DNA of 64,000 bases, taken from Strigamia acuminata. Taxonomy: Eukaryota > Arthropoda > Chilopoda > Geophilomorpha > Linotaeniidae. The stretch lies in the NCBI GenBank assembly GCA_949358305.1, contig OX442315.1, positions 10,380,427 to 10,444,426 of the forward strand, read 5' to 3'. Under the pieces are notes generated by a model. That model saw only the letters and a list, made by a program, of their open reading frames with translations. It made no database searches and had not been told where the DNA came from. Positions 1 to 64,000 of the stretch are shown here, piece after piece. The translations under genes and the position numbers were made by a program. The first letter of the stretch is position 1. Each line of letters starts with the position of its first letter.

Positions 1-634
1 TTGGAAAAGCAACATTTTTCTTCGTGAAACGCCTCCCGCCTCGTCTGTTCGGCTCGTATCGCGGCTTTGACTCGTGGAGTTTATGCACAGGAGTGGCGGC
101 AGTATTCTGGGCAGCAATAGTCGAAAATTCCTTCGACGACACCTCAGCGGAAGCCGCAAAAGCAACGGCGTCGTCGAAAGTCAGATCAGTTTTCAGGGTT
201 AACGCATGTTGGACTTGCTCGTTTTGCAAGCCACATAAAAAGCGATTTCGCAGCTCGTCCGATTTATTTTCACCAAAGTCGCAATTTTGAGCAAGATCTT
301 GGAGAGCCAACGAGTATTCGGTGACAGTCTCACCTGCCTGGCGATCGCGCCGATGAAATCGACGTATTTCGGCCAAAACGAGCGGCTTCGGGCGGGCGTT
401 CTTCTGCATGAGCGCTACCAATTCGTCGTACTTGAATTCAGCCGGCTTTTTGGGTGCTGTAAGCGACACCAATAACTTCAACGTCGGCATGCCCACGTAC
501 GCGAGCAGCGTGTGAACCTGCTCCAAATCGTCAACTATTTTGTTGCAGGCGAAAATACTCGCCATACGCAAACAATAAAGTTCCCAATCATCACCGGAAT
601 CGTATTCACGAAGCGTGCCTTTCAACGCCGACAT
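1..634 (-). CDS. gag: Gypsy-A gag (3'-truncated by window edge)
   Basis: An open minus-strand frame starts at the ATG at 632-634 and stays open to base 1, about 211 codons. It encodes a Ty3/Gypsy capsid-type Gag. The region around residues 85-140 has the typical retrotransposon gag pattern: GETVTEYSLALQDLAQNCDF, then a DELRNRFLCGL helix. Gag forms the retrotransposon particle in the cytoplasm. The zinc knuckle and pol would lie left of the window. No stop or frameshift is seen in the visible part. Confidence 0.75.
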   Translation of the reverse strand, partial: MSALKGTLREYDSGDDWELYCLRMASIFACNKIVDDLEQVHTLLAYVGMPTLKLLVSLTAPKKPAEFKYDELVALMQKNARPKPLVLAEIRRFHRRDRQAGETVTEYSLALQDLAQNCDFGENKSDELRNRFLCGLQNEQVQHALTLKTDLTFDDAVAFAASAEVSSKEFSTIAAQNTAATPVHKLHESKPRYEPNRRGGRRFTKKNVAFP

Positions 635-818
635 CTTGATGGCAAGGAGGCGGAATACGGCACAAATAACGCGAAAATTCGAAGCACGGAACGACTAGGC
701 CTACTTCGGGGACGGCGTGGTCAGCGACGGTCAAAAACGGCCAAAAAGTTCATCAAACGATCAAAAAAACTCACAAAAAGTAGATACGAAGCAGCATCTG
801 GTTGTGGGTCGTCGATTG

Positions 819-836
819 CGATCCCCCTCGTCGCCA
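819..836 (-). other. Primer-binding site of Gypsy-A (tRNA-Ser-like)
   Basis: Read on the minus strand this begins TGGCGACGAGGGG. The first ten bases are complementary to the CTCGTCGCCA end typical of arthropod serine tRNAs, as in Mag-type Gypsy elements. The match weakens after that, so the assignment is tentative. Confidence 0.5.
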
Positions 837-841
837 ATTAT

Positions 842-1154
842 TGTGTATTTATCGTTGATGTGGTTAGTGGTCAAGAAAGCGACATGTCAGGTAAGTTAAA
901 CTAAAATGACTGATTTATTCTGGAATTACAATATAGGTGGCGCTGCTCTTAAAAGCGCCAAAACATAACGATTGGTCAGGATTGACCGATGGAGTAGGAC
1001 ACTCCAATTTGTCTTACCTCATTTCCTATTCATGTTTATCCCTTGACTTGGTCTGGAGTGGCTCAATTCTGCCACATCAGACTAGTCTAAGTTGAGTAAT
1101 TCTCACTGTTCCCCCTCCTAAATTCCTTCCCATAGCCATGGCTAATACTACACA
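842..1154 (-). repeat. Putative 5' LTR of Gypsy-A
   Basis: About 313 bp, bounded on the plus strand by TGTGTATTT and ACTACACA, which form the inverted ends TGTGTA/TACACA. It lies 5 bp from a primer-binding site. The partner LTR is outside the window, so the outer boundary is inferred from the terminal inverted repeat only. Confidence 0.5.
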
Positions 1155-1195
1155 AGTGCAGCCATGGTCGGTCATTTCTGACTTCTTTTCAAAAA
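1155..1195. other. Flank between Gypsy-A and Gypsy-B
   Basis: Short sequence outside the Gypsy-A LTR. With the TSD at 1196-1199 it would have been contiguous with 28345 onward before Gypsy-B inserted. Nothing else is recognised. Confidence 0.5.
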
Positions 1196-1199
1196 CCCT
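1196..1199. repeat. Target-site duplication CCCT (left) of Gypsy-B
   Basis: CCCT at 1196-1199 matches CCCT at 28341-28344, immediately outside the two LTRs. The 4-bp length is usual for Ty3/Gypsy integrases. Confidence 0.85.
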
Positions 1200-2878
1200 T
1201 GTGACAATGTTCTTTCGGCGCAAATATCTAACAATACTTGGTCGAGAAAAGCTATGTCAAACTACTAAAAGCTCACGAGAACAAGTTTAACAATAAATGA
1301 AAGTGAATTATTGCAACAGTGTAAATAAAATAGAGTCGTGGGTTTTTCTCAAATCATATGACATTTATTTAGTATAACTCCGTTATATAAATAAAATGGC
1401 CTACAAAGATGGCCAGTGATAATACGATTGGTGTCCTTGGCTCCGAAATAGATGGGTCAATACATCGTATTCGCATGGAGAAAAGATGTCATCCATCGTC
1501 GGGCTGACTGGTCTCTGGTTCGGTTCTGTAATGGCGGTATCCGAGGCTGTGCGGTTGACTTATTCCACATTGTCACAATCTCATGTAAATATCTAAGATA
1601 TTTGCATAGAGTATTGCTGTTATGCTGTTTGGATTACGCATACTTTTGTTATCAAGTATGACGTAAATAATTCATCATGTGGGAATTAATGATATTCAGG
1701 CGTCACACATAACTCGATGAGTATATGTCGTGAGCCAAAGGTCATTATGTTGTCATCTGGATTACAACAAGCAAATTTGGTTATCATTTGTTTTGCTGTA
1801 ATGTTTACTTCCGGTTCTGTGTCAATCGAGTTCTTTATCGTGAGTAAAACTTCGTTTTACATCATGATACGATGAAATGATTTATACAACTGAGTTGGCT
1901 AAATCCAAGCTGTAAAAGTACAAATATGAAATCCTACCGGGTCCGAACGGTAAGCGTCATCCATCGCTCAGCCCGGTATCCTCGCGATCACACAGTCGCC
2001 GTCTGCCTCACAGGATTTGGCGGCAAACATCATCCATCGCCCAATCCCGTGGCGTCACCTAGCCTAGCGAGTACTAAATGCCCGTCCAGGCCTGATTCCT
2101 CGCCAGTCCGGATGGTCATGACCACAGGCAAAGATGGAGGTTTCTTCACCCAGGGTCGTACTCACGAAACACAACATTATTCGTGGCTTCAACCTCAATC
2201 AAAGGTTGGTGATGCGCTATCGTTTCGATAGCACCCAAAGATTGTCTTGCAACAATCCGCATTTCACCACAGGTCATGGTAAGCAGCACCATTTAAGGCG
2301 GGGAATGCATATAAATATATATGCGGGCTCAAGTAAGTAAGTGTTCAACAAATATCATGACAAGAGCGTTGTATTTCCGGTTGCAAGGGAATATATGCTC
2401 TTAGAGCATAATGGAATTCCAATGCTCCAATGAGGACATGAGTCCTCGGAATCCCTCCAATCACTGAGTGAGGGGTCGGATTCTGAGACCACTTGCTCAA
2501 TTTAGATGACTTCCAGATGCTAAACAGGAATTGGATACCCAGGACTTAGCTCTCTCCTAGGTCAGGACAGGAACTGGATAGCGGGGACACACTTTGGATT
2601 AAGTCTTTGACTCAATCCACAGGGTGCCCATAATTGGTGCAGGTGCGCAAAGGTGAGTAACCTTTCAACTTGGGTTTATGATATATTCTCTGAATAATGT
2701 CATAAACGGTCCAATAAGCCTCTAACTCAATAAATATACAAGGATATAATGTTAGCTCCACATAAAACTCAGTTTTATGTAGTTTTAGCACTAAAACTTC
2801 TATTCTGGTTAAATCTGCCGCTAAAAGTAGAAAACGCCATCTATCGGTGAATTTAGTCATTATGACGTAACCGTCATA
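1200..2878 (-). repeat. 3' LTR of Gypsy-B
   Basis: 1679 bp, nearly identical to 26664-28340. Plus-strand ends are TGTGAC...GTCATA, an imperfect terminal inverted repeat. Differences from its partner include GGAATTCC versus GGAACTTCC near 2412, and a 3-bp length difference near 2680. Confidence 0.92.
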
Positions 2879-2892
2879 CGTCCCCCTTATCA
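2879..2892 (-). other. Polypurine tract of Gypsy-B
   Basis: The minus strand reads GATAAGGGGGACG immediately upstream of the 3' LTR. This is the expected plus-strand DNA priming site. Confidence 0.75.
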
Positions 2893-3162
2893 ATGGAACT
2901 ACTCTGTAATTCCTGATTGATACAACCTTTATAAATGACTAAATGTCGGTTTAATCGCTTTATAAGTTGTTGGGGTTCCGGCGCGGCTTTCATCTGCGAG
3001 TGTTAAACCCTCCTTTAATTATTTGTAAGAATTATCTTAATAGATACTGCTTTAATTTTTTCTACGAAAAAAGTATAGCCATCACTTTTGGGATGTTCAA
3101 ACAAAAACTAAAATTCTTTATTCTTTCTCAAGAAACAAACACATAATTCTAGAAATTAGAAA

Positions 3163-3166
3163 ACTG
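3163..3166. repeat. Target-site duplication ACTG (left) of Gypsy-C
   Basis: ACTG directly abuts the LTR start and matches 16592-16595. It proves insertion into Gypsy-B sequence. Confidence 0.85.
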
Positions 3167-4208
3167 TGTCACGTCGTAGTCGACTTTTTAACAATGGTTT
3201 CGGAAATTCAAGAATTTCCAGGGATTGTAATAACCAGAAAATTTAGGTTCGCAGGCGCTGCAACTCTTAAAACTTTGCCGGGGGTGGTAGCTAGGTTAAG
3301 ACAGCGTCTATTCGTGAAATCTGTATTTTATGGGTGCAGGATTCAATTCGGGCGCCGTACAAAATGGCGAACGTTGATACTTCGAATTTAAGACCAAAAT
3401 ATCGCTCTTCACTAGGGAAAATGTCGTCATATGCTAGGTGTACTTACGAAGAGTATATTTCTTCTCCTGAACACGCGCAAACGTTGGGTGAACGCGCAAA
3501 CAGGTACCAAACCGCAGACAACGTCGTCGAACCGTCGATAATGAAATGAATACGCAATTGAGACGAGTATAAGTTCAAAATGTCTAGGCTGAGGAGGAAG
3601 TCACAGTCGTGGCATAAAATGTATTGACGAATTAAGACCGTCGAATACGCCGTTTTTCCAGTAATTTGTACGCAAATAATGGGCAAATAATAAATGTTGT
3701 AGTTAGTTAGACTAACATGAGAATTCGGGCTGCATAATGACCGTATGCGTTGAGACGCAACATAAATCGCACTTGGAAATCTTCTAGTTGAGACAGAAGA
3801 TGTTGACTAGTCGAAGGCGAAAATTATTCTCTCTGTCAAAAATGTCTTGACAGAACAGGTCACCTCTGATCACATGTCAAAGGCCAAGTCAATTCCCAAT
3901 GGGGACTGGGCAGAAAACAGGCGACCAGGGGTGAAATATGCAAATTTAGAGCGCGATTATATCAACTTATTGCAGAATTCTCATGAATTGTCTGGATGGG
4001 GTGATTAAAACCAGGCCAAATTAAAGATAAATATCAAAAATAAGGAAAATAATACAAAATAAAATAATAAATTTAGATTTGGAAAAAATAAAATAATTTA
4101 AAGAAACTAGAGCAATTTTTCAATAAAATTAGGGGAAAATTAAAGGAAAGGCGCAAAATGCGCTTAAAATTTCGAAAATTATTACTGTCTAAAGTCAGGA
4201 CCGTGACA
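3167..4208 (-). repeat. 3' LTR of Gypsy-C
   Basis: 1042 bp. Perfect 7-bp terminal inverted repeats TGTCACG/CGTGACA. Near-identical partner at 15550-16591, with single-base differences such as AGGTGTAC versus AGGCGTAC. Confidence 0.93.
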
Positions 4209-4222
4209 TTCCCCCCCACCTA
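4209..4222 (-). other. Polypurine tract of Gypsy-C
   Basis: The minus strand reads AGGTGGGGGGGAA immediately before the 3' LTR. Confidence 0.8.
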
Positions 4223-5167
4223 GATGTTTATTATATGGTTTTTATATAATCAACATCTAAATGGAGTTAACAAACATGATTGATAAAAATTTGAACATAT
4301 AAATAAATAAAAATAATGAATCAATAACATTAATCTCATAATAAACACATAACACAGGTAGGGATTTATTTGGACAGACGCAACAGGCGCACAACTTGGC
4401 GCAATTACAGACAAAAACAAACAAACACAAACAAATGGGTTTAGGAGAGGAATATTGTAAAAAATCGTTTGATTAAAAATTAACAAAATCAATAGACGTT
4501 TAGGCGCTAATTACGACTAAATTCTAAATAAAATAATAAAATTTGTTAAATTATTTGATAACACTTGAAATTAACAATGGTATTTTTGTTATGACTAGGA
4601 AATAAAATAATTTAAGATTAATTAACAATGCCTATGGGTGGCAAAATTTCTATAAAAATGTAAATTATTAGCAAATAAAAATATTGATTAGGCGCTGATT
4701 TGGCGTCAATTATCACAATATAAAGATAGCAAAATTTCAATGATCACAAATGATTAATAAAAATGATTAGCAAAAAATGATTAGTAAAATATAAATATCA
4801 AAAAATAAAAAGTTCGCAAACGAATATTATCTTCTTTCGTAGGCGTTTGAGTTTTCACGGAACTTTACGTAAAAAATCTTCATCGAGGCGCATAACAATC
4901 ACATTTCAAACAATTATAACACTTATCGTTTGTATCACAATTATCACAATAAAGTCCACACACACAACAGTTCGTATATGGGTTTTTAGGAAGGCGCAAA
5001 GTCACTGTAGGTTTTTGAAGTCAATCTATGAGTTTTATTTTTTTTTTAAATGCAGACGCGCCTTGACCGTCCATCGCATAATAGACCAGTCTAAGCGCTG
5101 TTTTTACGAGGATCACTCTCACCTGTTGTTTAGAAGTCGCGTAACACTTTTGGCTAACTCTGTTCAC
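4223..5167 (-). other. 3' non-coding region of Gypsy-C
   Basis: 945 bp of AT-rich DNA between the third-ORF stop and the polypurine tract. Short frames here show no family resemblance. Confidence 0.55.
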
Positions 5168-7897
5168 TCAGTACAGGAAATCTCCAACATAATATTTTTT
5201 AATGAGGGACAACAATTTTTCGCCCGCGCTGTGGTCAAGTTGTAAGTCCGAAAAGATGATCGTTTCGAAAAGGCGCGTCAGAATACTCCAATCCACGACC
5301 AATTCGATTTTAGGCTCCCATGGCAATGAGTAGAAAATATCATCAATCGGGATAATCTCCTCCATTATTGCTAACGCGCAAGTTGGCTCCACGAGACGTT
5401 TCTCCTTAGGCTTCGGCTCGACCGGTTCGCGCAAACTCTCACGTGTGACAACCTCGCCTGGATCGTCGTCCTTTTCCTTTGGTGGTGTCAAAATCATTTT
5501 TGGCATCCTCGACATCAATGGCGATCGACGTCCAGCCCGTCCAACTCCAGGAAGTCTGAAAGGCTCGTCGACCTGAATTACTTCAATTTTGTTATGCTCT
5601 TGCGCCGCCAGGAATGCTTTGTGGTTCTCTTCGTCGCCCGTTGACTCGCGAAGCGACTCGACATCCGACATCGAATAATCCACATCCGATGACAACTCCG
5701 AGGCGAGTATTCCTGTGTCCGCCACAATCACGGGGTCGTATCGGAATGAATATTTGGTTCGGGGATCTGCTAATTTCGGATTTTCGGCAATTGCGTCCTC
5801 AAATTGTTGCACCAATTTTTCAGGCGCCAACTCGATGAGAATCTTTTCTGAAAAGTTCTTAATTTCATCCTCCGTCATGATCAACTCTGGATCCAGTGGT
5901 GGTTTGGCGGGCGCATTTCTCTCGTCCTCCAGTCGCTGGGCCTCCCTGAGCGCGTCGGCCTCACGAAATCGTTTAACGGCGTCGCGACGACTCTGATGCA
6001 TTTGGGTGATGATCTCTTTTAAATTAAAGTGCACGGCGTGCACAATGAGGTGATGCACCGCGTGTTCGTCTCCGGTACAGTCCTTTGTCATTTTCGCTTC
6101 AATTTCCTTCGCGATGTTCCCGAGGCGTCCGAAAATCGTTCCGACGACCGTCTTGAAGTCCGAGGCGCTGACGTTGAAATCCAAATTAATCGACATCTTA
6201 AAAAGTTCGCTCCATCCTTCCGATCTCAGGTTGATTCGTCCTTGACCTCTGTTTTCCATAGGGTACAGTATCTCGAGCTCGTGGCGCCGGAATATTTCGG
6301 ACATCTGAGTGAAAATACGGTCTGGGCGCATCGTACATCCATTTCGGTCGAATCCCTGGAGATAACGTGGCTTTAGAGATGCGCATCCTTCAGACGACGT
6401 TGATCCGTTTGAGACCGCTGAAATGGCCTTAGCAATTGGATTAGAAATCTTGCTTTCCAATTTCTTGACGTCGTGGATCTTTGCGCACTCCTCCGCATCT
6501 CTCGCAATTTCGGCAGCGATATTCGCGATGGACGAAGACGGTGTGAAATTCAACAACGCCTTAATATCTTGGTCAACCTGTGGGGAAAAATCAGCTTTAA
6601 TTAGTTTTTTGTTAAAATCAGCAATTGTGTCCATTTGTGTGTTTGAAGTTGCAATTTTGGAGTACGTAATCGGCACCGATGTCGCAGCAACTGAAGTCAT
6701 CATCTTGGGCGTCACATTAGATTGGGTCACAGTAGTGGTATCGACAGATTGAGCAGCTTGGCTTGACTCGGACGTCTCAATCGAAGACGATTTGTTCTTC
6801 ACGACATAAAAGTAAGGAATGATGATTGGCGCAGCAGTGGTCACCGTAGTAACGTTGGTTGACTTCGCCTCCGCTGCCGTCACACTCGATTCCGTTTTGA
6901 TAATCGGGGTCGACATCGTGTTGATATTGCTAATTTTTTCTCTTTCTCTTCTATTTTCTTCATTTTTTACTACCTTTTTAGCCACTTGGTCGTGCAACGA
7001 AAGTTCTTTAGTCGATTCGATGACAGGCAAGGCAATAGGCGCTCCACCAACCGCTCCGTTTTCCTCGACGATGACTGAAGAGACGTCCAATGCTGGTCCG
7101 GATCGTCCCGTCACAAAGTGAGTGTCTCGATTCGCCTCCGCTCCAATCCTTTTCGTCACTTTCTGCGTGTACTCCTTCAAACGATGCGTGCTTCGCTCCT
7201 CGTACGTATGTCGTGGGCGCAGGTTTGAATGTTGAAATGGCAAATCGGCCGCAACTCTCTCCGGCTCCGAATACGCTTTTTTCGCATCCGCGATTACATT
7301 GGGCGCTGTCAAACACAGTTCTATACCCGATTCCACATCGTAGGTCTTTCCTTCAGGCGTCACAAATTGGTCCGGAAGTTCGGCAGGCTGTTCACCAGCT
7401 ATTATGTATGCTCCTTCCGGATATTTCCAAGTCAACGGCCGGATTCCCTTCTCTCTTGCCAATTGCTTTATGCGTGCCAAATATGACGCGTGCGCATGAC
7501 GAAAACGAGCGATGGCGTTTGCACTGCCGAATGGAATCCTTGGCGGCGGAAAATCCACTCCAGCCAACGAAGTTTTATCTATCGATTCATAACCAAGTAC
7601 ATACGCAAACATGAGACGCATCCATTTCCTAAATTTGCAACGGCGCAAATCACCGCCGCCCCGACACGCTCGGCATTCTCGTGGCGCCCGCAGTTGGTAT
7701 ATTTCAAATCCTGTTCCGCTACAAACTGGACACAGTTCATAGTTTGGAAAACTCTGATCGTTCGGGTGGTCAGGATGAAAGCGTGGCACCAGTCCTTCGC
7801 CCGAAGCTTCGATTGGTGGCATCGGCAGGTACTTTGGATAGCCTTTTTGGGTTGGTTTTGGAATCGTAATCGTTACTTTTGGATCGTAGGAAGCCAT
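5168..7897 (-). CDS. Gypsy-C third ORF: 909-residue CxxCxGTG protein in the env position
   Basis: An uninterrupted ORF from the ATG at 7897. It opens with DPKVTITIPKPTQ, then a zinc-finger-like CPVCSGTG...CRACRGGG with a basic follow-up (residues about 57-95). A Ser/Thr/Val-rich middle (about 330-470) follows, then a conserved domain around 560-680 (LYPMENRGQGRINL, GWSELFKMSINLDF) and a charged helix. The C-terminal part has LPGVGRAGRR near 775. No signal peptide or transmembrane segment is seen, so a classic Env is unlikely. The N-terminal layout is shared with the Gypsy-B third ORF. The conserved C-terminal domain recurs fused to a protease in the gene at 60652-63018. Function unknown. Confidence 0.8.
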   Translation of the reverse strand: MASYDPKVTITIPKPTQKGYPKYLPMPPIEASGEGLVPRFHPDHPNDQSFPNYELCPVCSGTGFEIYQLRAPRECRACRGGGDLRRCKFRKWMRLMFAYVLGYESIDKTSLAGVDFPPPRIPFGSANAIARFRHAHASYLARIKQLAREKGIRPLTWKYPEGAYIIAGEQPAELPDQFVTPEGKTYDVESGIELCLTAPNVIADAKKAYSEPERVAADLPFQHSNLRPRHTYEERSTHRLKEYTQKVTKRIGAEANRDTHFVTGRSGPALDVSSVIVEENGAVGGAPIALPVIESTKELSLHDQVAKKVVKNEENRREREKISNINTMSTPIIKTESSVTAAEAKSTNVTTVTTAAPIIIPYFYVVKNKSSSIETSESSQAAQSVDTTTVTQSNVTPKMMTSVAATSVPITYSKIATSNTQMDTIADFNKKLIKADFSPQVDQDIKALLNFTPSSSIANIAAEIARDAEECAKIHDVKKLESKISNPIAKAISAVSNGSTSSEGCASLKPRYLQGFDRNGCTMRPDRIFTQMSEIFRRHELEILYPMENRGQGRINLRSEGWSELFKMSINLDFNVSASDFKTVVGTIFGRLGNIAKEIEAKMTKDCTGDEHAVHHLIVHAVHFNLKEIITQMHQSRRDAVKRFREADALREAQRLEDERNAPAKPPLDPELIMTEDEIKNFSEKILIELAPEKLVQQFEDAIAENPKLADPRTKYSFRYDPVIVADTGILASELSSDVDYSMSDVESLRESTGDEENHKAFLAAQEHNKIEVIQVDEPFRLPGVGRAGRRSPLMSRMPKMILTPPKEKDDDPGEVVTRESLREPVEPKPKEKRLVEPTCALAIMEEIIPIDDIFYSLPWEPKIELVVDWSILTRLFETIIFSDLQLDHSAGEKLLSLIKKYYVGDFLY

Positions 7898-7919
7898 AAT
7901 AAATTATCGTAAAGTGAAA

Positions 7920-8000
7920 CTAAAAGAAATGGAAATTAAAGTTATTTTTAACAAAAATATTCAATTAAAAATGAATTGTTGTGAGATAGAAAGTACTTAC
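7920..8000 (-). other. Predicted intron in the 5' UTR of the Gypsy-C third ORF
   Basis: The minus strand reads CACCC then GTAAGT at 8000, and ends CATTTCTTTTAG at 7920, 81 bp. It lies 22 bp upstream of the third-ORF ATG. Strong consensus sites on both sides suggest a spliced subgenomic mRNA, matching the spliced third ORFs of Gypsy-B and Gypsy-D. Confidence 0.55.
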
Positions 8001-8417
8001 GGGTGATAGACGCACAATTTCTAACAATATTTATCCAAATTGGGTGATTGTTAAGTTTTTTGAGGCGCGACTATTCAGACGCAAATAAAAATGTGGCTAA
8101 GTCGTGCCCTCACATGTCTTTAATACACGCGGTCTCGCTACGGGGTCGCCTCGTCATAAAATATGACACGGACCTCTCGCGTGAACGAGATTTAATCACG
8201 CACTTCGAAGAAGCATGAGTTTGGACTTAGTAGATTTTTGTATCATCATTTTAAATTGATGAATTTCAAATTCCTAAACTAATCTTTACTTATTATTTTC
8301 AGCGTCTATCCTCCGTAAATATTTGGTTTAAAGCAGGGAAAATTATAAACACAGGAAGGAAAGAAGGTTGGGTAAAGTAAAGAAAGAAATAAAATTATAA
8401 AATGAAAAGAAATTAAG
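8001..8417 (-). other. Inter-ORF region of Gypsy-C
   Basis: About 417 bp between the integrase tail and the intron upstream of the third ORF. AT-rich, no ORF. It would hold the leader or promoter of the third-ORF RNA. Confidence 0.45.
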
Positions 8418-8645
8418 TTATTTTATCGAAAATGAAGCGATGATGGTTTCAATTTCCGATGTAAACGCAGCAACATGTTTTTCGATCATTGTTGCGTCTG
8501 TTTGGTCTAGATCATCATCATTATTGAACCAATGGCGCAATTCTACGACGTTATACGGCAGCATTCGACGACCATCCTTGTCCATAAGAATGACAGTGTT
8601 GGGTCCAGTTAATTTATGGATTACGTAAACGCCTTCTGTCCTCTG
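8418..8645 (-). pseudogene. Gypsy-C integrase C-terminal tail after an in-frame TGA
   Basis: Same frame as the integrase, open from 8645 to a TAA at 8418. It includes GVYVIHKLTGPNTVILMD, the usual small beta-barrel-like integrase tail, then an acidic segment. A single nonsense codon at 8646-8648 separates it from the integrase. Confidence 0.7.
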
Positions 8646-9860
8646 TCAAAGTCCTGCAGCAAACTGTCGGTCCGCTGATGGTAATTGTCGATTTTTAATA
8701 GACACAAAATCGCCTGGTTTGAAATCGTGTGGTCTTCTTTTTCGATCGAACCAACGTTTATGTCTAATTTGAGCTTTTTGTAAATTTGCAGTGGCATTAT
8801 TTCGCAATTCTCTCATCAATTCATGCGTCTCTCGCGCTCGTGCTGGCGGCAGCGGCTGTCCATCGTCGGTGTCCGAATCGAAATCACCTGGATAACGCGC
8901 CTCTTGTCCCGTCACCATTTGATAAGGAGAATATTGAAGCAAAGCCTGATATGCTGAGTTGATTGCTAGCACAAAATATCCAATGTGAACGTCCCAGCGC
9001 ACATGCTCTTCAATATAAGCTAAAATGCAGTTTTTTAATGCTTGGTTTAATCTTTCGGCTAAGTTCCCCTGTGGATGATAAACAGCCGTGTAGCGATTGA
9101 TGGCGCCAAAACTCTGACATGCAGCCTGGAATTCCATTGATCGGAAAGCTGGCGCATTATCACTGATGATAACTTTTGGAAATGCCCATCGCTGAATAAA
9201 TCCTTGCAATTGTTTGATTGTTGTTTTCCAGTCAGATGTCTCGGTCAATCTCACATCCAACCATCGACTGGCGGCATCCACAATTACTAATGCGTAACAA
9301 TGTCCTCCAATCGATCGGGGCTTTTTACCATAATAATCGATGTAAATTGTGTGAAACAAATGTCGTGGTTTGGCCATAATCATTGGTCCATATGGAAGGC
9401 GATTTAACGGCTTAGCTCGTTGACATGGTTCACATTTTTGAATCCAAAGCAAAACGTCTTCCTTCATTTTTGGCCAATAAACTCGGGCCCGGAGTCGATG
9501 AAGTGTTTTTTCAACTCCTAAATGTCCGCAGCTCGGCGGGTAATGCAGAGCTTTGAAATATTGTTCGCGTAACATTAGGGGCAAATAGATTTGTCTTCTA
9601 CGGCGAATTTTATTTATGTCGATCGGTGGATAACGACACAACATTCCCTTATAAATAGCAAAATCTACGGCACGATACCTGATACGCGCTGCTTGCACTT
9701 GGTCGTTGGGCAAATGTCCTTGATCAAGATATTCGATTAATTCGGCGCTCCACGTGTCTTCGTGTTGTCGACGAATTATTTCGTTAATACCGTACTGCCT
9801 CGATTTAACGCCGGGGCGTTTATTCATTTTTTCTAGTTGACCCCCCCGGCGTTCATTCAA
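8646..9860 (-). CDS. pol: Gypsy-C integrase part of Pol, separated from RT by the MITE
   Basis: 404 codons. The first 20 or so are MITE-derived, so the apparent start is an artefact. An H2C2 zinc domain (CGHLGVEKT...CEPCQRAK, about 110-150) precedes the integrase core with YIDYYGK, IISDNAPAF and NLAERLNQ, the D, D and E residues, with 34 residues between the last two. The C-terminal domain (GDFVSIKN) ends at an in-frame TGA (8646-8648). The homologous tail continues in the same frame to 8418. The catalytic triad is intact but the protein cannot be made as one Gag-Pol. Confidence 0.88.
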   Translation of the reverse strand: MNERRGGQLEKMNKRPGVKSRQYGINEIIRRQHEDTWSAELIEYLDQGHLPNDQVQAARIRYRAVDFAIYKGMLCRYPPIDINKIRRRRQIYLPLMLREQYFKALHYPPSCGHLGVEKTLHRLRARVYWPKMKEDVLLWIQKCEPCQRAKPLNRLPYGPMIMAKPRHLFHTIYIDYYGKKPRSIGGHCYALVIVDAASRWLDVRLTETSDWKTTIKQLQGFIQRWAFPKVIISDNAPAFRSMEFQAACQSFGAINRYTAVYHPQGNLAERLNQALKNCILAYIEEHVRWDVHIGYFVLAINSAYQALLQYSPYQMVTGQEARYPGDFDSDTDDGQPLPPARARETHELMRELRNNATANLQKAQIRHKRWFDRKRRPHDFKPGDFVSIKNRQLPSADRQFAAGL

Positions 9861-10112
9861 AGCCCGGCGATTATTCGCGCCGGGCGTCTACCCGAAAAAA
9901 AAAATTGGAAAGCCACTCATTGCTAGCTATTCTTCGATGTTTCGACCAAAAGACCTCTCAAAACGTTTAAAAAACGTTTCAACCCGGCGTTTAAACAAAC
10001 CCGGCGTTCATTTAAGGCCGGCGTTTATTGCCATTTCGTCCTCAGTTTGCCCGGCGCTTAATCAGGAGCCGGCGTTTAGATACGACCGGCGTTAAATCGA
10101 GGCAGTACGGTA
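9788..10112. mobile_element. 325-bp MITE in Gypsy-C pol, made of CCGGCGTTTA motifs
   Basis: Perfect 27-bp terminal inverted repeats start TACCGTACTGCCTCGATTTA on each side, with TA at both edges as a possible 2-bp duplication. The interior carries about ten variants of CCGGCG[T/A]TTA in one orientation around an AT-rich core. It splits the linker between RNase H and integrase. A related remnant lies at 46580-46817 and a relative with a different motif at 30676-30919. No transposase. Confidence 0.88.
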
Positions 10113-13100
10113 GTTGGTATTAGACGAAATGGTTGGTGGTCTTGCGGCGCCTCATGGAGTCGCTCGGCCTCGTCTTCTTCTTCGTCTTGTTGTTCATCAG
10201 CAACAGGGCGTCTCGATGCATTTCTTTGAAATTGTGATCGATCTTGACGCACTTGCTGTGGCATAAATCCTGCACGCCCCATCCATGCTGGTCGATAAGC
10301 TGTTGAATCGTCCGACGAATCCGAATCTGGACCTCCATATCCGTCAAAATTCGGTCGCGCAGCTCCAGATGGTCCTGCAGGTGGGCTCAACACATTAGGA
10401 GTTGGAAACGATGCAGTTGGCACATTTGGTGATGGCAGAGGCGACATTAAAGGTGGTAACGGTGCAACAGCTCCAGGTGGCGTCGAAACTTGTGTTTGTT
10501 GACGTGCTCTGGCTCGAGTCAATACCTGATAATTTGGTGGCGGTCTCTTCTTGTTTTTAGAACCTTTTGGCCTACCCAATTTTGGTTTAATTTGCTGTTG
10601 TCGTCTTTGCGCTCTTGTCATCACAGCTGCGTTATTTCGTTGCTGTGCCGCAGCTAATCCAACTCCAATAATGTTGATTATTGGTAATTTTGGCCAATCA
10701 TTTGGGTCGTCAAAATAAGCAATGTAGCATGTTTCATCAACGAGAGGCGAGTCGTCTGCATCCAATGGTTCCGATGGTTCCACAGGCGCACGGCTAAGGG
10801 CATCCGCAACACGATTCTGTGCTCCTGAACAGTAAAGAAATGTAAATTTGTACTCACTGAGGGACAGAACCCATCGTGCCAGGCGTCCTTTTGGTTCTCG
10901 CTGCTGGAAAAGCCACTTTAACGACAAATGATCGCTTTCTAAATAAAAATTCATCATCTCAAGATACACACGAAATCTCTTGACCGCCCAAACCGCCGCT
11001 AAGCATTCAATCTCAGTGACGCTGTAATTCTTCTCAGCAGAATTCAATGCACGTGATGCAAAGGCGATTGGTGTTCGTTCACCTTGATCATTTAATTGCA
11101 TGAGTGCAGCGCCCAAACCTGAATAGCTGGCGTCTGTTTGTAGTATATATGGCTTGGTCCAATCCGGGAATCTTCGATGTAGAGTTGGTTCAGCCAATCC
11201 TCTCTTGAGTGAATTAAATGCTTCTTGGTGTTGAATCGTCCAATTCCACTCAGAATCTTTTTTGAGTAAGGGGCGAAACACCTCGCATGTTTTTGAATAA
11301 TTTGGGAAAAATGACTGATAATAACCAATCATTCCTTTGAATCTTTGTAATTCTTTGATGTTGGTAGGCGCCGGAAAATATTGAATTGCCGTCACCTTAT
11401 TTGGATTTGGTTTAATGTGTCCAGCCTCCACTATGTGTCCTAAAACTTCGAGCGATGTTCTGCACAATTCCGTCTTGTTGGCGTTCATCGTGAATCCCGC
11501 TTCATCCAAGGCTTGAAGAATTATTTTGAGATGTTGTACATGCTCCTCGAAAGTCTTGCTGAAAATTATGACGTCATCGAGATAAACGAACACAAATTTG
11601 TAAAGATATTTCGACAAAGTCTTGTTCATGGCTCTCTGCAGAGTTGCTGGGCCATTAATGGGTCCAAACGGCATTCTCACATATTCGAAAAGTCCTCTGT
11701 GCGTAATAAATGCGAGAAATCTCTCGTCACCCGGACGCACTCCAATCTGGTGGAAAGCTTCTCGTCCATCTATGATCAAAAACCAATTTGATCCTCCTAA
11801 ATAAGAAAATATATTATCGATGTCGGGTAGTGGGTAGACATCGGGTAAAGTTTGAGCATTCATCGGTCTAAAATCCATAGCTGTACGCCAGTCTCCAGTC
11901 TTCTTTGGAACAACAACAGGCGCCACCGCACAATCACTTTTTGATCGACGAATAATGCCTTGTTTTAGTTTTTGGTCCAAATAAGCGTCAATTACCATCT
12001 TTTTTGCTGGGTTAACGGGTCTTACAGGCACATGAATTGGTCTAAAGTCCGGTTTTAAATTTACTTCAAACTGAGTGTTGTTGCATAATCCAACCTCCTC
12101 ACGAAATACTTTCGAAATTGGTCGAAGAGTCTGAATTAATAAACGAATTTGGGGTACCGTCAATGATGACCACAGCTGGTCGTAAATCCAGTCCAGCTGT
12201 GTTGGATCACTGCTTGGTTGATATTGTAGTACGTTAACATCCAGAGGCGGCTCCGAAATCGTCGAATGATCGTGTACTCTGGCCATGAGCGTATTTTCAT
12301 CCACACGACGCAAAAGCCGTCTTCCCTGCGTGTTAAGTTGTTTTATTGTTGGTGACAATTCATAAAGGCGTCTCCGCTGTCGTCTTGCACGTCTGCGTTG
12401 GCTAAGCGTCGAAAACAATGATGAATTGAATTTTCTTGATTTTTTAATAGAATCCTTCCTCCTTGGTGACCATATAAATGACCATTGATCTCGTGTACGA
12501 TTCCGAATCCTCTTGATTTGGTGTTGAGCATCGTCATTTGGATATTCGAAAATCTCTTGCGACAAAGGTCGATGTTCTAGAAGAATACAATTAATGTTGT
12601 TAATTACTACCTTGGGTACATCCTTGGCGCTGTCCTTTGTATCATCTGGCTTCTTGATGGGGAATAAAAGAACAGATTCTGACTTGTTAGCTTGTTCTAA
12701 AGTCATGAATTGTCTTCGCTCTTGTGATCCCTTTAAATACCACTGGCACAATTCAAAGTCCGTGCACAGACCAACCGCTCTGCAGAAATCTCTTCCCAGC
12801 AGAAGGTCTTCTGATGTTTTGGGTATAATTAAGCAAATGAAAGAAATAACGGCCAAAGGTGCGCGCACCGACAGTTTAACAGATCCCTTAACTGGAATTT
12901 TGTCATCGGCCGCTGTACGCACTGTTTCGTGAAGTTCGAGCAATTCCAAACCCATATTGGCTTTAAGTTTGTTAAACAATGACTCCGACATTACACATGT
13001 CTGAGCGCCTGAATCCAAAAGTGCGACAAAACTCACGTTAGCCCATGTTATTTTGATATATGGTGCTTCTCTATTGAAACGATCAGTCTTCGTAATTTCG

Positions 13101-13549
13101 ATTCTCGGCTCTTCGGATTTTTGCAATTCCTCGGGCGACAAAAGAACGAAGTTTGTTTGCAACGTCTCACTCCGTGTTGTCAACGAAGTTGGTTTTTTGG
13201 GGGTTTCCTTGGCTTTCACAGACGAAAGTTGCGCTGATTTTGTTAGTTGTGGTGTTACGACACCGGATGTTTTTGTTTTTGATTTACTTGAATCTGTTTT
13301 GATTAATGTAGTTAATTTAATGTCCGTAGACGGGGTTAATGATTTGTTGTTGTCTTCTCGAACAGCAGATGGCGCCTCTGGTGTCGGAGTAGACTGTGTT
13401 GTACTTCCATCGACGTCTGGTGATTCCTCAGTCTTCTTCTCAGTAGAGTCCCTGATGTTTATATCCGACCCGCTCTCTGGACTCATGCTTTGAGCAGGCC
13501 GCTTGCGTTTCCCGACTGACGACTCCACTCCTTGCCACAAACGGGGCAC
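10076..13549 (-). CDS. pol: Gypsy-C Pol, N-terminal part (protease, RT, RNase H), cut by a MITE
   Basis: 1157 codons in the -1 frame. Order: Ser/Thr/Lys-rich linker; aspartic protease (LLDSGAQTC near 180, LLLGRDF); a basic region; reverse transcriptase (FVYLDDVIIF near 650); RNase H (LQTDASYSGLGA). Then an AT-hook-like GRPKGSKNKKRPPP near 1000 and a Pro/Arg-rich linker. The last codons are MITE sequence: the natural frame continued into the integrase at 9787 but is interrupted by the insertion at 9788-10112. RT and protease motifs are intact. A homologous protease appears in the host-like gene at 60652-63018. Confidence 0.9.
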   Translation of the reverse strand: MPRLWQGVESSVGKRKRPAQSMSPESGSDINIRDSTEKKTEESPDVDGSTTQSTPTPEAPSAVREDNNKSLTPSTDIKLTTLIKTDSSKSKTKTSGVVTPQLTKSAQLSSVKAKETPKKPTSLTTRSETLQTNFVLLSPEELQKSEEPRIEITKTDRFNREAPYIKITWANVSFVALLDSGAQTCVMSESLFNKLKANMGLELLELHETVRTAADDKIPVKGSVKLSVRAPLAVISFICLIIPKTSEDLLLGRDFCRAVGLCTDFELCQWYLKGSQERRQFMTLEQANKSESVLLFPIKKPDDTKDSAKDVPKVVINNINCILLEHRPLSQEIFEYPNDDAQHQIKRIRNRTRDQWSFIWSPRRKDSIKKSRKFNSSLFSTLSQRRRARRQRRRLYELSPTIKQLNTQGRRLLRRVDENTLMARVHDHSTISEPPLDVNVLQYQPSSDPTQLDWIYDQLWSSLTVPQIRLLIQTLRPISKVFREEVGLCNNTQFEVNLKPDFRPIHVPVRPVNPAKKMVIDAYLDQKLKQGIIRRSKSDCAVAPVVVPKKTGDWRTAMDFRPMNAQTLPDVYPLPDIDNIFSYLGGSNWFLIIDGREAFHQIGVRPGDERFLAFITHRGLFEYVRMPFGPINGPATLQRAMNKTLSKYLYKFVFVYLDDVIIFSKTFEEHVQHLKIILQALDEAGFTMNANKTELCRTSLEVLGHIVEAGHIKPNPNKVTAIQYFPAPTNIKELQRFKGMIGYYQSFFPNYSKTCEVFRPLLKKDSEWNWTIQHQEAFNSLKRGLAEPTLHRRFPDWTKPYILQTDASYSGLGAALMQLNDQGERTPIAFASRALNSAEKNYSVTEIECLAAVWAVKRFRVYLEMMNFYLESDHLSLKWLFQQREPKGRLARWVLSLSEYKFTFLYCSGAQNRVADALSRAPVEPSEPLDADDSPLVDETCYIAYFDDPNDWPKLPIINIIGVGLAAAQQRNNAAVMTRAQRRQQQIKPKLGRPKGSKNKKRPPPNYQVLTRARARQQTQVSTPPGAVAPLPPLMSPLPSPNVPTASFPTPNVLSPPAGPSGAARPNFDGYGGPDSDSSDDSTAYRPAWMGRAGFMPQQVRQDRSQFQRNASRRPVADEQQDEEEDEAERLHEAPQDHQPFRLIPTTVLPRFNAGRI

Positions 13550-15399
13550 ACAGGCCTCCAGGATTGCCTGTCAGACATGAACCATTTGTCCGTTGGTGTT
13601 TTTCTCCACATAGCATTCTTCGGGAGCTTTGGCTCTGAAGGCGCTTCTTTAGCGGCTGGAAAAATGACAACGTCCTTGGGACATGTGTGCTGTGTATCCG
13701 TTCTAGGTGTTGGCGCAGTAGTCGCAGTCATGGCGTGGACATCAGACTTCTGTGCTGCCGCTGATGCAGACTCCTTTGGCGGGTCCTTATTGGTTTCCTC
13801 GCCGTTGGGATCCTCTGGATCGAGCGCGCACGCCGACATGTCCTCGAGCAATGCTGTAAATACTTTGTTGAATCTTGAAAAACGACCAGACCTGGACGAA
13901 GTAGATTGTTGATTTAACTTCTCCTCCTCTGTTCTGGTACGTGTGGCAGGTCCCACTCCTGCGGGTAAAGGCATCTCTTGGTCCGAAACTCCGCACTGTT
14001 TGTACTCAAAAGTCCGCAACGAATCCAACTGAAGGCGATTATCGACGTCGTTGCCCATTTTGACTGCGTCGTCGATCGTCCTGATGCACCAAGAGCGCAT
14101 TAATTGTACGACTTGAGTTTGCATCATGCCCTGAACTCGTTCCCACTGCAAGCCCTTGTCCTTGTATCCAGCAATATTTAAATAATGAATCATCTCGCTG
14201 AGGAACGACATAGTTGATTCCCCTGGCTTTTGTTTGCGCTGAGACAACTTAACATTAGCTAAAGCTGAATTAATGGAAAATACCTGCCTGAAAACTAATT
14301 CAAAGTCCTCCCAATTGTTTGGTTTTGGAGTTAGAGCCATCCACCAACGTTGCGCTCTATTTCGGAGCGCGAGAACCACGTATACTTTCAAATATATTCC
14401 CTCCGGTGCTCCCATGGTAAACATGTGCGCATATAGCTTACCTAGGAACAAGTCCACTGTGTCGAAAGTAGCTTCATCCGGATCAAAGTATGGAATTTTT
14501 TCAACCTTAAGTTTATACCTTCCAACCTGAGCGGCTTGACGCTGATCTTCAGACTCCAACGAGAGTTGAGATCTCGTGTGAGGCAGCTGTCTTGAGGCGC
14601 TGAGTGGTATGCCTTGACTACCTCTTTGAGCGGAATCCGGGTCAGGATCTGGTGGTGGGTCCCGTGGAACATTGAAAGTCGTGTCTCCCTGTTGTGAATG
14701 TTGTTGGCGTCGTCTCGGAGAATAAGAGCCAGTGCGTCGTGGTCCCGACGCACGTCCAGTATCTCCAAAAGAAAAGTCGGCTCCCCGAGCGCCCTCTCGA
14801 CCACGACGTGTGGCCCCTGAACCTGCTTCTGGTGCTGGTGGTTCAGGCTGAGTTCGCTCGTTGTGCGAATGGATAAATTCCTCCACTCTGTCGTTCAGCT
14901 CGCGCCTAATTTGCCTCATCGATTCGAGCAACTCCTGGCGAAGTTCGTGTTGTAACTCCCTTCTATCCTCTCGTAATACTCTCATCAATGCTTCCATCGT
15001 CAATGCAGGTGGATTCCTTCGATGTTGTTGTGGTTCCGGTTGCATAAACGCAGGTTGGTAAGGAGGCGGCGGTCCTCGTTGAATGTCTTCTCGAACCGCT
15101 CGCATCCCGTCCACTATTTGTCTTCTTTCCATGAGTGAGTCCTGCAAATGGCGTCTATTTTCCTCCCATTGATCCCGCGCCGCAGCCGCTTCCCGTTCAT
15201 GTTGGAGTTGATCCGCTTCCATTTGAGCGTATGTCCTCCAAGGATTGGAAAATGGTACGTCTGTGGATATTGGTTGTACCAATAGATCCTGCTGCTGGTC
15301 CGGCTCATGTGTTGGTGAGTCTGGAAGTGGCAAAGTATGCGCTTGTTCGGCTTCTACGTCCGAAACACTGGATTGCGACAAAGCGTCGCGTGAAGCCAT
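13483..15399 (-). CDS. gag: Gypsy-C Gag polyprotein
   Basis: A 638-codon minus-strand ORF from the ATG at 15399. The N-terminal 300 residues are charged (Gln/Arg/Glu-rich, coiled-coil-like). A retrotransposon gag domain follows at about 300-430 (RAQRWWMALTPKPNNWEDFE). There is no CCHC knuckle. The C-terminus instead has a single CPVCGKEW half-finger. The frame crosses GGGAAAC at 13507-13513 and ends 24 bp later at 13483. Pol overlaps it in the -1 frame. No internal stop. Confidence 0.88.
   Translation of the reverse strand: MASRDALSQSSVSDVEAEQAHTLPLPDSPTHEPDQQQDLLVQPISTDVPFSNPWRTYAQMEADQLQHEREAAAARDQWEENRRHLQDSLMERRQIVDGMRAVREDIQRGPPPPYQPAFMQPEPQQHRRNPPALTMEALMRVLREDRRELQHELRQELLESMRQIRRELNDRVEEFIHSHNERTQPEPPAPEAGSGATRRGREGARGADFSFGDTGRASGPRRTGSYSPRRRQQHSQQGDTTFNVPRDPPPDPDPDSAQRGSQGIPLSASRQLPHTRSQLSLESEDQRQAAQVGRYKLKVEKIPYFDPDEATFDTVDLFLGKLYAHMFTMGAPEGIYLKVYVVLALRNRAQRWWMALTPKPNNWEDFELVFRQVFSINSALANVKLSQRKQKPGESTMSFLSEMIHYLNIAGYKDKGLQWERVQGMMQTQVVQLMRSWCIRTIDDAVKMGNDVDNRLQLDSLRTFEYKQCGVSDQEMPLPAGVGPATRTRTEEEKLNQQSTSSRSGRFSRFNKVFTALLEDMSACALDPEDPNGEETNKDPPKESASAAAQKSDVHAMTATTAPTPRTDTQHTCPKDVVIFPAAKEAPSEPKLPKNAMWRKTPTDKWFMSDRQSWRPVCPVCGKEWSRQSGNASGLLKA
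13507..13513 (-). promoter_or_regulatory. -1 ribosomal frameshift site GGGAAAC (Gypsy-C gag-pol)
   Basis: In the gag frame the minus strand reads G GGA AAC, a classic slippery heptamer in correct phase inside the 67-bp gag/pol overlap. The pol frame is open through it. A 3' stem is possible in the GC-rich sequence downstream but was not folded. Confidence 0.75.
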
Positions 15400-15527
15400 G
15401 TTGAAATAATAATATGTGTGCCGGCAAAAATAAGTAATTAATTAAATAAATATAACGACCTATACTTGCGTAGTCTTCACTGAAGAAAATGGTGGTTTGT
15501 GTTCTCTTAGAACACGTTTCGAGTTGA

Positions 15528-15545
15528 ATCCTGTCTAGCTCGCCA
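15528..15545 (-). other. Primer-binding site of Gypsy-C
   Basis: The minus strand begins TGGCGAGCTAGACAGGAT, 4 bp inside the 5' LTR. The complement ends in CCA, and tRNA T-arm-like sequence (TTGAATCC) extends beyond 18 bases, so a tRNA primer is likely. The tRNA species was not assigned. Confidence 0.65.
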
Positions 15546-15549
15546 AGAT

Positions 15550-16591
15550 TGTCACGTCGTAGTCGACTTTTTAACAATGGTTTCGGAAATTTAAGAATTT
15601 CCAGGGATTGTAATAACCAGAAAATTTAGGTTCGCAGGCGCTGCAACTCTTAAAACTTTGCCGGGGGTGGTAGCTAGGTTAAGACAGCGTCTATTCGTGA
15701 AATCTGTATTTTATGGGTGCAGGATTCAATTCGGGCGCCGTACAAAATGGCGAACGTTGATACTTCGAATTTAAGACCAAAATATCGCTCTTCACTAGGG
15801 AAAATGTCGTCATATGCTAGGCGTACTTACGAAGAGTATATTTCTTCTCCTGAACACGCGCAAACGTTGGGTGAACGCGCAAACAGGTACCAAACCGCAG
15901 ACAACGTCGTCGAACCGTCGATAATGAAATGAATACGCAATTGAGACGAGTATAAGTTCAAAATGTCTAGGCTGAGGAGGAAGTCACAGTCGTGGCATAA
16001 AATGTATTGACGAATTAAGACCGTCGAATACGCCGTTTTTCCAGTAATTTGTACGCAAATAATGGGCAAATAATAAATGTTGTAGTTAGTTAGACTAACA
16101 TGAGAATTCGGGCTGCATAATGACCGTATGCGTTGAGACGCAACATAAATCGCACTTGGAAATCTTCTAGTTGAGACAGAAGATGTTGACTAGTCAAAGG
16201 CGAAAATTATTCTCTCTGTCAAAAATGTCTTGACAGAACAGGTCACCTCTGATCACATGTCAAAGGCCAAGTCAATTCCCAATGGGGACTGGGCAGAAAA
16301 CAGGCGACCAGGGGTGAAATATGCAAATTTAGAGCGCGATTATATCAACTTATTGCAGAATTCTCATGAATTGTCTGGATGGGGTGATTAAAACCAGGCC
16401 AAATTAAAGATAAATATCAAAAATAAGGAAAATAATACAAAATAAAATAATAAATTTAGATTTGGGAAAAATAAAATAATTTAAAGAAACTAGAGCAATT
16501 TTTCAATAAAATTAGGGGAAAATTAAAGGAAAGGCGCAAAATGCGCTTAAAATTTCGAAAATTATTACTGTCTAAAGTCAGGACCGTGACA
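15550..16591 (-). repeat. 5' LTR of Gypsy-C
   Basis: 1042 bp partner of 3167-4208, adjacent to the primer-binding site. Expected to contain the element promoter. Confidence 0.93.
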
Positions 16592-16595
16592 ACTG
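16592..16595. repeat. Target-site duplication ACTG (right) of Gypsy-C
   Basis: Matches 3163-3166. Confidence 0.85.
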
Positions 16596-16910
16596 ATAAC
16601 ACAATTAAATATTTTGTGTGGCCGTCTTGTTTTTCTCTGAAATTCAGCGGCGGGTCCACACCGAAACAAAATAATTTTTAGGTTAGAAAATCGAACATAA
16701 GTTCCAAAGGTTACATCAAACGAGAATAAATTTTAACTCAAAAAAACAACAATAATTTGTTAGACTAAAAATCATTATAAAATATTTGGTTAGGCAAGAA
16801 ATAATTAAATATTAACTTTGAATGGAGAAAAGTACGCTAAACAAATTAGCAAGGGTGATTCCAAGTCGGTCCGTCTATAGTCGAGGTTGGCGGTGAACTC
16901 AAATCCCTAT
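16596..16910 (-). other. 3' non-coding part of Gypsy-B before the Gypsy-C insertion
   Basis: AT-rich sequence downstream of the third-ORF stop, ending at the Gypsy-C target-site duplication. It continues on the other side of Gypsy-C at 2879-3166. No ORF. Confidence 0.6.
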
Positions 16911-18775
16911 CTACGGTAATTCGGGTTCCGCTTTCGCCGACACGTCTGAGTCCTCACTTTCCGCCAGAGGTGCTGACGGTGGGGCAGTCAAATCCATGAC
17001 TAAGTCGGTGGATGCGACTGAATTCGGAGACACAGCCCTCAATTCTTCTTCAGTTAGACGTGGTGGGTCGACTAGGAAAGGCTCGGTAATTGGCGGCGGC
17101 GCCATGCGAAGACTGGCTAGGGGAATTCTGTCCGCCCTGGGAAAACGGTCGTACACGGTTCTGGGATCTGGCAAACCTTGGTACCAATCGGCCCTGATGT
17201 CTTCACTTCCATTCTCCGAGATATAATTAGCTAAGCTGATCCATATGTTGGATAAGACGTCGAAGGATTCCTCACGCTCACGATTTAGAATCCATTGCAT
17301 AATTAATACCGCATTTTGGAAGCTCGGTTGTCGTCCTTTGGACAGGTCGAAAGAGATCTCGGCAGCTGTTTCCCACAGTGTTGGTACGTAGTGACGAATT
17401 TCCAATTTCGCTGCCTCCTCGTTGGTCAGTCCTTCGGGCTTGACGAAAGGAGCCAAAATGACGACGGGGGTCCGTGGACGACGTTTGACCTTCGCAGATG
17501 CCGGGGGGAAAATCAACTTCGTTGAGTTTTCCTTTGGCAATGCAGCCTGGGCGGCGAATGACGCTTCGAGTGTCGTGACGTCGATCATCTCTGGTGTCTC
17601 GACGTGACTGCACGATGCTCCCAAATTTACGCTCGGGTCTTCCTTCTTGGCGGGTTGAACCTGCTGTAGTTGGACTTGTTTCTTTTTCAACGCGATGGTT
17701 TCCGTCGCTAAGCGACGGACATCCTCGCGCGTCCACTTCACTGTAGCAGTACCATCGGGCGTGTCCATGAGGCCTATAAATCTAGGATCTATAAAAATAG
17801 CCTCTCCTAATTGATTGTGCACCAATTGGCATGGGTCACAAGTGGCCCATACCCTTGGTGTCATCGTGCTTAATCCACGCACAATGTAAGGGATTGCTTC
17901 TGGATTCCAAATGGCATCCTTGGGTCTCTTCTTAAAGCCACCGCAGTTGGGGCATAAAATGGCGTGGGCTCCAATCGCGGCGCCAACTGCCCAGCCCGTT
18001 CCCGAGCAAAAGGGACAGCAGGCTTCGTCTTCTGCCGTCACCAGTCGTCCTTGTGGTACACCAGCAGCGATATCCTGCCTGGCACGCTCCTGCTTGCGCT
18101 TTCTTCCCGTTTCCAGCTTTAATCCCTTGGCGGCGTTGGTCAATACATCCATAATGCGTTGAGGATCCTCGACTTTAGGTGCCTCCAAGGTGATGAACTC
18201 GGGATTAGGGATGGTCACCTTCACCGTGGCGTCTGGGTGTTGAAATCCGCCATGATGGTGGACTGCTCTCTTACTAGTAACAGCAGCCGGCTCGGTGACG
18301 GTGTCCGTGGTGTAAGTCACGTAGCGAGCAGGGGATTGCTTACGTGCAGTTGCTCGAGATGTTTCCGCCTTGGGTGAAATCTGGGGCTTGTTCTCCTTTT
18401 TCGATGATGATGCCTTATTGTCTTGGTCGTAATACCGCTTAGTGTTGTATCCGCGTGAAGTCGATCGATATTGATGCGCCCAATAAAACTTATCTCGCGG
18501 GGGTTTTTCTTGTTTCGCGACGTGAGAAGACGATGCTTTGGACGGCCTGGGTTCCTCCTGCTTCTTGACTATGTACTGAAGGTGCAACGGGAGTTTCGGC
18601 ACATTACTCTGTGCCCAATCTATAATGGCACGATTTCTTTCCGTGGAAGAATCTGATGCTCGTGGATTTTTTCTCTCGTTTCGCCTTCGTTCGCTTGAGT
18701 CAGTTGAGGAAGGTGAGTGATCGTAAGGCTCTCGCCTGCGCTTACTCCCGTCTCCGCGATAATCTTTATCTCTAC
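16911..18775 (-). CDS. Gypsy-B third ORF, main exon: CxxCxGTG protein in the env position
   Basis: The exon follows a splice acceptor (TTTCTTTAG ending at 18776) and stays open to the stop at 16911, about 621 codons. It joins in phase to a tiny start exon at 19155-19161. The N-terminus is Arg/Ser-rich, then basic and low in complexity. A short motif VKVTIPNPEF precedes a zinc-finger-like CPFCSGTG...CPNCGG (about 195-235 from the GTG at 18602). A predicted helical region rich in Trp and Ile and an acidic Pro/Ser tail follow. There is no signal peptide, furin site or membrane anchor, so it is not a normal envelope protein. The Gypsy-C third ORF shares the VTI-IP-P and CxxCxGTG layout. Function unknown. 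Nucleic-acid or capsid binding is possible. Confidence 0.75.
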
Positions 18776-19154
18776 CTAAAGAAATATTAATAATTCTCAG
18801 AATTATTAATTAAATTCAGACAGTCGTAAATTGCCTTATGAATTCTTTAAAAGGATGCATAATACAATTTCGAGAGAGAAAAAGGAATACTAAGCAGGTG
18901 TATTGATTATTCTGTATAAGTCCAAGACTAAAACAACATAATCAACTTATTCCGAAAAAAAGGAAAATAAGTGGCAGAAAACAAATCGGGTTATCTCGAT
19001 CTTAGATGTTCATTTATCCGTCGGCGTCCTCTAGTGAGGATTTTCGACACTAATAACTGAGACACGTAATTTAAAATATTCCCGTTTGTGAATTCATAAC
19101 CTTATTCAATTTTTTGCATGTATTATTTAACTCTGAGATTTAAACAATATTTAC

Positions 19155-19161
19155 CACTCAT
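19155..19161 (-). CDS. Gypsy-B third ORF, start exon
   Basis: The minus strand reads ATG AGT G followed by the donor GTAAAT (19154-19149). The acceptor at 18776/18775 supplies GT, completing a Gly codon and continuing in the long frame. The predicted intron is 18776-19154 (379 bp). Gypsy-D shows the same trick with the same donor GTAAAT. This is inference from splice signals and phase. Confidence 0.6.
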
Positions 19162-19759
19162 GATTCCGTTGATAGCAAAAAGAATTCAGTTCAAAGTGCG
19201 TTGAAGCTTTTGAACACTCGTTGGTCTCGTAAGAAGTGGTCTCTTCGTATTTACCGGAAAATACTACGTATTTTTCAAAGCAACAGTCTGAGCATAATTG
19301 TCGAATATAATACGAAATATATATATAAAGCAATGTAATTCTTACGACGAAATTCCGAATTGGTGACTAACGAGCGAGGTGCCGATAGTCAGCTGACAGT
19401 AACTAGGTCGAAGGTCGTGGCCGGTGAAAACTTGACTAAAATCCTTTACGTTGAGTTTGCTAAATAAATAAGTGAATATTTGTCTCATATTCTTTGAAAG
19501 AAATATAATACGAATATCTTACATAAGATTGACGATGATAATCTACGAGAAGTCGCTCAAGACGATGTTTGTTCAGCCGTTCCGTAAAACGAGAGTGACT
19601 GGACATAACTCTCCAAACAGGTGTCTCGATAATCGGCGACTACTCTGATTGGTTGTTAATTTTAACTCCAATTATTTCAAAGAAATAATAGGGGGTAAGC
19701 GCATCTATGTAAATTATTTTGCATGCTCAACTCGATAACATTATATATTTCTTAGAAAT
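19162..19759 (-). other. Inter-ORF region of Gypsy-B (pol to third ORF)
   Basis: About 600 bp, AT-rich, without a plausible long ORF. It contains the 5' UTR of the third-ORF transcript and a further candidate donor GTAAGA near 19343. A spliced subgenomic RNA or an internal promoter would explain the arrangement, but neither is shown. Confidence 0.45.
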
Positions 19760-22700
19760 TTATAATTTACCGATCTGGATTTTTGATACAAAATCATCAT
19801 ATTTCTTGTTGGGTTTAGCAACGCGTTTCGACCTTTTGACAGGCGACGAATTCTTTCTTTTTACTGATTTGTTGGGTGCGAGAGTACGCTCTTCTGTAGT
19901 TATCGGAGGGACATCTCCTTTTTCGAGAGAATTAGGGAAATGTTCCTCCATCCAACTCGGGGTGGGGTGTACATCGTCTGTACCTTCAATTTGATCTGCC
20001 GACCAAGTTTCTACAGGATAAGACGGGATATAGGGACACAAATCTTGAATATTAATGGATGCTTCGATAGAATCATCCGCCAATTTTCGAAGAGTATAGG
20101 CGCCACCTCCTAATACCGCCGTGATCTCCCAAGGGCCGTCGCGTTTCTCGGCGAAGCCCGCCGTGATTCCCTTCTCTTTATTGGACAGGATATGGGTCGC
20201 CTTCCAAACTAGATTGCCTATGTCGAATTCACAAATGTAAAACTTATTCCTGTGTATTCTATCATGACGCTCGTAATTAAGTTGGATTCTCCGGTGCATT
20301 TCTTGATGCGCTCGTCGGAGCACATCAAGAATACTGTAAACATATTCCTCAGGATTATGTTTATCGAATTTGATAGCGTGTTGTAAAACACGTGGATCAA
20401 ACGGCAAGGGAACCGATCTTCCTGTATTCAACATCATTGGTGAAAATCCTAATGATTCCGATTTTGCCGTTCGCGAGGCGAACGCAAATTCGTTTAGGAA
20501 CCTTGGCCATTTAGAATGAATATCAGAATAAAGAGCCAGCATCATTTTGATATTTCTATTGGCCCTTTCGGTTGGATTAGCGGCTGCATGATAGGGGCTC
20601 ACGTGTGAAATATTTATATGATGTTTTTTGCAAAAGTCATTATAAATAGTGCTGACGAACTGTTTGCCGTTATCAGAAAGGATTTTCTTGGGGTAACCCC
20701 AACGATGAATCACTTCACTGAGTCTGTTTACGATTGATTCACTGGTAGCTTTCGTTAGTGCAAATAGCTCAATCCACTCAGTGCATTGGTCTATCACTAC
20801 AAAAATCCACTGCAACTGTGATCGACCTGCGGGTTTCGGACCCATCAAATCAATGCAAATTGTCTCCCAGGGTGTCGTCATATTGTGCGGCGTGTAAGGT
20901 GCCCTTCGCTGGCGATGTTGCCCTGGTTTATATTGTTGGCAGTGAACACAGCCCCGGACATAATGTCTCGTGTCTTTGCTCATCTTAGGCCAAAAATATG
21001 TTTGTTTCGCTCTGTCAAGCGTTTTGCTCATGCCCGCGTGTCCACTGAGTGGATGTCCGTGGCAAGCAAATAGCACTCGTCTCACGAGAGATCGAGGAAC
21101 TACCGCCTTGAACCCGTTTCCCGAGTCATTGAGTTCCTCCTCAAAAGTTGGTTGGAAACAGATGAGCATCCTGCTGCCATCTTCTCCGCTCTCGTCGAGA
21201 CAGTAACTTTGAATGGACATAATCCATTCTTGGTCAGTGTATTCTTTTCGTTTCTTTTCGTTAGATTTTAAATAAATTAAAATTCTATTACAAAAAGCAT
21301 CTTTTAGCTGTTCTGCTACGATTTCTGCACGCGTTGGCGGGACTTCGTTCAGCACGTCGGTTAGGGCGCTAAAAAGAGTTTCTTTTCTATCTACTCCTTC
21401 CCCCTTTTCTCCAAGATCAATTAAATCTTCGATTTCATTGGACTCGGAGAAATCATCAAAACGGACATTAACGTTGGCGAGAAAGGGATGTGGGCGCTCG
21501 TCCGGGACAACACTCGTGTTCCTGTTGCCTACCCAAGTCGGGAAAAATTGATGAATTTCCTCCGGTTCCAGGTAGTCAGTAACAGGTGTGTCTAAGGCTG
21601 AGAGCGGTGCTCTAGACAGTGCGTCCGCAACTTGATTCATAGCACCCTTTCGGAACACTATTTTAAAGGCGCCGCACTGAATTTTGACCGCCCAACGGCC
21701 AAAACGTCCCGATGGTTCAGGCGTTGACATAAGCCAGCCAAGTGCTTGTGCATCTGACTCTAGAGTAAACGTAGTATACTCTAGGTAAGGCCTGAAGCGA
21801 TCTATGGCCCACACTACAGCTAGACATTCTAACTCTGGTGTTGAATAGCGAACTTCCGCTCCTCGCAAAACTCTACTTGCGTAAGCAACAGGTTTTGGCG
21901 AAGGAACCCACTTCTGCGTCTTTTCGTTAAATACATTGACATCTTGGCACAACACGGCACCGAGTCCCGTATGTGACGCGTCTGTCATGACTACGAAAGG
22001 TTTCAGCATATCCGGCATGTGAAGCACTTGGTGCTCATCACACAGAATATCTTTTATTTGATTGAAAGCTGCTTCTTGCTCTTCGCCCCAGTCGAAGACA
22101 GCATTAGTGTGCATCATACGTGTTAAAGGTAACGCAATCTCCGCATGATTTGGTATAAATTTACGAAAAAAGTTTGCCAAACCATGGAAGCGCTGGATAT
22201 CTTTAGAGCACGTTGGTGTAGGAAACTTTCTTACTGATACTAACTTATCTGGGTCCGCCATTAACCCTTCGGGTGTAATGAGGTGACCCAAAAACTTTAG
22301 TGACGTTCGTCCCAACTTGGTTTTGGATTTATTAACCGTTAGATTGGCTTTATCTAATCTCTCCAATACGTCTTTTACGTGTTTAACATGGTCCTCCCAA
22401 TTTTCTGAGAAAATTATCAGGTCATCCAGGTAAACTAAAACGTGTTCGTGTAGAGCTTCTCCCATCACTTGAGTCATCAAATGCTGAAAGGAGCTTGGAG
22501 CGTTACATAGACCAAACGGCATACGCTTGAATTGAAACTTCCCCTTAGGGGTGTAAAAAGTGGTTTTCTTTTTGTCAGCTTCATTCATCGCCATTTGGTA
22601 GTATCCTTTGGTTAAATCCAGAGAGGAGAAATACTTCGCGTGATTGGTATGATGGATGAGCAAGTCGATGCTAGGCATCTGAATTGCGTCCACCTCCGTT

Positions 22701-23848
22701 ATGGCATTCAGCCAACGATAGTCAATACACAGGCGGTATTTCCCGCCAGGTTTTGCAACGATGACGGGATGACTAACGTATGGACAGGAGCCTATCACGG
22801 GTTCAATCAGGTTGTCCGCTTCTAGTTCCTCGACCAAACGAGTCATGATCGCTTTCTTCTGGGGGTTGTACATTCGATATGGCTGAATTTTCCACTTAGC
22901 ATCCTTTTTAAAAGTAATGCTATGTGTGGCCAAATGCGTACAACCGACTTCGTCGCGAAGTGCATTTCTAGCCTCTAAAATTACAGCCCGAAGTTGTTCC
23001 TTTTGCTCGTCTGAGCCGTCACAGTCTAAGACTAATAAATCGGCCCAGTTTTCTGGTGTATGTGTCTCTGCTTTGCCAACGGCGAGTGTATGTAACCCGG
23101 CTAGTGTGCTCTCGAAATCTCCGATTTCGTAAGGCGCGGTCCAGCCAGGCAGCCTGTCGCAGGTGAATACTGCACGCATGGGGTTTAAGTTGATGCCCGT
23201 TCGCCGCATGAAATTATGGCCGATTATGAGATCGCACACATTTTCTTTCAGTACAACAAAGTTAATGGGTGTAAACTGTTTCTCGTCTCCCCATTTGACA
23301 CACAGAGTGATTTGTCCAATGGGTCGATGATCCACTCCCACTGCGCAGACTCGCATTCCTCGGGGGCACTCCTGTATATAATCACTGGGGGCTCTTGTCT
23401 GAGACAAAAGCTGTGCCCCAATGAAACATTGAGTCGCTCCAGAGTCCATTAATGCGTTATAGGTGAGCTCTCCGATTTCGATTCGCATCCTAGGTGTATC
23501 GGAAGTCCGACCATTTACTGCATTTACAAATTCGACAGAGTCTCCATGATGTAATCTTTTGAGGTTGCAGAATTTTTTACGATTCCACGGACCTTTAAAG
23601 ATAGTCATACGCTCCATTTGTTTCGTCATAGAGTCAATACCTTCCTGAACTCCTCCGGAGGAACTAGTTGCGCGATCTCGGATCGGAATTAATTCATCTG
23701 AAAGTTCAAGTTGGCCTAATACCTCGGCCAGTTCGTCCATAATTGGTATTTCAACTCTTCGAGGTGAAAACAAATCATCAGTGAACTCAGAGAAAGGAAG
23801 GAGGCAATTTTTAGTGGGGGGTTGGGATAAAGTCACAACCCCCTGCAC
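19760..23848 (-). CDS. pol: Gypsy-B Pol (protease, reverse transcriptase, RNase H, integrase)
   Basis: About 1362 codons in the -1 frame relative to gag. No ATG opens it, and the first listed codon is GTG, so it should be made as a Gag-Pol fusion. Order: aspartic protease (LMDSGATQ, about residue 134); reverse transcriptase with VYLDDLIIF near 472; RNase H (MTDASHTGLGA...SDAQALGW); H2C2 zinc domain (HPLSGHAGMSKT...CVHCQQYK); integrase core with CIDLMGP, LSDNGKQF and NPTERANR, about residues 1001, 1058 and 1091; then a basic tail. All catalytic motifs are present and the frame is unbroken. Copy and integration functions therefore look intact, although Gypsy-C now splits the element downstream. 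Confidence 0.93.
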   Translation of the reverse strand: MQGVVTLSQPPTKNCLLPFSEFTDDLFSPRRVEIPIMDELAEVLGQLELSDELIPIRDRATSSSGGVQEGIDSMTKQMERMTIFKGPWNRKKFCNLKRLHHGDSVEFVNAVNGRTSDTPRMRIEIGELTYNALMDSGATQCFIGAQLLSQTRAPSDYIQECPRGMRVCAVGVDHRPIGQITLCVKWGDEKQFTPINFVVLKENVCDLIIGHNFMRRTGINLNPMRAVFTCDRLPGWTAPYEIGDFESTLAGLHTLAVGKAETHTPENWADLLVLDCDGSDEQKEQLRAVILEARNALRDEVGCTHLATHSITFKKDAKWKIQPYRMYNPQKKAIMTRLVEELEADNLIEPVIGSCPYVSHPVIVAKPGGKYRLCIDYRWLNAITEVDAIQMPSIDLLIHHTNHAKYFSSLDLTKGYYQMAMNEADKKKTTFYTPKGKFQFKRMPFGLCNAPSSFQHLMTQVMGEALHEHVLVYLDDLIIFSENWEDHVKHVKDVLERLDKANLTVNKSKTKLGRTSLKFLGHLITPEGLMADPDKLVSVRKFPTPTCSKDIQRFHGLANFFRKFIPNHAEIALPLTRMMHTNAVFDWGEEQEAAFNQIKDILCDEHQVLHMPDMLKPFVVMTDASHTGLGAVLCQDVNVFNEKTQKWVPSPKPVAYASRVLRGAEVRYSTPELECLAVVWAIDRFRPYLEYTTFTLESDAQALGWLMSTPEPSGRFGRWAVKIQCGAFKIVFRKGAMNQVADALSRAPLSALDTPVTDYLEPEEIHQFFPTWVGNRNTSVVPDERPHPFLANVNVRFDDFSESNEIEDLIDLGEKGEGVDRKETLFSALTDVLNEVPPTRAEIVAEQLKDAFCNRILIYLKSNEKKRKEYTDQEWIMSIQSYCLDESGEDGSRMLICFQPTFEEELNDSGNGFKAVVPRSLVRRVLFACHGHPLSGHAGMSKTLDRAKQTYFWPKMSKDTRHYVRGCVHCQQYKPGQHRQRRAPYTPHNMTTPWETICIDLMGPKPAGRSQLQWIFVVIDQCTEWIELFALTKATSESIVNRLSEVIHRWGYPKKILSDNGKQFVSTIYNDFCKKHHINISHVSPYHAAANPTERANRNIKMMLALYSDIHSKWPRFLNEFAFASRTAKSESLGFSPMMLNTGRSVPLPFDPRVLQHAIKFDKHNPEEYVYSILDVLRRAHQEMHRRIQLNYERHDRIHRNKFYICEFDIGNLVWKATHILSNKEKGITAGFAEKRDGPWEITAVLGGGAYTLRKLADDSIEASINIQDLCPYIPSYPVETWSADQIEGTDDVHPTPSWMEEHFPNSLEKGDVPPITTEERTLAPNKSVKRKNSSPVKRSKRVAKPNKKYDDFVSKIQIGKL

Positions 23849-25965
23849 TAGTTTTTTGACGTTTCCTTTTTCTCAATAGATGGAGCTGGGGTGGCTGCAG
23901 GTGCTAGCAAGTACTTGGACAACAACTCAGTCATTGTGCTTTGTATATTTGACTGAAAAGCTCCTAGTTTGTTGTCTAGTAAGTCGACGGTGACCCAATT
24001 CGGTTTAGGCCGTTTATTCTCTTCCGACAAGGTGTTGGAAGGGTTTGGGCGCTTAGCGCCATCACCCATCTTGTTCTTATTTAACCACTTAGGGCACTCA
24101 CGTTTGAAATGCCCAGTTTCATGGCAATAAAAACACTTGCCCGTTTTATTTTCCGTATAAGTGGTGAATAGTCTCTCCATTTCGTCTTCGCTCTCCGGTT
24201 CGTCTTCGCTTTTAGGTTCATTACTCGTCTTAGACGGATAATCAACCTTAGAAGCGCGAAGAGCGGCTTTATTTGGAAAACGACTGTCTTTAGCATTTAC
24301 GGGAGTATTTGCCAAAGTCTTGTCGCTATTGTCGTATTTAAGGCGCGCGGTGTGTTGCGCTCTCGTCTCGAACATACAACGATGACGACCGACGAAATGA
24401 ATAATTTCATCGACCGTCTTCTTTCCATAAAGCCCCTTGTTAACTAAAAGAGCGAAACTTTCGGGGGTGATGTTGTCGTACAGATGGGTCACTCCCTCTT
24501 GACTGCCTTCAGGTACTTTCCCTTGAGCTTGTGAAAACCGCAAGAGAAAGTCATAAAGGCTTTCGTCGGCTCGTTGGATTACGTTACGCAATCGTCGTGC
24601 TCTGGTGAGAGGGACCAAATCGAAACGTTCTAAGAACGCATCTTCAAAGATGTCCCAGCTCAAAAAGCGGTGCGATTCTTTTTTGTACCACGTCTGAGCA
24701 TGTCCAAGTAGGTAGCCGGGTACTACGTCATGGATCATCTCGTCAAGTGGGACTCTCTTTAAACTAGCGACAGATTTAGTAATCTCTAAAAATCTTGCTA
24801 CGTCCTCTTGCCGGCCTTCAAATGCAGGGATGTCTAATCCCTTACAGATGTTGCGCCGATAATTGGACTCATTCCTTGGGGGTTGACCCGTCAACCCCTG
24901 AATAATGGCTGTCAAGTTTTCCCGCGAAAGACTTGGCACAAAATTCGAATTTTGGTCCGAGTCGCTACGTCTATCACCTCTCATTCCGTGTGGCGAGATA
25001 GGTTGAAAATTTGGGCGAGGGTGAACAAAGGGGGGAGGAGTTGTCGAACTCCTTCGTCCCCCTTGGCTCGGAGAATTATAACCATGATTGGTTCGAGAAC
25101 CGTTACCATGATTATAAAAATCTTCGCCGTTAGATTGATGAGTAGCGTTCGCCGTGAACTGTCGTGGTCTCGGACCAAGCGGTTCCCGACGAGTTGGCTG
25201 TTGCTGAGTGTCCTCAGCTCGCTCACTGCGATCCTGTCCACCATTGGTTAGTTGACGACAGGTCAATTGGAGCTGCTCCTCTCTGTGACGAGGGTTTGAA
25301 CGAGAAAAGTCTTGATCTGAGTTGAAAACCACTCTTTCGGTGACTGGGGGACCAGTTAACCTATATCGAGTAGGCGACACTGAGTGGCGCCTACCTTGCG
25401 ATTTTTGATTATCTGTCCGTAGGATCGATGGGGGTTCCGTCGGACTCCCCCTTATCGATAAATCTAACCCTGCATCGCCGTCGGGGTTCCCTCCAACGGT
25501 CTGTGAAACGGGCCTAATTGGTGTAGAAACACGTGGCGGAAGCTGGTTATTGTCTAGAGGTGACAAATTTTCTCGAGATAAGGGTAAGTCCCGTGGTTGC
25601 ACATAAGTAATAGGCGCATTTCCACTTGATTTCCCCCTATTCAAGATCAATTCATCGGGCGAAGTGGCTGAGTGATTCAGCGAACTTTCAGCTGGTTGAT
25701 TCAAAGCTACGTAGTGCTTGGCTTCTGCCAGCGTGGCGAAGCGTATAGGGTCCAACTTGAAATGGCGGCAATACGTTTTCAGGCCGTATGCCACGTTTCG
25801 AGGATTTCCCTCGTCGTCAGAATCATCCGATGAATGGTGAGTAGCGTCTTCAGCGCCTTGGTTCATGGAAGCAAACATTTCGGGGTGACTACGAGACATA
25901 ACTAACGTTTCTAGCGCTGAAATCCTTGACTTAACTAATCTGTCTAAATACACGAACGTAATCAC
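23848..25965 (-). CDS. gag: Gypsy-B Gag polyprotein
   Basis: A 705-codon minus-strand ORF encoding the capsid and nucleocapsid precursor. The N-terminal half is basic and low in complexity (Arg, Ser, Pro, Gln). Residues about 370-520 form the retrotransposon gag/capsid domain, including TWYKKESHRFLSWDIFEDAF. A CCHC zinc knuckle follows near residue 620 (CFYCHETGHFKREC). The frame ends at a TAG directly preceded by the slippery heptamer AAAAAAC (23851-23857), so most ribosomes should make Gag and a minority Gag-Pol. No internal stop is seen. The start was chosen as the first ATG of the long frame. Confidence 0.9.
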   Translation of the reverse strand: MITFVYLDRLVKSRISALETLVMSRSHPEMFASMNQGAEDATHHSSDDSDDEGNPRNVAYGLKTYCRHFKLDPIRFATLAEAKHYVALNQPAESSLNHSATSPDELILNRGKSSGNAPITYVQPRDLPLSRENLSPLDNNQLPPRVSTPIRPVSQTVGGNPDGDAGLDLSIRGSPTEPPSILRTDNQKSQGRRHSVSPTRYRLTGPPVTERVVFNSDQDFSRSNPRHREEQLQLTCRQLTNGGQDRSERAEDTQQQPTRREPLGPRPRQFTANATHQSNGEDFYNHGNGSRTNHGYNSPSQGGRRSSTTPPPFVHPRPNFQPISPHGMRGDRRSDSDQNSNFVPSLSRENLTAIIQGLTGQPPRNESNYRRNICKGLDIPAFEGRQEDVARFLEITKSVASLKRVPLDEMIHDVVPGYLLGHAQTWYKKESHRFLSWDIFEDAFLERFDLVPLTRARRLRNVIQRADESLYDFLLRFSQAQGKVPEGSQEGVTHLYDNITPESFALLVNKGLYGKKTVDEIIHFVGRHRCMFETRAQHTARLKYDNSDKTLANTPVNAKDSRFPNKAALRASKVDYPSKTSNEPKSEDEPESEDEMERLFTTYTENKTGKCFYCHETGHFKRECPKWLNKNKMGDGAKRPNPSNTLSEENKRPKPNWVTVDLLDNKLGAFQSNIQSTMTELLSKYLLAPAATPAPSIEKKETSKN
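23851..23857 (-). promoter_or_regulatory. -1 ribosomal frameshift site AAAAAAC (Gypsy-B gag-pol)
   Basis: The minus strand reads A AAA AAC in the gag frame, followed at once by the gag stop TAG. This is a canonical X XXY YYZ slippery heptamer in the correct phase, and pol is open in the -1 frame across it. A downstream stimulatory structure was not established. Confidence 0.8.
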
Positions 25966-26643
25966 GTTTTTCTACGAAAAATGTAATTACAAAAGAACTC
26001 AACTAGCGGAAGAAAGAATATATCGTAATATATTCGTCTAACTGATTCTGATACTAACGTTACACTGAATGTAAAGCTTTACGTTAAACTGGTGTGTAAA
26101 AAGAACACACTTAACTACTATCAATGAAAAATTTACACTTTTAAATTTTAAACTGGCGTTTATAAGGAGCACGCTTAAACTAATAATAACCGAAATACTA
26201 CTTAACTTTACAGCTAAAAACGGCTTGAAAACTGGTCAACTGGTCACAAAGGATGGTGGCACACAGGAACGGTCTGGAGACGTCTTGGTCAGTCGAGTTG
26301 CAAGGAAGCAATGGTCACTTCTCGCATCAAACTCGATAATCGTCCTAATCCAGGCCTATTGTCTTTTTTCCGCGAATGGGTTGGGTGGACAAGGAGTGAC
26401 ACAGTTGACGTTAGTCACCTGTGCATTCCTAACTGGACATTCACTTTCTTGGAATATCTCCTGTGGTTTCACCCTCCTTCATGTTGGGGAGGGGAATAGG
26501 AATTTTCCCCCTTGCCTCCTTTATCTAATATTTCTTCGAAATATTAGATAGCAGAAGGATGGTAAATAATCCAGGTCGAATAATAGTTGAAAATTTCCAT
26601 TCTTTTACACTCACTAAAATTCAGCTTTCAAGTCTTGCAACCT
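25966..26643 (-). other. 5' untranslated leader of Gypsy-B
   Basis: 678 bp between primer site and gag start. There is no ORF with family resemblance. A packaging signal would be expected here, but none can be identified by eye. Confidence 0.6.
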
Positions 26644-26661
26644 ATCTCGGTGGAACCTCCA
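26644..26661 (-). other. Primer-binding site of Gypsy-B (tRNA-Gln)
   Basis: The plus strand reads ATCTCGGTGGAACCTCCA. This equals the last 15 bases of a standard eukaryotic tRNA-Gln plus CCA. It lies 2 bp inside the 5' LTR. All 18 bases match, so primer use is well supported. Confidence 0.9.
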
Positions 26662-26663
26662 CG

Positions 26664-28340
26664 TGTGACAATGTTCTTTCGGCGCAAATATCTAACAATA
26701 CTTGGTCGAGAAAGACTATGTCAAACTACTAAAAGCTCACGAGAACAAGTTTAACAATAAATGAAAGTGAATTATTGCAACAGTGTAAATAAAATGGAGT
26801 CGTGGGTTTTTCTCAAATCATATGACATTTATTTAGTATAACTCCGTTATATAAATAAAATGGCCTACAAAGATGGCCAGTGATAATACGATTGGTGTCC
26901 TTGGCTCCGAAATAGATGGGTCAATACATCGTATTCGCATGGAGAAAAGATGTCATCCATCGTCGGGCTGACTGGTCTCTGGTTCGGTTCTGTAATGGCG
27001 GTATCCGAGGCTGTGCGGTTGACTTATTCCACATTGTCACAATCTCATGTAAATATCTAAGATATTTGCATAGAGTATTGCTGTTATGCTGTTTGGATTA
27101 CGCATACTTTTGTTATCAAGTATGACGTAAATAATTCATCATGTGGGAATTAATGATATTCAGGCGTCACACATAACTCGATGAGTATATGTCGTGAGCC
27201 AAAGGTCATTATGTTGTCATCTGGATTACAACAAGCAAATTTGGTTATCATTTGTTTTGCTGTAATGTTTACTTCCGGTTCTGTGTCAATCGAGTTCTTT
27301 ATCGTGAGTAAAACTTCGTTTTACATCATGATACGATGAAATGATTTATACAACTGAGTTGGCTAAATCCAAGCTGTAAAAGTACAAATATGAAATCCTA
27401 CCGGGTCCGAACGGTAAGCGTCATCCATCGCTCAGCCCGGTATCCTCGCGATCACACAGTCGCCGTCTGCCTCACAGGATTTGGCGGCAAACATCATCCA
27501 TCGCCCAATCCCGTGGCGTCACCTAGCCTAGCGAGTACTAAATGCCCGTCCAGGCCTGATTCCTCGCCAGTCCGGATGGTCATGACCACAGGCAAAGATG
27601 GAGGTTTCTTCACCCAGGGTCGTACTCACGAAACACAACATTATTCGTGGCTTCAACCTCAATCAAAGGTTGGTGATGCGCTATCGTTTCGATAGCACCC
27701 AAAGATTGTCTTGCAACAATCCGCATTTCACCACAGGTCATGGTAAGCAGCACCATTTAAGGCGGGGAATGCATATAAATATATATGCGGGCTCAAGTAA
27801 GTAAGTGTTCAACAAATATCATGACAAGAGCGTTGTATTTCCGGTTGCAAGGGAATATATGCTCTTAGAGCATAATGGAACTTCCAATGCTCCAATGAGG
27901 ACATGAGTCCTCGGAATCCCTCCAATCACTGAGTGAGGGGTCGGATTCTGAGGCCACTTGCTCAATTTAGATGACTTCCAGATGCTAAACAGGAATTGGA
28001 TACCCAGGACTTAGCTCTCTCCTAGGTCAGGACAGGAACTGGATAGCGGGGACACACTTTGGATTAAGTCTTTGACTCAATCCACAGGGTGCCCATAATT
28101 GGTGCAGGTGCGCAAAGGTGAGTAACCTTTCAACTTGGGTTTATATATTCTCTGAATAATGTCATAAACGGTCCAATAAGCCTCTAACTCAATAAATATA
28201 CAAGGATATAATGTTAGCTCCACATAAAACTCAGTTTTATGTAGTTTTAGCACTAAAACTTCTATTCTGGTTAAATCTGCCGCTAAAAGTAGAAAACGCC
28301 ATCTATCGGTGAATTTAGTCATTATGACGTAACCGTCATA
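26664..28340 (-). repeat. 5' LTR of Gypsy-B
   Basis: 1677 bp partner of 1200-2878, directly beside the primer-binding site. It should carry the promoter for minus-strand transcription. No TATA box or initiator was assigned. Confidence 0.92.
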
Positions 28341-28344
28341 CCCT
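28341..28344. repeat. Target-site duplication CCCT (right) of Gypsy-B
   Basis: Partner of 1196-1199. It shows that the whole 27-kb block entered as one element and was then enlarged from inside. Confidence 0.85.
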
Positions 28345-28756
28345 TCTGCCCATGTGCACAATCACATTTTTCCTGGTAAAAGCACATGTTTTAAGACGAA
28401 TTGAAAAATGCCACCTAGTGCAAACAGATGGCAAAGCAGTGTACGGCGCTCCCATTAAGGATGTTTTATGTTATAAATATTTAATTATCTTAATAATAAT
28501 TGAAAAACTATTCATATTTAGACATTATAAAATAAGAAAAAAATGTTTTTGAGGAATAAAAGTTAACCTCATTAATTAATTTTCAGGAAAATAAAGAATT
28601 ACAGTGATTTTTCCACTTCTGTAATTTTTTTGACCCAACATGGCTATGGGAAGGTTAATTGAAAAAAAAAAGTCTTTTTCATTAAAAAAGATGTCTTTTT
28701 CATTGAAAAAATGTCTTTTCAATTGAAAAAGATTTCGATTTAATTTAAACAAATAA

Positions 28757-28853
28757 AACAAAATAGGTGTTTCTGTATTTTTTGGTATTTTTACAAACAG
28801 CAAAAACAAGACAAAAACTTGCCTAACTGTGAATGAGTCCGTTTATGGGTCTC
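28757..28853. repeat. Dispersed repeat, copy shared with 57928-58022
   Basis: Matches 57928-58022 closely over about 95 bp, for example GTGTTTCTGTATTTTTTGGT and AACAAGACAAAAACTTGCCT. The BEL element at 51463 inserted inside another copy: its left flank ends CAAAATAGG and its right flank resumes ATAGGTGTTTCTG. Confidence 0.75.
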
Positions 28854-29319
28854 ACCGCAGACCTAAATACTACTAGACTGCAAACTGAGGGATTGTGGGT
28901 AAGAAGCGTACGTGTACAGGAAGTAATACCAGTAGCATAGCTGTTACTTCCTGTCAATGTAATGGCTGCCTGAAAACAGCATTCACGCAAAATTTACAAA
29001 CGAAAATGACTCGAATTTTGATTAAAATGAATCCAATTTGAAAATGACTGAAATTTTGATGAAAATGAATCCAATTTTGATGAAAATAACTCGAATTTGA
29101 AAATAACTTGAATTTAAAAATGACTTGAAATTAAGTGAAATTTACGAATTTCAGTTGTTAATGACTCTAAATTATATTTCATCTACAAATTTAACCCGAA
29201 AATAACACGAAATTTTATTAAATTCACAAATTTAAGATGACAGGAAGTTGGAGAGGATCAGTGACGTCACTATCTGACAACAATGCCTCCTCCGCTCACA
29301 AGCTGGGCCCAATGTAAAC

Positions 29320-29520
29320 GTCTTTATGGTTATGGTAAACATTTTGTTACCATGAGGTTTTAATAGTTTCCTACTATTAATTTTATGTCTTTTTTAACAA
29401 CGGAAGCATACAAATGTTTGAAAACACATTGTTCATGCAATAAAACTTCCACTATTGAACTTTTAGCTAAAAATATTTAATGCGGTAATTTCGTTTCTGG
29501 AGCCTTGCTGGCTTATCCCG
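29320..29520. repeat. Dispersed repeat family (copy 1)
   Basis: Contains TTTTAATAGTTTCCTACTAT, an AACAACGGAAG block and TAAAACTTCCACTATTGAA. Related copies lie at 49935-50060, 50165-50370 and 58970-59130. Copy 1 and the 50165 copy also share GCTTATCCCGAA. No coding capacity. Confidence 0.6.
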
Positions 29521-29526
29521 AACCCT

Positions 29527-30030
29527 GTGGTGATCTCGAATTTTTTTTGTAAATAAATTATCACCACTTAGAAATATTTAATATTTTTAATTACTCTGGT
29601 TTTGCAGGCGCCAAACCAGCCTGCCGTGTCTTGAAGGTGAAAACTCCCTAGACTCACCCCAATTTGGCTGGGGCGAGCCGCAAATTAACCGTTTTTGTGA
29701 AACAATTCCCTTTGTTGCATCAAAACACACGCAGATATGAGTTTTGACACACTTGAATTCACCTACAAACAAACAACACACTTTGTCACTGCTCTGCCAC
29801 TGCAAGTATTGACTGTCTTAACGTTTAGGTGATTTGAGTCATCTGCTATCTTTGCTAAGCCAACAAAGCCAGCGTTTTCTTCGTGTCTATCAACACCAGT
29901 TGATACTTGCACTTTTCGTGATTGTAAATTATGCTTGGGGAAGCAGAGCTCTTACTCGCCACCGCCGCCGCCATCGTTGAGGACAGTAGCGCCACCACTG
30001 GTATATTTAAACTAACAGTTGTAGTGACCC
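29527..30030 (+). repeat. Diverged solo-LTR-like remnant related to the Gypsy-D LTR
   Basis: Begins TGTGGTGATCTCGAAT, like the Gypsy-D LTR. Collinear blocks follow: a CACCACTTAGAA segment, CTAGACTCACCCCAATTTGG with GGGG inverted, GCAAATTAACCGTTTTT, and CATCTGCTATCTTTGCTAAG with ACAAAGCCAGC. The right boundary is uncertain and no TSD was found. Confidence 0.55.
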
Positions 30031-30675
30031 CACTGGGGTGGGTCGAAACGTAGCATTTTCTCCATGACTCTCTTGTGGGTGTGGGGGAGTCGCGGGTGCG
30101 CCTCCCTTCCCTCAGTGCACTGACATCCAGTCAATGGACAGGTGTCTGCCCTGAGGGGATGGAGTAACTCGACTCACTCACCATTGGGTGGCTTCGGTCA
30201 CCTGTCACCCCGCTTTTGTGCAGAGGAATTTGCCTCAGCACAGAGCAGCAGAACCAACACAAAAACTGAACTGAACACACGTAAATCCAATCGTCCTACA
30301 AGATCAAGCCTATGCCACAAAGACAAGGAATGACCAAGGACTAGGGATATTTTACCGTGAGTAAATTAGTTTTGTGTACACCTCCGTAATGTTAGCTACG
30401 TATGAACCAACCAATCGCTTCAGCACGCCAGCTAGAAGCGATAAAAACCACCACATTTAGTGAGTTACGGGGAGAAACGGTTCCGTAAGCCTAACTATGG
30501 TAACCACGCCGAGCTTCCTGCCGCTGTGTGTATCGCCGGGAAGAAGAAAAGTCCGCCGCTGTGTTTCTGTATGTATAGCTTTTCTGCCTGTCAGAATCAT
30601 CTGGTAAAGAACATATGCCAGTCTGTCACACTAGACTTTTTGTGGTACTCAGTTAGGGTGAATAGAAATGCTACA
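30031..30675. other. Unassigned intergenic stretch
   Basis: No convincing ORF or known element. The first part may still be LTR remnant. Confidence 0.4.
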
Positions 30676-30919
30676 TACCGTATTTCACCAAATAAGAGCC
30701 GCGGCTTATTCAAAACTGCCACTTTGAGCTGCGGCTTTAATTCGGGGGCGGCTCTTATTTTAAATAGTGGCCAATATCTAACTATTACGTTCATTAAACG
30801 TATATAGCCGCGGCTACTATTCGAGGGCGGCTCTTATATCAAGTCGCCTATCTCGGCCGCGGCTACTATTCGAGGGCGGCTACAATTCGAGGGCGACTCT
30901 TATTCGGTAAAATACGATA
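30676..30919. mobile_element. MITE with GCGGCTCTTATT motif strings
   Basis: The terminal inverted repeat TACCGTATTTCACCAAATAA pairs with CTTATTCGGTAAAATACGATA (about 85% match), with TA at both ends. The interior repeats CGGCTACTATTCGAGGGCGG two to three times. The TACCGTA ends resemble those of the MITE at 9788-10112. Non-autonomous. Confidence 0.75.
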
Positions 30920-31299
30920 GTTTGTTTTTCATTTATAATTTTATTTATAAACTAATAATCTATTTTTATAAATAGAATATACAGTTGTTTGCATTTGTTG
31001 GCAGAACTGATTGCTGCCATATTTGAAACCGGTTAAAAAAAAATTACGACCGGTCACAAATTGTCAAGACCAATCGCTACTTTCTGTGCCACAAACGTTA
31101 CTGTGCCTGGAAATGAAGATCAGCTTTCCGTTGCATCGAAATGCCAAAAATTTAATTTTACATCATGGAACATACAGAGTACAAGTATATCACAGACATT
31201 CCAATACTGGAATGAAATTTCTGAGTACCAGTTTTTTTTGTAGATAAAATTTTTGTGGTTTCCTACGTAAGATACTGCTTATGAGTACTAAATTTAAAT
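30920..31299. other. Downstream flank of the DEG/ENaC gene
   Basis: AT-rich, no gene recognised. It would include the 3' UTR of the minus-strand channel gene. Confidence 0.4.
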
Positions 31300-33682
31300 T
31301 TAAATTTTTTTTTTACAGAATTTTGTGAGAAAAGACGAAAGGTTGGAAATTTGATTCAAAAGTGAGAAAAACGATAATCCCAGAAAGAATCCGAGAGTAG
31401 ATCCGATATCGCAAACAAGCTTTTCAAATGGGAGAACTAGTTCCTCTTTGAATACTTCTCGGAAATTACTTTCCAACTCATAACGCGAAAATAGAATGGA
31501 TCGGTCAATGAGTGATGGGAATGTCTGGTCATATTCCACTTGAGGAATGTAAAAAGTGTGTTGACACGGAGGATGACACCTACATTTGGTCTTCAAAACC
31601 TCCCTCAAGTAAGTTTTGATAACTCGCTTAGCCGAGGTTGAATTGGTGCAAGAAGGCAACGAAGAGTTGGTTGTGAATGGTAAACTGATAATGATAAACA
31701 AAATGAAAACATGAGGCAAAAACAAAAGTATGTATATCTTTAAACCTGCATGAAATGTTTTGTCTGTTTTCCATTAGACAGTCGACCTCACATTTTCTAA
31801 ATTCTTCCATGTCTACACAAGGTTTGTGTGGCGTTTGCAACCGTAAAAACTGGTAATTAATAGTAATAATATTTGTAGTAATGTGACACAGAATTTTCCA
31901 AAAGTGAAACTTACAGATTTTCGTGCAAAAATGACGTTCAGAAATGAATTATGTGGGTGAATCATGTAAGTGGCAAAATCCATTTCATTTTCTGTTGCCA
32001 TTAAGAAAATCTAAAATTGAAAATAAAATTAAAAATAAAATAACACTGTATCGTACAACAGTTTAATACGAATAATGGACCTACTTTAGAATGTGAATTG
32101 CAACCTCTATTCTCAATCGATTGCAATATGCAGACATAACCTGTTGCTATATTGTACTGCACCTCATCTAAAGTGATATTCTATTACTAACTTCCTTATT
32201 TTATAGAAAAATGCAGTATTAGATAATTTTACCATATTTGACTTTAGTGCAATTTCCAAATATGGTCGAAAAAGAAGTTTTATTTCCTTCCTCTAGGTTT
32301 ATAAAGGAGGCATCTATATTGATAGCGCGCTGAATAAGAAAATAAATTATATTCAGAGTAATATCTCGTCAGAACCCACAACTTGCTGCTCTTTATAAAC
32401 ATACCAAGTTCAAAAAACTGTCGATGTTAGACGAGGCTTCCCACAAACCATTTGCATCACCAACAAATTTCGATGGTCGATCGAGTAATTCAGCAATGCT
32501 CAATTTCTCAACGCACTTTTCATCCAAACCGTTGTTTTCAATTACTTCTTCTTTTTCATCAATCACAGCATCATTCTCATTGCAAATAAGAAATGTTGGC
32601 ATTTGAACAAATCGATCTTCCTCTACTTCTATTATGGTGTAGACAGGAAACGAGTAAAACGACATTATACGACTGCTGACTTGGTAAAGGCAAACACAAA
32701 CTAATAAAACCTGAATTAATCCTTTTAAGTATGAATGAGAATTGACCACATGTGACAATGCACATTCATTTTTTCTGATTACAATTTCCTGAATTTGTTG
32801 AAACATTTTCTTTTCAAAACATCTTTTCCACTTTCGGAATAACGCCATCTTCTTGTACAGCTTTTGTGCTCTGCGAGTGATGACTTCGACAAAACCCAAA
32901 CACGAAACTCCGATGTACAAGCCAACGAAGCCTCCAGTGTCGCACAGCAGACAAATGATGTCGTAACAAAATTGCTCGGACAAAGTGAGTCTTTGATTGC
33001 TGAATGAAGAAAGTGTCAAAGTGTTGTCGATGACATTATCGAAATGTTGATGAGCAATTATCATAATTCTGTTGCATGCTCTGGCACAATTGCAGTCGTA
33101 ATGCGGATTGATAAGTTTCATTTTTGTTTGAATATTTCTCATATACGTGCAGGTCAAATTATTTGCAATGCATTCTTTAAGATCAAAATCAGGCATGTAA
33201 GGTAATCTGAAATAATTTTATTCAATATTATGCAGCGGGAATATAAAAGTGATCGAATTTTCTATCAAAGGTTAGTTTACTTAGACACAAATGATTGCAA
33301 AAGCGGGAAAGTCGTGCAGTAAAACCAGGGAAGAACTAATCAAACACTAAACACGCAATTTCCTGGCTTTACTCGACGGTTTTGCGAATTTTGGGATGAT
33401 TGTATTTACTTGCAAAAAGGCTTGATGTCAGTTGATATAAATTTTTTGAAACACGAGTGATGACATTCTAGCTCTTCTTGTTCTTCCACACAAGGAAAAT
33501 TTCTTCTGTTTAGAAATTTGTACTGAAACCAAAAATTAAGTTTTTCATTTTTTATCTGGTTAGAATGAGCCTAAATCTGAAGTAACTTACTCTCTTAATT
33601 GTGAATAACAATTCAGAATGCTTCAAAACAGATGAGACCCGCACCATAGAGGTACCAATATATCTATTAGTTTTATTCTTAG
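31300..33682 (-). CDS. Two-unit DEG/ENaC channel gene, exons 4-9
   Basis: Exons on the minus strand: 33682-33591, 33522-33410, 33206-32405, 32010-31915, 31849-31746 and 31684-31300. All have GT-AG borders and compatible phases, and they join exons 1-3 at 49823-49069 to give 2163 nt (720 residues). Exons 4-6 finish channel unit 1: Cys-rich extracellular part (FPCVEEQEELECHHSC, LPYMPDF), then TM2 with the G-V-S filter (about 342-368). Without a stop, exon 6 continues through a basic cytoplasmic linker into TM1 of unit 2 (about 420-442). Exons 7-9 give its extracellular part (KTKCRCHPPCQHTFY) and TM2 with G-L-S (about 681-705). DEG/ENaC proteins are trimeric sodium channels of the plasma membrane. 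The usual His-Gly before TM1 is not seen. The exon 4 acceptor is weak. Confidence 0.75.
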
Positions 33683-33834
33683 CTTGTAAGTTGACCTTTA
33701 ACCATTTAATAGAACAACGAATGTGTCAAAAATTTCATTTGGTATTCATTCTCATCTTGTAGCAGAATTTTAACTCATTGTGGGATATCAAATTTAAATC
33801 TTAATGCCTAATTGGCTCTTGGGTAAGACATTTT

Positions 33835-33858
33835 AGAATAGAATAGAATAGAATCCAT
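33835..33858. repeat. AGAAT microsatellite
   Basis: About four tandem AGAAT units in the large intron. Confidence 0.7.
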
Positions 33859-34104
33859 TAATACTGTGATATCTTTAGAAGGATATCTACAAAGGGGATA
33901 TCCAGAACAGACTGTAAAGTCGTGTTGAAACCAACTAGCTCCACTGTGTATGAGCAATTGAAATTGTTAAAAATTTCATGTTTTGCCACTAGTTGTAACA
34001 CCAGAAATCAACACATGTGATAATGTAGCCACTTAATTACGAAAGGATGTGGCCACTTGGCCACCCAAACGTGACCAGCATCGCTGATACACGCCGCCCA
34101 ATGG

Positions 34105-34112
34105 CCCTAAAG
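34105..34112. repeat. 8-bp target-site duplication CCCTAAAG (left, hAT)
   Basis: Exact match to 47081-47088 directly outside the hAT-like termini. Confidence 0.88.
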
Positions 34113-34238
34113 CAGGGGTCGGCAACCTTTTGAGACAGAAGAGCCAAAAGTTAAAATTTACATAATTTTCCAGTTTTTAAAGAGCCACTGTTTAAACGCC
34201 CGGTCGTTTAATTTTTTTTTCAGCCGCTTCCCCGGCGC

Positions 34239-34242
34239 CAAT
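34239..34242. repeat. Target-site duplication CAAT (left) of Gypsy-D
   Basis: Matches 46580-46583. Confidence 0.85.
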
Positions 34243-35201
34243 TGTGGTGATCTCAAAATATTCACCAACTTAGAAGATTAAATTAATTATCTTCTAATTA
34301 ATTTGACTGTGGCACACGCCAAGTCAGATCATGTGACCGAGGGGAGAAATCCTCTCTAGGCACATATCACCCCAGGTTGTCCGGGGTGAAAACGGTTATT
34401 AGCCGTTATGGTGCAATATGGTGTAATAACCACTAGTTGCACCCATTTGAGCTAAGTGCGCAGGTTTTCTGCGCAATATTGAAGCGTGCTGGGCTCGCGT
34501 CTTGGCTCAAATCGGGACTCTGAAAAATACAACAACAACCTCAACATCACTGCTTTTGCTCCTGAAAGAAAAGTATTGATAGAGGACCGTTGTAACTCAG
34601 TTTCACCTGCTATCTTTGTGTATCAAACGCACAAAGCCAGCAATCCTGCTTGAATTAGCCGTCGCTAATTCCAGCAATCGAGAAGAGAAGATTCCCGACG
34701 ATCGTGAACCATCGCCGTCGCTGTTGCGCGAACGACAGCCACCGCCATCGTACGAAAGCCGGACGCCTACAGCCGTCAACCACCGCCGCCGAGCCGTCGC
34801 ACGAGCCGTAGAAGGAGCCCACGAGAACCATCGTCTTCGACCATCGTTCGTGAGTTCGTAGAACGAAGACAATTTGCCTTCGCCTAACAACTTCAAGTTG
34901 TTTAAGCGCCATTTCTGACGCTTTGTAGCTTGCAACAGTCGTTGCAAGCCCTTCCTTTGTTTCATTGTTTCCCGCTCATTTTATTCTGTGATATTCATAA
35001 TCATAATTAGTATATATTGTAATTTATCGAATAAAACATTTGTGTGATTTTTATTACCATAATAAACTGTCTTTTTATTCCTATTTCCGTAAACTTAACC
35101 CTAGACAAGTTTCGGCCGCGATATAAGTCTTGTAAAGCATTCACCTGCGGTTTCTGCTTAATTTATTAGAAATTAAGTGGATAAAAACCCGGATCGCAGC
35201 A
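34243..35201 (+). repeat. 5' LTR of Gypsy-D
   Basis: 959 bp, TGTGGTGATC...ATCGCAGCA, same length as 45621-46579 with no difference seen. It contains ATAAAACATTTGTGTG and AATAAACTG poly(A)-like motifs near 35030-35070. Confidence 0.95.
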
Positions 35202-35203
35202 CG

Positions 35204-35221
35204 TGGGGGCCCGGCCGGGAT
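35204..35221 (+). other. Primer-binding site of Gypsy-D
   Basis: TGGGGGCCCGGCCGGGAT starts 2 bp after the 5' LTR, the same CG spacer as in Gypsy-B. The complement ends in CCA as a tRNA would. The tRNA species is unassigned. Confidence 0.65.
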
Positions 35222-35315
35222 AGTCATTGTATAAATTTTGATAGTTTAAAATTTACCCGCCATTTTTATCTTGCTTATCTTTCTTCTCTATCCTTTCTTT
35301 GTCTTCATTTGAAAA

Positions 35316-38300
35316 ATGGCGACTCCAGGCGAAAAGAGACCGAGAGGCAGACCAGCGAAGAGACGAGTGGCGATCGATCTACCAGCCGTGGATCAAGAAG
35401 TGACTGAGTCACAAGAGCTGTTTGAAGCCATGGATCAAACAGCTAACTGTAACTCGGCACAGTTAATCGTGAATGAATTCACGCAAGCGTTGGAGCGACA
35501 ACAGCCATCCCCGCCAAGCGGCCAGTTGGACTTAAATAATCCAACTGGAAGTGGCCGTTCCAAGACGCAAAACGATGATTTGAATTTACGAATTCAATCG
35601 TCAAGTGCAGAGCACTCGCTGAATTCATCACCGGTTCAAGGTGCAGCACAGCAAGATTCTGAGAACTCCAACATGGAAGTTTCTCATTCTCCCGTGCGTG
35701 TAACCATGATGGACGCACTCCGTGAGCAAGCTAGGCTCGAGGGAGTAAAAGTCACTAGCGAGATGACTGTGGAACAAATCCACAAAGCTATGGTTCGCAA
35801 ACAATGCCAAAAAGACGTTGAAATCGTCAGAACAGGCTTGCAAGCAGAGTTCGAGCGAATGCATGCAGAAATGCAGCAGCAAAATGCCGAACTAAAACAA
35901 CAACGTGCGAATGATCACGTTAAGTTGTTACAATTAGAGCAGGAAAAAGCTTCCTGGCTAATTACTGACGAAGAGCAACAACAAAGGCTCGAGCAACTAA
36001 ATCATGCACAAAAAGATTTAGAAATTGCTAATGAAAATTTGAGATTGGCCAACGCAAATTTGCGAGAAGCCAACACAAATTTAATGACTGCCGAACTAAC
36101 CGCCCCAGTTCGAGCGAGGGAAGTAATTCCCTCCACTTCTCGAAATTACGAGAATCATGCTGCAGAGCAAGCAGCAAGAGCTAAGAGATTAGCACAACGA
36201 GAAAACGAAGTATTTCTCGCTCGACAGCAGTCCGTAATTGATGCTGGTCAAGCCGCCAAAAGTCAAAGTACTGCAGAGCAGTTATTACGTGCCGACTTAG
36301 CTGCGCAAGCTCGTGAAAACGAAATTCTTCGCGCAGATCTGTTGACGGTACAAGAGAACTTTGCAGTAGTCGTACAAAAAGTACAAGACGTTTGCGGCGA
36401 AGATAATTTTGCAAAGCCAGCCCCAGTTTTGCAAAAAGGTGCTTCCAAATCACCTGAGTTGATTGATTTAACATCAGCTAAACCAAAAGTCAGTCGACAA
36501 TCAAGCTGGACTGACAGTGATGACTTACGCAGTAGTCGTGGAAGCCGTAATAGTCATCACAGTCGCAAAAAGCGAAAGCGACAACCAGACCCGACCGAAT
36601 ATCATTCCCCAAACGTTCCGCAAAATTCGGATCGATTCTTTAGCAATAGTGACCGATTAATCGGATTGCTAGAGAGAAAGAATAAAGAACGTGAGAAACC
36701 ACACGATCGTAGACGGTCACACGATAATCCGCGAGAAGGCTCACCAAAGCGAGATTGTCATAACGACATCCGTGATGGGCCGAGACACCGTGGAAATCCG
36801 CCAGGTGGTGACCCACCAGGTGGAGACAGTTCAGATGGACATGGAGGTGGCCACTCACGTGACCACAATTCGAATGGCAATCGAAATGGAAGGGGACCAC
36901 CAAATGGAGACCGTCGTCCGCCAGATGGCGACGATCCTCCGGACCCTGATCCGCCGCCAAATCCGAATCATGAATCTGCGTCAGATACAGATTCCTCACG
37001 TCCCAGTGTGAGAGGGCGATCTCGTCACAGAACACGTAGTAGAACTCAAAGACCCGATTTTTACACGAAAGATGAGATTGACCAGTTGTTGAGGCAAAAT
37101 GCTCAACAACAGCGAAAAAGCAGAAGGGATAAAATTATTTTGCAAAAAATAAGTGAATTTACTTCTGATAAATGGACTCATCAAACAACAGATGAAAAGT
37201 TCATTAGATGGGATCGAGTTATCCCACATGCCTATAATGGAAATTGGCAAGCAGGGTCAAACCTCTTGCTGGAAATATTCGAACTAGGCAAAGTTCACAG
37301 TTTTAGCTGTGAAGGTGCATTGGCCCATCTAGTACCAAGAATACTAGTTGGCGGTGTCAAGGAGTGGTTTCGCAGGAAAGACTTCACGAAGTGGGATGAC
37401 TTCGTTAAACAATTTATGTTTAAATTTGGTGAATCGAGCGAAGACATCAAAACGCTCTGGAGATGTCTTAAGCAACGAAAAGGCGAAAGCTTACATTCGT
37501 ACATGCTAAGAGCAGAGAATCTGCTTGGCAGAATGCCACATGCTGTTACTGATGCAACAGCAGATGATCAGTTTAGAGCTGGCCTCACAGAATATAGTAA
37601 AAATATTCTGATGATGTCGGACGCTCCCGACCCGGGGAAATTCTCCGAGTTAAACGAGTTCATGGAGGTCAATCAATTGCGCATTGACGAAAAGTACAAA
37701 GCTTACCTTACAGATAGCGAAAGGTCAGCGTACTTAAAGCGAGAGAAAAGACTCGCTGAGCAAAACAATGAAACCTTTAATGGTTTGAAATTGTTGCAGC
37801 CACCTAGTTACGAAGACTTTCTAGACGAGGTGGAAGGGAAGAGTTCGAAAAAAGAATCTTCCAAAAAGGACGTCAAAAATCCTCATTCAGTTCCTAAGTT
37901 ACATGCAAATATAACTGGAGCTGAAACTCCGTCGTCTGAAGCTGAAGAAGCTGAAGAGGAGGAGGAAGCAGGAGATGAGACGTTGGCTTTATTAGCCAAA
38001 GCAGCGGCGTTGTTAGCAAAAAATAACCCCGTTGCAGGCAAATGGAAGCCAAGAATGAAATCAAAAAAGGTTTCTTTTGACGCATCAAAGGTGAATACCG
38101 AAAGGAATTCAAAGTCACCTGCGGTGTCGCCAGAGCGCCGGTCTGACGCTCGTTCTCGTTCTGCCTCGCCAGCAGCAACGAAAAAGAAATCGCCTGCCAC
38201 TGATCCATGCAATTTATGCAAAAAATTAGGGCATTGGCAAAAAGACTGCCCATCCTCTAAAAAGGACAAACCAGTGTCAACAGCTGAGTTTGAAAAAGCA

Positions 38301-38339
38301 GTCAAGATCATAACTGACATGTTTCGAAAAAACTTGTAG
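35316..38339 (+). CDS. gag: Gypsy-D Gag polyprotein
   Basis: 1007 codons, unusually long for a Gypsy Gag. A long coiled-coil-like region (about 150-360, Gln/Glu/Ala/Leu-rich) is followed by a Ser/Arg-rich and a Gly/Pro/Asp-rich segment (about 390-590). The retrotransposon gag domain is at about 620-760 (GGVKEWFRRKDFTKWDDFVK), then an acidic stretch and a CCHC knuckle near 970 (CNLCKKLGHWQKDC). The start is the first ATG of the frame (35316). The stop TAG (38337-38339) follows AAAAAAC by one codon. Frame intact. Confidence 0.9.
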   Translation: MATPGEKRPRGRPAKRRVAIDLPAVDQEVTESQELFEAMDQTANCNSAQLIVNEFTQALERQQPSPPSGQLDLNNPTGSGRSKTQNDDLNLRIQSSSAEHSLNSSPVQGAAQQDSENSNMEVSHSPVRVTMMDALREQARLEGVKVTSEMTVEQIHKAMVRKQCQKDVEIVRTGLQAEFERMHAEMQQQNAELKQQRANDHVKLLQLEQEKASWLITDEEQQQRLEQLNHAQKDLEIANENLRLANANLREANTNLMTAELTAPVRAREVIPSTSRNYENHAAEQAARAKRLAQRENEVFLARQQSVIDAGQAAKSQSTAEQLLRADLAAQARENEILRADLLTVQENFAVVVQKVQDVCGEDNFAKPAPVLQKGASKSPELIDLTSAKPKVSRQSSWTDSDDLRSSRGSRNSHHSRKKRKRQPDPTEYHSPNVPQNSDRFFSNSDRLIGLLERKNKEREKPHDRRRSHDNPREGSPKRDCHNDIRDGPRHRGNPPGGDPPGGDSSDGHGGGHSRDHNSNGNRNGRGPPNGDRRPPDGDDPPDPDPPPNPNHESASDTDSSRPSVRGRSRHRTRSRTQRPDFYTKDEIDQLLRQNAQQQRKSRRDKIILQKISEFTSDKWTHQTTDEKFIRWDRVIPHAYNGNWQAGSNLLLEIFELGKVHSFSCEGALAHLVPRILVGGVKEWFRRKDFTKWDDFVKQFMFKFGESSEDIKTLWRCLKQRKGESLHSYMLRAENLLGRMPHAVTDATADDQFRAGLTEYSKNILMMSDAPDPGKFSELNEFMEVNQLRIDEKYKAYLTDSERSAYLKREKRLAEQNNETFNGLKLLQPPSYEDFLDEVEGKSSKKESSKKDVKNPHSVPKLHANITGAETPSSEAEEAEEEEEAGDETLALLAKAAALLAKNNPVAGKWKPRMKSKKVSFDASKVNTERNSKSPAVSPERRSDARSRSASPAATKKKSPATDPCNLCKKLGHWQKDCPSSKKDKPVSTAEFEKAVKIITDMFRKNL
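38327..38333 (+). promoter_or_regulatory. -1 ribosomal frameshift site AAAAAAC (Gypsy-D gag-pol)
   Basis: A AAA AAC in the gag frame, one codon (TTG) before the gag stop. Pol is open in the -1 frame through this point. The same heptamer and position occur in Gypsy-B. Confidence 0.8.
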
Positions 38340-38359
38340 ACGCAGATCCATCAGGTCTA

Positions 38360-41300
38360 GTGGACGCTGCGTCACCTCCGAAATCGGAATCAGAGAATGA
38401 AAATCTGAAGATAATGGAAGATGTTGGAGAAGTTATTGATGAATTAATTCGTCAAACAGAACTAAAAGAAAAAGAATCTCTTGAGTTAAAAAAGGAGATT
38501 GTCGGCGAAACTCCGACTGAAGATGACACTTCCAATATTAAAGATAAAGTCGAAGTTAAAGACGATAGACCAAGCTCAGTTCCAGAGACACCTGGAATTG
38601 AGGAGTGCATTAAGTTATTTGCAGCTACAACTCTTGATACCAATGAGTTATTAGATGAATTGCCTTTGGAGCCTCCAATTACAATTCATCATAAATTGCG
38701 CAAGTTTGAGTGCAAAGTGGCTGGAATACCAAACAGCCAAGACCTTCCGACGTTAAAGTTAGAAACGTTAAAAGGTGTAATAACTGGAATGTTGGACTCA
38801 GGAGCAAATAAGAGCTTCCTAGCCACTTCAGTTATTAATCAATTAGGTCTAGAAGAATATCTACGACCTATCGGACCTGGTGTCAGAGTCACGACGGCAA
38901 GTGAAGAAGTCACTCCAGATGGAACCATTCATCTTTCATTTCGATGGACACATGGCACGTTACGTCATCCGTTCATCGTAATACCAAATAAGTATCCAAT
39001 GGTACTATTGGGTTGCGATTTTATGAATAAATTAAAAATCCAACCTAATCCACAGACGATGTCTTGGAATTTCACGCAACCTGTGGATGCAGATTTACCC
39101 TACATTCCACAAGCGTTGCTGGATCGTTATTTGGAGAAAATAGAGGAACCCGATTCCTCATTTGTGACCTTTGCAAAAGCTTACGCTGCAAGTGTAACTC
39201 AAAGCAAAATTGATGAAGAGAATTTCATCCAAAAGTTAGTCAAAGAAGCTAACTTAAATTTGGAGCAATCCAAATTATTAGAAAAGATGTTATCCAAACA
39301 TAAAAGGATTATTTCTAAAGATCCAGGTAAAACACACCTGGTTAAGCACAAAATTGAGCTTGACACGGAGAAACCCATCCGTGTCCCCTTTAAGAGCATA
39401 AACCCTCAAAAAAGGGAAATAATCAGACAACTTTGTCAAGACATGATTGACAAAGGCGTAGTCGTCAAAGCTGAAGGCGATTACGGAATGAGGCCAGTCC
39501 TAGTCATGCGACCAGGAAACGACCCACGCTTGTGCATTGATTTTCGCCCCATCAATACACATACTAAGTACAACCCACCTCAAATGCCAACAATTGAGGA
39601 AATTCTGCGAGAAATCGGAGAATTCGAGTGGGTCAGTACTATAGATCTGACCAAGGGATATTGGCAGATAGAATTGCGCCCTGAAGACAGAGAAAAAACT
39701 GCCTTCTGGAGCCCAATGGGAAGACTAATGTTTTTAGTCATGCCTTTCGGATTAGTAAACGCACCAACTACTTTCCAAGAATTAATGGAAAAAGTTTTGG
39801 GTGACGTTTACAGAAAATTTGCATGGGCATATTTGGATGACATAATTGTTGTATCCAAATCGTTCCAAGAACACATTAAACATTTAGATATAGTGTTTAA
39901 AAAATTGGCAGAAGCTAATTTACATGCGCACCCTGGCAAGACGCATCTCTGTAGAAAGGAATTAATTTTTCTAGGCTACAAAGTAGGAGTAGAAGGACTT
40001 GCAGTAGACCCTAAAAAAGTCGCTGCAATTACGCAATTTCCGGCTCCTACCAATCTTAAGGAATTGCAAAGATTTCTAGGCATGGTGAATTTCTTTCACC
40101 GCCTAATCAAGAATTTGGCCACTGTGGCAGAACCGCTAAGGCCTCTCTTGAAGAAAGATGCAGAGTTCGATTGGGAACTGCATCATCAAGCAGCATTCGA
40201 CGCAATAAAAGACTTGCTTACGAATGCTGAAACAATGAAGATGCCTGACTTGTACATGCCATTTATTGTTCATACTGACGCCAGTAGACAAGGGTTGGGT
40301 GCAGCCCTTACACAAAAGAAAATTGTGGATGGCCAAGAAGTCGAAATGCCATGCGTGTATGCAAGCAGAAGCTTGCAACCCGCTGAAAAGAATTATACTG
40401 TGACAGAATTGGAATGTCTCGCAGTAGTATGGGGATTGCGCAAATTTCGCCCATATTTGGAGTACACTACATTTACTGTACAAACGGATCACCAAGCACT
40501 TAAGTGGTTGATGTCGTTATCTGACCCGTCGGGCAGATTAGCTCGTTGGCAAATGGAGCTAATGGCGTATTCGTTCGAAATACAATACGTCAAAGGTCCG
40601 CTGAATGTAATAGCAGACGCATTGTCACGTGCACCTGTCAGCGCACCTGACGAACCAGAAGACGATGGCGATAATGATGATTTATTATCATATTGTCCAT
40701 CTCCTTGCCGAAGTTGGCAAATGGGAAAATTGAATGAATTACCCAAGTCGATAATAGTTAATGAAGACGATCAAGCATTAATCAATTTTTGTATTAACAT
40801 GCATGATCCGTCAGGAACCCCTGACGTCGAATTAAGGGCTATGATGGCTAAAAAATTCGAGCTGCCAACAACAAATGTTTTAATTAAAGCATTTGCAGCT
40901 AAAATTGCCAAACAATTGGAATGTGATCCTCCAACGAGAGATGACATTATTGCGGCGCAAAAAGCAGACAAATTTTGCCAACATATTCGCAATTACTTGT
41001 TAAACAAGCAATACCCAAGTTACATAGTAACTCGTCTTCAAAGAAGAAATTTTGAAAGACACGCGAGTACTTATCTCATTGAAGAAGATATGTTACTCCA
41101 TTATCATCCTACCTCTACCGATGAATTGGGAGAGGATGGTAGGGCACTTAAAGTTGTTGTGCCAAGAAAATTGATTTATAAAATCATTTGGTTGATGCAC
41201 GGACATCCACTGTCCGGCCACCCAGGCATTGCGAGGACAATGTACCGAACTCGAAGAGTTTATACCTGGAAAGGTATGAAACGTGATATTACACGTTTTA

Positions 41301-42586
41301 TTCAACATTGTCAAGGATGTCAGGCATGTAAGCCGAGATCAAAGACCGAAATTGAAGGCGCTCAAATTGGACCATTTGGACCATTTGACTGCCTCAGTGT
41401 GGATTTGTCTGGTCCCAAACCAAGAACCAGAAAAAACAATACCCACATTTGCGTCATCGTAGATGTCGCTACACATTGGCCCGAATTATTTCCAATGTGT
41501 AATCCAACGGCAATAAAAGTTGCCAACACAATTTATCACTTATCAATGACTTTCGGATTTCCGAGACAAATCATAAGTGATAATGGACCACAATTTCGAT
41601 CACAGGTCTATAAAGAATTTTGCAAAAAATTCGACATGTCGCGAACGCCGACATCGATTTATCATCCACAAAGCAATCCTGTGGAGAGAACCAATCGAGA
41701 TATTAAATATTTAGTTTCGATTTATTTAGATATTCATGACCAATGGGATGAGTATCTACGCGAATTTGCATTCAGTTTGAGAACAACTGTAACAAGAGGC
41801 AGAGATTATTCTCCTGCTTTCTTAAATTTTTTCCGAGAATTAAGAATTCCTTGGGATCCAAGAATTCCGGAAGGAATTTTAGTCATTGATCCAAAAAATC
41901 CGCATTTATATGTTCAGAAATTAGAAACAATAATTGCAGAGACGTATCAGCATATGATGTCTCACGTCTTAGATTTGAGACGCCGTGTCGAAGCTGAAAA
42001 ATCAGATAAGAAATTCGACAACTTCAGACAAAATGATTTAGTCTGGCGAGAGTCTCATATTCTCTCAAATGCCGCTAAAGGAATAGCAGCAGGCATTTCA
42101 CCGAAAAGGAATGGGCCTTATGTAATTATCAAAAGGTTACAAGGAGGCGCCTTTCAACTTCGACGGCTGAGTGATAATAAAATTTATCCAGCTGTTCACG
42201 GCACTGAATTAATGCCGTACTTTCCCGTTTTCAACCAAGAAATTTGGCTGGAAGGGGAGGAAGTGGGTCAAAAAACAAAGAATATTGTTAATACCTTGGA
42301 TGATGCTAAATTATCCAAAATTCCTGTCGAAAACACGGAATCGAGTAAAAAATCGAAACTCAAAAATAACGAAGTCGATGAAATAAACCAGCGACTTGAA
42401 AATGTTTCTCTTGATGAAAATCTAGAAAAGGAAATGTTTTTAGAAAAAGAGAAAATTTCAAACAATGAAGTATATAACTCATCTGACATTGGAGACGATG
42501 CTGATGACAATCTAAACAAGTTGGATTGTACTTCGCGAAAGTCAAAGTACAACTTGAGATCTCGCGTTCCGCGAGCCAAGACATAG
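38360..42586 (+). CDS. pol: Gypsy-D Pol (protease, reverse transcriptase, RNase H, integrase)
   Basis: 1408 codons in the -1 frame. The first listed codon is GTG, so expression as Gag-Pol is expected. Protease near 145 (MLDSGANKSF, VLLGCDFM); RT near 380-570 with AYLDDIIVVS; RNase H (HTDASRQGLGA, QTDHQALKW); H2C2 domain (HPLSGHPGIART...CQGCQACK); integrase core with SVDLSGP, IISDNGPQF and NPVERTNR; C-terminal GPYVIIKRLQGGAFQLRRL; then an acidic, Ser/Lys-rich extension. All key residues are present and there are no breaks. It is closest in style to Gypsy-B pol. Confidence 0.94.
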   Translation: MDAASPPKSESENENLKIMEDVGEVIDELIRQTELKEKESLELKKEIVGETPTEDDTSNIKDKVEVKDDRPSSVPETPGIEECIKLFAATTLDTNELLDELPLEPPITIHHKLRKFECKVAGIPNSQDLPTLKLETLKGVITGMLDSGANKSFLATSVINQLGLEEYLRPIGPGVRVTTASEEVTPDGTIHLSFRWTHGTLRHPFIVIPNKYPMVLLGCDFMNKLKIQPNPQTMSWNFTQPVDADLPYIPQALLDRYLEKIEEPDSSFVTFAKAYAASVTQSKIDEENFIQKLVKEANLNLEQSKLLEKMLSKHKRIISKDPGKTHLVKHKIELDTEKPIRVPFKSINPQKREIIRQLCQDMIDKGVVVKAEGDYGMRPVLVMRPGNDPRLCIDFRPINTHTKYNPPQMPTIEEILREIGEFEWVSTIDLTKGYWQIELRPEDREKTAFWSPMGRLMFLVMPFGLVNAPTTFQELMEKVLGDVYRKFAWAYLDDIIVVSKSFQEHIKHLDIVFKKLAEANLHAHPGKTHLCRKELIFLGYKVGVEGLAVDPKKVAAITQFPAPTNLKELQRFLGMVNFFHRLIKNLATVAEPLRPLLKKDAEFDWELHHQAAFDAIKDLLTNAETMKMPDLYMPFIVHTDASRQGLGAALTQKKIVDGQEVEMPCVYASRSLQPAEKNYTVTELECLAVVWGLRKFRPYLEYTTFTVQTDHQALKWLMSLSDPSGRLARWQMELMAYSFEIQYVKGPLNVIADALSRAPVSAPDEPEDDGDNDDLLSYCPSPCRSWQMGKLNELPKSIIVNEDDQALINFCINMHDPSGTPDVELRAMMAKKFELPTTNVLIKAFAAKIAKQLECDPPTRDDIIAAQKADKFCQHIRNYLLNKQYPSYIVTRLQRRNFERHASTYLIEEDMLLHYHPTSTDELGEDGRALKVVVPRKLIYKIIWLMHGHPLSGHPGIARTMYRTRRVYTWKGMKRDITRFIQHCQGCQACKPRSKTEIEGAQIGPFGPFDCLSVDLSGPKPRTRKNNTHICVIVDVATHWPELFPMCNPTAIKVANTIYHLSMTFGFPRQIISDNGPQFRSQVYKEFCKKFDMSRTPTSIYHPQSNPVERTNRDIKYLVSIYLDIHDQWDEYLREFAFSLRTTVTRGRDYSPAFLNFFRELRIPWDPRIPEGILVIDPKNPHLYVQKLETIIAETYQHMMSHVLDLRRRVEAEKSDKKFDNFRQNDLVWRESHILSNAAKGIAAGISPKRNGPYVIIKRLQGGAFQLRRLSDNKIYPAVHGTELMPYFPVFNQEIWLEGEEVGQKTKNIVNTLDDAKLSKIPVENTESSKKSKLKNNEVDEINQRLENVSLDENLEKEMFLEKEKISNNEVYNSSDIGDDADDNLNKLDCTSRKSKYNLRSRVPRAKT

Positions 42587-42928
42587 TGTTGTCTTTCACC
42601 TTTTGGGTTTACCCAAAAGATCCGAGAAAGCAATCTCGTGACGTCATTCGTAGTACCCACTCGAATGACAACGTTAATCATACGTTATAATTAGTGACGT
42701 CACAAAGCGTCTCTAATCCAAGTTCGTGTTTGCAATCAACGAACTTAGTCACTTTTTCAAAAGTTTCGAGAGTGTATGCATCGCATCGCCTACGTTACGA
42801 CCCGAATAGTTCGACAACCTGATCGTAAGTAATTTTTCTGTATGAAAAATTTGATAAAACATAAGATTTATGTATTATTTCTCTTTCAAGACGAAAGAAT
42901 TTCCGAAATTACCGGAAAACGAAAGAGA
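42587..42928 (+). other. Inter-ORF region of Gypsy-D with candidate 5' UTR intron
   Basis: About 340 bp. A strong donor (GATCGTAAGTAATT at 42824) and an acceptor (CTCTTTCAAG near 42889) flank a possible small intron just upstream of the third-ORF ATG. The 5' exon would be non-coding. Confidence 0.45.
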
Positions 42929-45568
42929 ATGGACGAGGAAGCGATCCAACTCCAGGCGGACGGAGAAATGCCCATGGAAGGGGCAAATGAAGACGTTCAA
43001 TTGACGCTTCAACAACGGGTAAATTATTAGAATAAATTTTTACCAAGTGTTTAAGTCAGAAAAATTGAGTAATTTCACTTTTCCTGACTTCAAACACAAG
43101 CCGCTAAAAAATAAAAATGGCGGCTATAAAAGTCACGTGCTTCAAGCATGTGCGAAGGGAGTTGCCATGACAACCAACATCCCTTAGTGACTCACAGCCA
43201 CAAGCGCTAAGCTTAAAAAATATTTCAAATAAGAAATTATTTGTTTATTTTTAAATAAACTAATTTATTTATTTTTCTTCGAATATAGATCGAGAGGGAT
43301 CGAGAAACGCCATTCGCGCTTCCCGATCACGTGCCGACTCAGCACCCGCTGATTTTTCGAGCGGCATTGCCCGAAAAAATCAGAAGACTGAAGACGGCAA
43401 ACAATACCTGGTGGAAGTTGCGCCACGACTTCAGCAGATCAGCGCTGCAAGGATTTGGTGCAAAAGGAAGATTCATCGAGCGCCTTCACGTGGACGGTGT
43501 CGACGAAATCGAGTGGACGCTCGACGAGAGCCCCCCAGGACCGCTTGCAGCAGAGTTGCTGCACAACCAGTGGCCAGTGACGCCACGAGAGCGTCACGAG
43601 CGCAGAAGAGCGCTAAAGAGTACCGGAATTAATTACGGTGCTCTAACCCAATTGAGGAAGAACCTCAAGACGACACAACGCGAAGTCGTTAAACGGTATC
43701 GCAAATCCGTTCGTGACGGGAACCCACAACTTCCCGTCACACAAACCGAGCTCCACCAGTTGGCGCTCGCCGGGTGTTTTAACGATTTTCCGGGATTTTT
43801 CCCGTCCAAAGCACTCCGAGCTGCCGCGGTGCAGCTTCGCGTCGACGAAAATCGACAACTGGCTCGAGAACACGAGGCAGAGGAGCAAGCGCGTTGCGCT
43901 CTCCCTTTTTATCAAGAAGATGAAATTCCGGCCCCAGCGGCCATCAATCCTCCGCCGCAAGACGAGGATTTGAGGGTGGGGCAACTCCCTCCGCCGGTTC
44001 CAGTCCGACCGATGTTCCGCGAATCAAGCCGCGATCGAGAGGAACGTCAGAGGCGATCACGCCCATATTCGACTGACGCGCAGCCATCACGCCCGCAGTC
44101 GCGACGAGGACGGACACCAGAGTCGTTTGGCTCGTCGTCTTCGCTGAGTTTTGAATCGGACTCCACAATTAAGTCCGCCCGAAGTAGCCGAACCGCCTCC
44201 ACGTTCAAAGTGGACAACTCGGCTACTCCATACGCCATGAGACGTGTTGTCGGTGATATTTCTCCCGACTGTAGCGTGCCAGTACCTGGACATGCTAGCC
44301 GCTTGCCCGAACAAGGATATGTTTCCCGCTTGCCGGCTGGAGTTAGCAACCTGCAACTCCGGCCATTTTTTAGTGAGTCATTCGGCCCACAATGGACCTG
44401 CTACGAGCAGCAACCCATTAGAGCACAGCAGGAAGTGCTCCAGAAGCTGGACGCATACCAAAGCGCCCAGATCGCCGAGTCGCAGAAGGACTGGCAGAGA
44501 CTAGCTGAAAGGCTAGAAGTCTCCGACATCAATACCATTGATGATCCCCGTCTGATGGATTTTCAGCGTCAGCTAATTCCGGGGATGACTAGGGTGTTGT
44601 ACCCTGGTGTTCTTCCTTCGCCAGGACAGGCGTTAGCGGCCATAACGTACCTTTGGACCGCGCCGATGGGCCTGTCGGAGAAGAAAGTCGAGCTGTGGTA
44701 CCACCTCAGGCTCGACCCGCCTACGATCTTAGCCGAGCTAATAAAGCAAGTCGTAGCAAACGGTGAGACCGAAGAAGAGGCCGCCGTTCGGTTGCGAACC
44801 GAGTGGTCCTTTGCGAAGGCCACGGCGCGAATGACCGGAAGACCACCGCTTCCAGTTACAAGCGCCACAGCAGCTGCGTCACTGGCTGTTTTCCAGTCGG
44901 CCCAAGAGGGCGCTGGATGTTCATTTTGGCCAGAGAACGCCGGAAGTTCTCAAACTCCAGCCGGAGTTCAACGGGTAGTCGAAACCCGTCAGCTCCCCGG
45001 TGTGGGTCGAGCACCGGGACGAGGCGTCACACCCTCGTCAACCTCCGCACCCGCGTTGGTTTTCTTGGGCCCGCAGTGCCAGTTTGACGATGCCACGACG
45101 GAAGACTCACGTCCGCCGCCGCCGCCAGCCAAGCCGGAGACGAAGGTCAAGCCGCTGAAAAAAGAGTCGGCTTTCAAGACCCTAATGCGCCTGTATCCGC
45201 ACTTCTATTTGACGCCGGATACGCGAACACTGCTTAGCAACAACCACAAGTTGTCGAGGCAGGTGTTTATGTGGCTCGAGGACCACATCCGGGTGTTAAG
45301 CCCACCATCGGTGCTCCATGATCGACTCCTGAGAGCACGATTAGCGCCAGAGGATCCAATCGAGTTCGCGGCGCTAGGATTCTTCAACCGAGCGAACTCG
45401 GCAAGAATCATCCAGGTTTGGCTTCATGTCAACCCTGGAATGGTCTCCGGACCAAACGCAGGTCGCGACCTGTGTACGGTTAACGAGCGGTCCAACCCGA
45501 GGGACGACACCACGGATATGATGCGCCCGTTGACGCCTGAGCGAACTCAGACCATGGACGAATCATAA
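42929..45568 (+). CDS. Gypsy-D third ORF, spliced, env position
   Basis: Predicted exons 42929-43018 (ATG start, donor GTAAAT) and 43289-45568 (acceptor TTCGAATATAG). The intron is 270 bp and the join is in phase, giving about 790 codons. The product is rich in Arg, Pro, Gln and Ser. A basic N-terminal third has WWKLRHDF and RHERRRALK, then a disordered Pro/Arg/Ser centre. A helical region (about 420-560) and LPGVGRAPGRG follow; the Gypsy-C third ORF has a nearly identical LPGVGRAGRR. A C-terminal domain around LMRLYPHFYLTP completes it. There is no zinc motif, signal peptide or membrane span. Not recognisable as Env; function unknown. Confidence 0.72.
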
Positions 45569-45608
45569 ATTGGTTCGTTCATTTTCTCTCCATGTAAGAT
45601 TCGTCTTA

Positions 45609-45620
45609 AATGGGGGGATG
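45609..45620 (+). other. Polypurine tract of Gypsy-D
   Basis: AAATGGGGGGATG directly before the 3' LTR. Confidence 0.8.
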
Positions 45621-46579
45621 TGTGGTGATCTCAAAATATTCACCAACTTAGAAGATTAAATTAATTATCTTCTAATTAATTTGACTGTGGCACACGCCAA
45701 GTCAGATCATGTGACCGAGGGGAGAAATCCTCTCTAGGCACATATCACCCCAGGTTGTCCGGGGTGAAAACGGTTATTAGCCGTTATGGTGCAATATGGT
45801 GTAATAACCACTAGTTGCACCCATTTGAGCTAAGTGCGCAGGTTTTCTGCGCAATATTGAAGCGTGCTGGGCTCGCGTCTTGGCTCAAATCGGGACTCTG
45901 AAAAATACAACAACAACCTCAACATCACTGCTTTTGCTCCTGAAAGAAAAGTATTGATAGAGGACCGTTGTAACTCAGTTTCACCTGCTATCTTTGTGTA
46001 TCAAACGCACAAAGCCAGCAATCCTGCTTGAATTAGCCGTCGCTAATTCCAGCAATCGAGAAGAGAAGATTCCCGACGATCGTGAACCATCGCCGTCGCT
46101 GTTGCGCGAACGACAGCCACCGCCATCGTACGAAAGCCGGACGCCTACAGCCGTCAACCACCGCCGCCGAGCCGTCGCACGAGCCGTAGAAGGAGCCCAC
46201 GAGAACCATCGTCTTCGACCATCGTTCGTGAGTTCGTAGAACGAAGACAATTTGCCTTCGCCTAACAACTTCAAGTTGTTTAAGCGCCATTTCTGACGCT
46301 TTGTAGCTTGCAACAGTCGTTGCAAGCCCTTCCTTTGTTTCATTGTTTCCCGCTCATTTTATTCTGTGATATTCATAATCATAATTAGTATATATTGTAA
46401 TTTATCGAATAAAACATTTGTGTGATTTTTATTACCATAATAAACTGTCTTTTTATTCCTATTTCCGTAAACTTAACCCTAGACAAGTTTCGGCCGCGAT
46501 ATAAGTCTTGTAAAGCATTCACCTGCGGTTTCTGCTTAATTTATTAGAAATTAAGTGGATAAAAACCCGGATCGCAGCA
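45621..46579 (+). repeat. 3' LTR of Gypsy-D
   Basis: 959 bp partner of 34243-35201. Confidence 0.95.
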
Positions 46580-46583
46580 CAAT
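46580..46583. repeat. Target-site duplication CAAT (right) of Gypsy-D
   Basis: Matches 34239-34242. Confidence 0.85.
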
Positions 46584-46817
46584 TTAAAACTCGGTGCTAA
46601 ATTGAACCCGGCGCATAACCGAAAATTCGCCGATTGTTGGCAAAAAATGGCAATTTTTCGGCAAAAATCATCGATTTTTTACAAAAAAACGGTAATTTTT
46701 GGGGGCCCGGCGGTTATTCGGGGCCGGCACCAATTCATTGAACCGCCGATGACTGCCCGGCGCCAAAACAGGGCCGGCGCTTTATTGAACCCGGGCGTTT
46801 AAACGGGGCGGTACGGT
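46580..46817. mobile_element. MITE remnant (CCGGCG motif family) carrying Gypsy-D
   Basis: Ends CGTTTAAACGGGGCGGTACGGTA, like the terminal repeat of the 9788-10112 MITE. It holds several CCCGGCG, GGCCGGC and CCGGCGC units. The left part (about 34190-34242, GTTTAAACGCCCGG) lies on the other side of Gypsy-D, but its outermost TIR is missing. Confidence 0.65.
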
Positions 46818-46854
46818 ATATTACTTTAGCGACGCCGTGTTTCAGCTGCTTAGA

Positions 46855-46928
46855 TTCAGCTAGGTTAGGTTAGTTTAGGTCATGTTAGGTTAGTTTGTTT
46901 AGGTTAGGTCAGGTCAGGTCAGGTTTAA
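46855..46928 (+). repeat. Degenerate TTAGG/AGGTT-type telomere-like tract
   Basis: Runs of AGGTTAGGTTAG, GTTTAGGTTAGG and TCAGGTCAGGTCAGG over about 70 bp inside the hAT-like element. TTAGG is the common arthropod telomere repeat. Here it is imperfect and interstitial. Confidence 0.5.
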
Positions 46929-47080
46929 TTAGATTAAAAAACGGCATCGCTAAAACGGGTGTGAACTACATTCCTCCAGTTATATGAATCTACTTCATTT
47001 TAGCAACGCACGTTTTAGCGACGCCGCATCTTGGAGAGCAGCACCTTGGCATCGAAAGAGCCGCAGGTTGCCGACCCCTG

Positions 47081-47088
47081 CCCTAAAG
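47081..47088. repeat. 8-bp target-site duplication CCCTAAAG (right, hAT)
   Basis: Exact match to 34105-34112. Confidence 0.88.
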
Positions 47089-48020
47089 GCATACCTCCTC
47101 ATGACCCAGCTTAGGGAAAGAGGGAGCTGAGTGGTGTGGGGGGTAGAGAAGCACTGGGTCTGAACCGAGACAGACGTGGGAAGAAAGGTCCTAAAGCCAG
47201 CAAGGGTAGCCGTGCCATGTGCTGTCTCTGCTCTCCTCCCCATTCACCATTGCGACAATCAGTAGTGCGATGATGGATCCATTACAGCTTCCATGAGCAG
47301 TTGCATGGGCCATACAGGTGGATACGGCGAAATGGTTGTTTGACCTGCCATGCCATCCATGGGGTTCCCACCATGTGTACGGCAAGTCAGTGGCCGGTGT
47401 GGCGTGCCTTCGCAGCACTGCAAACAGGCGGGTAGATGGGAGACTCCAACGCCTAGACAATGGATTAAAGGCCAACAACCCAACAATCTGGAGTTCCTCG
47501 TCTTATTTATGTGAGTATGCGTCCCAAAGTTGTGCGCGGTCCGCGGTATTGGACCGGCAGCTAAAAAGAACCGCGGTCCCAGTATGCGTTCCCTCGAGGG
47601 GTACCGCGGTCCCGGTGCAGTACCGGGACCCCGTTTTTGCGTTACATCTCGCGGTCCACGAGTTTGTAACTTGTAAGTTCCTCGTTACAGATTATATACA
47701 ACAATGCACTCGATCCTAATTGGTCGTTGTTCAAAATGCGTAGGTAAAACGTTCACTGCCTAGCGCAAACGTCAAACACACATATACAAACATTCAATCC
47801 TATTGAAATGAAATGACAATCGAGTGTAAGAGCATTAAAAAACGTGCAAACACGAAACGAGTTTTGCATACGTTTTAGACTTATTGAATGCACCTACTAA
47901 AAACCGTAAAAAAAAAAGACTTAAAACTGAAAAAAAAACTTTAAAAACTAAAAAAAGAGAATCTCGTCATCTCGTTTTTTCTGTCGAACCGCGAGATGTA
48001 CGAGGATCAATGAGTGCACA
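47089..48020. other. Intron/flank sequence, partly GC-rich
   Basis: No supported gene. 47540-47660 is GC-rich with several CCGCGGTCC and GGTACCGCGGTCC-like units, resembling another motif-string MITE without clear ends. Confidence 0.4.
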
Positions 48021-48023
48021 TTG

Positions 48024-48790
48024 TTTTAGCGATTCTCACTTTAGCGAATCCATTTTAGCGACGACTCGTTTTAGCGACTACCTCGTTGTAGCGCCCAAAA
48101 ATTCGCTAAAATGGTGTGACCGCTAAAATGAGGCGGTGCTAAAACGTGGTCAAAAATTTGTAAGGATTGGTTTGGTTGTGTAGTGATTTGGTATTTGGTA
48201 TTTGGTATTTGTGTAGTAATTCCGACAAAATGTTGATGATTTGTGGTGGTTTTTGATCGGATTTGGTCATAATTCGACAACATGTGATGAAATTAGAGAC
48301 AATTACGATGGATTTTGGCGATTTGTGACGAGATTTGATCAAATTTTGATTGGTTTGATCAATTTAAACGATTTGATCCAATTTTGTTTAGAAATTTGTC
48401 GATATTCGTCAAATTTTGACGAATTTCCACCAAATCAGTGTAAATTTTAATGTAAACAAGCCTCCTTTTGCAATTGCATCACTTGCCACACAACCAACAA
48501 CTATGAATCCACCAACCCACACACAGTAAAGTGGACGCCATTGTCGCTAAAATGTATAATTCGCTAAAACGGGCTTCGATAAAATGTATAATTCGCTAAA
48601 ACGGGCTTCGATAAAATGTATAATTCGCTAAAACGGGCTTCGATAAAATGTATAATTCGCTAAAACGGGCTTCGCTAAAATGTGTCCTAAGCAGCGGTGA
48701 TGTAATCTCATTTACGCTAACATGAGATCGCTCAAATGGGCTTAAAAACCTAAAATTCGCTAAAATGGACGTCGCTAATAAGGAGTGATC
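48024..48790. repeat. Foldback-like element of TTTTAGCGA motifs
   Basis: The left 130 bp repeats TTTTAGCGA in one direction. The right 250 bp repeats TCGCTAAAA, its complement. The AT-rich centre lacks the motif. The same motif occurs at 46820-47040. No coding capacity. Confidence 0.6.
48545..48683. repeat. 32-bp tandem repeat, about four copies
   Basis: Unit TTCGATAAAATGTATAATTC plus GCTAAAACGGGC, repeated almost without change inside the right arm of the foldback-like element. Confidence 0.85.
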
Positions 48791-49068
48791 CGGGATCAAT
48801 GACTGTGAAGAAGAAGAAAAGTTTTAAAAACAACAAGAATGGTTTCTTTGCTCAACCAATAAAATAAAATTCTGCACAGGCGTGATGATAACTGTACCAT
48901 TACAAATCCTAAAAGCATTTTCCGGTCCTCGCTTTTTATTAAACTTAGATCAAGCGCGTTATACTTAATGATAATTTTTGCATGGCAATCAACCGGTATT
49001 TTTCCCTCTAACAAAGATTAAGAATTTTATGAAAATTTTGTTTTTCGTTTAAAATTTGTAATACTTAC
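48791..49068 (-). other. Intron 3 segment next to exon 3 of the channel gene
   Basis: No separate gene seen. It lies between the foldback repeat and DEG/ENaC exon 3. Confidence 0.4.
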
Positions 49069-49823
49069 TGGATGTTACTAGCATTTGACTTCCTAGTACA
49101 AAGTTCATTTCATCAATAACTATATCGCTCTGACAGTCGTGACATGTTCCTTTAGACCCCTGCAATAAATTATTGTCAATACAAACTCCCATTATGTTCC
49201 AAAACAATTTTCGCAAAATTTCGGAGCTTTCGGAGTCCCAACAGAATCCCGCCGCCCCCATTGTATGTTTACCTTGCCATAGGATATGGTTATGTTTTTT
49301 GTTAATGGCCTAATTCTTCTGGCATTCCATACTGAACTGATGTTTCTTTTTTCATCTAGAAAGAAATGTGGCGTAGTGCCTAAGCATTGACCAGCTGCTT
49401 GGGAAAAACAAAAACAATTTTTAAAGATATCACTTCTTTTTGACATTTTATTTGCTAATATTTACCTTTCGGATATGCATTTTTTGCTGATTCAATCTCT
49501 AAGGCACTTTGTATAGTTCCAAAACTAAAGATCCCGATGGATATTCCTGGAAAGTCCTCGTTGTCGTTTATAACAGCGGAAACTTTGACCGGTGATGAAG
49601 CGTAGTATTTGATCCGGTCAACTGTCTGGTAGATGCACACTGACACGACTAATGCAGTGATTAAATGCCAAATTACGGAATAAAAATGACGAAATTTGTT
49701 GTTGCGGATTTGAGGAAATCGAGGGAGTAAATGGGGAACTTCGAAGTCCATTTCTATATATTCCGAGACCATTTTTTTCAATCTTTGCACATATTTGCGA
49801 TGTCTGATTCCAGGAACCATCAT
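49069..49823 (-). CDS. Two-unit DEG/ENaC channel gene, exons 1-3
   Basis: Exon 1 (49823-49466) starts at tandem ATGs. It encodes a basic cytoplasmic N-terminus, TM1 (about residues 47-71, LITALVVSVCIYQTVDRI) and the post-TM1 YYASSPVKV segment typical of DEG/ENaC subunits. Exon 2 (49394-49273) and exon 3 (49159-49069) encode extracellular sequence with TCHDC. Donors are GTAAAT, GTAAAC and GTAAGT. Exon 3 ends in phase 1, which fits exon 4 at 33682. The 15.4-kb intron between them contains the hAT/Gypsy-D nest. The upstream promoter was not identified. If the long intron blocks splicing, the gene could be a recent casualty. Confidence 0.7.
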
Positions 49824-49934
49824 GGTGTATGCAAAATTTCCGACGTGCAAGTACGTCTTACTGCTGAATTTTTCGCTTCCAAATTGTCTCTAAAGTGTAA
49901 ACATATTTTACGAGCAATGTGTCTACATCGTCTT

Positions 49935-50370
49935 GGTAATAATTTATGAGTATAAAGTTTTAACAGTTTTGCCATTACACATTTTATCTCTTTTTTAACG
50001 ACGGAAATAGATAAGAATGTGCGAAAACATATTGTTCGTGCATTTTAACTTGACTACGCTATTGGGAAACCGAAAGAATAAACATATTCTGAGATCGTTT
50101 TTTTCATTTGTTGCGCTTACTTGCGATGTCAAACTCTAGGCGCCATAGTGTATATTGATACAATATTTCTTTATCGTCTTGGTAATATTTTGTCACTACG
50201 AAGTTTTAATAGTTTCCTGTTTTAGTTTTATATCTTTTCACACAACGGAACTATAAAAATGTATAACAGCATGTTATTAACGCACTGAAACTTTCACTAT
50301 TGAATTTATAGTTTAAAAATACTTACAGTAATTTTGTTTTTGAATCCTTGCTCGCTTATCCCGAATCCAA
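49935..50370. repeat. Two dispersed-repeat copies upstream of the channel gene
   Basis: 49935-50060 and 50165-50370 each carry CGTCTTGGTAAT, the TTTTAACAG or TTTTAATAGTTTCC block and the ACAACGGAA block of the family seen at 29320 and 58970. Confidence 0.6.
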
Positions 50371-50479
50371 ACAGGCACAATTCTTCTGGGTAGCGCGCCC
50401 TCGAGTTTTTAGTAATGTTGGTGCAACAGCACCCCCGCCTCCTAAAAAAAAGTATTTTAATGACATAAATTCTTTTTAT

Positions 50480-50725
50480 TGTAGAAAAAGGCATTTTTAA
50501 TTGAAAAATATGTATTCTTAATTGAAAAAGACCTATTTTTAATTGAAAAAGTTGTATTTTTAATTTTAAAAAAAGTATTTTTAATTTAAAAAAAGTATTT
50601 TTAATTTAAAAAAAGTATTTTTAATTTAAAAAAAGTATTTTTAATTTAAAAAAAGTATTTTTAATTTAAAAAAAGTATTTTTAATTTAAAAAAAGTATTT
50701 TTAATTTAAAAAGATGTCTTTTTAA
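50480..50725. repeat. 20-bp AT-rich tandem array
   Basis: About seven near-perfect units of TTTTTAATTTAAAAAAAGTA (50560-50710), preceded by looser TTTTTAATTGAAAAA variants. Each unit is nearly self-complementary. Confidence 0.85.
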
Positions 50726-51062
50726 TTAAAACAAGCTGGGATTTGTAATGCAAGGAAGCATTACACATTAGACTTCTAAACCCTGTCCTTTTGTCCCTAA
50801 ATATAACACCGCAATAATAGAAAATAAAGTAATTTAAAAAAAAAAATTTTGTTGCCAATATAAAGCAACAACAAACAAAATCCCACCAAAATTTGATATG
50901 ATATGCTGCGGAATTGTTGCATCCGGGTTTGCTACAATCGGGAAATAAATCGCGCGGAAAACTAGAAAATATTTCTAGTTCGATTTTATTTCGCAGCCAA
51001 TCACAGCTCATTTGCGGCAAACCCCGGATGCAACGTATCCACGAATAAGTGTGAACCGTCTT
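50726..51062. other. Unassigned DNA before the palindrome
   Basis: No gene or recognisable element. Confidence 0.4.
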
Positions 51063-51106
51063 CCATGAAAATTACGGAAATGACGTCATTTCCGTAATTT
51101 TCATGG
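51063..51106. repeat. 44-bp perfect palindrome centred on TGACGTCA
   Basis: The first 22 bases are the exact reverse complement of the last 22, with no spacer. The centre TGACGTCA is a consensus CRE/ATF site. Confidence 0.9.
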
Positions 51107-51118
51107 TTTAATTTAAGG

Positions 51119-51428
51119 CAGTGGCTACGTTCATGTCCGACGTGAACGTATTATTTTCATGACGCGCTGTGATTGGCTGAGATCTATTCAGGTCGGTTTG
51201 TTTCCTCAACGTAATTTTTCTCAAATTCAATGTTTTCGAGGTTTTAGCTTCTTTTTTTCTTACAAGGGGGGGCTTAGCCCCCCCTTGACCCCCCCAGACC
51301 TAACCTTATCCGTTTTTAGCAAAGTTGACAAAATGAGGATTTTCGTCAATGTATTTCAATGCATCTCTCAACCAATCACAGCGCGTCATGAAAATAATAC
51401 GTTCATGTCGGACATGAACGTAGCCACT
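51119..51428. mobile_element. MITE with about 63-bp terminal inverted repeats
   Basis: The left arm (51120-51182) and right arm (51366-51428) are reverse complements at about 61 of 63 positions, starting AGTGGCTACGTTCATGTCCG. The interior has a G-run/C-run hairpin at 51266-51288 (AAGGGGGGG/CCCCCCCTT). No clear TSD and no transposase. Confidence 0.8.
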
Positions 51429-51457
51429 TCGTTAATGTAAACAAAAATAAAACCAAA

Positions 51458-51462
51458 ATAGG
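51458..51462. repeat. Target-site duplication ATAGG (left, BEL)
   Basis: Matches 57928-57932. Confidence 0.88.
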
Positions 51463-52029
51463 TGTGAAAATCGGATGATTTTACGCGTAAAGTGAATTAT
51501 TGTTCGATTATTGTGTCATATTGGTATTTCCATTTTACATTACATTGCTATTTGTATTTCCATATTTTACTTGATTTGTTGTTTCATTTTATATTGGTGA
51601 TTGGATATTTCTAATTAATTGATTGAGTGTGATATTGATATATTTCACATTTATACTTTTAAATATTACATTTTTTGTAGATTTATGTTGATGTTTTATT
51701 TCGAGTGTGGTGACCTGTTTCAAATTCAACTGATGTTTCACCCCCACGTTAATCCCTTAATTGGTGGGGTTTTTCCTAACGTGCAAGCACCGTTTTCATT
51801 GGTGCTCTGAACACGTCATCCACATTCCTCTACCTTTCCTTTTGTGTTTAAAATAAGAATAAAAACCAGTGTACTTTTTACCTCTAAAACGTGTGGTTGT
51901 GCTTTTACTTTGCTCCAACGCCATCTTTGAATTTCACCACCATCTCAACTTTATTCATCCACTTGTATCCAGGACTTTGGAAATTTGTTTGGTAGATTTG
52001 TATTGATTTAAACTTATGCAAATTTAACA
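51463..52029 (+). repeat. 5' LTR of the BEL/Pao element
   Basis: 567 bp, TGTGAAAATCGG...AAATTTAACA. Confidence 0.95.
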
Positions 52030-52030
52030 T

Positions 52031-52048
52031 TGGTGCCGAAACCCGGGA
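52031..52048 (+). other. Primer-binding site of the BEL element (tRNA-Phe)
   Basis: TGGTGCCGAAACCCGGGA is the exact complement of the 3' end of a standard eukaryotic tRNA-Phe (TCCCGGGTTTCGGCA plus CCA), 1 bp after the LTR. Confidence 0.88.
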
Positions 52049-52084
52049 AGTATTTCAATTTCCCATCTAATCAAAATCTACAAA

Positions 52085-55000
52085 ATGGTGAGAGTTTTTG
52101 AGTTGAAGAACAGGGCGTTCAGAGCGGCCATATTGGTCACCGAGACGCTCTTAACCACGATAACCACCGCGCTGACCGGACGAGCAGCGATACCGCAAGC
52201 CACGATTGAACTGTGGATGCAGCAGCTCGAGCAGAAACACAAACGAGCTCAAACAACGTTCGACGCCACCTTGGATCAAGCCAAATCTGACCAGGAAATC
52301 GACACCACGGTGCAGGCACTCGACGCGTTGGAGGACCGTTTGGCAGCAGCAAGAGCGGAATTAACAAGGTACATTCAAGCGTATTTTCCGCCCGTTCCAC
52401 CCCAGAATTTACGAACGGACGCGGACGCGTCACCGGCGACGAACATCGACGCACTAGCGGCGGCCATTACCGCAGCAGTGTCGGCGGCGACGCCACGTGT
52501 GACCCCGACAAACGGCCAGCCATTCATCAAACGCAAACCGCTGGAGATTCCCAAATTCGACGGGCGCAAACCTGAGGAGTGGGGAGGGTTTTGGAAAACA
52601 TTTTCCATTCAGGTTGGCGACGACGAGCAACTGGATGCGACACATAAACTGTTACATTTAAGGACGCATTTGATGGGAGATGCGTTAGATGACATCAAAG
52701 CGTTGGAGATCACAGCTGGCAATTATAATATTGCGATTACGCGTCTACAAAAAAAATATGGCGACAAGATCGTGCTTGAAAACAAATATTTGTCAAATTT
52801 AATTAACCTACCTTTAGTCAACAGCGATCGAGATAGGATGGGGCTCCAGAAGCTGCACAGACACGTAGAAATCAACATCGAGAATTTGGCGAACATCGAA
52901 GTACCATTGGCAGAAATTCAGCGTACCATTTTTCCCGTGCTGTCGTCCGCCATACCACGCAACGTGATTATGGAGTACGACAAAGACTGCGACGGAGAGA
53001 GGTCGGTAACGAGGCTAATGGATTGGCTGAGCAGTTACATCGCTAAACACGCCAAATACGACATGATGAAAACTCAAACAAAACCTGATGCAGCAACAAA
53101 CAAATCGTCATTCACGGATAACGCCCACAACAATAAGGGAAAATTCAAACGAAAAGAAAGGGAGCCTCGATCTGGATCAGCGTCACAACTTTCGGTAATA
53201 ATAATAAAATGCCAATTTTGTGATTCCACAGAACACAACCGAAAGCGATGTCCACTCTCGATGGAAGAGAGACGTAAAAAGTTGCAAAAAAAGGGAATTT
53301 GCTTGCGATGCTTGGGAAAAGCACCCCACAAAACTGAGGAGTGCAGGACTCGCATGAAATGCTACAGCTGCGAGGGAGCGCACCACACACACGTGTGCGA
53401 CACGCCAAAATCTACGGAGGTCGTCGAGGGAGTCACCCATTCGAACTCAGTAGTCACCACCTGTCCACCCAAGTCCGAATTTTTGATGGTCCAGATGGTG
53501 AAAATGGCCGGACCAAAACTGTCGACGTCGGGAGTGTGTTATATCGACGGAGGAGCTCAACGCACATTCATACGGTCCGAATTGGTAAAAAAACTGAACT
53601 TAAAAATTTTAGGGACAGAAACCATCAACTTGGCCGTGTTTGGACAAGAGCCGAAGTCAGAAATACGCAACAGAGTCGAATTAACTCTCAGCCCCGCCAA
53701 TTCGAAGTCACCAGCTGTCACGATCGAGGCCATTGAAACTGCCCACGTCACGTCCACGCCCGGAGAGCAGCCAAATGCGCAACTTAAAGCCGAACTACAT
53801 CGAAGAAAAATCGAGGTGGCCTGTAAACAAGTCGCATTGCATTCGAAGGAAGTGGACCTATTAATTGGAGTGGACCATTACTGGCGTGTAATGACAGGCC
53901 AAACGGAATTTTTGGAGGAGAATTTGATTGCAGTAAAGACCAAATTCGGTTGGACACTACACGGACAGACCACAAATGGGACAAGAGTCATTGCTGCGCC
54001 GGTAAGAATTAACAAAATTACGCTTACTCCATCGACAGATGACCTTTTACGCCGGATGTGGGAACTGGAACCGATTGGAGTGCGCCACGAGTCGGTCGAA
54101 GACAACGACGACGCTGAAACGCTGCAGAAGTTCGAAAAAACCATCAAATGGACGGGTTCAAAGTATTCCGTGGAACTGCCGTGGATCGTGGACACCAGCG
54201 AGCTCGACGACAATTATCGAGGAGCAGAACAACGCATCATGTCGCTGATTCGTCGCTTCCGAAAACAACCAAACCTCTACTTAGAATATAAGAAGGTTAT
54301 CGACGAGCAGTTGAAAATGGGAATTGTTGAAGAAATTCCGAACCAAACTTCGACAGGACCAGTCTACTATATGCCTCACAGCCCAGTGATCAAGGAGGAA
54401 CGCGTCACCACAAAATTACGAGTCGTATTTGATGCATCATCACACCGAAAAGGCTACCTTTCCTTGAACGATTGCCTGTCAAAAGGTATAAACTTTCTAC
54501 CTTCACTCGTATTTATGTTGCTAGGATTTCGTCTTGGGAGAGTGGCAATGATAGGTGACATCAAAAAGGCGTTTCACATGATCGAGATCGCTTTAAAGGA
54601 CCGTGACGCAACGAGATTTTTCTGGATTGATGAATGCTGGGACGGTGTAGGAAAGGCATTGTTGAAAATATTGCGGCAAACTCGAGTTTTATTTGGCGCC
54701 ACACCAAGCCCATTTTTGCTGAGCGCCACCATTCGCCATCACTTGCGCAAATACGAAGAAAAATATCCAGAAACTGTAAAACTGTTGTTAAAGTGCCTGT
54801 ACGTGGACGACTTCATCTCATCCCTCAAAACCGTCGCTCAAGCACTGGTAACATTCCGCCAGTCTAACCTGATTTTTACAGAAGCCGGCATGGAACTCGC
54901 CAAGTGGCAAACCAACTCATCGGAACTTAGAGCCAAATTTCGCGAAGAATGCCCCTCCGACACTCTGCTGGCGTTAGATGAAGACACAAAGGTGTTGGGA

Positions 55001-57376
55001 ATCAAGTGGAACCCGAACTCAGACGAATTGGGACTGACGGTCGATGAAACTTGTCCACCTTGCAAAAAAACGACAAAAAGGGAGGTAATAAAAATAACGG
55101 CTCAAATTTTCGACCCCTTAGGATTTGCCACACCATTCACCGTGACAGCGCGCATGTTTTTCCAGTCCCTGTGGCTCAGAAATTTGCCATGGGACGATGA
55201 ATTAGAAATCGAGTTGCGCACTGATTGGAAGAAATGGATCGACCAAATTCCCAGCCTGAGAAAAATTCGAATTCCACGATGGTTGGGATTGGACGAATTT
55301 GACCAGTGCGAAGTGCACATATTCTGCGATGCGAGTCCAAAGGCATACGGGGCCGTGGCATACGTCCAGAACTCTAATGGTGAATTGATTGAAACTAATT
55401 TCATTTTATCAAAGTGTCGTGTGGCTCCTGTTAAGCCGCTTACTCTGCCACGTCTCGAACTCATGGGAGCTCTGATTGCTGTTCGTCTCGCCGATCAAAT
55501 CAGAGAATTAGCGACGCCAGGCGAAATATTTTTTTGGACGGATTCGCAGATTTGTCTACATTGGATAAAAAACACATCCAAACGACCGCCAACCTTCGTG
55601 CATAATCGGGTGCTGGAGATAAGAGAGAAGTCAAAAGTCGACGAATGGAAACACGTACCGGGCGTTGAAAATCCTGCCGACCGCCTAACAAGAGGAATGG
55701 ACGCAGAGGCGATGATCGTCGAGCGACTTTGGTGGGAAGGACCAGACTGGCTGCGCGAAAGTCGCCAAAATTGGCCAAACCTACCGACGGAGTCGGTCGA
55801 AGAACAAGACGAGATGACGGAAACCCACGTCGAGGCGGTGCAGACAACGATAACTAATGTTTTTCCGTTTGCCAGGTTTGGATCGCTTTCAAAGGCAATC
55901 CGAACGCTGGCATGGATTTTCAGGTTCGCTGATAACGCAGGGAGACGACAAGAGGACGCCAGCCACCGAGGTCGAGGCCCATTGACGGCAGCCGAGCTGC
56001 AACGTGCGAGACTCAACTTAATTCGAGTTGCACAGGCAGAAATTTATGGCTGTGAGATGGACAGACTGAAGGACGGCAAACAAGTTCAGAGAGACTCCAA
56101 ACTACGAGATTTGAATCCACGCCTGAACGAAATGGGGTTAATCGAATTGCAAAATCGACTGCATGAGTCACGAGACGTGCCCACTGCTACACAGCCTTTG
56201 ATTTTACCTCCTAAACACGAACTTACAAATCTAATTTTGCGACATTCTCATTTACAGGTCCTCCATTGCGGGTTGACAGCCACGCTGTCTAAATTTCGAG
56301 AAGTTTACTGGACGCCATCCGCAAGGAGGACCTTGAAATCGATGTTGGATCGATGCACCATTTGCAAAAAAATCAATGGTCGACTGATGCGAGAAGTGCC
56401 AGGCGCCCTCCCAGCCGACAGGACAACCAGATGCCAACCGTTCGCCGTCACCGGAGTCGACTTCGCAGGACCAGTGATAGTAAAAGGGCGAAAAACTAAA
56501 TCTTACATTGCAGTTTTCACATGCGCAACCATCCGAGCCGTTCATTTGGAGTTGGTACCCTCGCTGGCAACAACAGACTTTTTGGGAGCATTCGAACGAT
56601 TCATTAGTCGCAGAGGGCTTCCGAAAATCATGTACAGTGACAACGGAACCACTTTCCACCGCGCGCACCTGGAGTTGGCCTCACTATTGAACCATACGAA
56701 GGACGAAACTTTCCAGAACTATTTGGCCCAAAAGGGAATCGAATGGAGGTTTATCGTCGAGAATGGACCTTGGTGGGGCGGCTTTTGGGAGAGGATGGTA
56801 CAAACTGTGAAAAGGTGTTTGCGAAAAGCCATCGGATCCGCGCACCTGAATTTTTATCAACTCGGGACATTTCTGGCGCAAACCGAGGCCGTGATAAATC
56901 GTAGGCCGATTACCTACGTCTACGACAATCCGGAGGAAATCGAACCGCTCACACCCGCACATTTTTTGACCGGCGTGATGCTGACTCACCTGCCTGATTC
57001 AGGAGCGACGGAGGATCACGAGCCAACGCAGAAAGAGTTTATTCGACAGTGGCGCTACCAACAGCGTGTGTTACTGTCATTTTGGACGCGTTGGTCTCGC
57101 GAGTACCTGACAGACCTAAAAATTCAGACGGGCAAGTCAAACACGCAGGAGCTTCAATTGAACGACCTCGTTATTGTGGAAGAGCCGTTTAAACCACGCC
57201 TAAAGTGGAAAATGGGTCGAGTGGTCGAGGTCAGACGAGGTCGGGACGATAAAGTCCGATCATGTGAGTTGGTGCTCGCTAATGGAGAAAAATTGCGTAG
57301 GCCAATACAACGTCTTGTGCGCTTGGAGGTGGAGTCAAACAACTCCCTCCCCGCCGGCAGTGTGAAAATCGGATGA
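52085..57376 (+). CDS. gag-pol: BEL/Pao Gag-Pol polyprotein
   Basis: One 1763-codon ORF from AAAATGG at 52085. Gag with a DUF1759-type region ([16 protein letters not shown], about 160-330); two CCHC-type knuckles ([27 protein letters not shown]); a Pao-type aspartic protease near 485 ([10 protein letters not shown]). Then Pao RT ([20 protein letters not shown]), RNase H ([13 protein letters not shown]), an H2C2 region (CTICKK) and an integrase core with [15 protein letters not shown] and [13 protein letters not shown]-terminal DUF5641-like domain ends in [13 protein letters not shown]. The frame is intact. Oddities: the protease has D-G-G instead of the usual D-S/T-G, and the stop codon falls in the 3' LTR. 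Confidence 0.94.
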
Positions 57377-57927
57377 TTTTACGCGTAAAGTGAATTATTG
57401 TTCGATTATTGTGTCATATTGGTATTTCCATTTTACATTACATTGCTATTTGTATTTCCATATTTTACTTGATTTGTTGTTTCATTTTATATTGGTGATT
57501 GGATATTTCTAATTAATTGATTGAGTGTGATATTGATATATTTCACATTTATACTTTTAAATATTACATTTTTTGTAGATTTATGTTGATGTTTTATTTC
57601 GAGTGTGGTGACCTGTTTCAAATTCAACTGATGTTTCACCCCCACGTTAATCCCTTAATTGGTGGGGTTTTTCCTAACGTGCAAGCACCGTTTTCATTGG
57701 TGCTCTGAACACGTCATCCACATTCCTCTACCTTTCCTTTTGTGTTTAAAATAAGAATAAAAACCAGTGTACTTTTTACCTCTAAAACGTGTGGTTGTGC
57801 TTTTACTTTGCTCCAACGCCATCTTTGAATTTCACCACCATCTCAACTTTATTCATCCACTTGTATCCAGGACTTTGGAAATTTGTTTGGTAGATTTGTA
57901 TTGATTTAAACTTATGCAAATTTAACA
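57361..57927 (+). repeat. 3' LTR of the BEL/Pao element
   Basis: 567 bp, same as 51463-52029. The pol stop codon lies inside it (57374-57376). Confidence 0.95.
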
Positions 57928-57932
57928 ATAGG
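57928..57932. repeat. Target-site duplication ATAGG (right, BEL)
   Basis: Matches 51458-51462. Confidence 0.88.
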
Positions 57933-58022
57933 TGTTTCTGTATTTTTTGGTGTTTTTACAAACAGCGAAAACAAGACAAAAACTTGCCTAAGTAACTGTG
58001 AATGAGTTCGTTTTTGGGTTTC
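57933..58022. repeat. Right part of the dispersed repeat disrupted by the BEL element
   Basis: Continues the repeat of 28757-28853 (GTGTTTCTGTATTTTTTGGT onward). Confidence 0.75.
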
Positions 58023-58601
58023 ACGCTTATCAGTCTTGAAAGACAATGGTCATTAAAATATCTATCATTTCAATCAACTAACAAATTGTGTGACTCACTT
58101 GTTTGAGTTTGAGCACAATTATGCCTTTACTCATGTTTTAGGTGGTTGATGCATCGCCTGAACGCAGCATAACGATATTTGACCCCTCAAACTAACTTTC
58201 ATGGCAGCCATTTTGAATTTGGTTGGAAAACTCTTAACTGGAACTTACGTAGCTTGCAGTATAACTGGAAATAGCGCAACCAATCAGGTAATTTTCCGCT
58301 ATTTACGTCATTGCCCAAAAATTGCAAATGACGACTACTTGTGATTGCCGACATTTGCAATTCTCCGCATCAAGCAGAACAGCTACGAATATCTACATAA
58401 TATCTTATCGTTAAGTTTGATTGTTTAAATATAATTTATTGTATGAAGCCATGGCACCAAAGAGTTAATCGTAAAATTTGCAGGAATAATCGAGTAAGAG
58501 CAAATTCGGAACACGAACAAATTTGGAACAAAATTTCATAAATAAAAGGGAAAATTGCATACCGCAAATCATAATTTTTCTCTTTTCCCTTACACTATAT
58601 A
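58023..58601. other. Unassigned intergenic DNA
   Basis: No gene recognised. Confidence 0.4.
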
Positions 58602-58783
58602 CAGTCGAAACTCTTTATAACGAATCGCGATATAACGAATTATCGATATAACGAATACCTAAAAATGGCTGGTTTGGTTGACTGGCCATAGAACACCATG
58701 TTAAAAAATTTCGATACAACGAATTCTCGTTACAACAAATCGATTTTTTGGGTCCCTTGCAATTTGTTATAGAGTTTCGACTG
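58602..58783. mobile_element. Tigger/pogo-like MITE
   Basis: 182 bp with inverted ends CAGTCGAAACTCTTTATAAC and GTTATAGAGTTTCGACTG, flanked by TA on both sides (58600-58601, 58784-58785). Internal TATAACGAAT repeats. The CAGTCGAAACTCT terminus is typical of pogo/Tigger elements. No transposase. Confidence 0.88.
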
Positions 58784-58969
58784 TATAACATAAAATTAAG
58801 CATAACTATGAAGGAAAAGTCGCCGCCGGAAACTGTGTATTAGACACAAAAATTTACAAATAAGACTAATTTTTCTTTGTTATTTTCAACATCCAATCCG
58901 TACTGGAAGTGCGAGCACAGTTTACACGCTATTTCACGAAATTACTATAAAATATCAATGTGTTACATC

Positions 58970-59130
58970 GTCTTGGTAACAATAGTAAATTTGCACGTTG
59001 AAAATTTTAATAGTTTCCCGCCTTAATTTTAATAGTTTCCCGCCTTAATTTTAAGTGCGAAGTAAAAAAAAAATGTTGTTTGTGCGATAAAACTTCCATT
59101 ATAGAACGTTATAAATTTTAGGGGAGTTTT
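58970..59130. repeat. Dispersed repeat family (copy 4)
   Basis: Shares CATCGTCTTGGTAAC, a TTTTAATAGTTTCCCGCCTT block (duplicated here) and TAAAACTTCCATTAT with copies at 29320 and 49935-50370. Confidence 0.6.
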
Positions 59131-59390
59131 TTGGGTTGGGCTCCACTGCACAACGTTAAAAGAGACGCACTTTATAAATGCCACGAGCTAACCCGCTATC
59201 CTATCGAATGAGCAGTTTTTAAGGCAAAAAATGTAAAAAGTCCATTCCTTCATTTTAAGGCCATTGCGCACTTCATAAATATTATTTGCGAGACGTATCT
59301 TACAAAATAAAGTTACAAAAAAATAAATACTTGCGTAGAATGTGTTTAATTAATCAAATCTTTTAATTTATAATGCTTCGAAGTGCCATC

Positions 59391-60227
59391 TCACGCCAAT
59401 TGATCAGCACCTTCATTGTCCACATTCCCGGAATAATCCGAAACAAGTTCCTAAAATCATCAAAAATTAAAAAAATAATTAAAAAAATAATAATTTAATT
59501 CTTCCAATTCACTTTCATTCCCCGGAACAAGTCATTCAACTCCGCAAAATCCTCCCTGTTCTTGACCGGTTCACCGGAAGCAGTTTTCCAGTCGTTTCGC
59601 TGCCATCTGCCCATCCATTCGGTTTTACCTTAAAAAAATGAAAATTTATTGATATTTAATCGGCTAATTCGGATTATATCACTCACTTTTAACCATAATC
59701 TCACTTTCGGTGTTTACAGTCACCTCCTGGTCTCCGAGTGCCTTTGTCTGACCAATTTCTGCGGGATTATTAGTCTGGCGGCCTTCGAGCGGCTCGCTCA
59801 CATTCCTACAGTTAAATTAACGTTTTACGAGTACTTGTTTTGAACATTTCCGGTGACTAATAATTTTGTCTTTCGTACATCGAGTCGTTTGGGCCCAAAT
59901 ACACGCCGATTCCGGCACCGGAAGTACCTAGGATGGAGACAATTTTGTGAAAAAATTCAAAATAAAATTAAAATTAAAATTTACTCGTTTCGTGAGGTTG
60001 TCCGCTCCAGAAATTCCTAGCGTCCGATTCGCTGCTGAATATCTTAAATTGGGTTCCGGAATAGCCGTAAGTCTGCGCTTTGTATTCGTCCCTCGAATTA
60101 AAGAAAAATTAAATTAAATTAAAATTATTTCGATATTTTTTTAAACAAATTAAATTAGTCAGAAATTATACACTCCGGTGTTGAAGCCTTCAGCAACGGC
60201 GTTGTATTCACCGTCTTTTCGGCTCAT
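59391..60227 (-). CDS. RNase H1-like gene with lost catalytic residues (six exons)
   Basis: Exons 60227-60172, 60091-59985, 59927-59879, 59805-59687, 59628-59513 and 59450-59391. All phases agree (507 nt, 168 residues), with donors GTATAA, GTAAAT, GTACGA, GTGAGT and a weak GTGAAT. The N-terminal hybrid-binding domain is recognisable (YNAVAEGFNTGV, GTQFKIFSSESDARNFW). The RNase H fold follows: GAGIGVYLGPND, EPLEGRQTNNPAEI, EWMGRWQRNDWKTASGEPV, GNVDNEGADQLA. Family RNase H1 removes the RNA of RNA-DNA hybrids using four acidic residues. Here the first (TDG) is missing and TDS is TES; AEI and the last Asp remain, and the H in PGH is Tyr. Probably inactive: either a young pseudogene with intact splicing or a binding-only paralogue. 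Confidence 0.72.
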
Positions 60228-60651
60228 TTTCTTTGAATCGTCTCACTAATCGGGGTTGGTTGCGTGACTCTTCTTGTAATCGTTTTCAACGAAAAACTAC
60301 AGAAGATTGCAACGGCCACCATGTTTTGGAAATCCATTCAGTGTGATTGGACGGTTGTAATCACGTGATTTGATGGGATCTACCTCGGATCTGCCGTTCG
60401 CGTTTAATTAATAAAATTCATTGGAGATGTAAATAACTCGCCACTAATAATCGTTTTCGAATTTTTAATTCGTTCAAATCAATATGGTTTTTATTTTTTA
60501 TAAAAAAAAAAATTGAATTTTCAAAACCATCTAAAATGTGAATCGTTGTTGTTGATGGCGGCCATGTTCAGTTTCACGTTTTAAACTCAACTTAAAGTTT
60601 AATAACTTTTAAACCGAGAACTATAGCCCAGGCGCGATAATTTCGAGCAAA
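60228..60651. promoter_or_regulatory. Shared region between head-to-head RNase H1-derived genes
   Basis: 425 bp separates the two start codons, facing outward. It contains an E-box-like CACGTG near 60362. A bidirectional promoter is plausible but no core element was proven. Confidence 0.4.
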
Positions 60652-63018
60652 ATGAGTTGCATCAGTGAAAAAGGGAATAACTCGCAGTAAATTTCATTCA
60701 CAAAAAGTACAAATTAGTTTAATTTTATTAAAAATTTAAATTTCTTATTTTTACTTTTCAAGTGACGAATGCGAAGCGCAAACTATTCAACATTGCAGAA
60801 ACCATGACAAAAATTTGTATGAAACAACTGTTTCAGGTACAAAAATAAATTTATAATTTTTTTTTTTTGGAATTTTAATATTATTTCAGTTTATTTCTAT
60901 TATTTTCCATTTTTCCAGAAAAAACTTACAATTCTGCAATCAAAATGAATCGCAGAAGTGGAAACCTTTTCCAACCTCTCAGTAATTTTATTTTATTCCA
61001 GTTAATAATTCGCGCATTTAGGGCGCGGGGATTTAAAATGGGCGCATCTGGTTCACAAATTTAGATGGTGCGCACAATAATGCAGTAATTAAATTAATTT
61101 CTTTATTGTTTTAATTCTGCGCGTGAATCTGAGGCCGCGCTTAGTATGGCCTAATTTGTGATGCACGCATCAGGTCCTGGCCGAGTAAAACACGAATTAA
61201 ATTTAATTTAAAAAATATTTTTAATGAATTTATATATTTCTAGATTCACATTGCGCAGATGTGTTCACAAATGGCGCATACTCCTCCAATGGTCCAGACG
61301 CAGGAATCAGTGTATATTGGAGCCCAAATGACCCTAGGTATGAAAAAAGTTATTTTGTCACAGGCATACATTTTGGGGCAGGGACAAAATAGGCGCTTTT
61401 AAATCAACTGTGATAATTAAATAATTAAATAGTGGGCGCACATTTAGGCCCGTGCTTTGGTCCCACCCCACATTTTGGTCCAATATTTAATTACGTCGTA
61501 TGCAAGCGCAGAGTTTGCACTTATATTTATTTTGTAATTGATTTCCATCTCTTTTTTTCATCCAACCAAGTTTACATGTATGGTATCGTGTTTTACAAGT
61601 ACCCAGTTATTTAATTAAGTTAAAATCCAAATTTTACTTTTCTGGAAACTAATCACATAAATAAATCGGTTTTCCAGATACTCATTTTACTCAATTTTAC
61701 TCAATTACTAACTGAAATATTATTCTTAAACCTGTTATTAATACGGAAATTTTTTAATCTTTACCAACTGTTCTTAATTCTTCTTTCTAGTTCCAGTGAC
61801 AGTGATAGTTCATCCACTCAAGAGGAAGTGGTCACTCCTGTTGCTGCTGATTTTGTGGTGCTGTCACCTGAAGAAGTCGCAACCACACAAGAAACAATCA
61901 TCGAAGTCACCGAAAAGCATCGTGATCAAATTGGGGCGCCTTGTGTCAAGATGGTTTGGTCAAACATTTCCTTCATAGGATATATTGATTCAGGCGCCCA
62001 GACTTGTGTCATGTCGAAGCAGCTGTTTGACCAACTGCATAAACGAATGGGACTACAACTCATGCCTGTGAATGATTCCATTGTCACAGCATCAGGTGAG
62101 ACCTCATGTGTGTCTGGAATCGTGCAACTGGCTGTTAGAGCACCTCTTGCGGTGGTGAAATTTGTGTGCTTAGTCACACCAAAAACAGCTCGGGATCTAC
62201 TGATAGGCAACGACTTTTGTAAGGCTGTCGGTATTTGTGTTGACCATGGACTGTCTCAATGGTATTTGAAAGGGTCAGGTCAGCAAAGACCATTTCTTAT
62301 TGGCACTGATGAAAAGATTAACCAACCAGATACCAAACTAACCAATGTGCCCCATGTCACTGAATGTGATCAGCATGGGTGTTCCAAATTTCCAGATTAT
62401 ACCTTGAGTGTTATGCGTCAGCTATTTTTTAAATATGACTTTCGATTTCTGGCCCCAATGCCCAACCGTGGGGTCATTTGGGTGGATTTTGAGAAGTCTG
62501 GATGGAAGGAACTCATTGCAATTATGGTTAACCACGATTTCGATGTTGAAACTATTGATCGAAAATCTATCATCAGCAGTGTCTTTCACAGTCTGAAGCA
62601 GATAGTTACCTGTGTCAATGGCATGATTGAGTGCAAAGAGTTAATAACCGAAAGTCAGGTTCAGCGAGCTATTGTTTTGGAAACGCATAGAATCATGGAT
62701 GATGAAGTTCTTCGAAATTCACTCTCCAAGATTCACAGGGCGGATAAGAACAGAGAGTATTTGGCTAAGCAGGAGGTTGCTAAAATCTACTTCGATGAAT
62801 GCAATAGGAAGGAAGCTGCTGCACATGAGGATAAGCGACTTGGGATGGATAAGCAGAAGGAAGAGGTGTACGATGTTGTTCGAGATGCGCTTGATTCATC
62901 AACTGGTACTTCGTTTTTTGCGCCTTCTTTGGCGCCATCAGAACTTGCGCAATCAGGACTTGCGCAGCCACCATCGAGCTCTGTTTGTGGTGGCCAGGTC
63001 GGTCACCATGGAAATTAG
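60652..63018 (+). CDS. Chimeric gene: RNase H1-like N-terminus fused to retrotransposon protease and third-ORF domain
   Basis: Predicted exons 60652-60686, 60763-60836, 60919-60981, 61244-61337 and 61791-63018. All have GT-AG borders, phases agree, total 1494 nt (497 residues). Exon 2 resembles the RNase H1 hybrid-binding domain (DECEAQ). Exon 4 is the first part of the RNase H fold (ADVFTNGAYSSNG, AGISVYWSPND), with TDG changed to TNG. Exon 5 encodes a complete aspartic protease (YIDSGAQTCVMS, RDLLIGNDF) closely matching Gypsy-C pol. It runs directly into the domain seen at about 560-680 of the Gypsy-C third ORF (LAPMPNRGVIWVDF, GWKELIAIMVNHDF). A charged helix and a Ser/Pro tail follow. No LTR, RT or integrase is nearby. 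It looks like a domesticated fusion; expression is unproven. Confidence 0.7.
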
Positions 63019-63382
63019 AAGTGTTTTGGGTGTTTTTTTAAGAAGAGTTTTTTTATATATTTAATGGACGAAAAATTGCGTTGAAATATTCGAGTAATTA
63101 ATCATCATGTTTTTCTACTATTTGCATAATCGTGTATTTAGCCAGAATAAATGTTCGTATTTTATTTTCTCTAAAAATGGATTTTATTAAGAATATGAGT
63201 CATGAAGACACAGCTGTTTTGGTTGCCATGGAGTTGAGAATCAGCCTCATTCATTATTTTAGCGTTATTTCTGTTATTGGCTGTATTGGACGTACAACTT
63301 TCGTAAGTACACGCAATGTGGTTGGTCAAGGGATTACTGACCATCTATTTATGTCACAATGGTAAATTATTGTAAACTTGAT
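63019..63382 (+). other. 3' flank of the chimeric gene
   Basis: Includes AATAAATGTTCG at 63146, a candidate poly(A) signal. A short frame at 63132-63365 shows no family resemblance and is not supported. Confidence 0.4.
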
Positions 63383-63462
63383 ATGCCAAGCTGGTTTTGA
63401 TAATTTTTTTTATATTTTAATGCCAAGTTGGCATTAATATAAAAAACGAAAAAAAAATTATG
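63383..63462. repeat. Inverted repeat (hairpin)
   Basis: ATATTTTAATGCCAAG is followed by TTGGCATTAATATAAAAAA, then flanking A/T runs extend the stem to about 25 bp with few mismatches. Confidence 0.65.
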
Positions 63463-63539
63463 ATATTTCCAATAAATGTTGCTGCTCAATTAGACGTATT
63501 TCAGGCTCACTTTCAATTTCAACTAGCAATAAAATGCGT

Positions 63540-63790
63540 ATTTTATTTGAATTCCTGGCGTCCGATTTGCTACTGAATATGTTGAACTGGATTCCATTCC
63601 GTGAGCCCGCGTTTTGCATTCATCCCTTGAATAAAAGAAAAATTATAATATAAGTAAAACCATTTTATTTTATTTTTTAATAAATCAAATTAACCAAGCA
63701 TAATACACTTCTGTATCACGGTTTATTGTGTTCGTGCTTCTAAGATCATGGTGCAGCCTTTAGCAATGGCGGATATGGCGGATATGTTTT
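63540..63790 (-). pseudogene. Decayed RNase H1-like fragment (exons 1-2)
   Basis: The minus strand of 63545-63625 matches exon 2 of the 59391-60227 gene (ATATTCAGTAGCAAATCGGA versus ATATTCAGCAGCGAATCGGA) but with frame breaks. 63745-63775 matches exon 1 (GCCATTGCTAAAGGC). The sequence beyond, to 64000, follows the upstream flank of that gene (60400-60560), so this is a segmental duplicate. Confidence 0.65.
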
Positions 63791-64000
63791 AGGTACCTTG
63801 ATGTCGCGGATCTGCTCTTATTACTATAATTATTTAGAGATGGAATTAAGTCGCCACAAATAATTGTTTTCGAATTTTTTTCTTCATTAAAATCAGTTTG
63901 TATTTTTTTTTAAACAAAAAATAAAAAATTGAAAGAAAAATAATCTAAAACGTGAATCGGTAAAAGGTACCTCAACATCGTTACTGTTGACGGCATTTTA

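Follow-up and report, generated by a model that had tools for sequence, protein, structure and literature searches.

The locus described here occupies positions 60652–63018 of the window, that is, the whole 64,000-nt stretch of Strigamia acuminata contig OX442315.1 that was analysed. A five-exon gene is proposed there on the plus strand, with a last exon homologous to a Gypsy retrotransposon and with RNase H1 relics on both sides. The features, in window coordinates, are the following:

59394..60227, minus strand: RNase H1 copy, decayed and oriented head to head relative to the proposed gene
60652..60686, plus strand: proposed exon 1, 35 nt, with the start codon; open, donor GTAAAT
60763..60836, plus strand: proposed exon 2, 74 nt; hybrid-binding domain of RNase H1, as a relic (DECEAQT...)
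60919..60981, plus strand: proposed exon 3, 63 nt; open, GT-AG borders
61244..61337, plus strand: proposed exon 4, 94 nt; catalytic domain of RNase H1, as a relic of its first strands (FTNGAYSSNGPDAGISVYWSPNDP; TDG replaced by TNG)
61338..61790, plus strand: proposed intron 4, 453 nt, 31% GC
61791..63018, plus strand: exon 5, 1228 nt, 44.5% GC; 408 open codons followed by a stop
61840..62340, plus strand: retropepsin-like protease stretch matching Gypsy-C Pol, DSGA at 61987 and LLIG at 62197
62368..62757, plus strand: stretch in common with the C-terminal domain of the Gypsy-C third ORF, from protein alignment
63146..63151, plus strand: AATAAA, possible poly(A) signal
63550..63709, minus strand: second RNase H1 relic, from the hybrid-binding part at the 5' end of the 59394–60227 copy; 75.6% identity with 60012–60174
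63820..63959, minus strand: 76.8% identical copy of block 60407–60545, itself situated upstream of the minus-strand RNase H1 copy

Translation of the five exons (1494 nt) gave 497 codons and one stop, and GT-AG borders were present at all four introns (76, 82, 262, and 453 nt), so the coordinates and compatible phases of the original prediction hold throughout. The GC content was 14.5% in introns 1 and 2 and 35–37% in exons 2 and 3. The stop-to-stop frame that includes exon 5 extends from 61624 to 63018, and its first Met falls at exon 5 residue 54, inside the matched protease stretch and 12 residues ahead of DSGA. With no Met before this residue, translation of a full protease must begin farther upstream, where the exon model provides a start. 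The AATAAA at 63146 is weak evidence, because two more are found at 63471 and 63528. The tetranucleotide GCGC was 2.5 times as frequent in 60900–63020 as in the first 57.4 kb (8.5 vs. 3.4 per kb), the excess lying, as read by eye, in introns 3 and 4 and at the end of exon 5.

Exon 5 had been described as a Gypsy-C-homologous protease joined directly to the C-terminal domain of the third ORF, and protein comparison with the Gypsy-C element of the window (minus strand; Pol at 10076–13570, third ORF at 5168–7903), which represents the source family of both parts, bore this out. Residues 17–183 of exon 5 matched Pol residues 137–301 (81/167 identical, 49%; E = 4e-53), and residues 193–322 matched third-ORF residues 519–654 (36/136 identical, 26%; E = 1e-15). 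A looser alignment carried the latter likeness to residue 338, and the last ~70 residues had no match in the comparisons made with Gypsy-C and the window elements. The identities of 49% and 26% indicate that Gypsy-C is a relative and not the parent copy. The two parts share one frame with no host sequence between them, and tblastx against the window placed the protease (61849–62298) before the third-ORF stretch (62368–62604), in the proposed order. Retropepsins (A2-type aspartic proteases) are marked by a DSG or DTG motif and a hydrophobic-hydrophobic-Gly motif. Both were present, as DSGA at residue 66 and LLIG at residue 136 of exon 5, and the DSG motif is intact as predicted. Pfam scores for the protease were 25.8 and 24.0 bits, just below the curated cut-offs of 28.2 and 24.3, and an AlphaFold model built from three sequences (mean pLDDT 42) was too poor for a retropepsin fold to be called. 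The two members of the third-ORF domain gave no Pfam match better than E = 0.045; the PDB matches of the domain were chance-like, and it did not resemble the third ORF of element B or of element D.

In contrast to Gypsy-C, the surroundings of exon 5 yielded nothing clearly matching RT, RNase H, or integrase in tblastx of 57400–64000 against the window, consistent with the absence claimed for all three. LTRs were not found in the same interval by comparison with the elements of the window, a comparison that an unlike LTR family would escape. Exon 5 carries two of the signs by which a domesticated retrotransposon gene is recognised, namely an intact element-derived frame and mobility parts (RT, integrase, LTRs) that were not found; transcription and purifying selection at a conserved locus are the others. 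Scans of viral and prokaryote contigs, collections unsuited to an animal gene, gave no relative. An origin of the fusion within the element itself was also considered, in which a non-autonomous Gypsy derivative has copies elsewhere and the RNase H1 neighbourhood is one landing site. The single frame without intervening host sequence fits this origin, as do the direct repeats that flank the proposed gene (60012–60174/63550–63709 and 60407–60545/63820–63959); however, these repeats hold RNase H1 coding relics and are only 76–77% identical, and thus look like gene duplication and not LTRs. Moreover, tblastx found no second copy of the fusion within the window, and spliced element RNA was rejected as the source of the protease/third-ORF junction, the 26 GT-AG joins ranking 564th or worse among 11453 in-frame joins. 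We consider an element-borne fusion improbable.

Other elements and genes were observed in the window. Gypsy-B (1200–28341) is bounded by an LTR-like pair at 1200–2879 and 26664–28341 (99.5% identical), and Gypsy-C, apparently nested inside it, by a pair at 3167–4208 and 15550–16591 (99.6%). The minus-strand third ORFs of Gypsy-C (7732) and Gypsy-B (18017) each contain a DnaJ-like CPxCSGTG...CxxC knuckle; Pfam matches were below cut-off, and blastp detected no mutual likeness between the two ORFs at 1e-3. A third Gypsy element (34243–46580) has LTR-like ends of 960 nt that are 100% identical, and its 759-aa third ORF gave no Pfam match up to E = 1. A BEL/Pao element (51462–57934) has a single frame of 1782 aa, and its terminal repeats are 99.7% identical across 575 nt. 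Pieces of amiloride-sensitive sodium channel (DEG/ENaC) genes, indicative of an animal host, lie on the minus strand at 32393–33217 and 49455–49889, and short tandem repeats (units of ~32 nt) and a multi-copy array occupy 48544–48683 and 50444–50735. In the window, no Rfam family reached its gathering score, and tRNA genes were not found.

The relationship of exons 1–4 to RNase H1 was evaluated by nucleotide alignment of each exon with the minus-strand copy, and 1000 shuffles were made per exon. Exon 2 contained a 21-nt match (60764–60784; 2/1000 shuffles as good) and exon 4 a 33-nt match (61300–61332; none as good), and no likeness was seen for exon 1 (961/1000) or exon 3 (718/1000). By eye, the alignment showed the exon 2 acceptor and the exon 4 donor at the positions that they have in the minus-strand copy, the donor also in the same phase. 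Compared with the solved structures 6vrd and 2qk9 of human RNase H1, the likeness consists of the relics in exons 2 and 4, the exon 4 stretch matching weakly (E 0.087–0.24), and Pfam detected no RNase H family in exons 1–4. The first catalytic acidic residue is lost in exon 4 (FTNG in place of TDG), the hybrid-binding domain of exon 2 loses register after DECEAQT, where gaps break it, and most of the catalytic domain is missing from the model. The RNase H1 part therefore cannot work as RNase H1. Hence the resemblance claimed for exons 2 and 4 stands as two short relics, whereas the idea of RNase H1 exons in a functional sense fails, leaving at best a relic leader. WD-40 proteins listed among the PDB rows for exons 1–4 were rejected; they have the look of a repeat artefact, and a single stretch passes alone in only one of nine rows.

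The minus-strand copy at 59394–60227 matches RNase H1 when its pieces are joined by hand (6vrd_A, E = 7e-26; Pfam RNase_H, 1.2e-18; RNase H1 N-terminal domain, 7.2e-12). That this neighbour still works was nevertheless rejected, since the copy is itself decayed: it has no GT at the expected start of the first intron (by eye, against the protein family), the TDG region has shifted out of frame, and ADQLA is followed by a stop. Every RNase H1 copy seen is decayed, and the leader of the proposed gene may accordingly be dead too. The RNase H1-type promoter of the original prediction is only an inference, because the duplicated block (60407–60545/63820–63959) is upstream not only of exon 1 but equally of the minus-strand copies.

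Chance was assessed with 300 shuffles of 60600–61790, in which frame-compatible chains to exon 5 were built from GTA donors and TTNNAG acceptors. Some chain was allowed in 219/300 shuffles and one with four upstream exons in 24/300, indicating that compatible phases alone are weak evidence. When acceptors were limited to TTCNAG, a rule picked post hoc once the model was known, a four-exon chain appeared in 0/300 shuffles and once in the real DNA. These counts bear on the suggestion that exon 5 is used without the proposed leader, either through a different set of upstream exons or, unspliced, from Met54. In its favour, homology is lacking in exons 1 and 3, and the looser rules give 23 chains of one to four upstream exons in the real DNA, the proposed one included; against it, no chain but the proposed one has four upstream exons when the strict post hoc rule is applied, and that chain uses two ancestral RNase H1 splice sites. 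We consider a different leader very improbable.

Composition provided better evidence of more than chance than the compatible phases. The best-fitting GC-rich segment was 61793–63011, with rough 95% ranges of 61758–61830 for its start and 63000–63037 for its end, close to the proposed acceptor at 61791 and the stop at 63018. With codon frequencies trained on ten element frames of the window, frame 0 scored best in all six parts of exon 5. Exons 1–4 had a codon score of 0.101, higher than 200/200 non-coding samples; this result is weak, because the samples hold penalised stops whereas the exon model is open by design, and a further frame reaches 0.064.

Between exon 5 and Gypsy-C, changes at codon positions 1/2/3 numbered 76/44/114 over 173 codons of the protease and 85/68/109 over 145 codons of the third-ORF domain, with dN of 0.47 and 0.95, respectively, and a dS that was not computable. 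This divergence is mostly history inside the element. Under simulated neutral change, the exon 5 frame was unbroken in 14–38% of runs at 1% divergence and in ≤0.8% at 5%, and exon 5 must therefore be either young here or kept. The first of these cases corresponds to a recent neutral remnant, an internally deleted Gypsy fragment in a dead RNase H1 duplicate whose element-inherited frame is not yet broken. In favour of a remnant, the window is crowded with young LTR elements (99.5–100% identity in four LTR pairs), the neighbouring RNase H1 copies are decayed, and the frame survives 1% divergence at the rate just given; the rate at 5% and the 5' composition step at an AG preceded by a pyrimidine-rich tract speak against a remnant. 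The coincidence of the stop with a composition step would be expected of an element remnant as well and counts against a gene. A recent neutral remnant is nearly as likely as a chimeric gene.

Taken together, we tentatively favour a host-transcribed chimeric gene, at a probability of roughly 0.43, in which the leader of a dying RNase H1 duplicate would be followed by the Gypsy fragment as last exon. It is favoured by the unbroken 408 codons with both protease motifs, the GC-rich segment bounded near acceptor and stop, the frame 0 codon scores, the need for a start upstream of Met54, the lower GC content of introns 1 and 2 than of exons 2 and 3, and the exon 2 acceptor and exon 4 donor at the sites of the RNase H1 paralogue; the lack of homology in exons 1 and 3 and the ease with which shuffles yield some chain count against it. 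The original prediction was therefore half supported, in its parts, their order, the protease motif, and the gene-like architecture, but not in functional RNase H1 exons. A chimeric gene could have arisen if a Gypsy-C-like retrotransposon lost all that separated its protease from its third-ORF C-terminal domain and the leftover fragment came to lie behind exon 4 of the decaying duplicate. To that exon it would be spliced as the last exon, a step for which order, frame, and homology are observed and the splicing is predicted, and the RNase H1 remnant would persist solely as a transcribed leader and start. The product would presumably be a short leader followed by a dimerising retropepsin and a helical element-derived domain. 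That this is a living host gene, with the RNase H1 duplicate giving promoter, start, and donor to a functional protease–third-ORF protein that possibly acts against the parent elements, seems somewhat unlikely. A role against parent elements is speculative and doubtful in itself, although it would be the most likely one if there is any: the third-ORF domain might bind proteins or particles of the parent elements, and the protease might cut them or poison their processing.

Animals are known to carry domesticated proteases of retroviral type. Human ASPRV1 (SASPase) is a retrotransposon-derived protease that, like exon 5, retained the protease and lost most other element parts and the LTRs (PMC11402058); it combines a Gag-like capsid domain with the protease, whereas the exon 5 model has a third-ORF domain and a host-gene leader. 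Exon 5 matched solved ASPRV1 chains weakly (E 0.09–0.49). PEG10 is likewise retrotransposon-derived and keeps a DSG protease (PMC7212762) but, in contrast to the exon 5 model, also keeps Gag and frameshifting and has no host exons. No title describing an RNase H1/Gypsy protease fusion was found in the literature searched, which was covered incompletely. Known exon-capture chimeric genes mostly involve DNA transposases, whereas the proposed gene would involve an LTR-element protease. In host–transposable-element chimeras made by exon capture (PMC8700633, PMC9250109), as in the proposed gene, a mobile element gives the host transcript an exon.

If the locus is transcribed and conserved, a Gypsy protease together with an element accessory domain would have been acquired by splicing into a host gene duplicate. 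The gene would then also provide a handle on the third-ORF domain, and exon capture from LTR elements would become testable.
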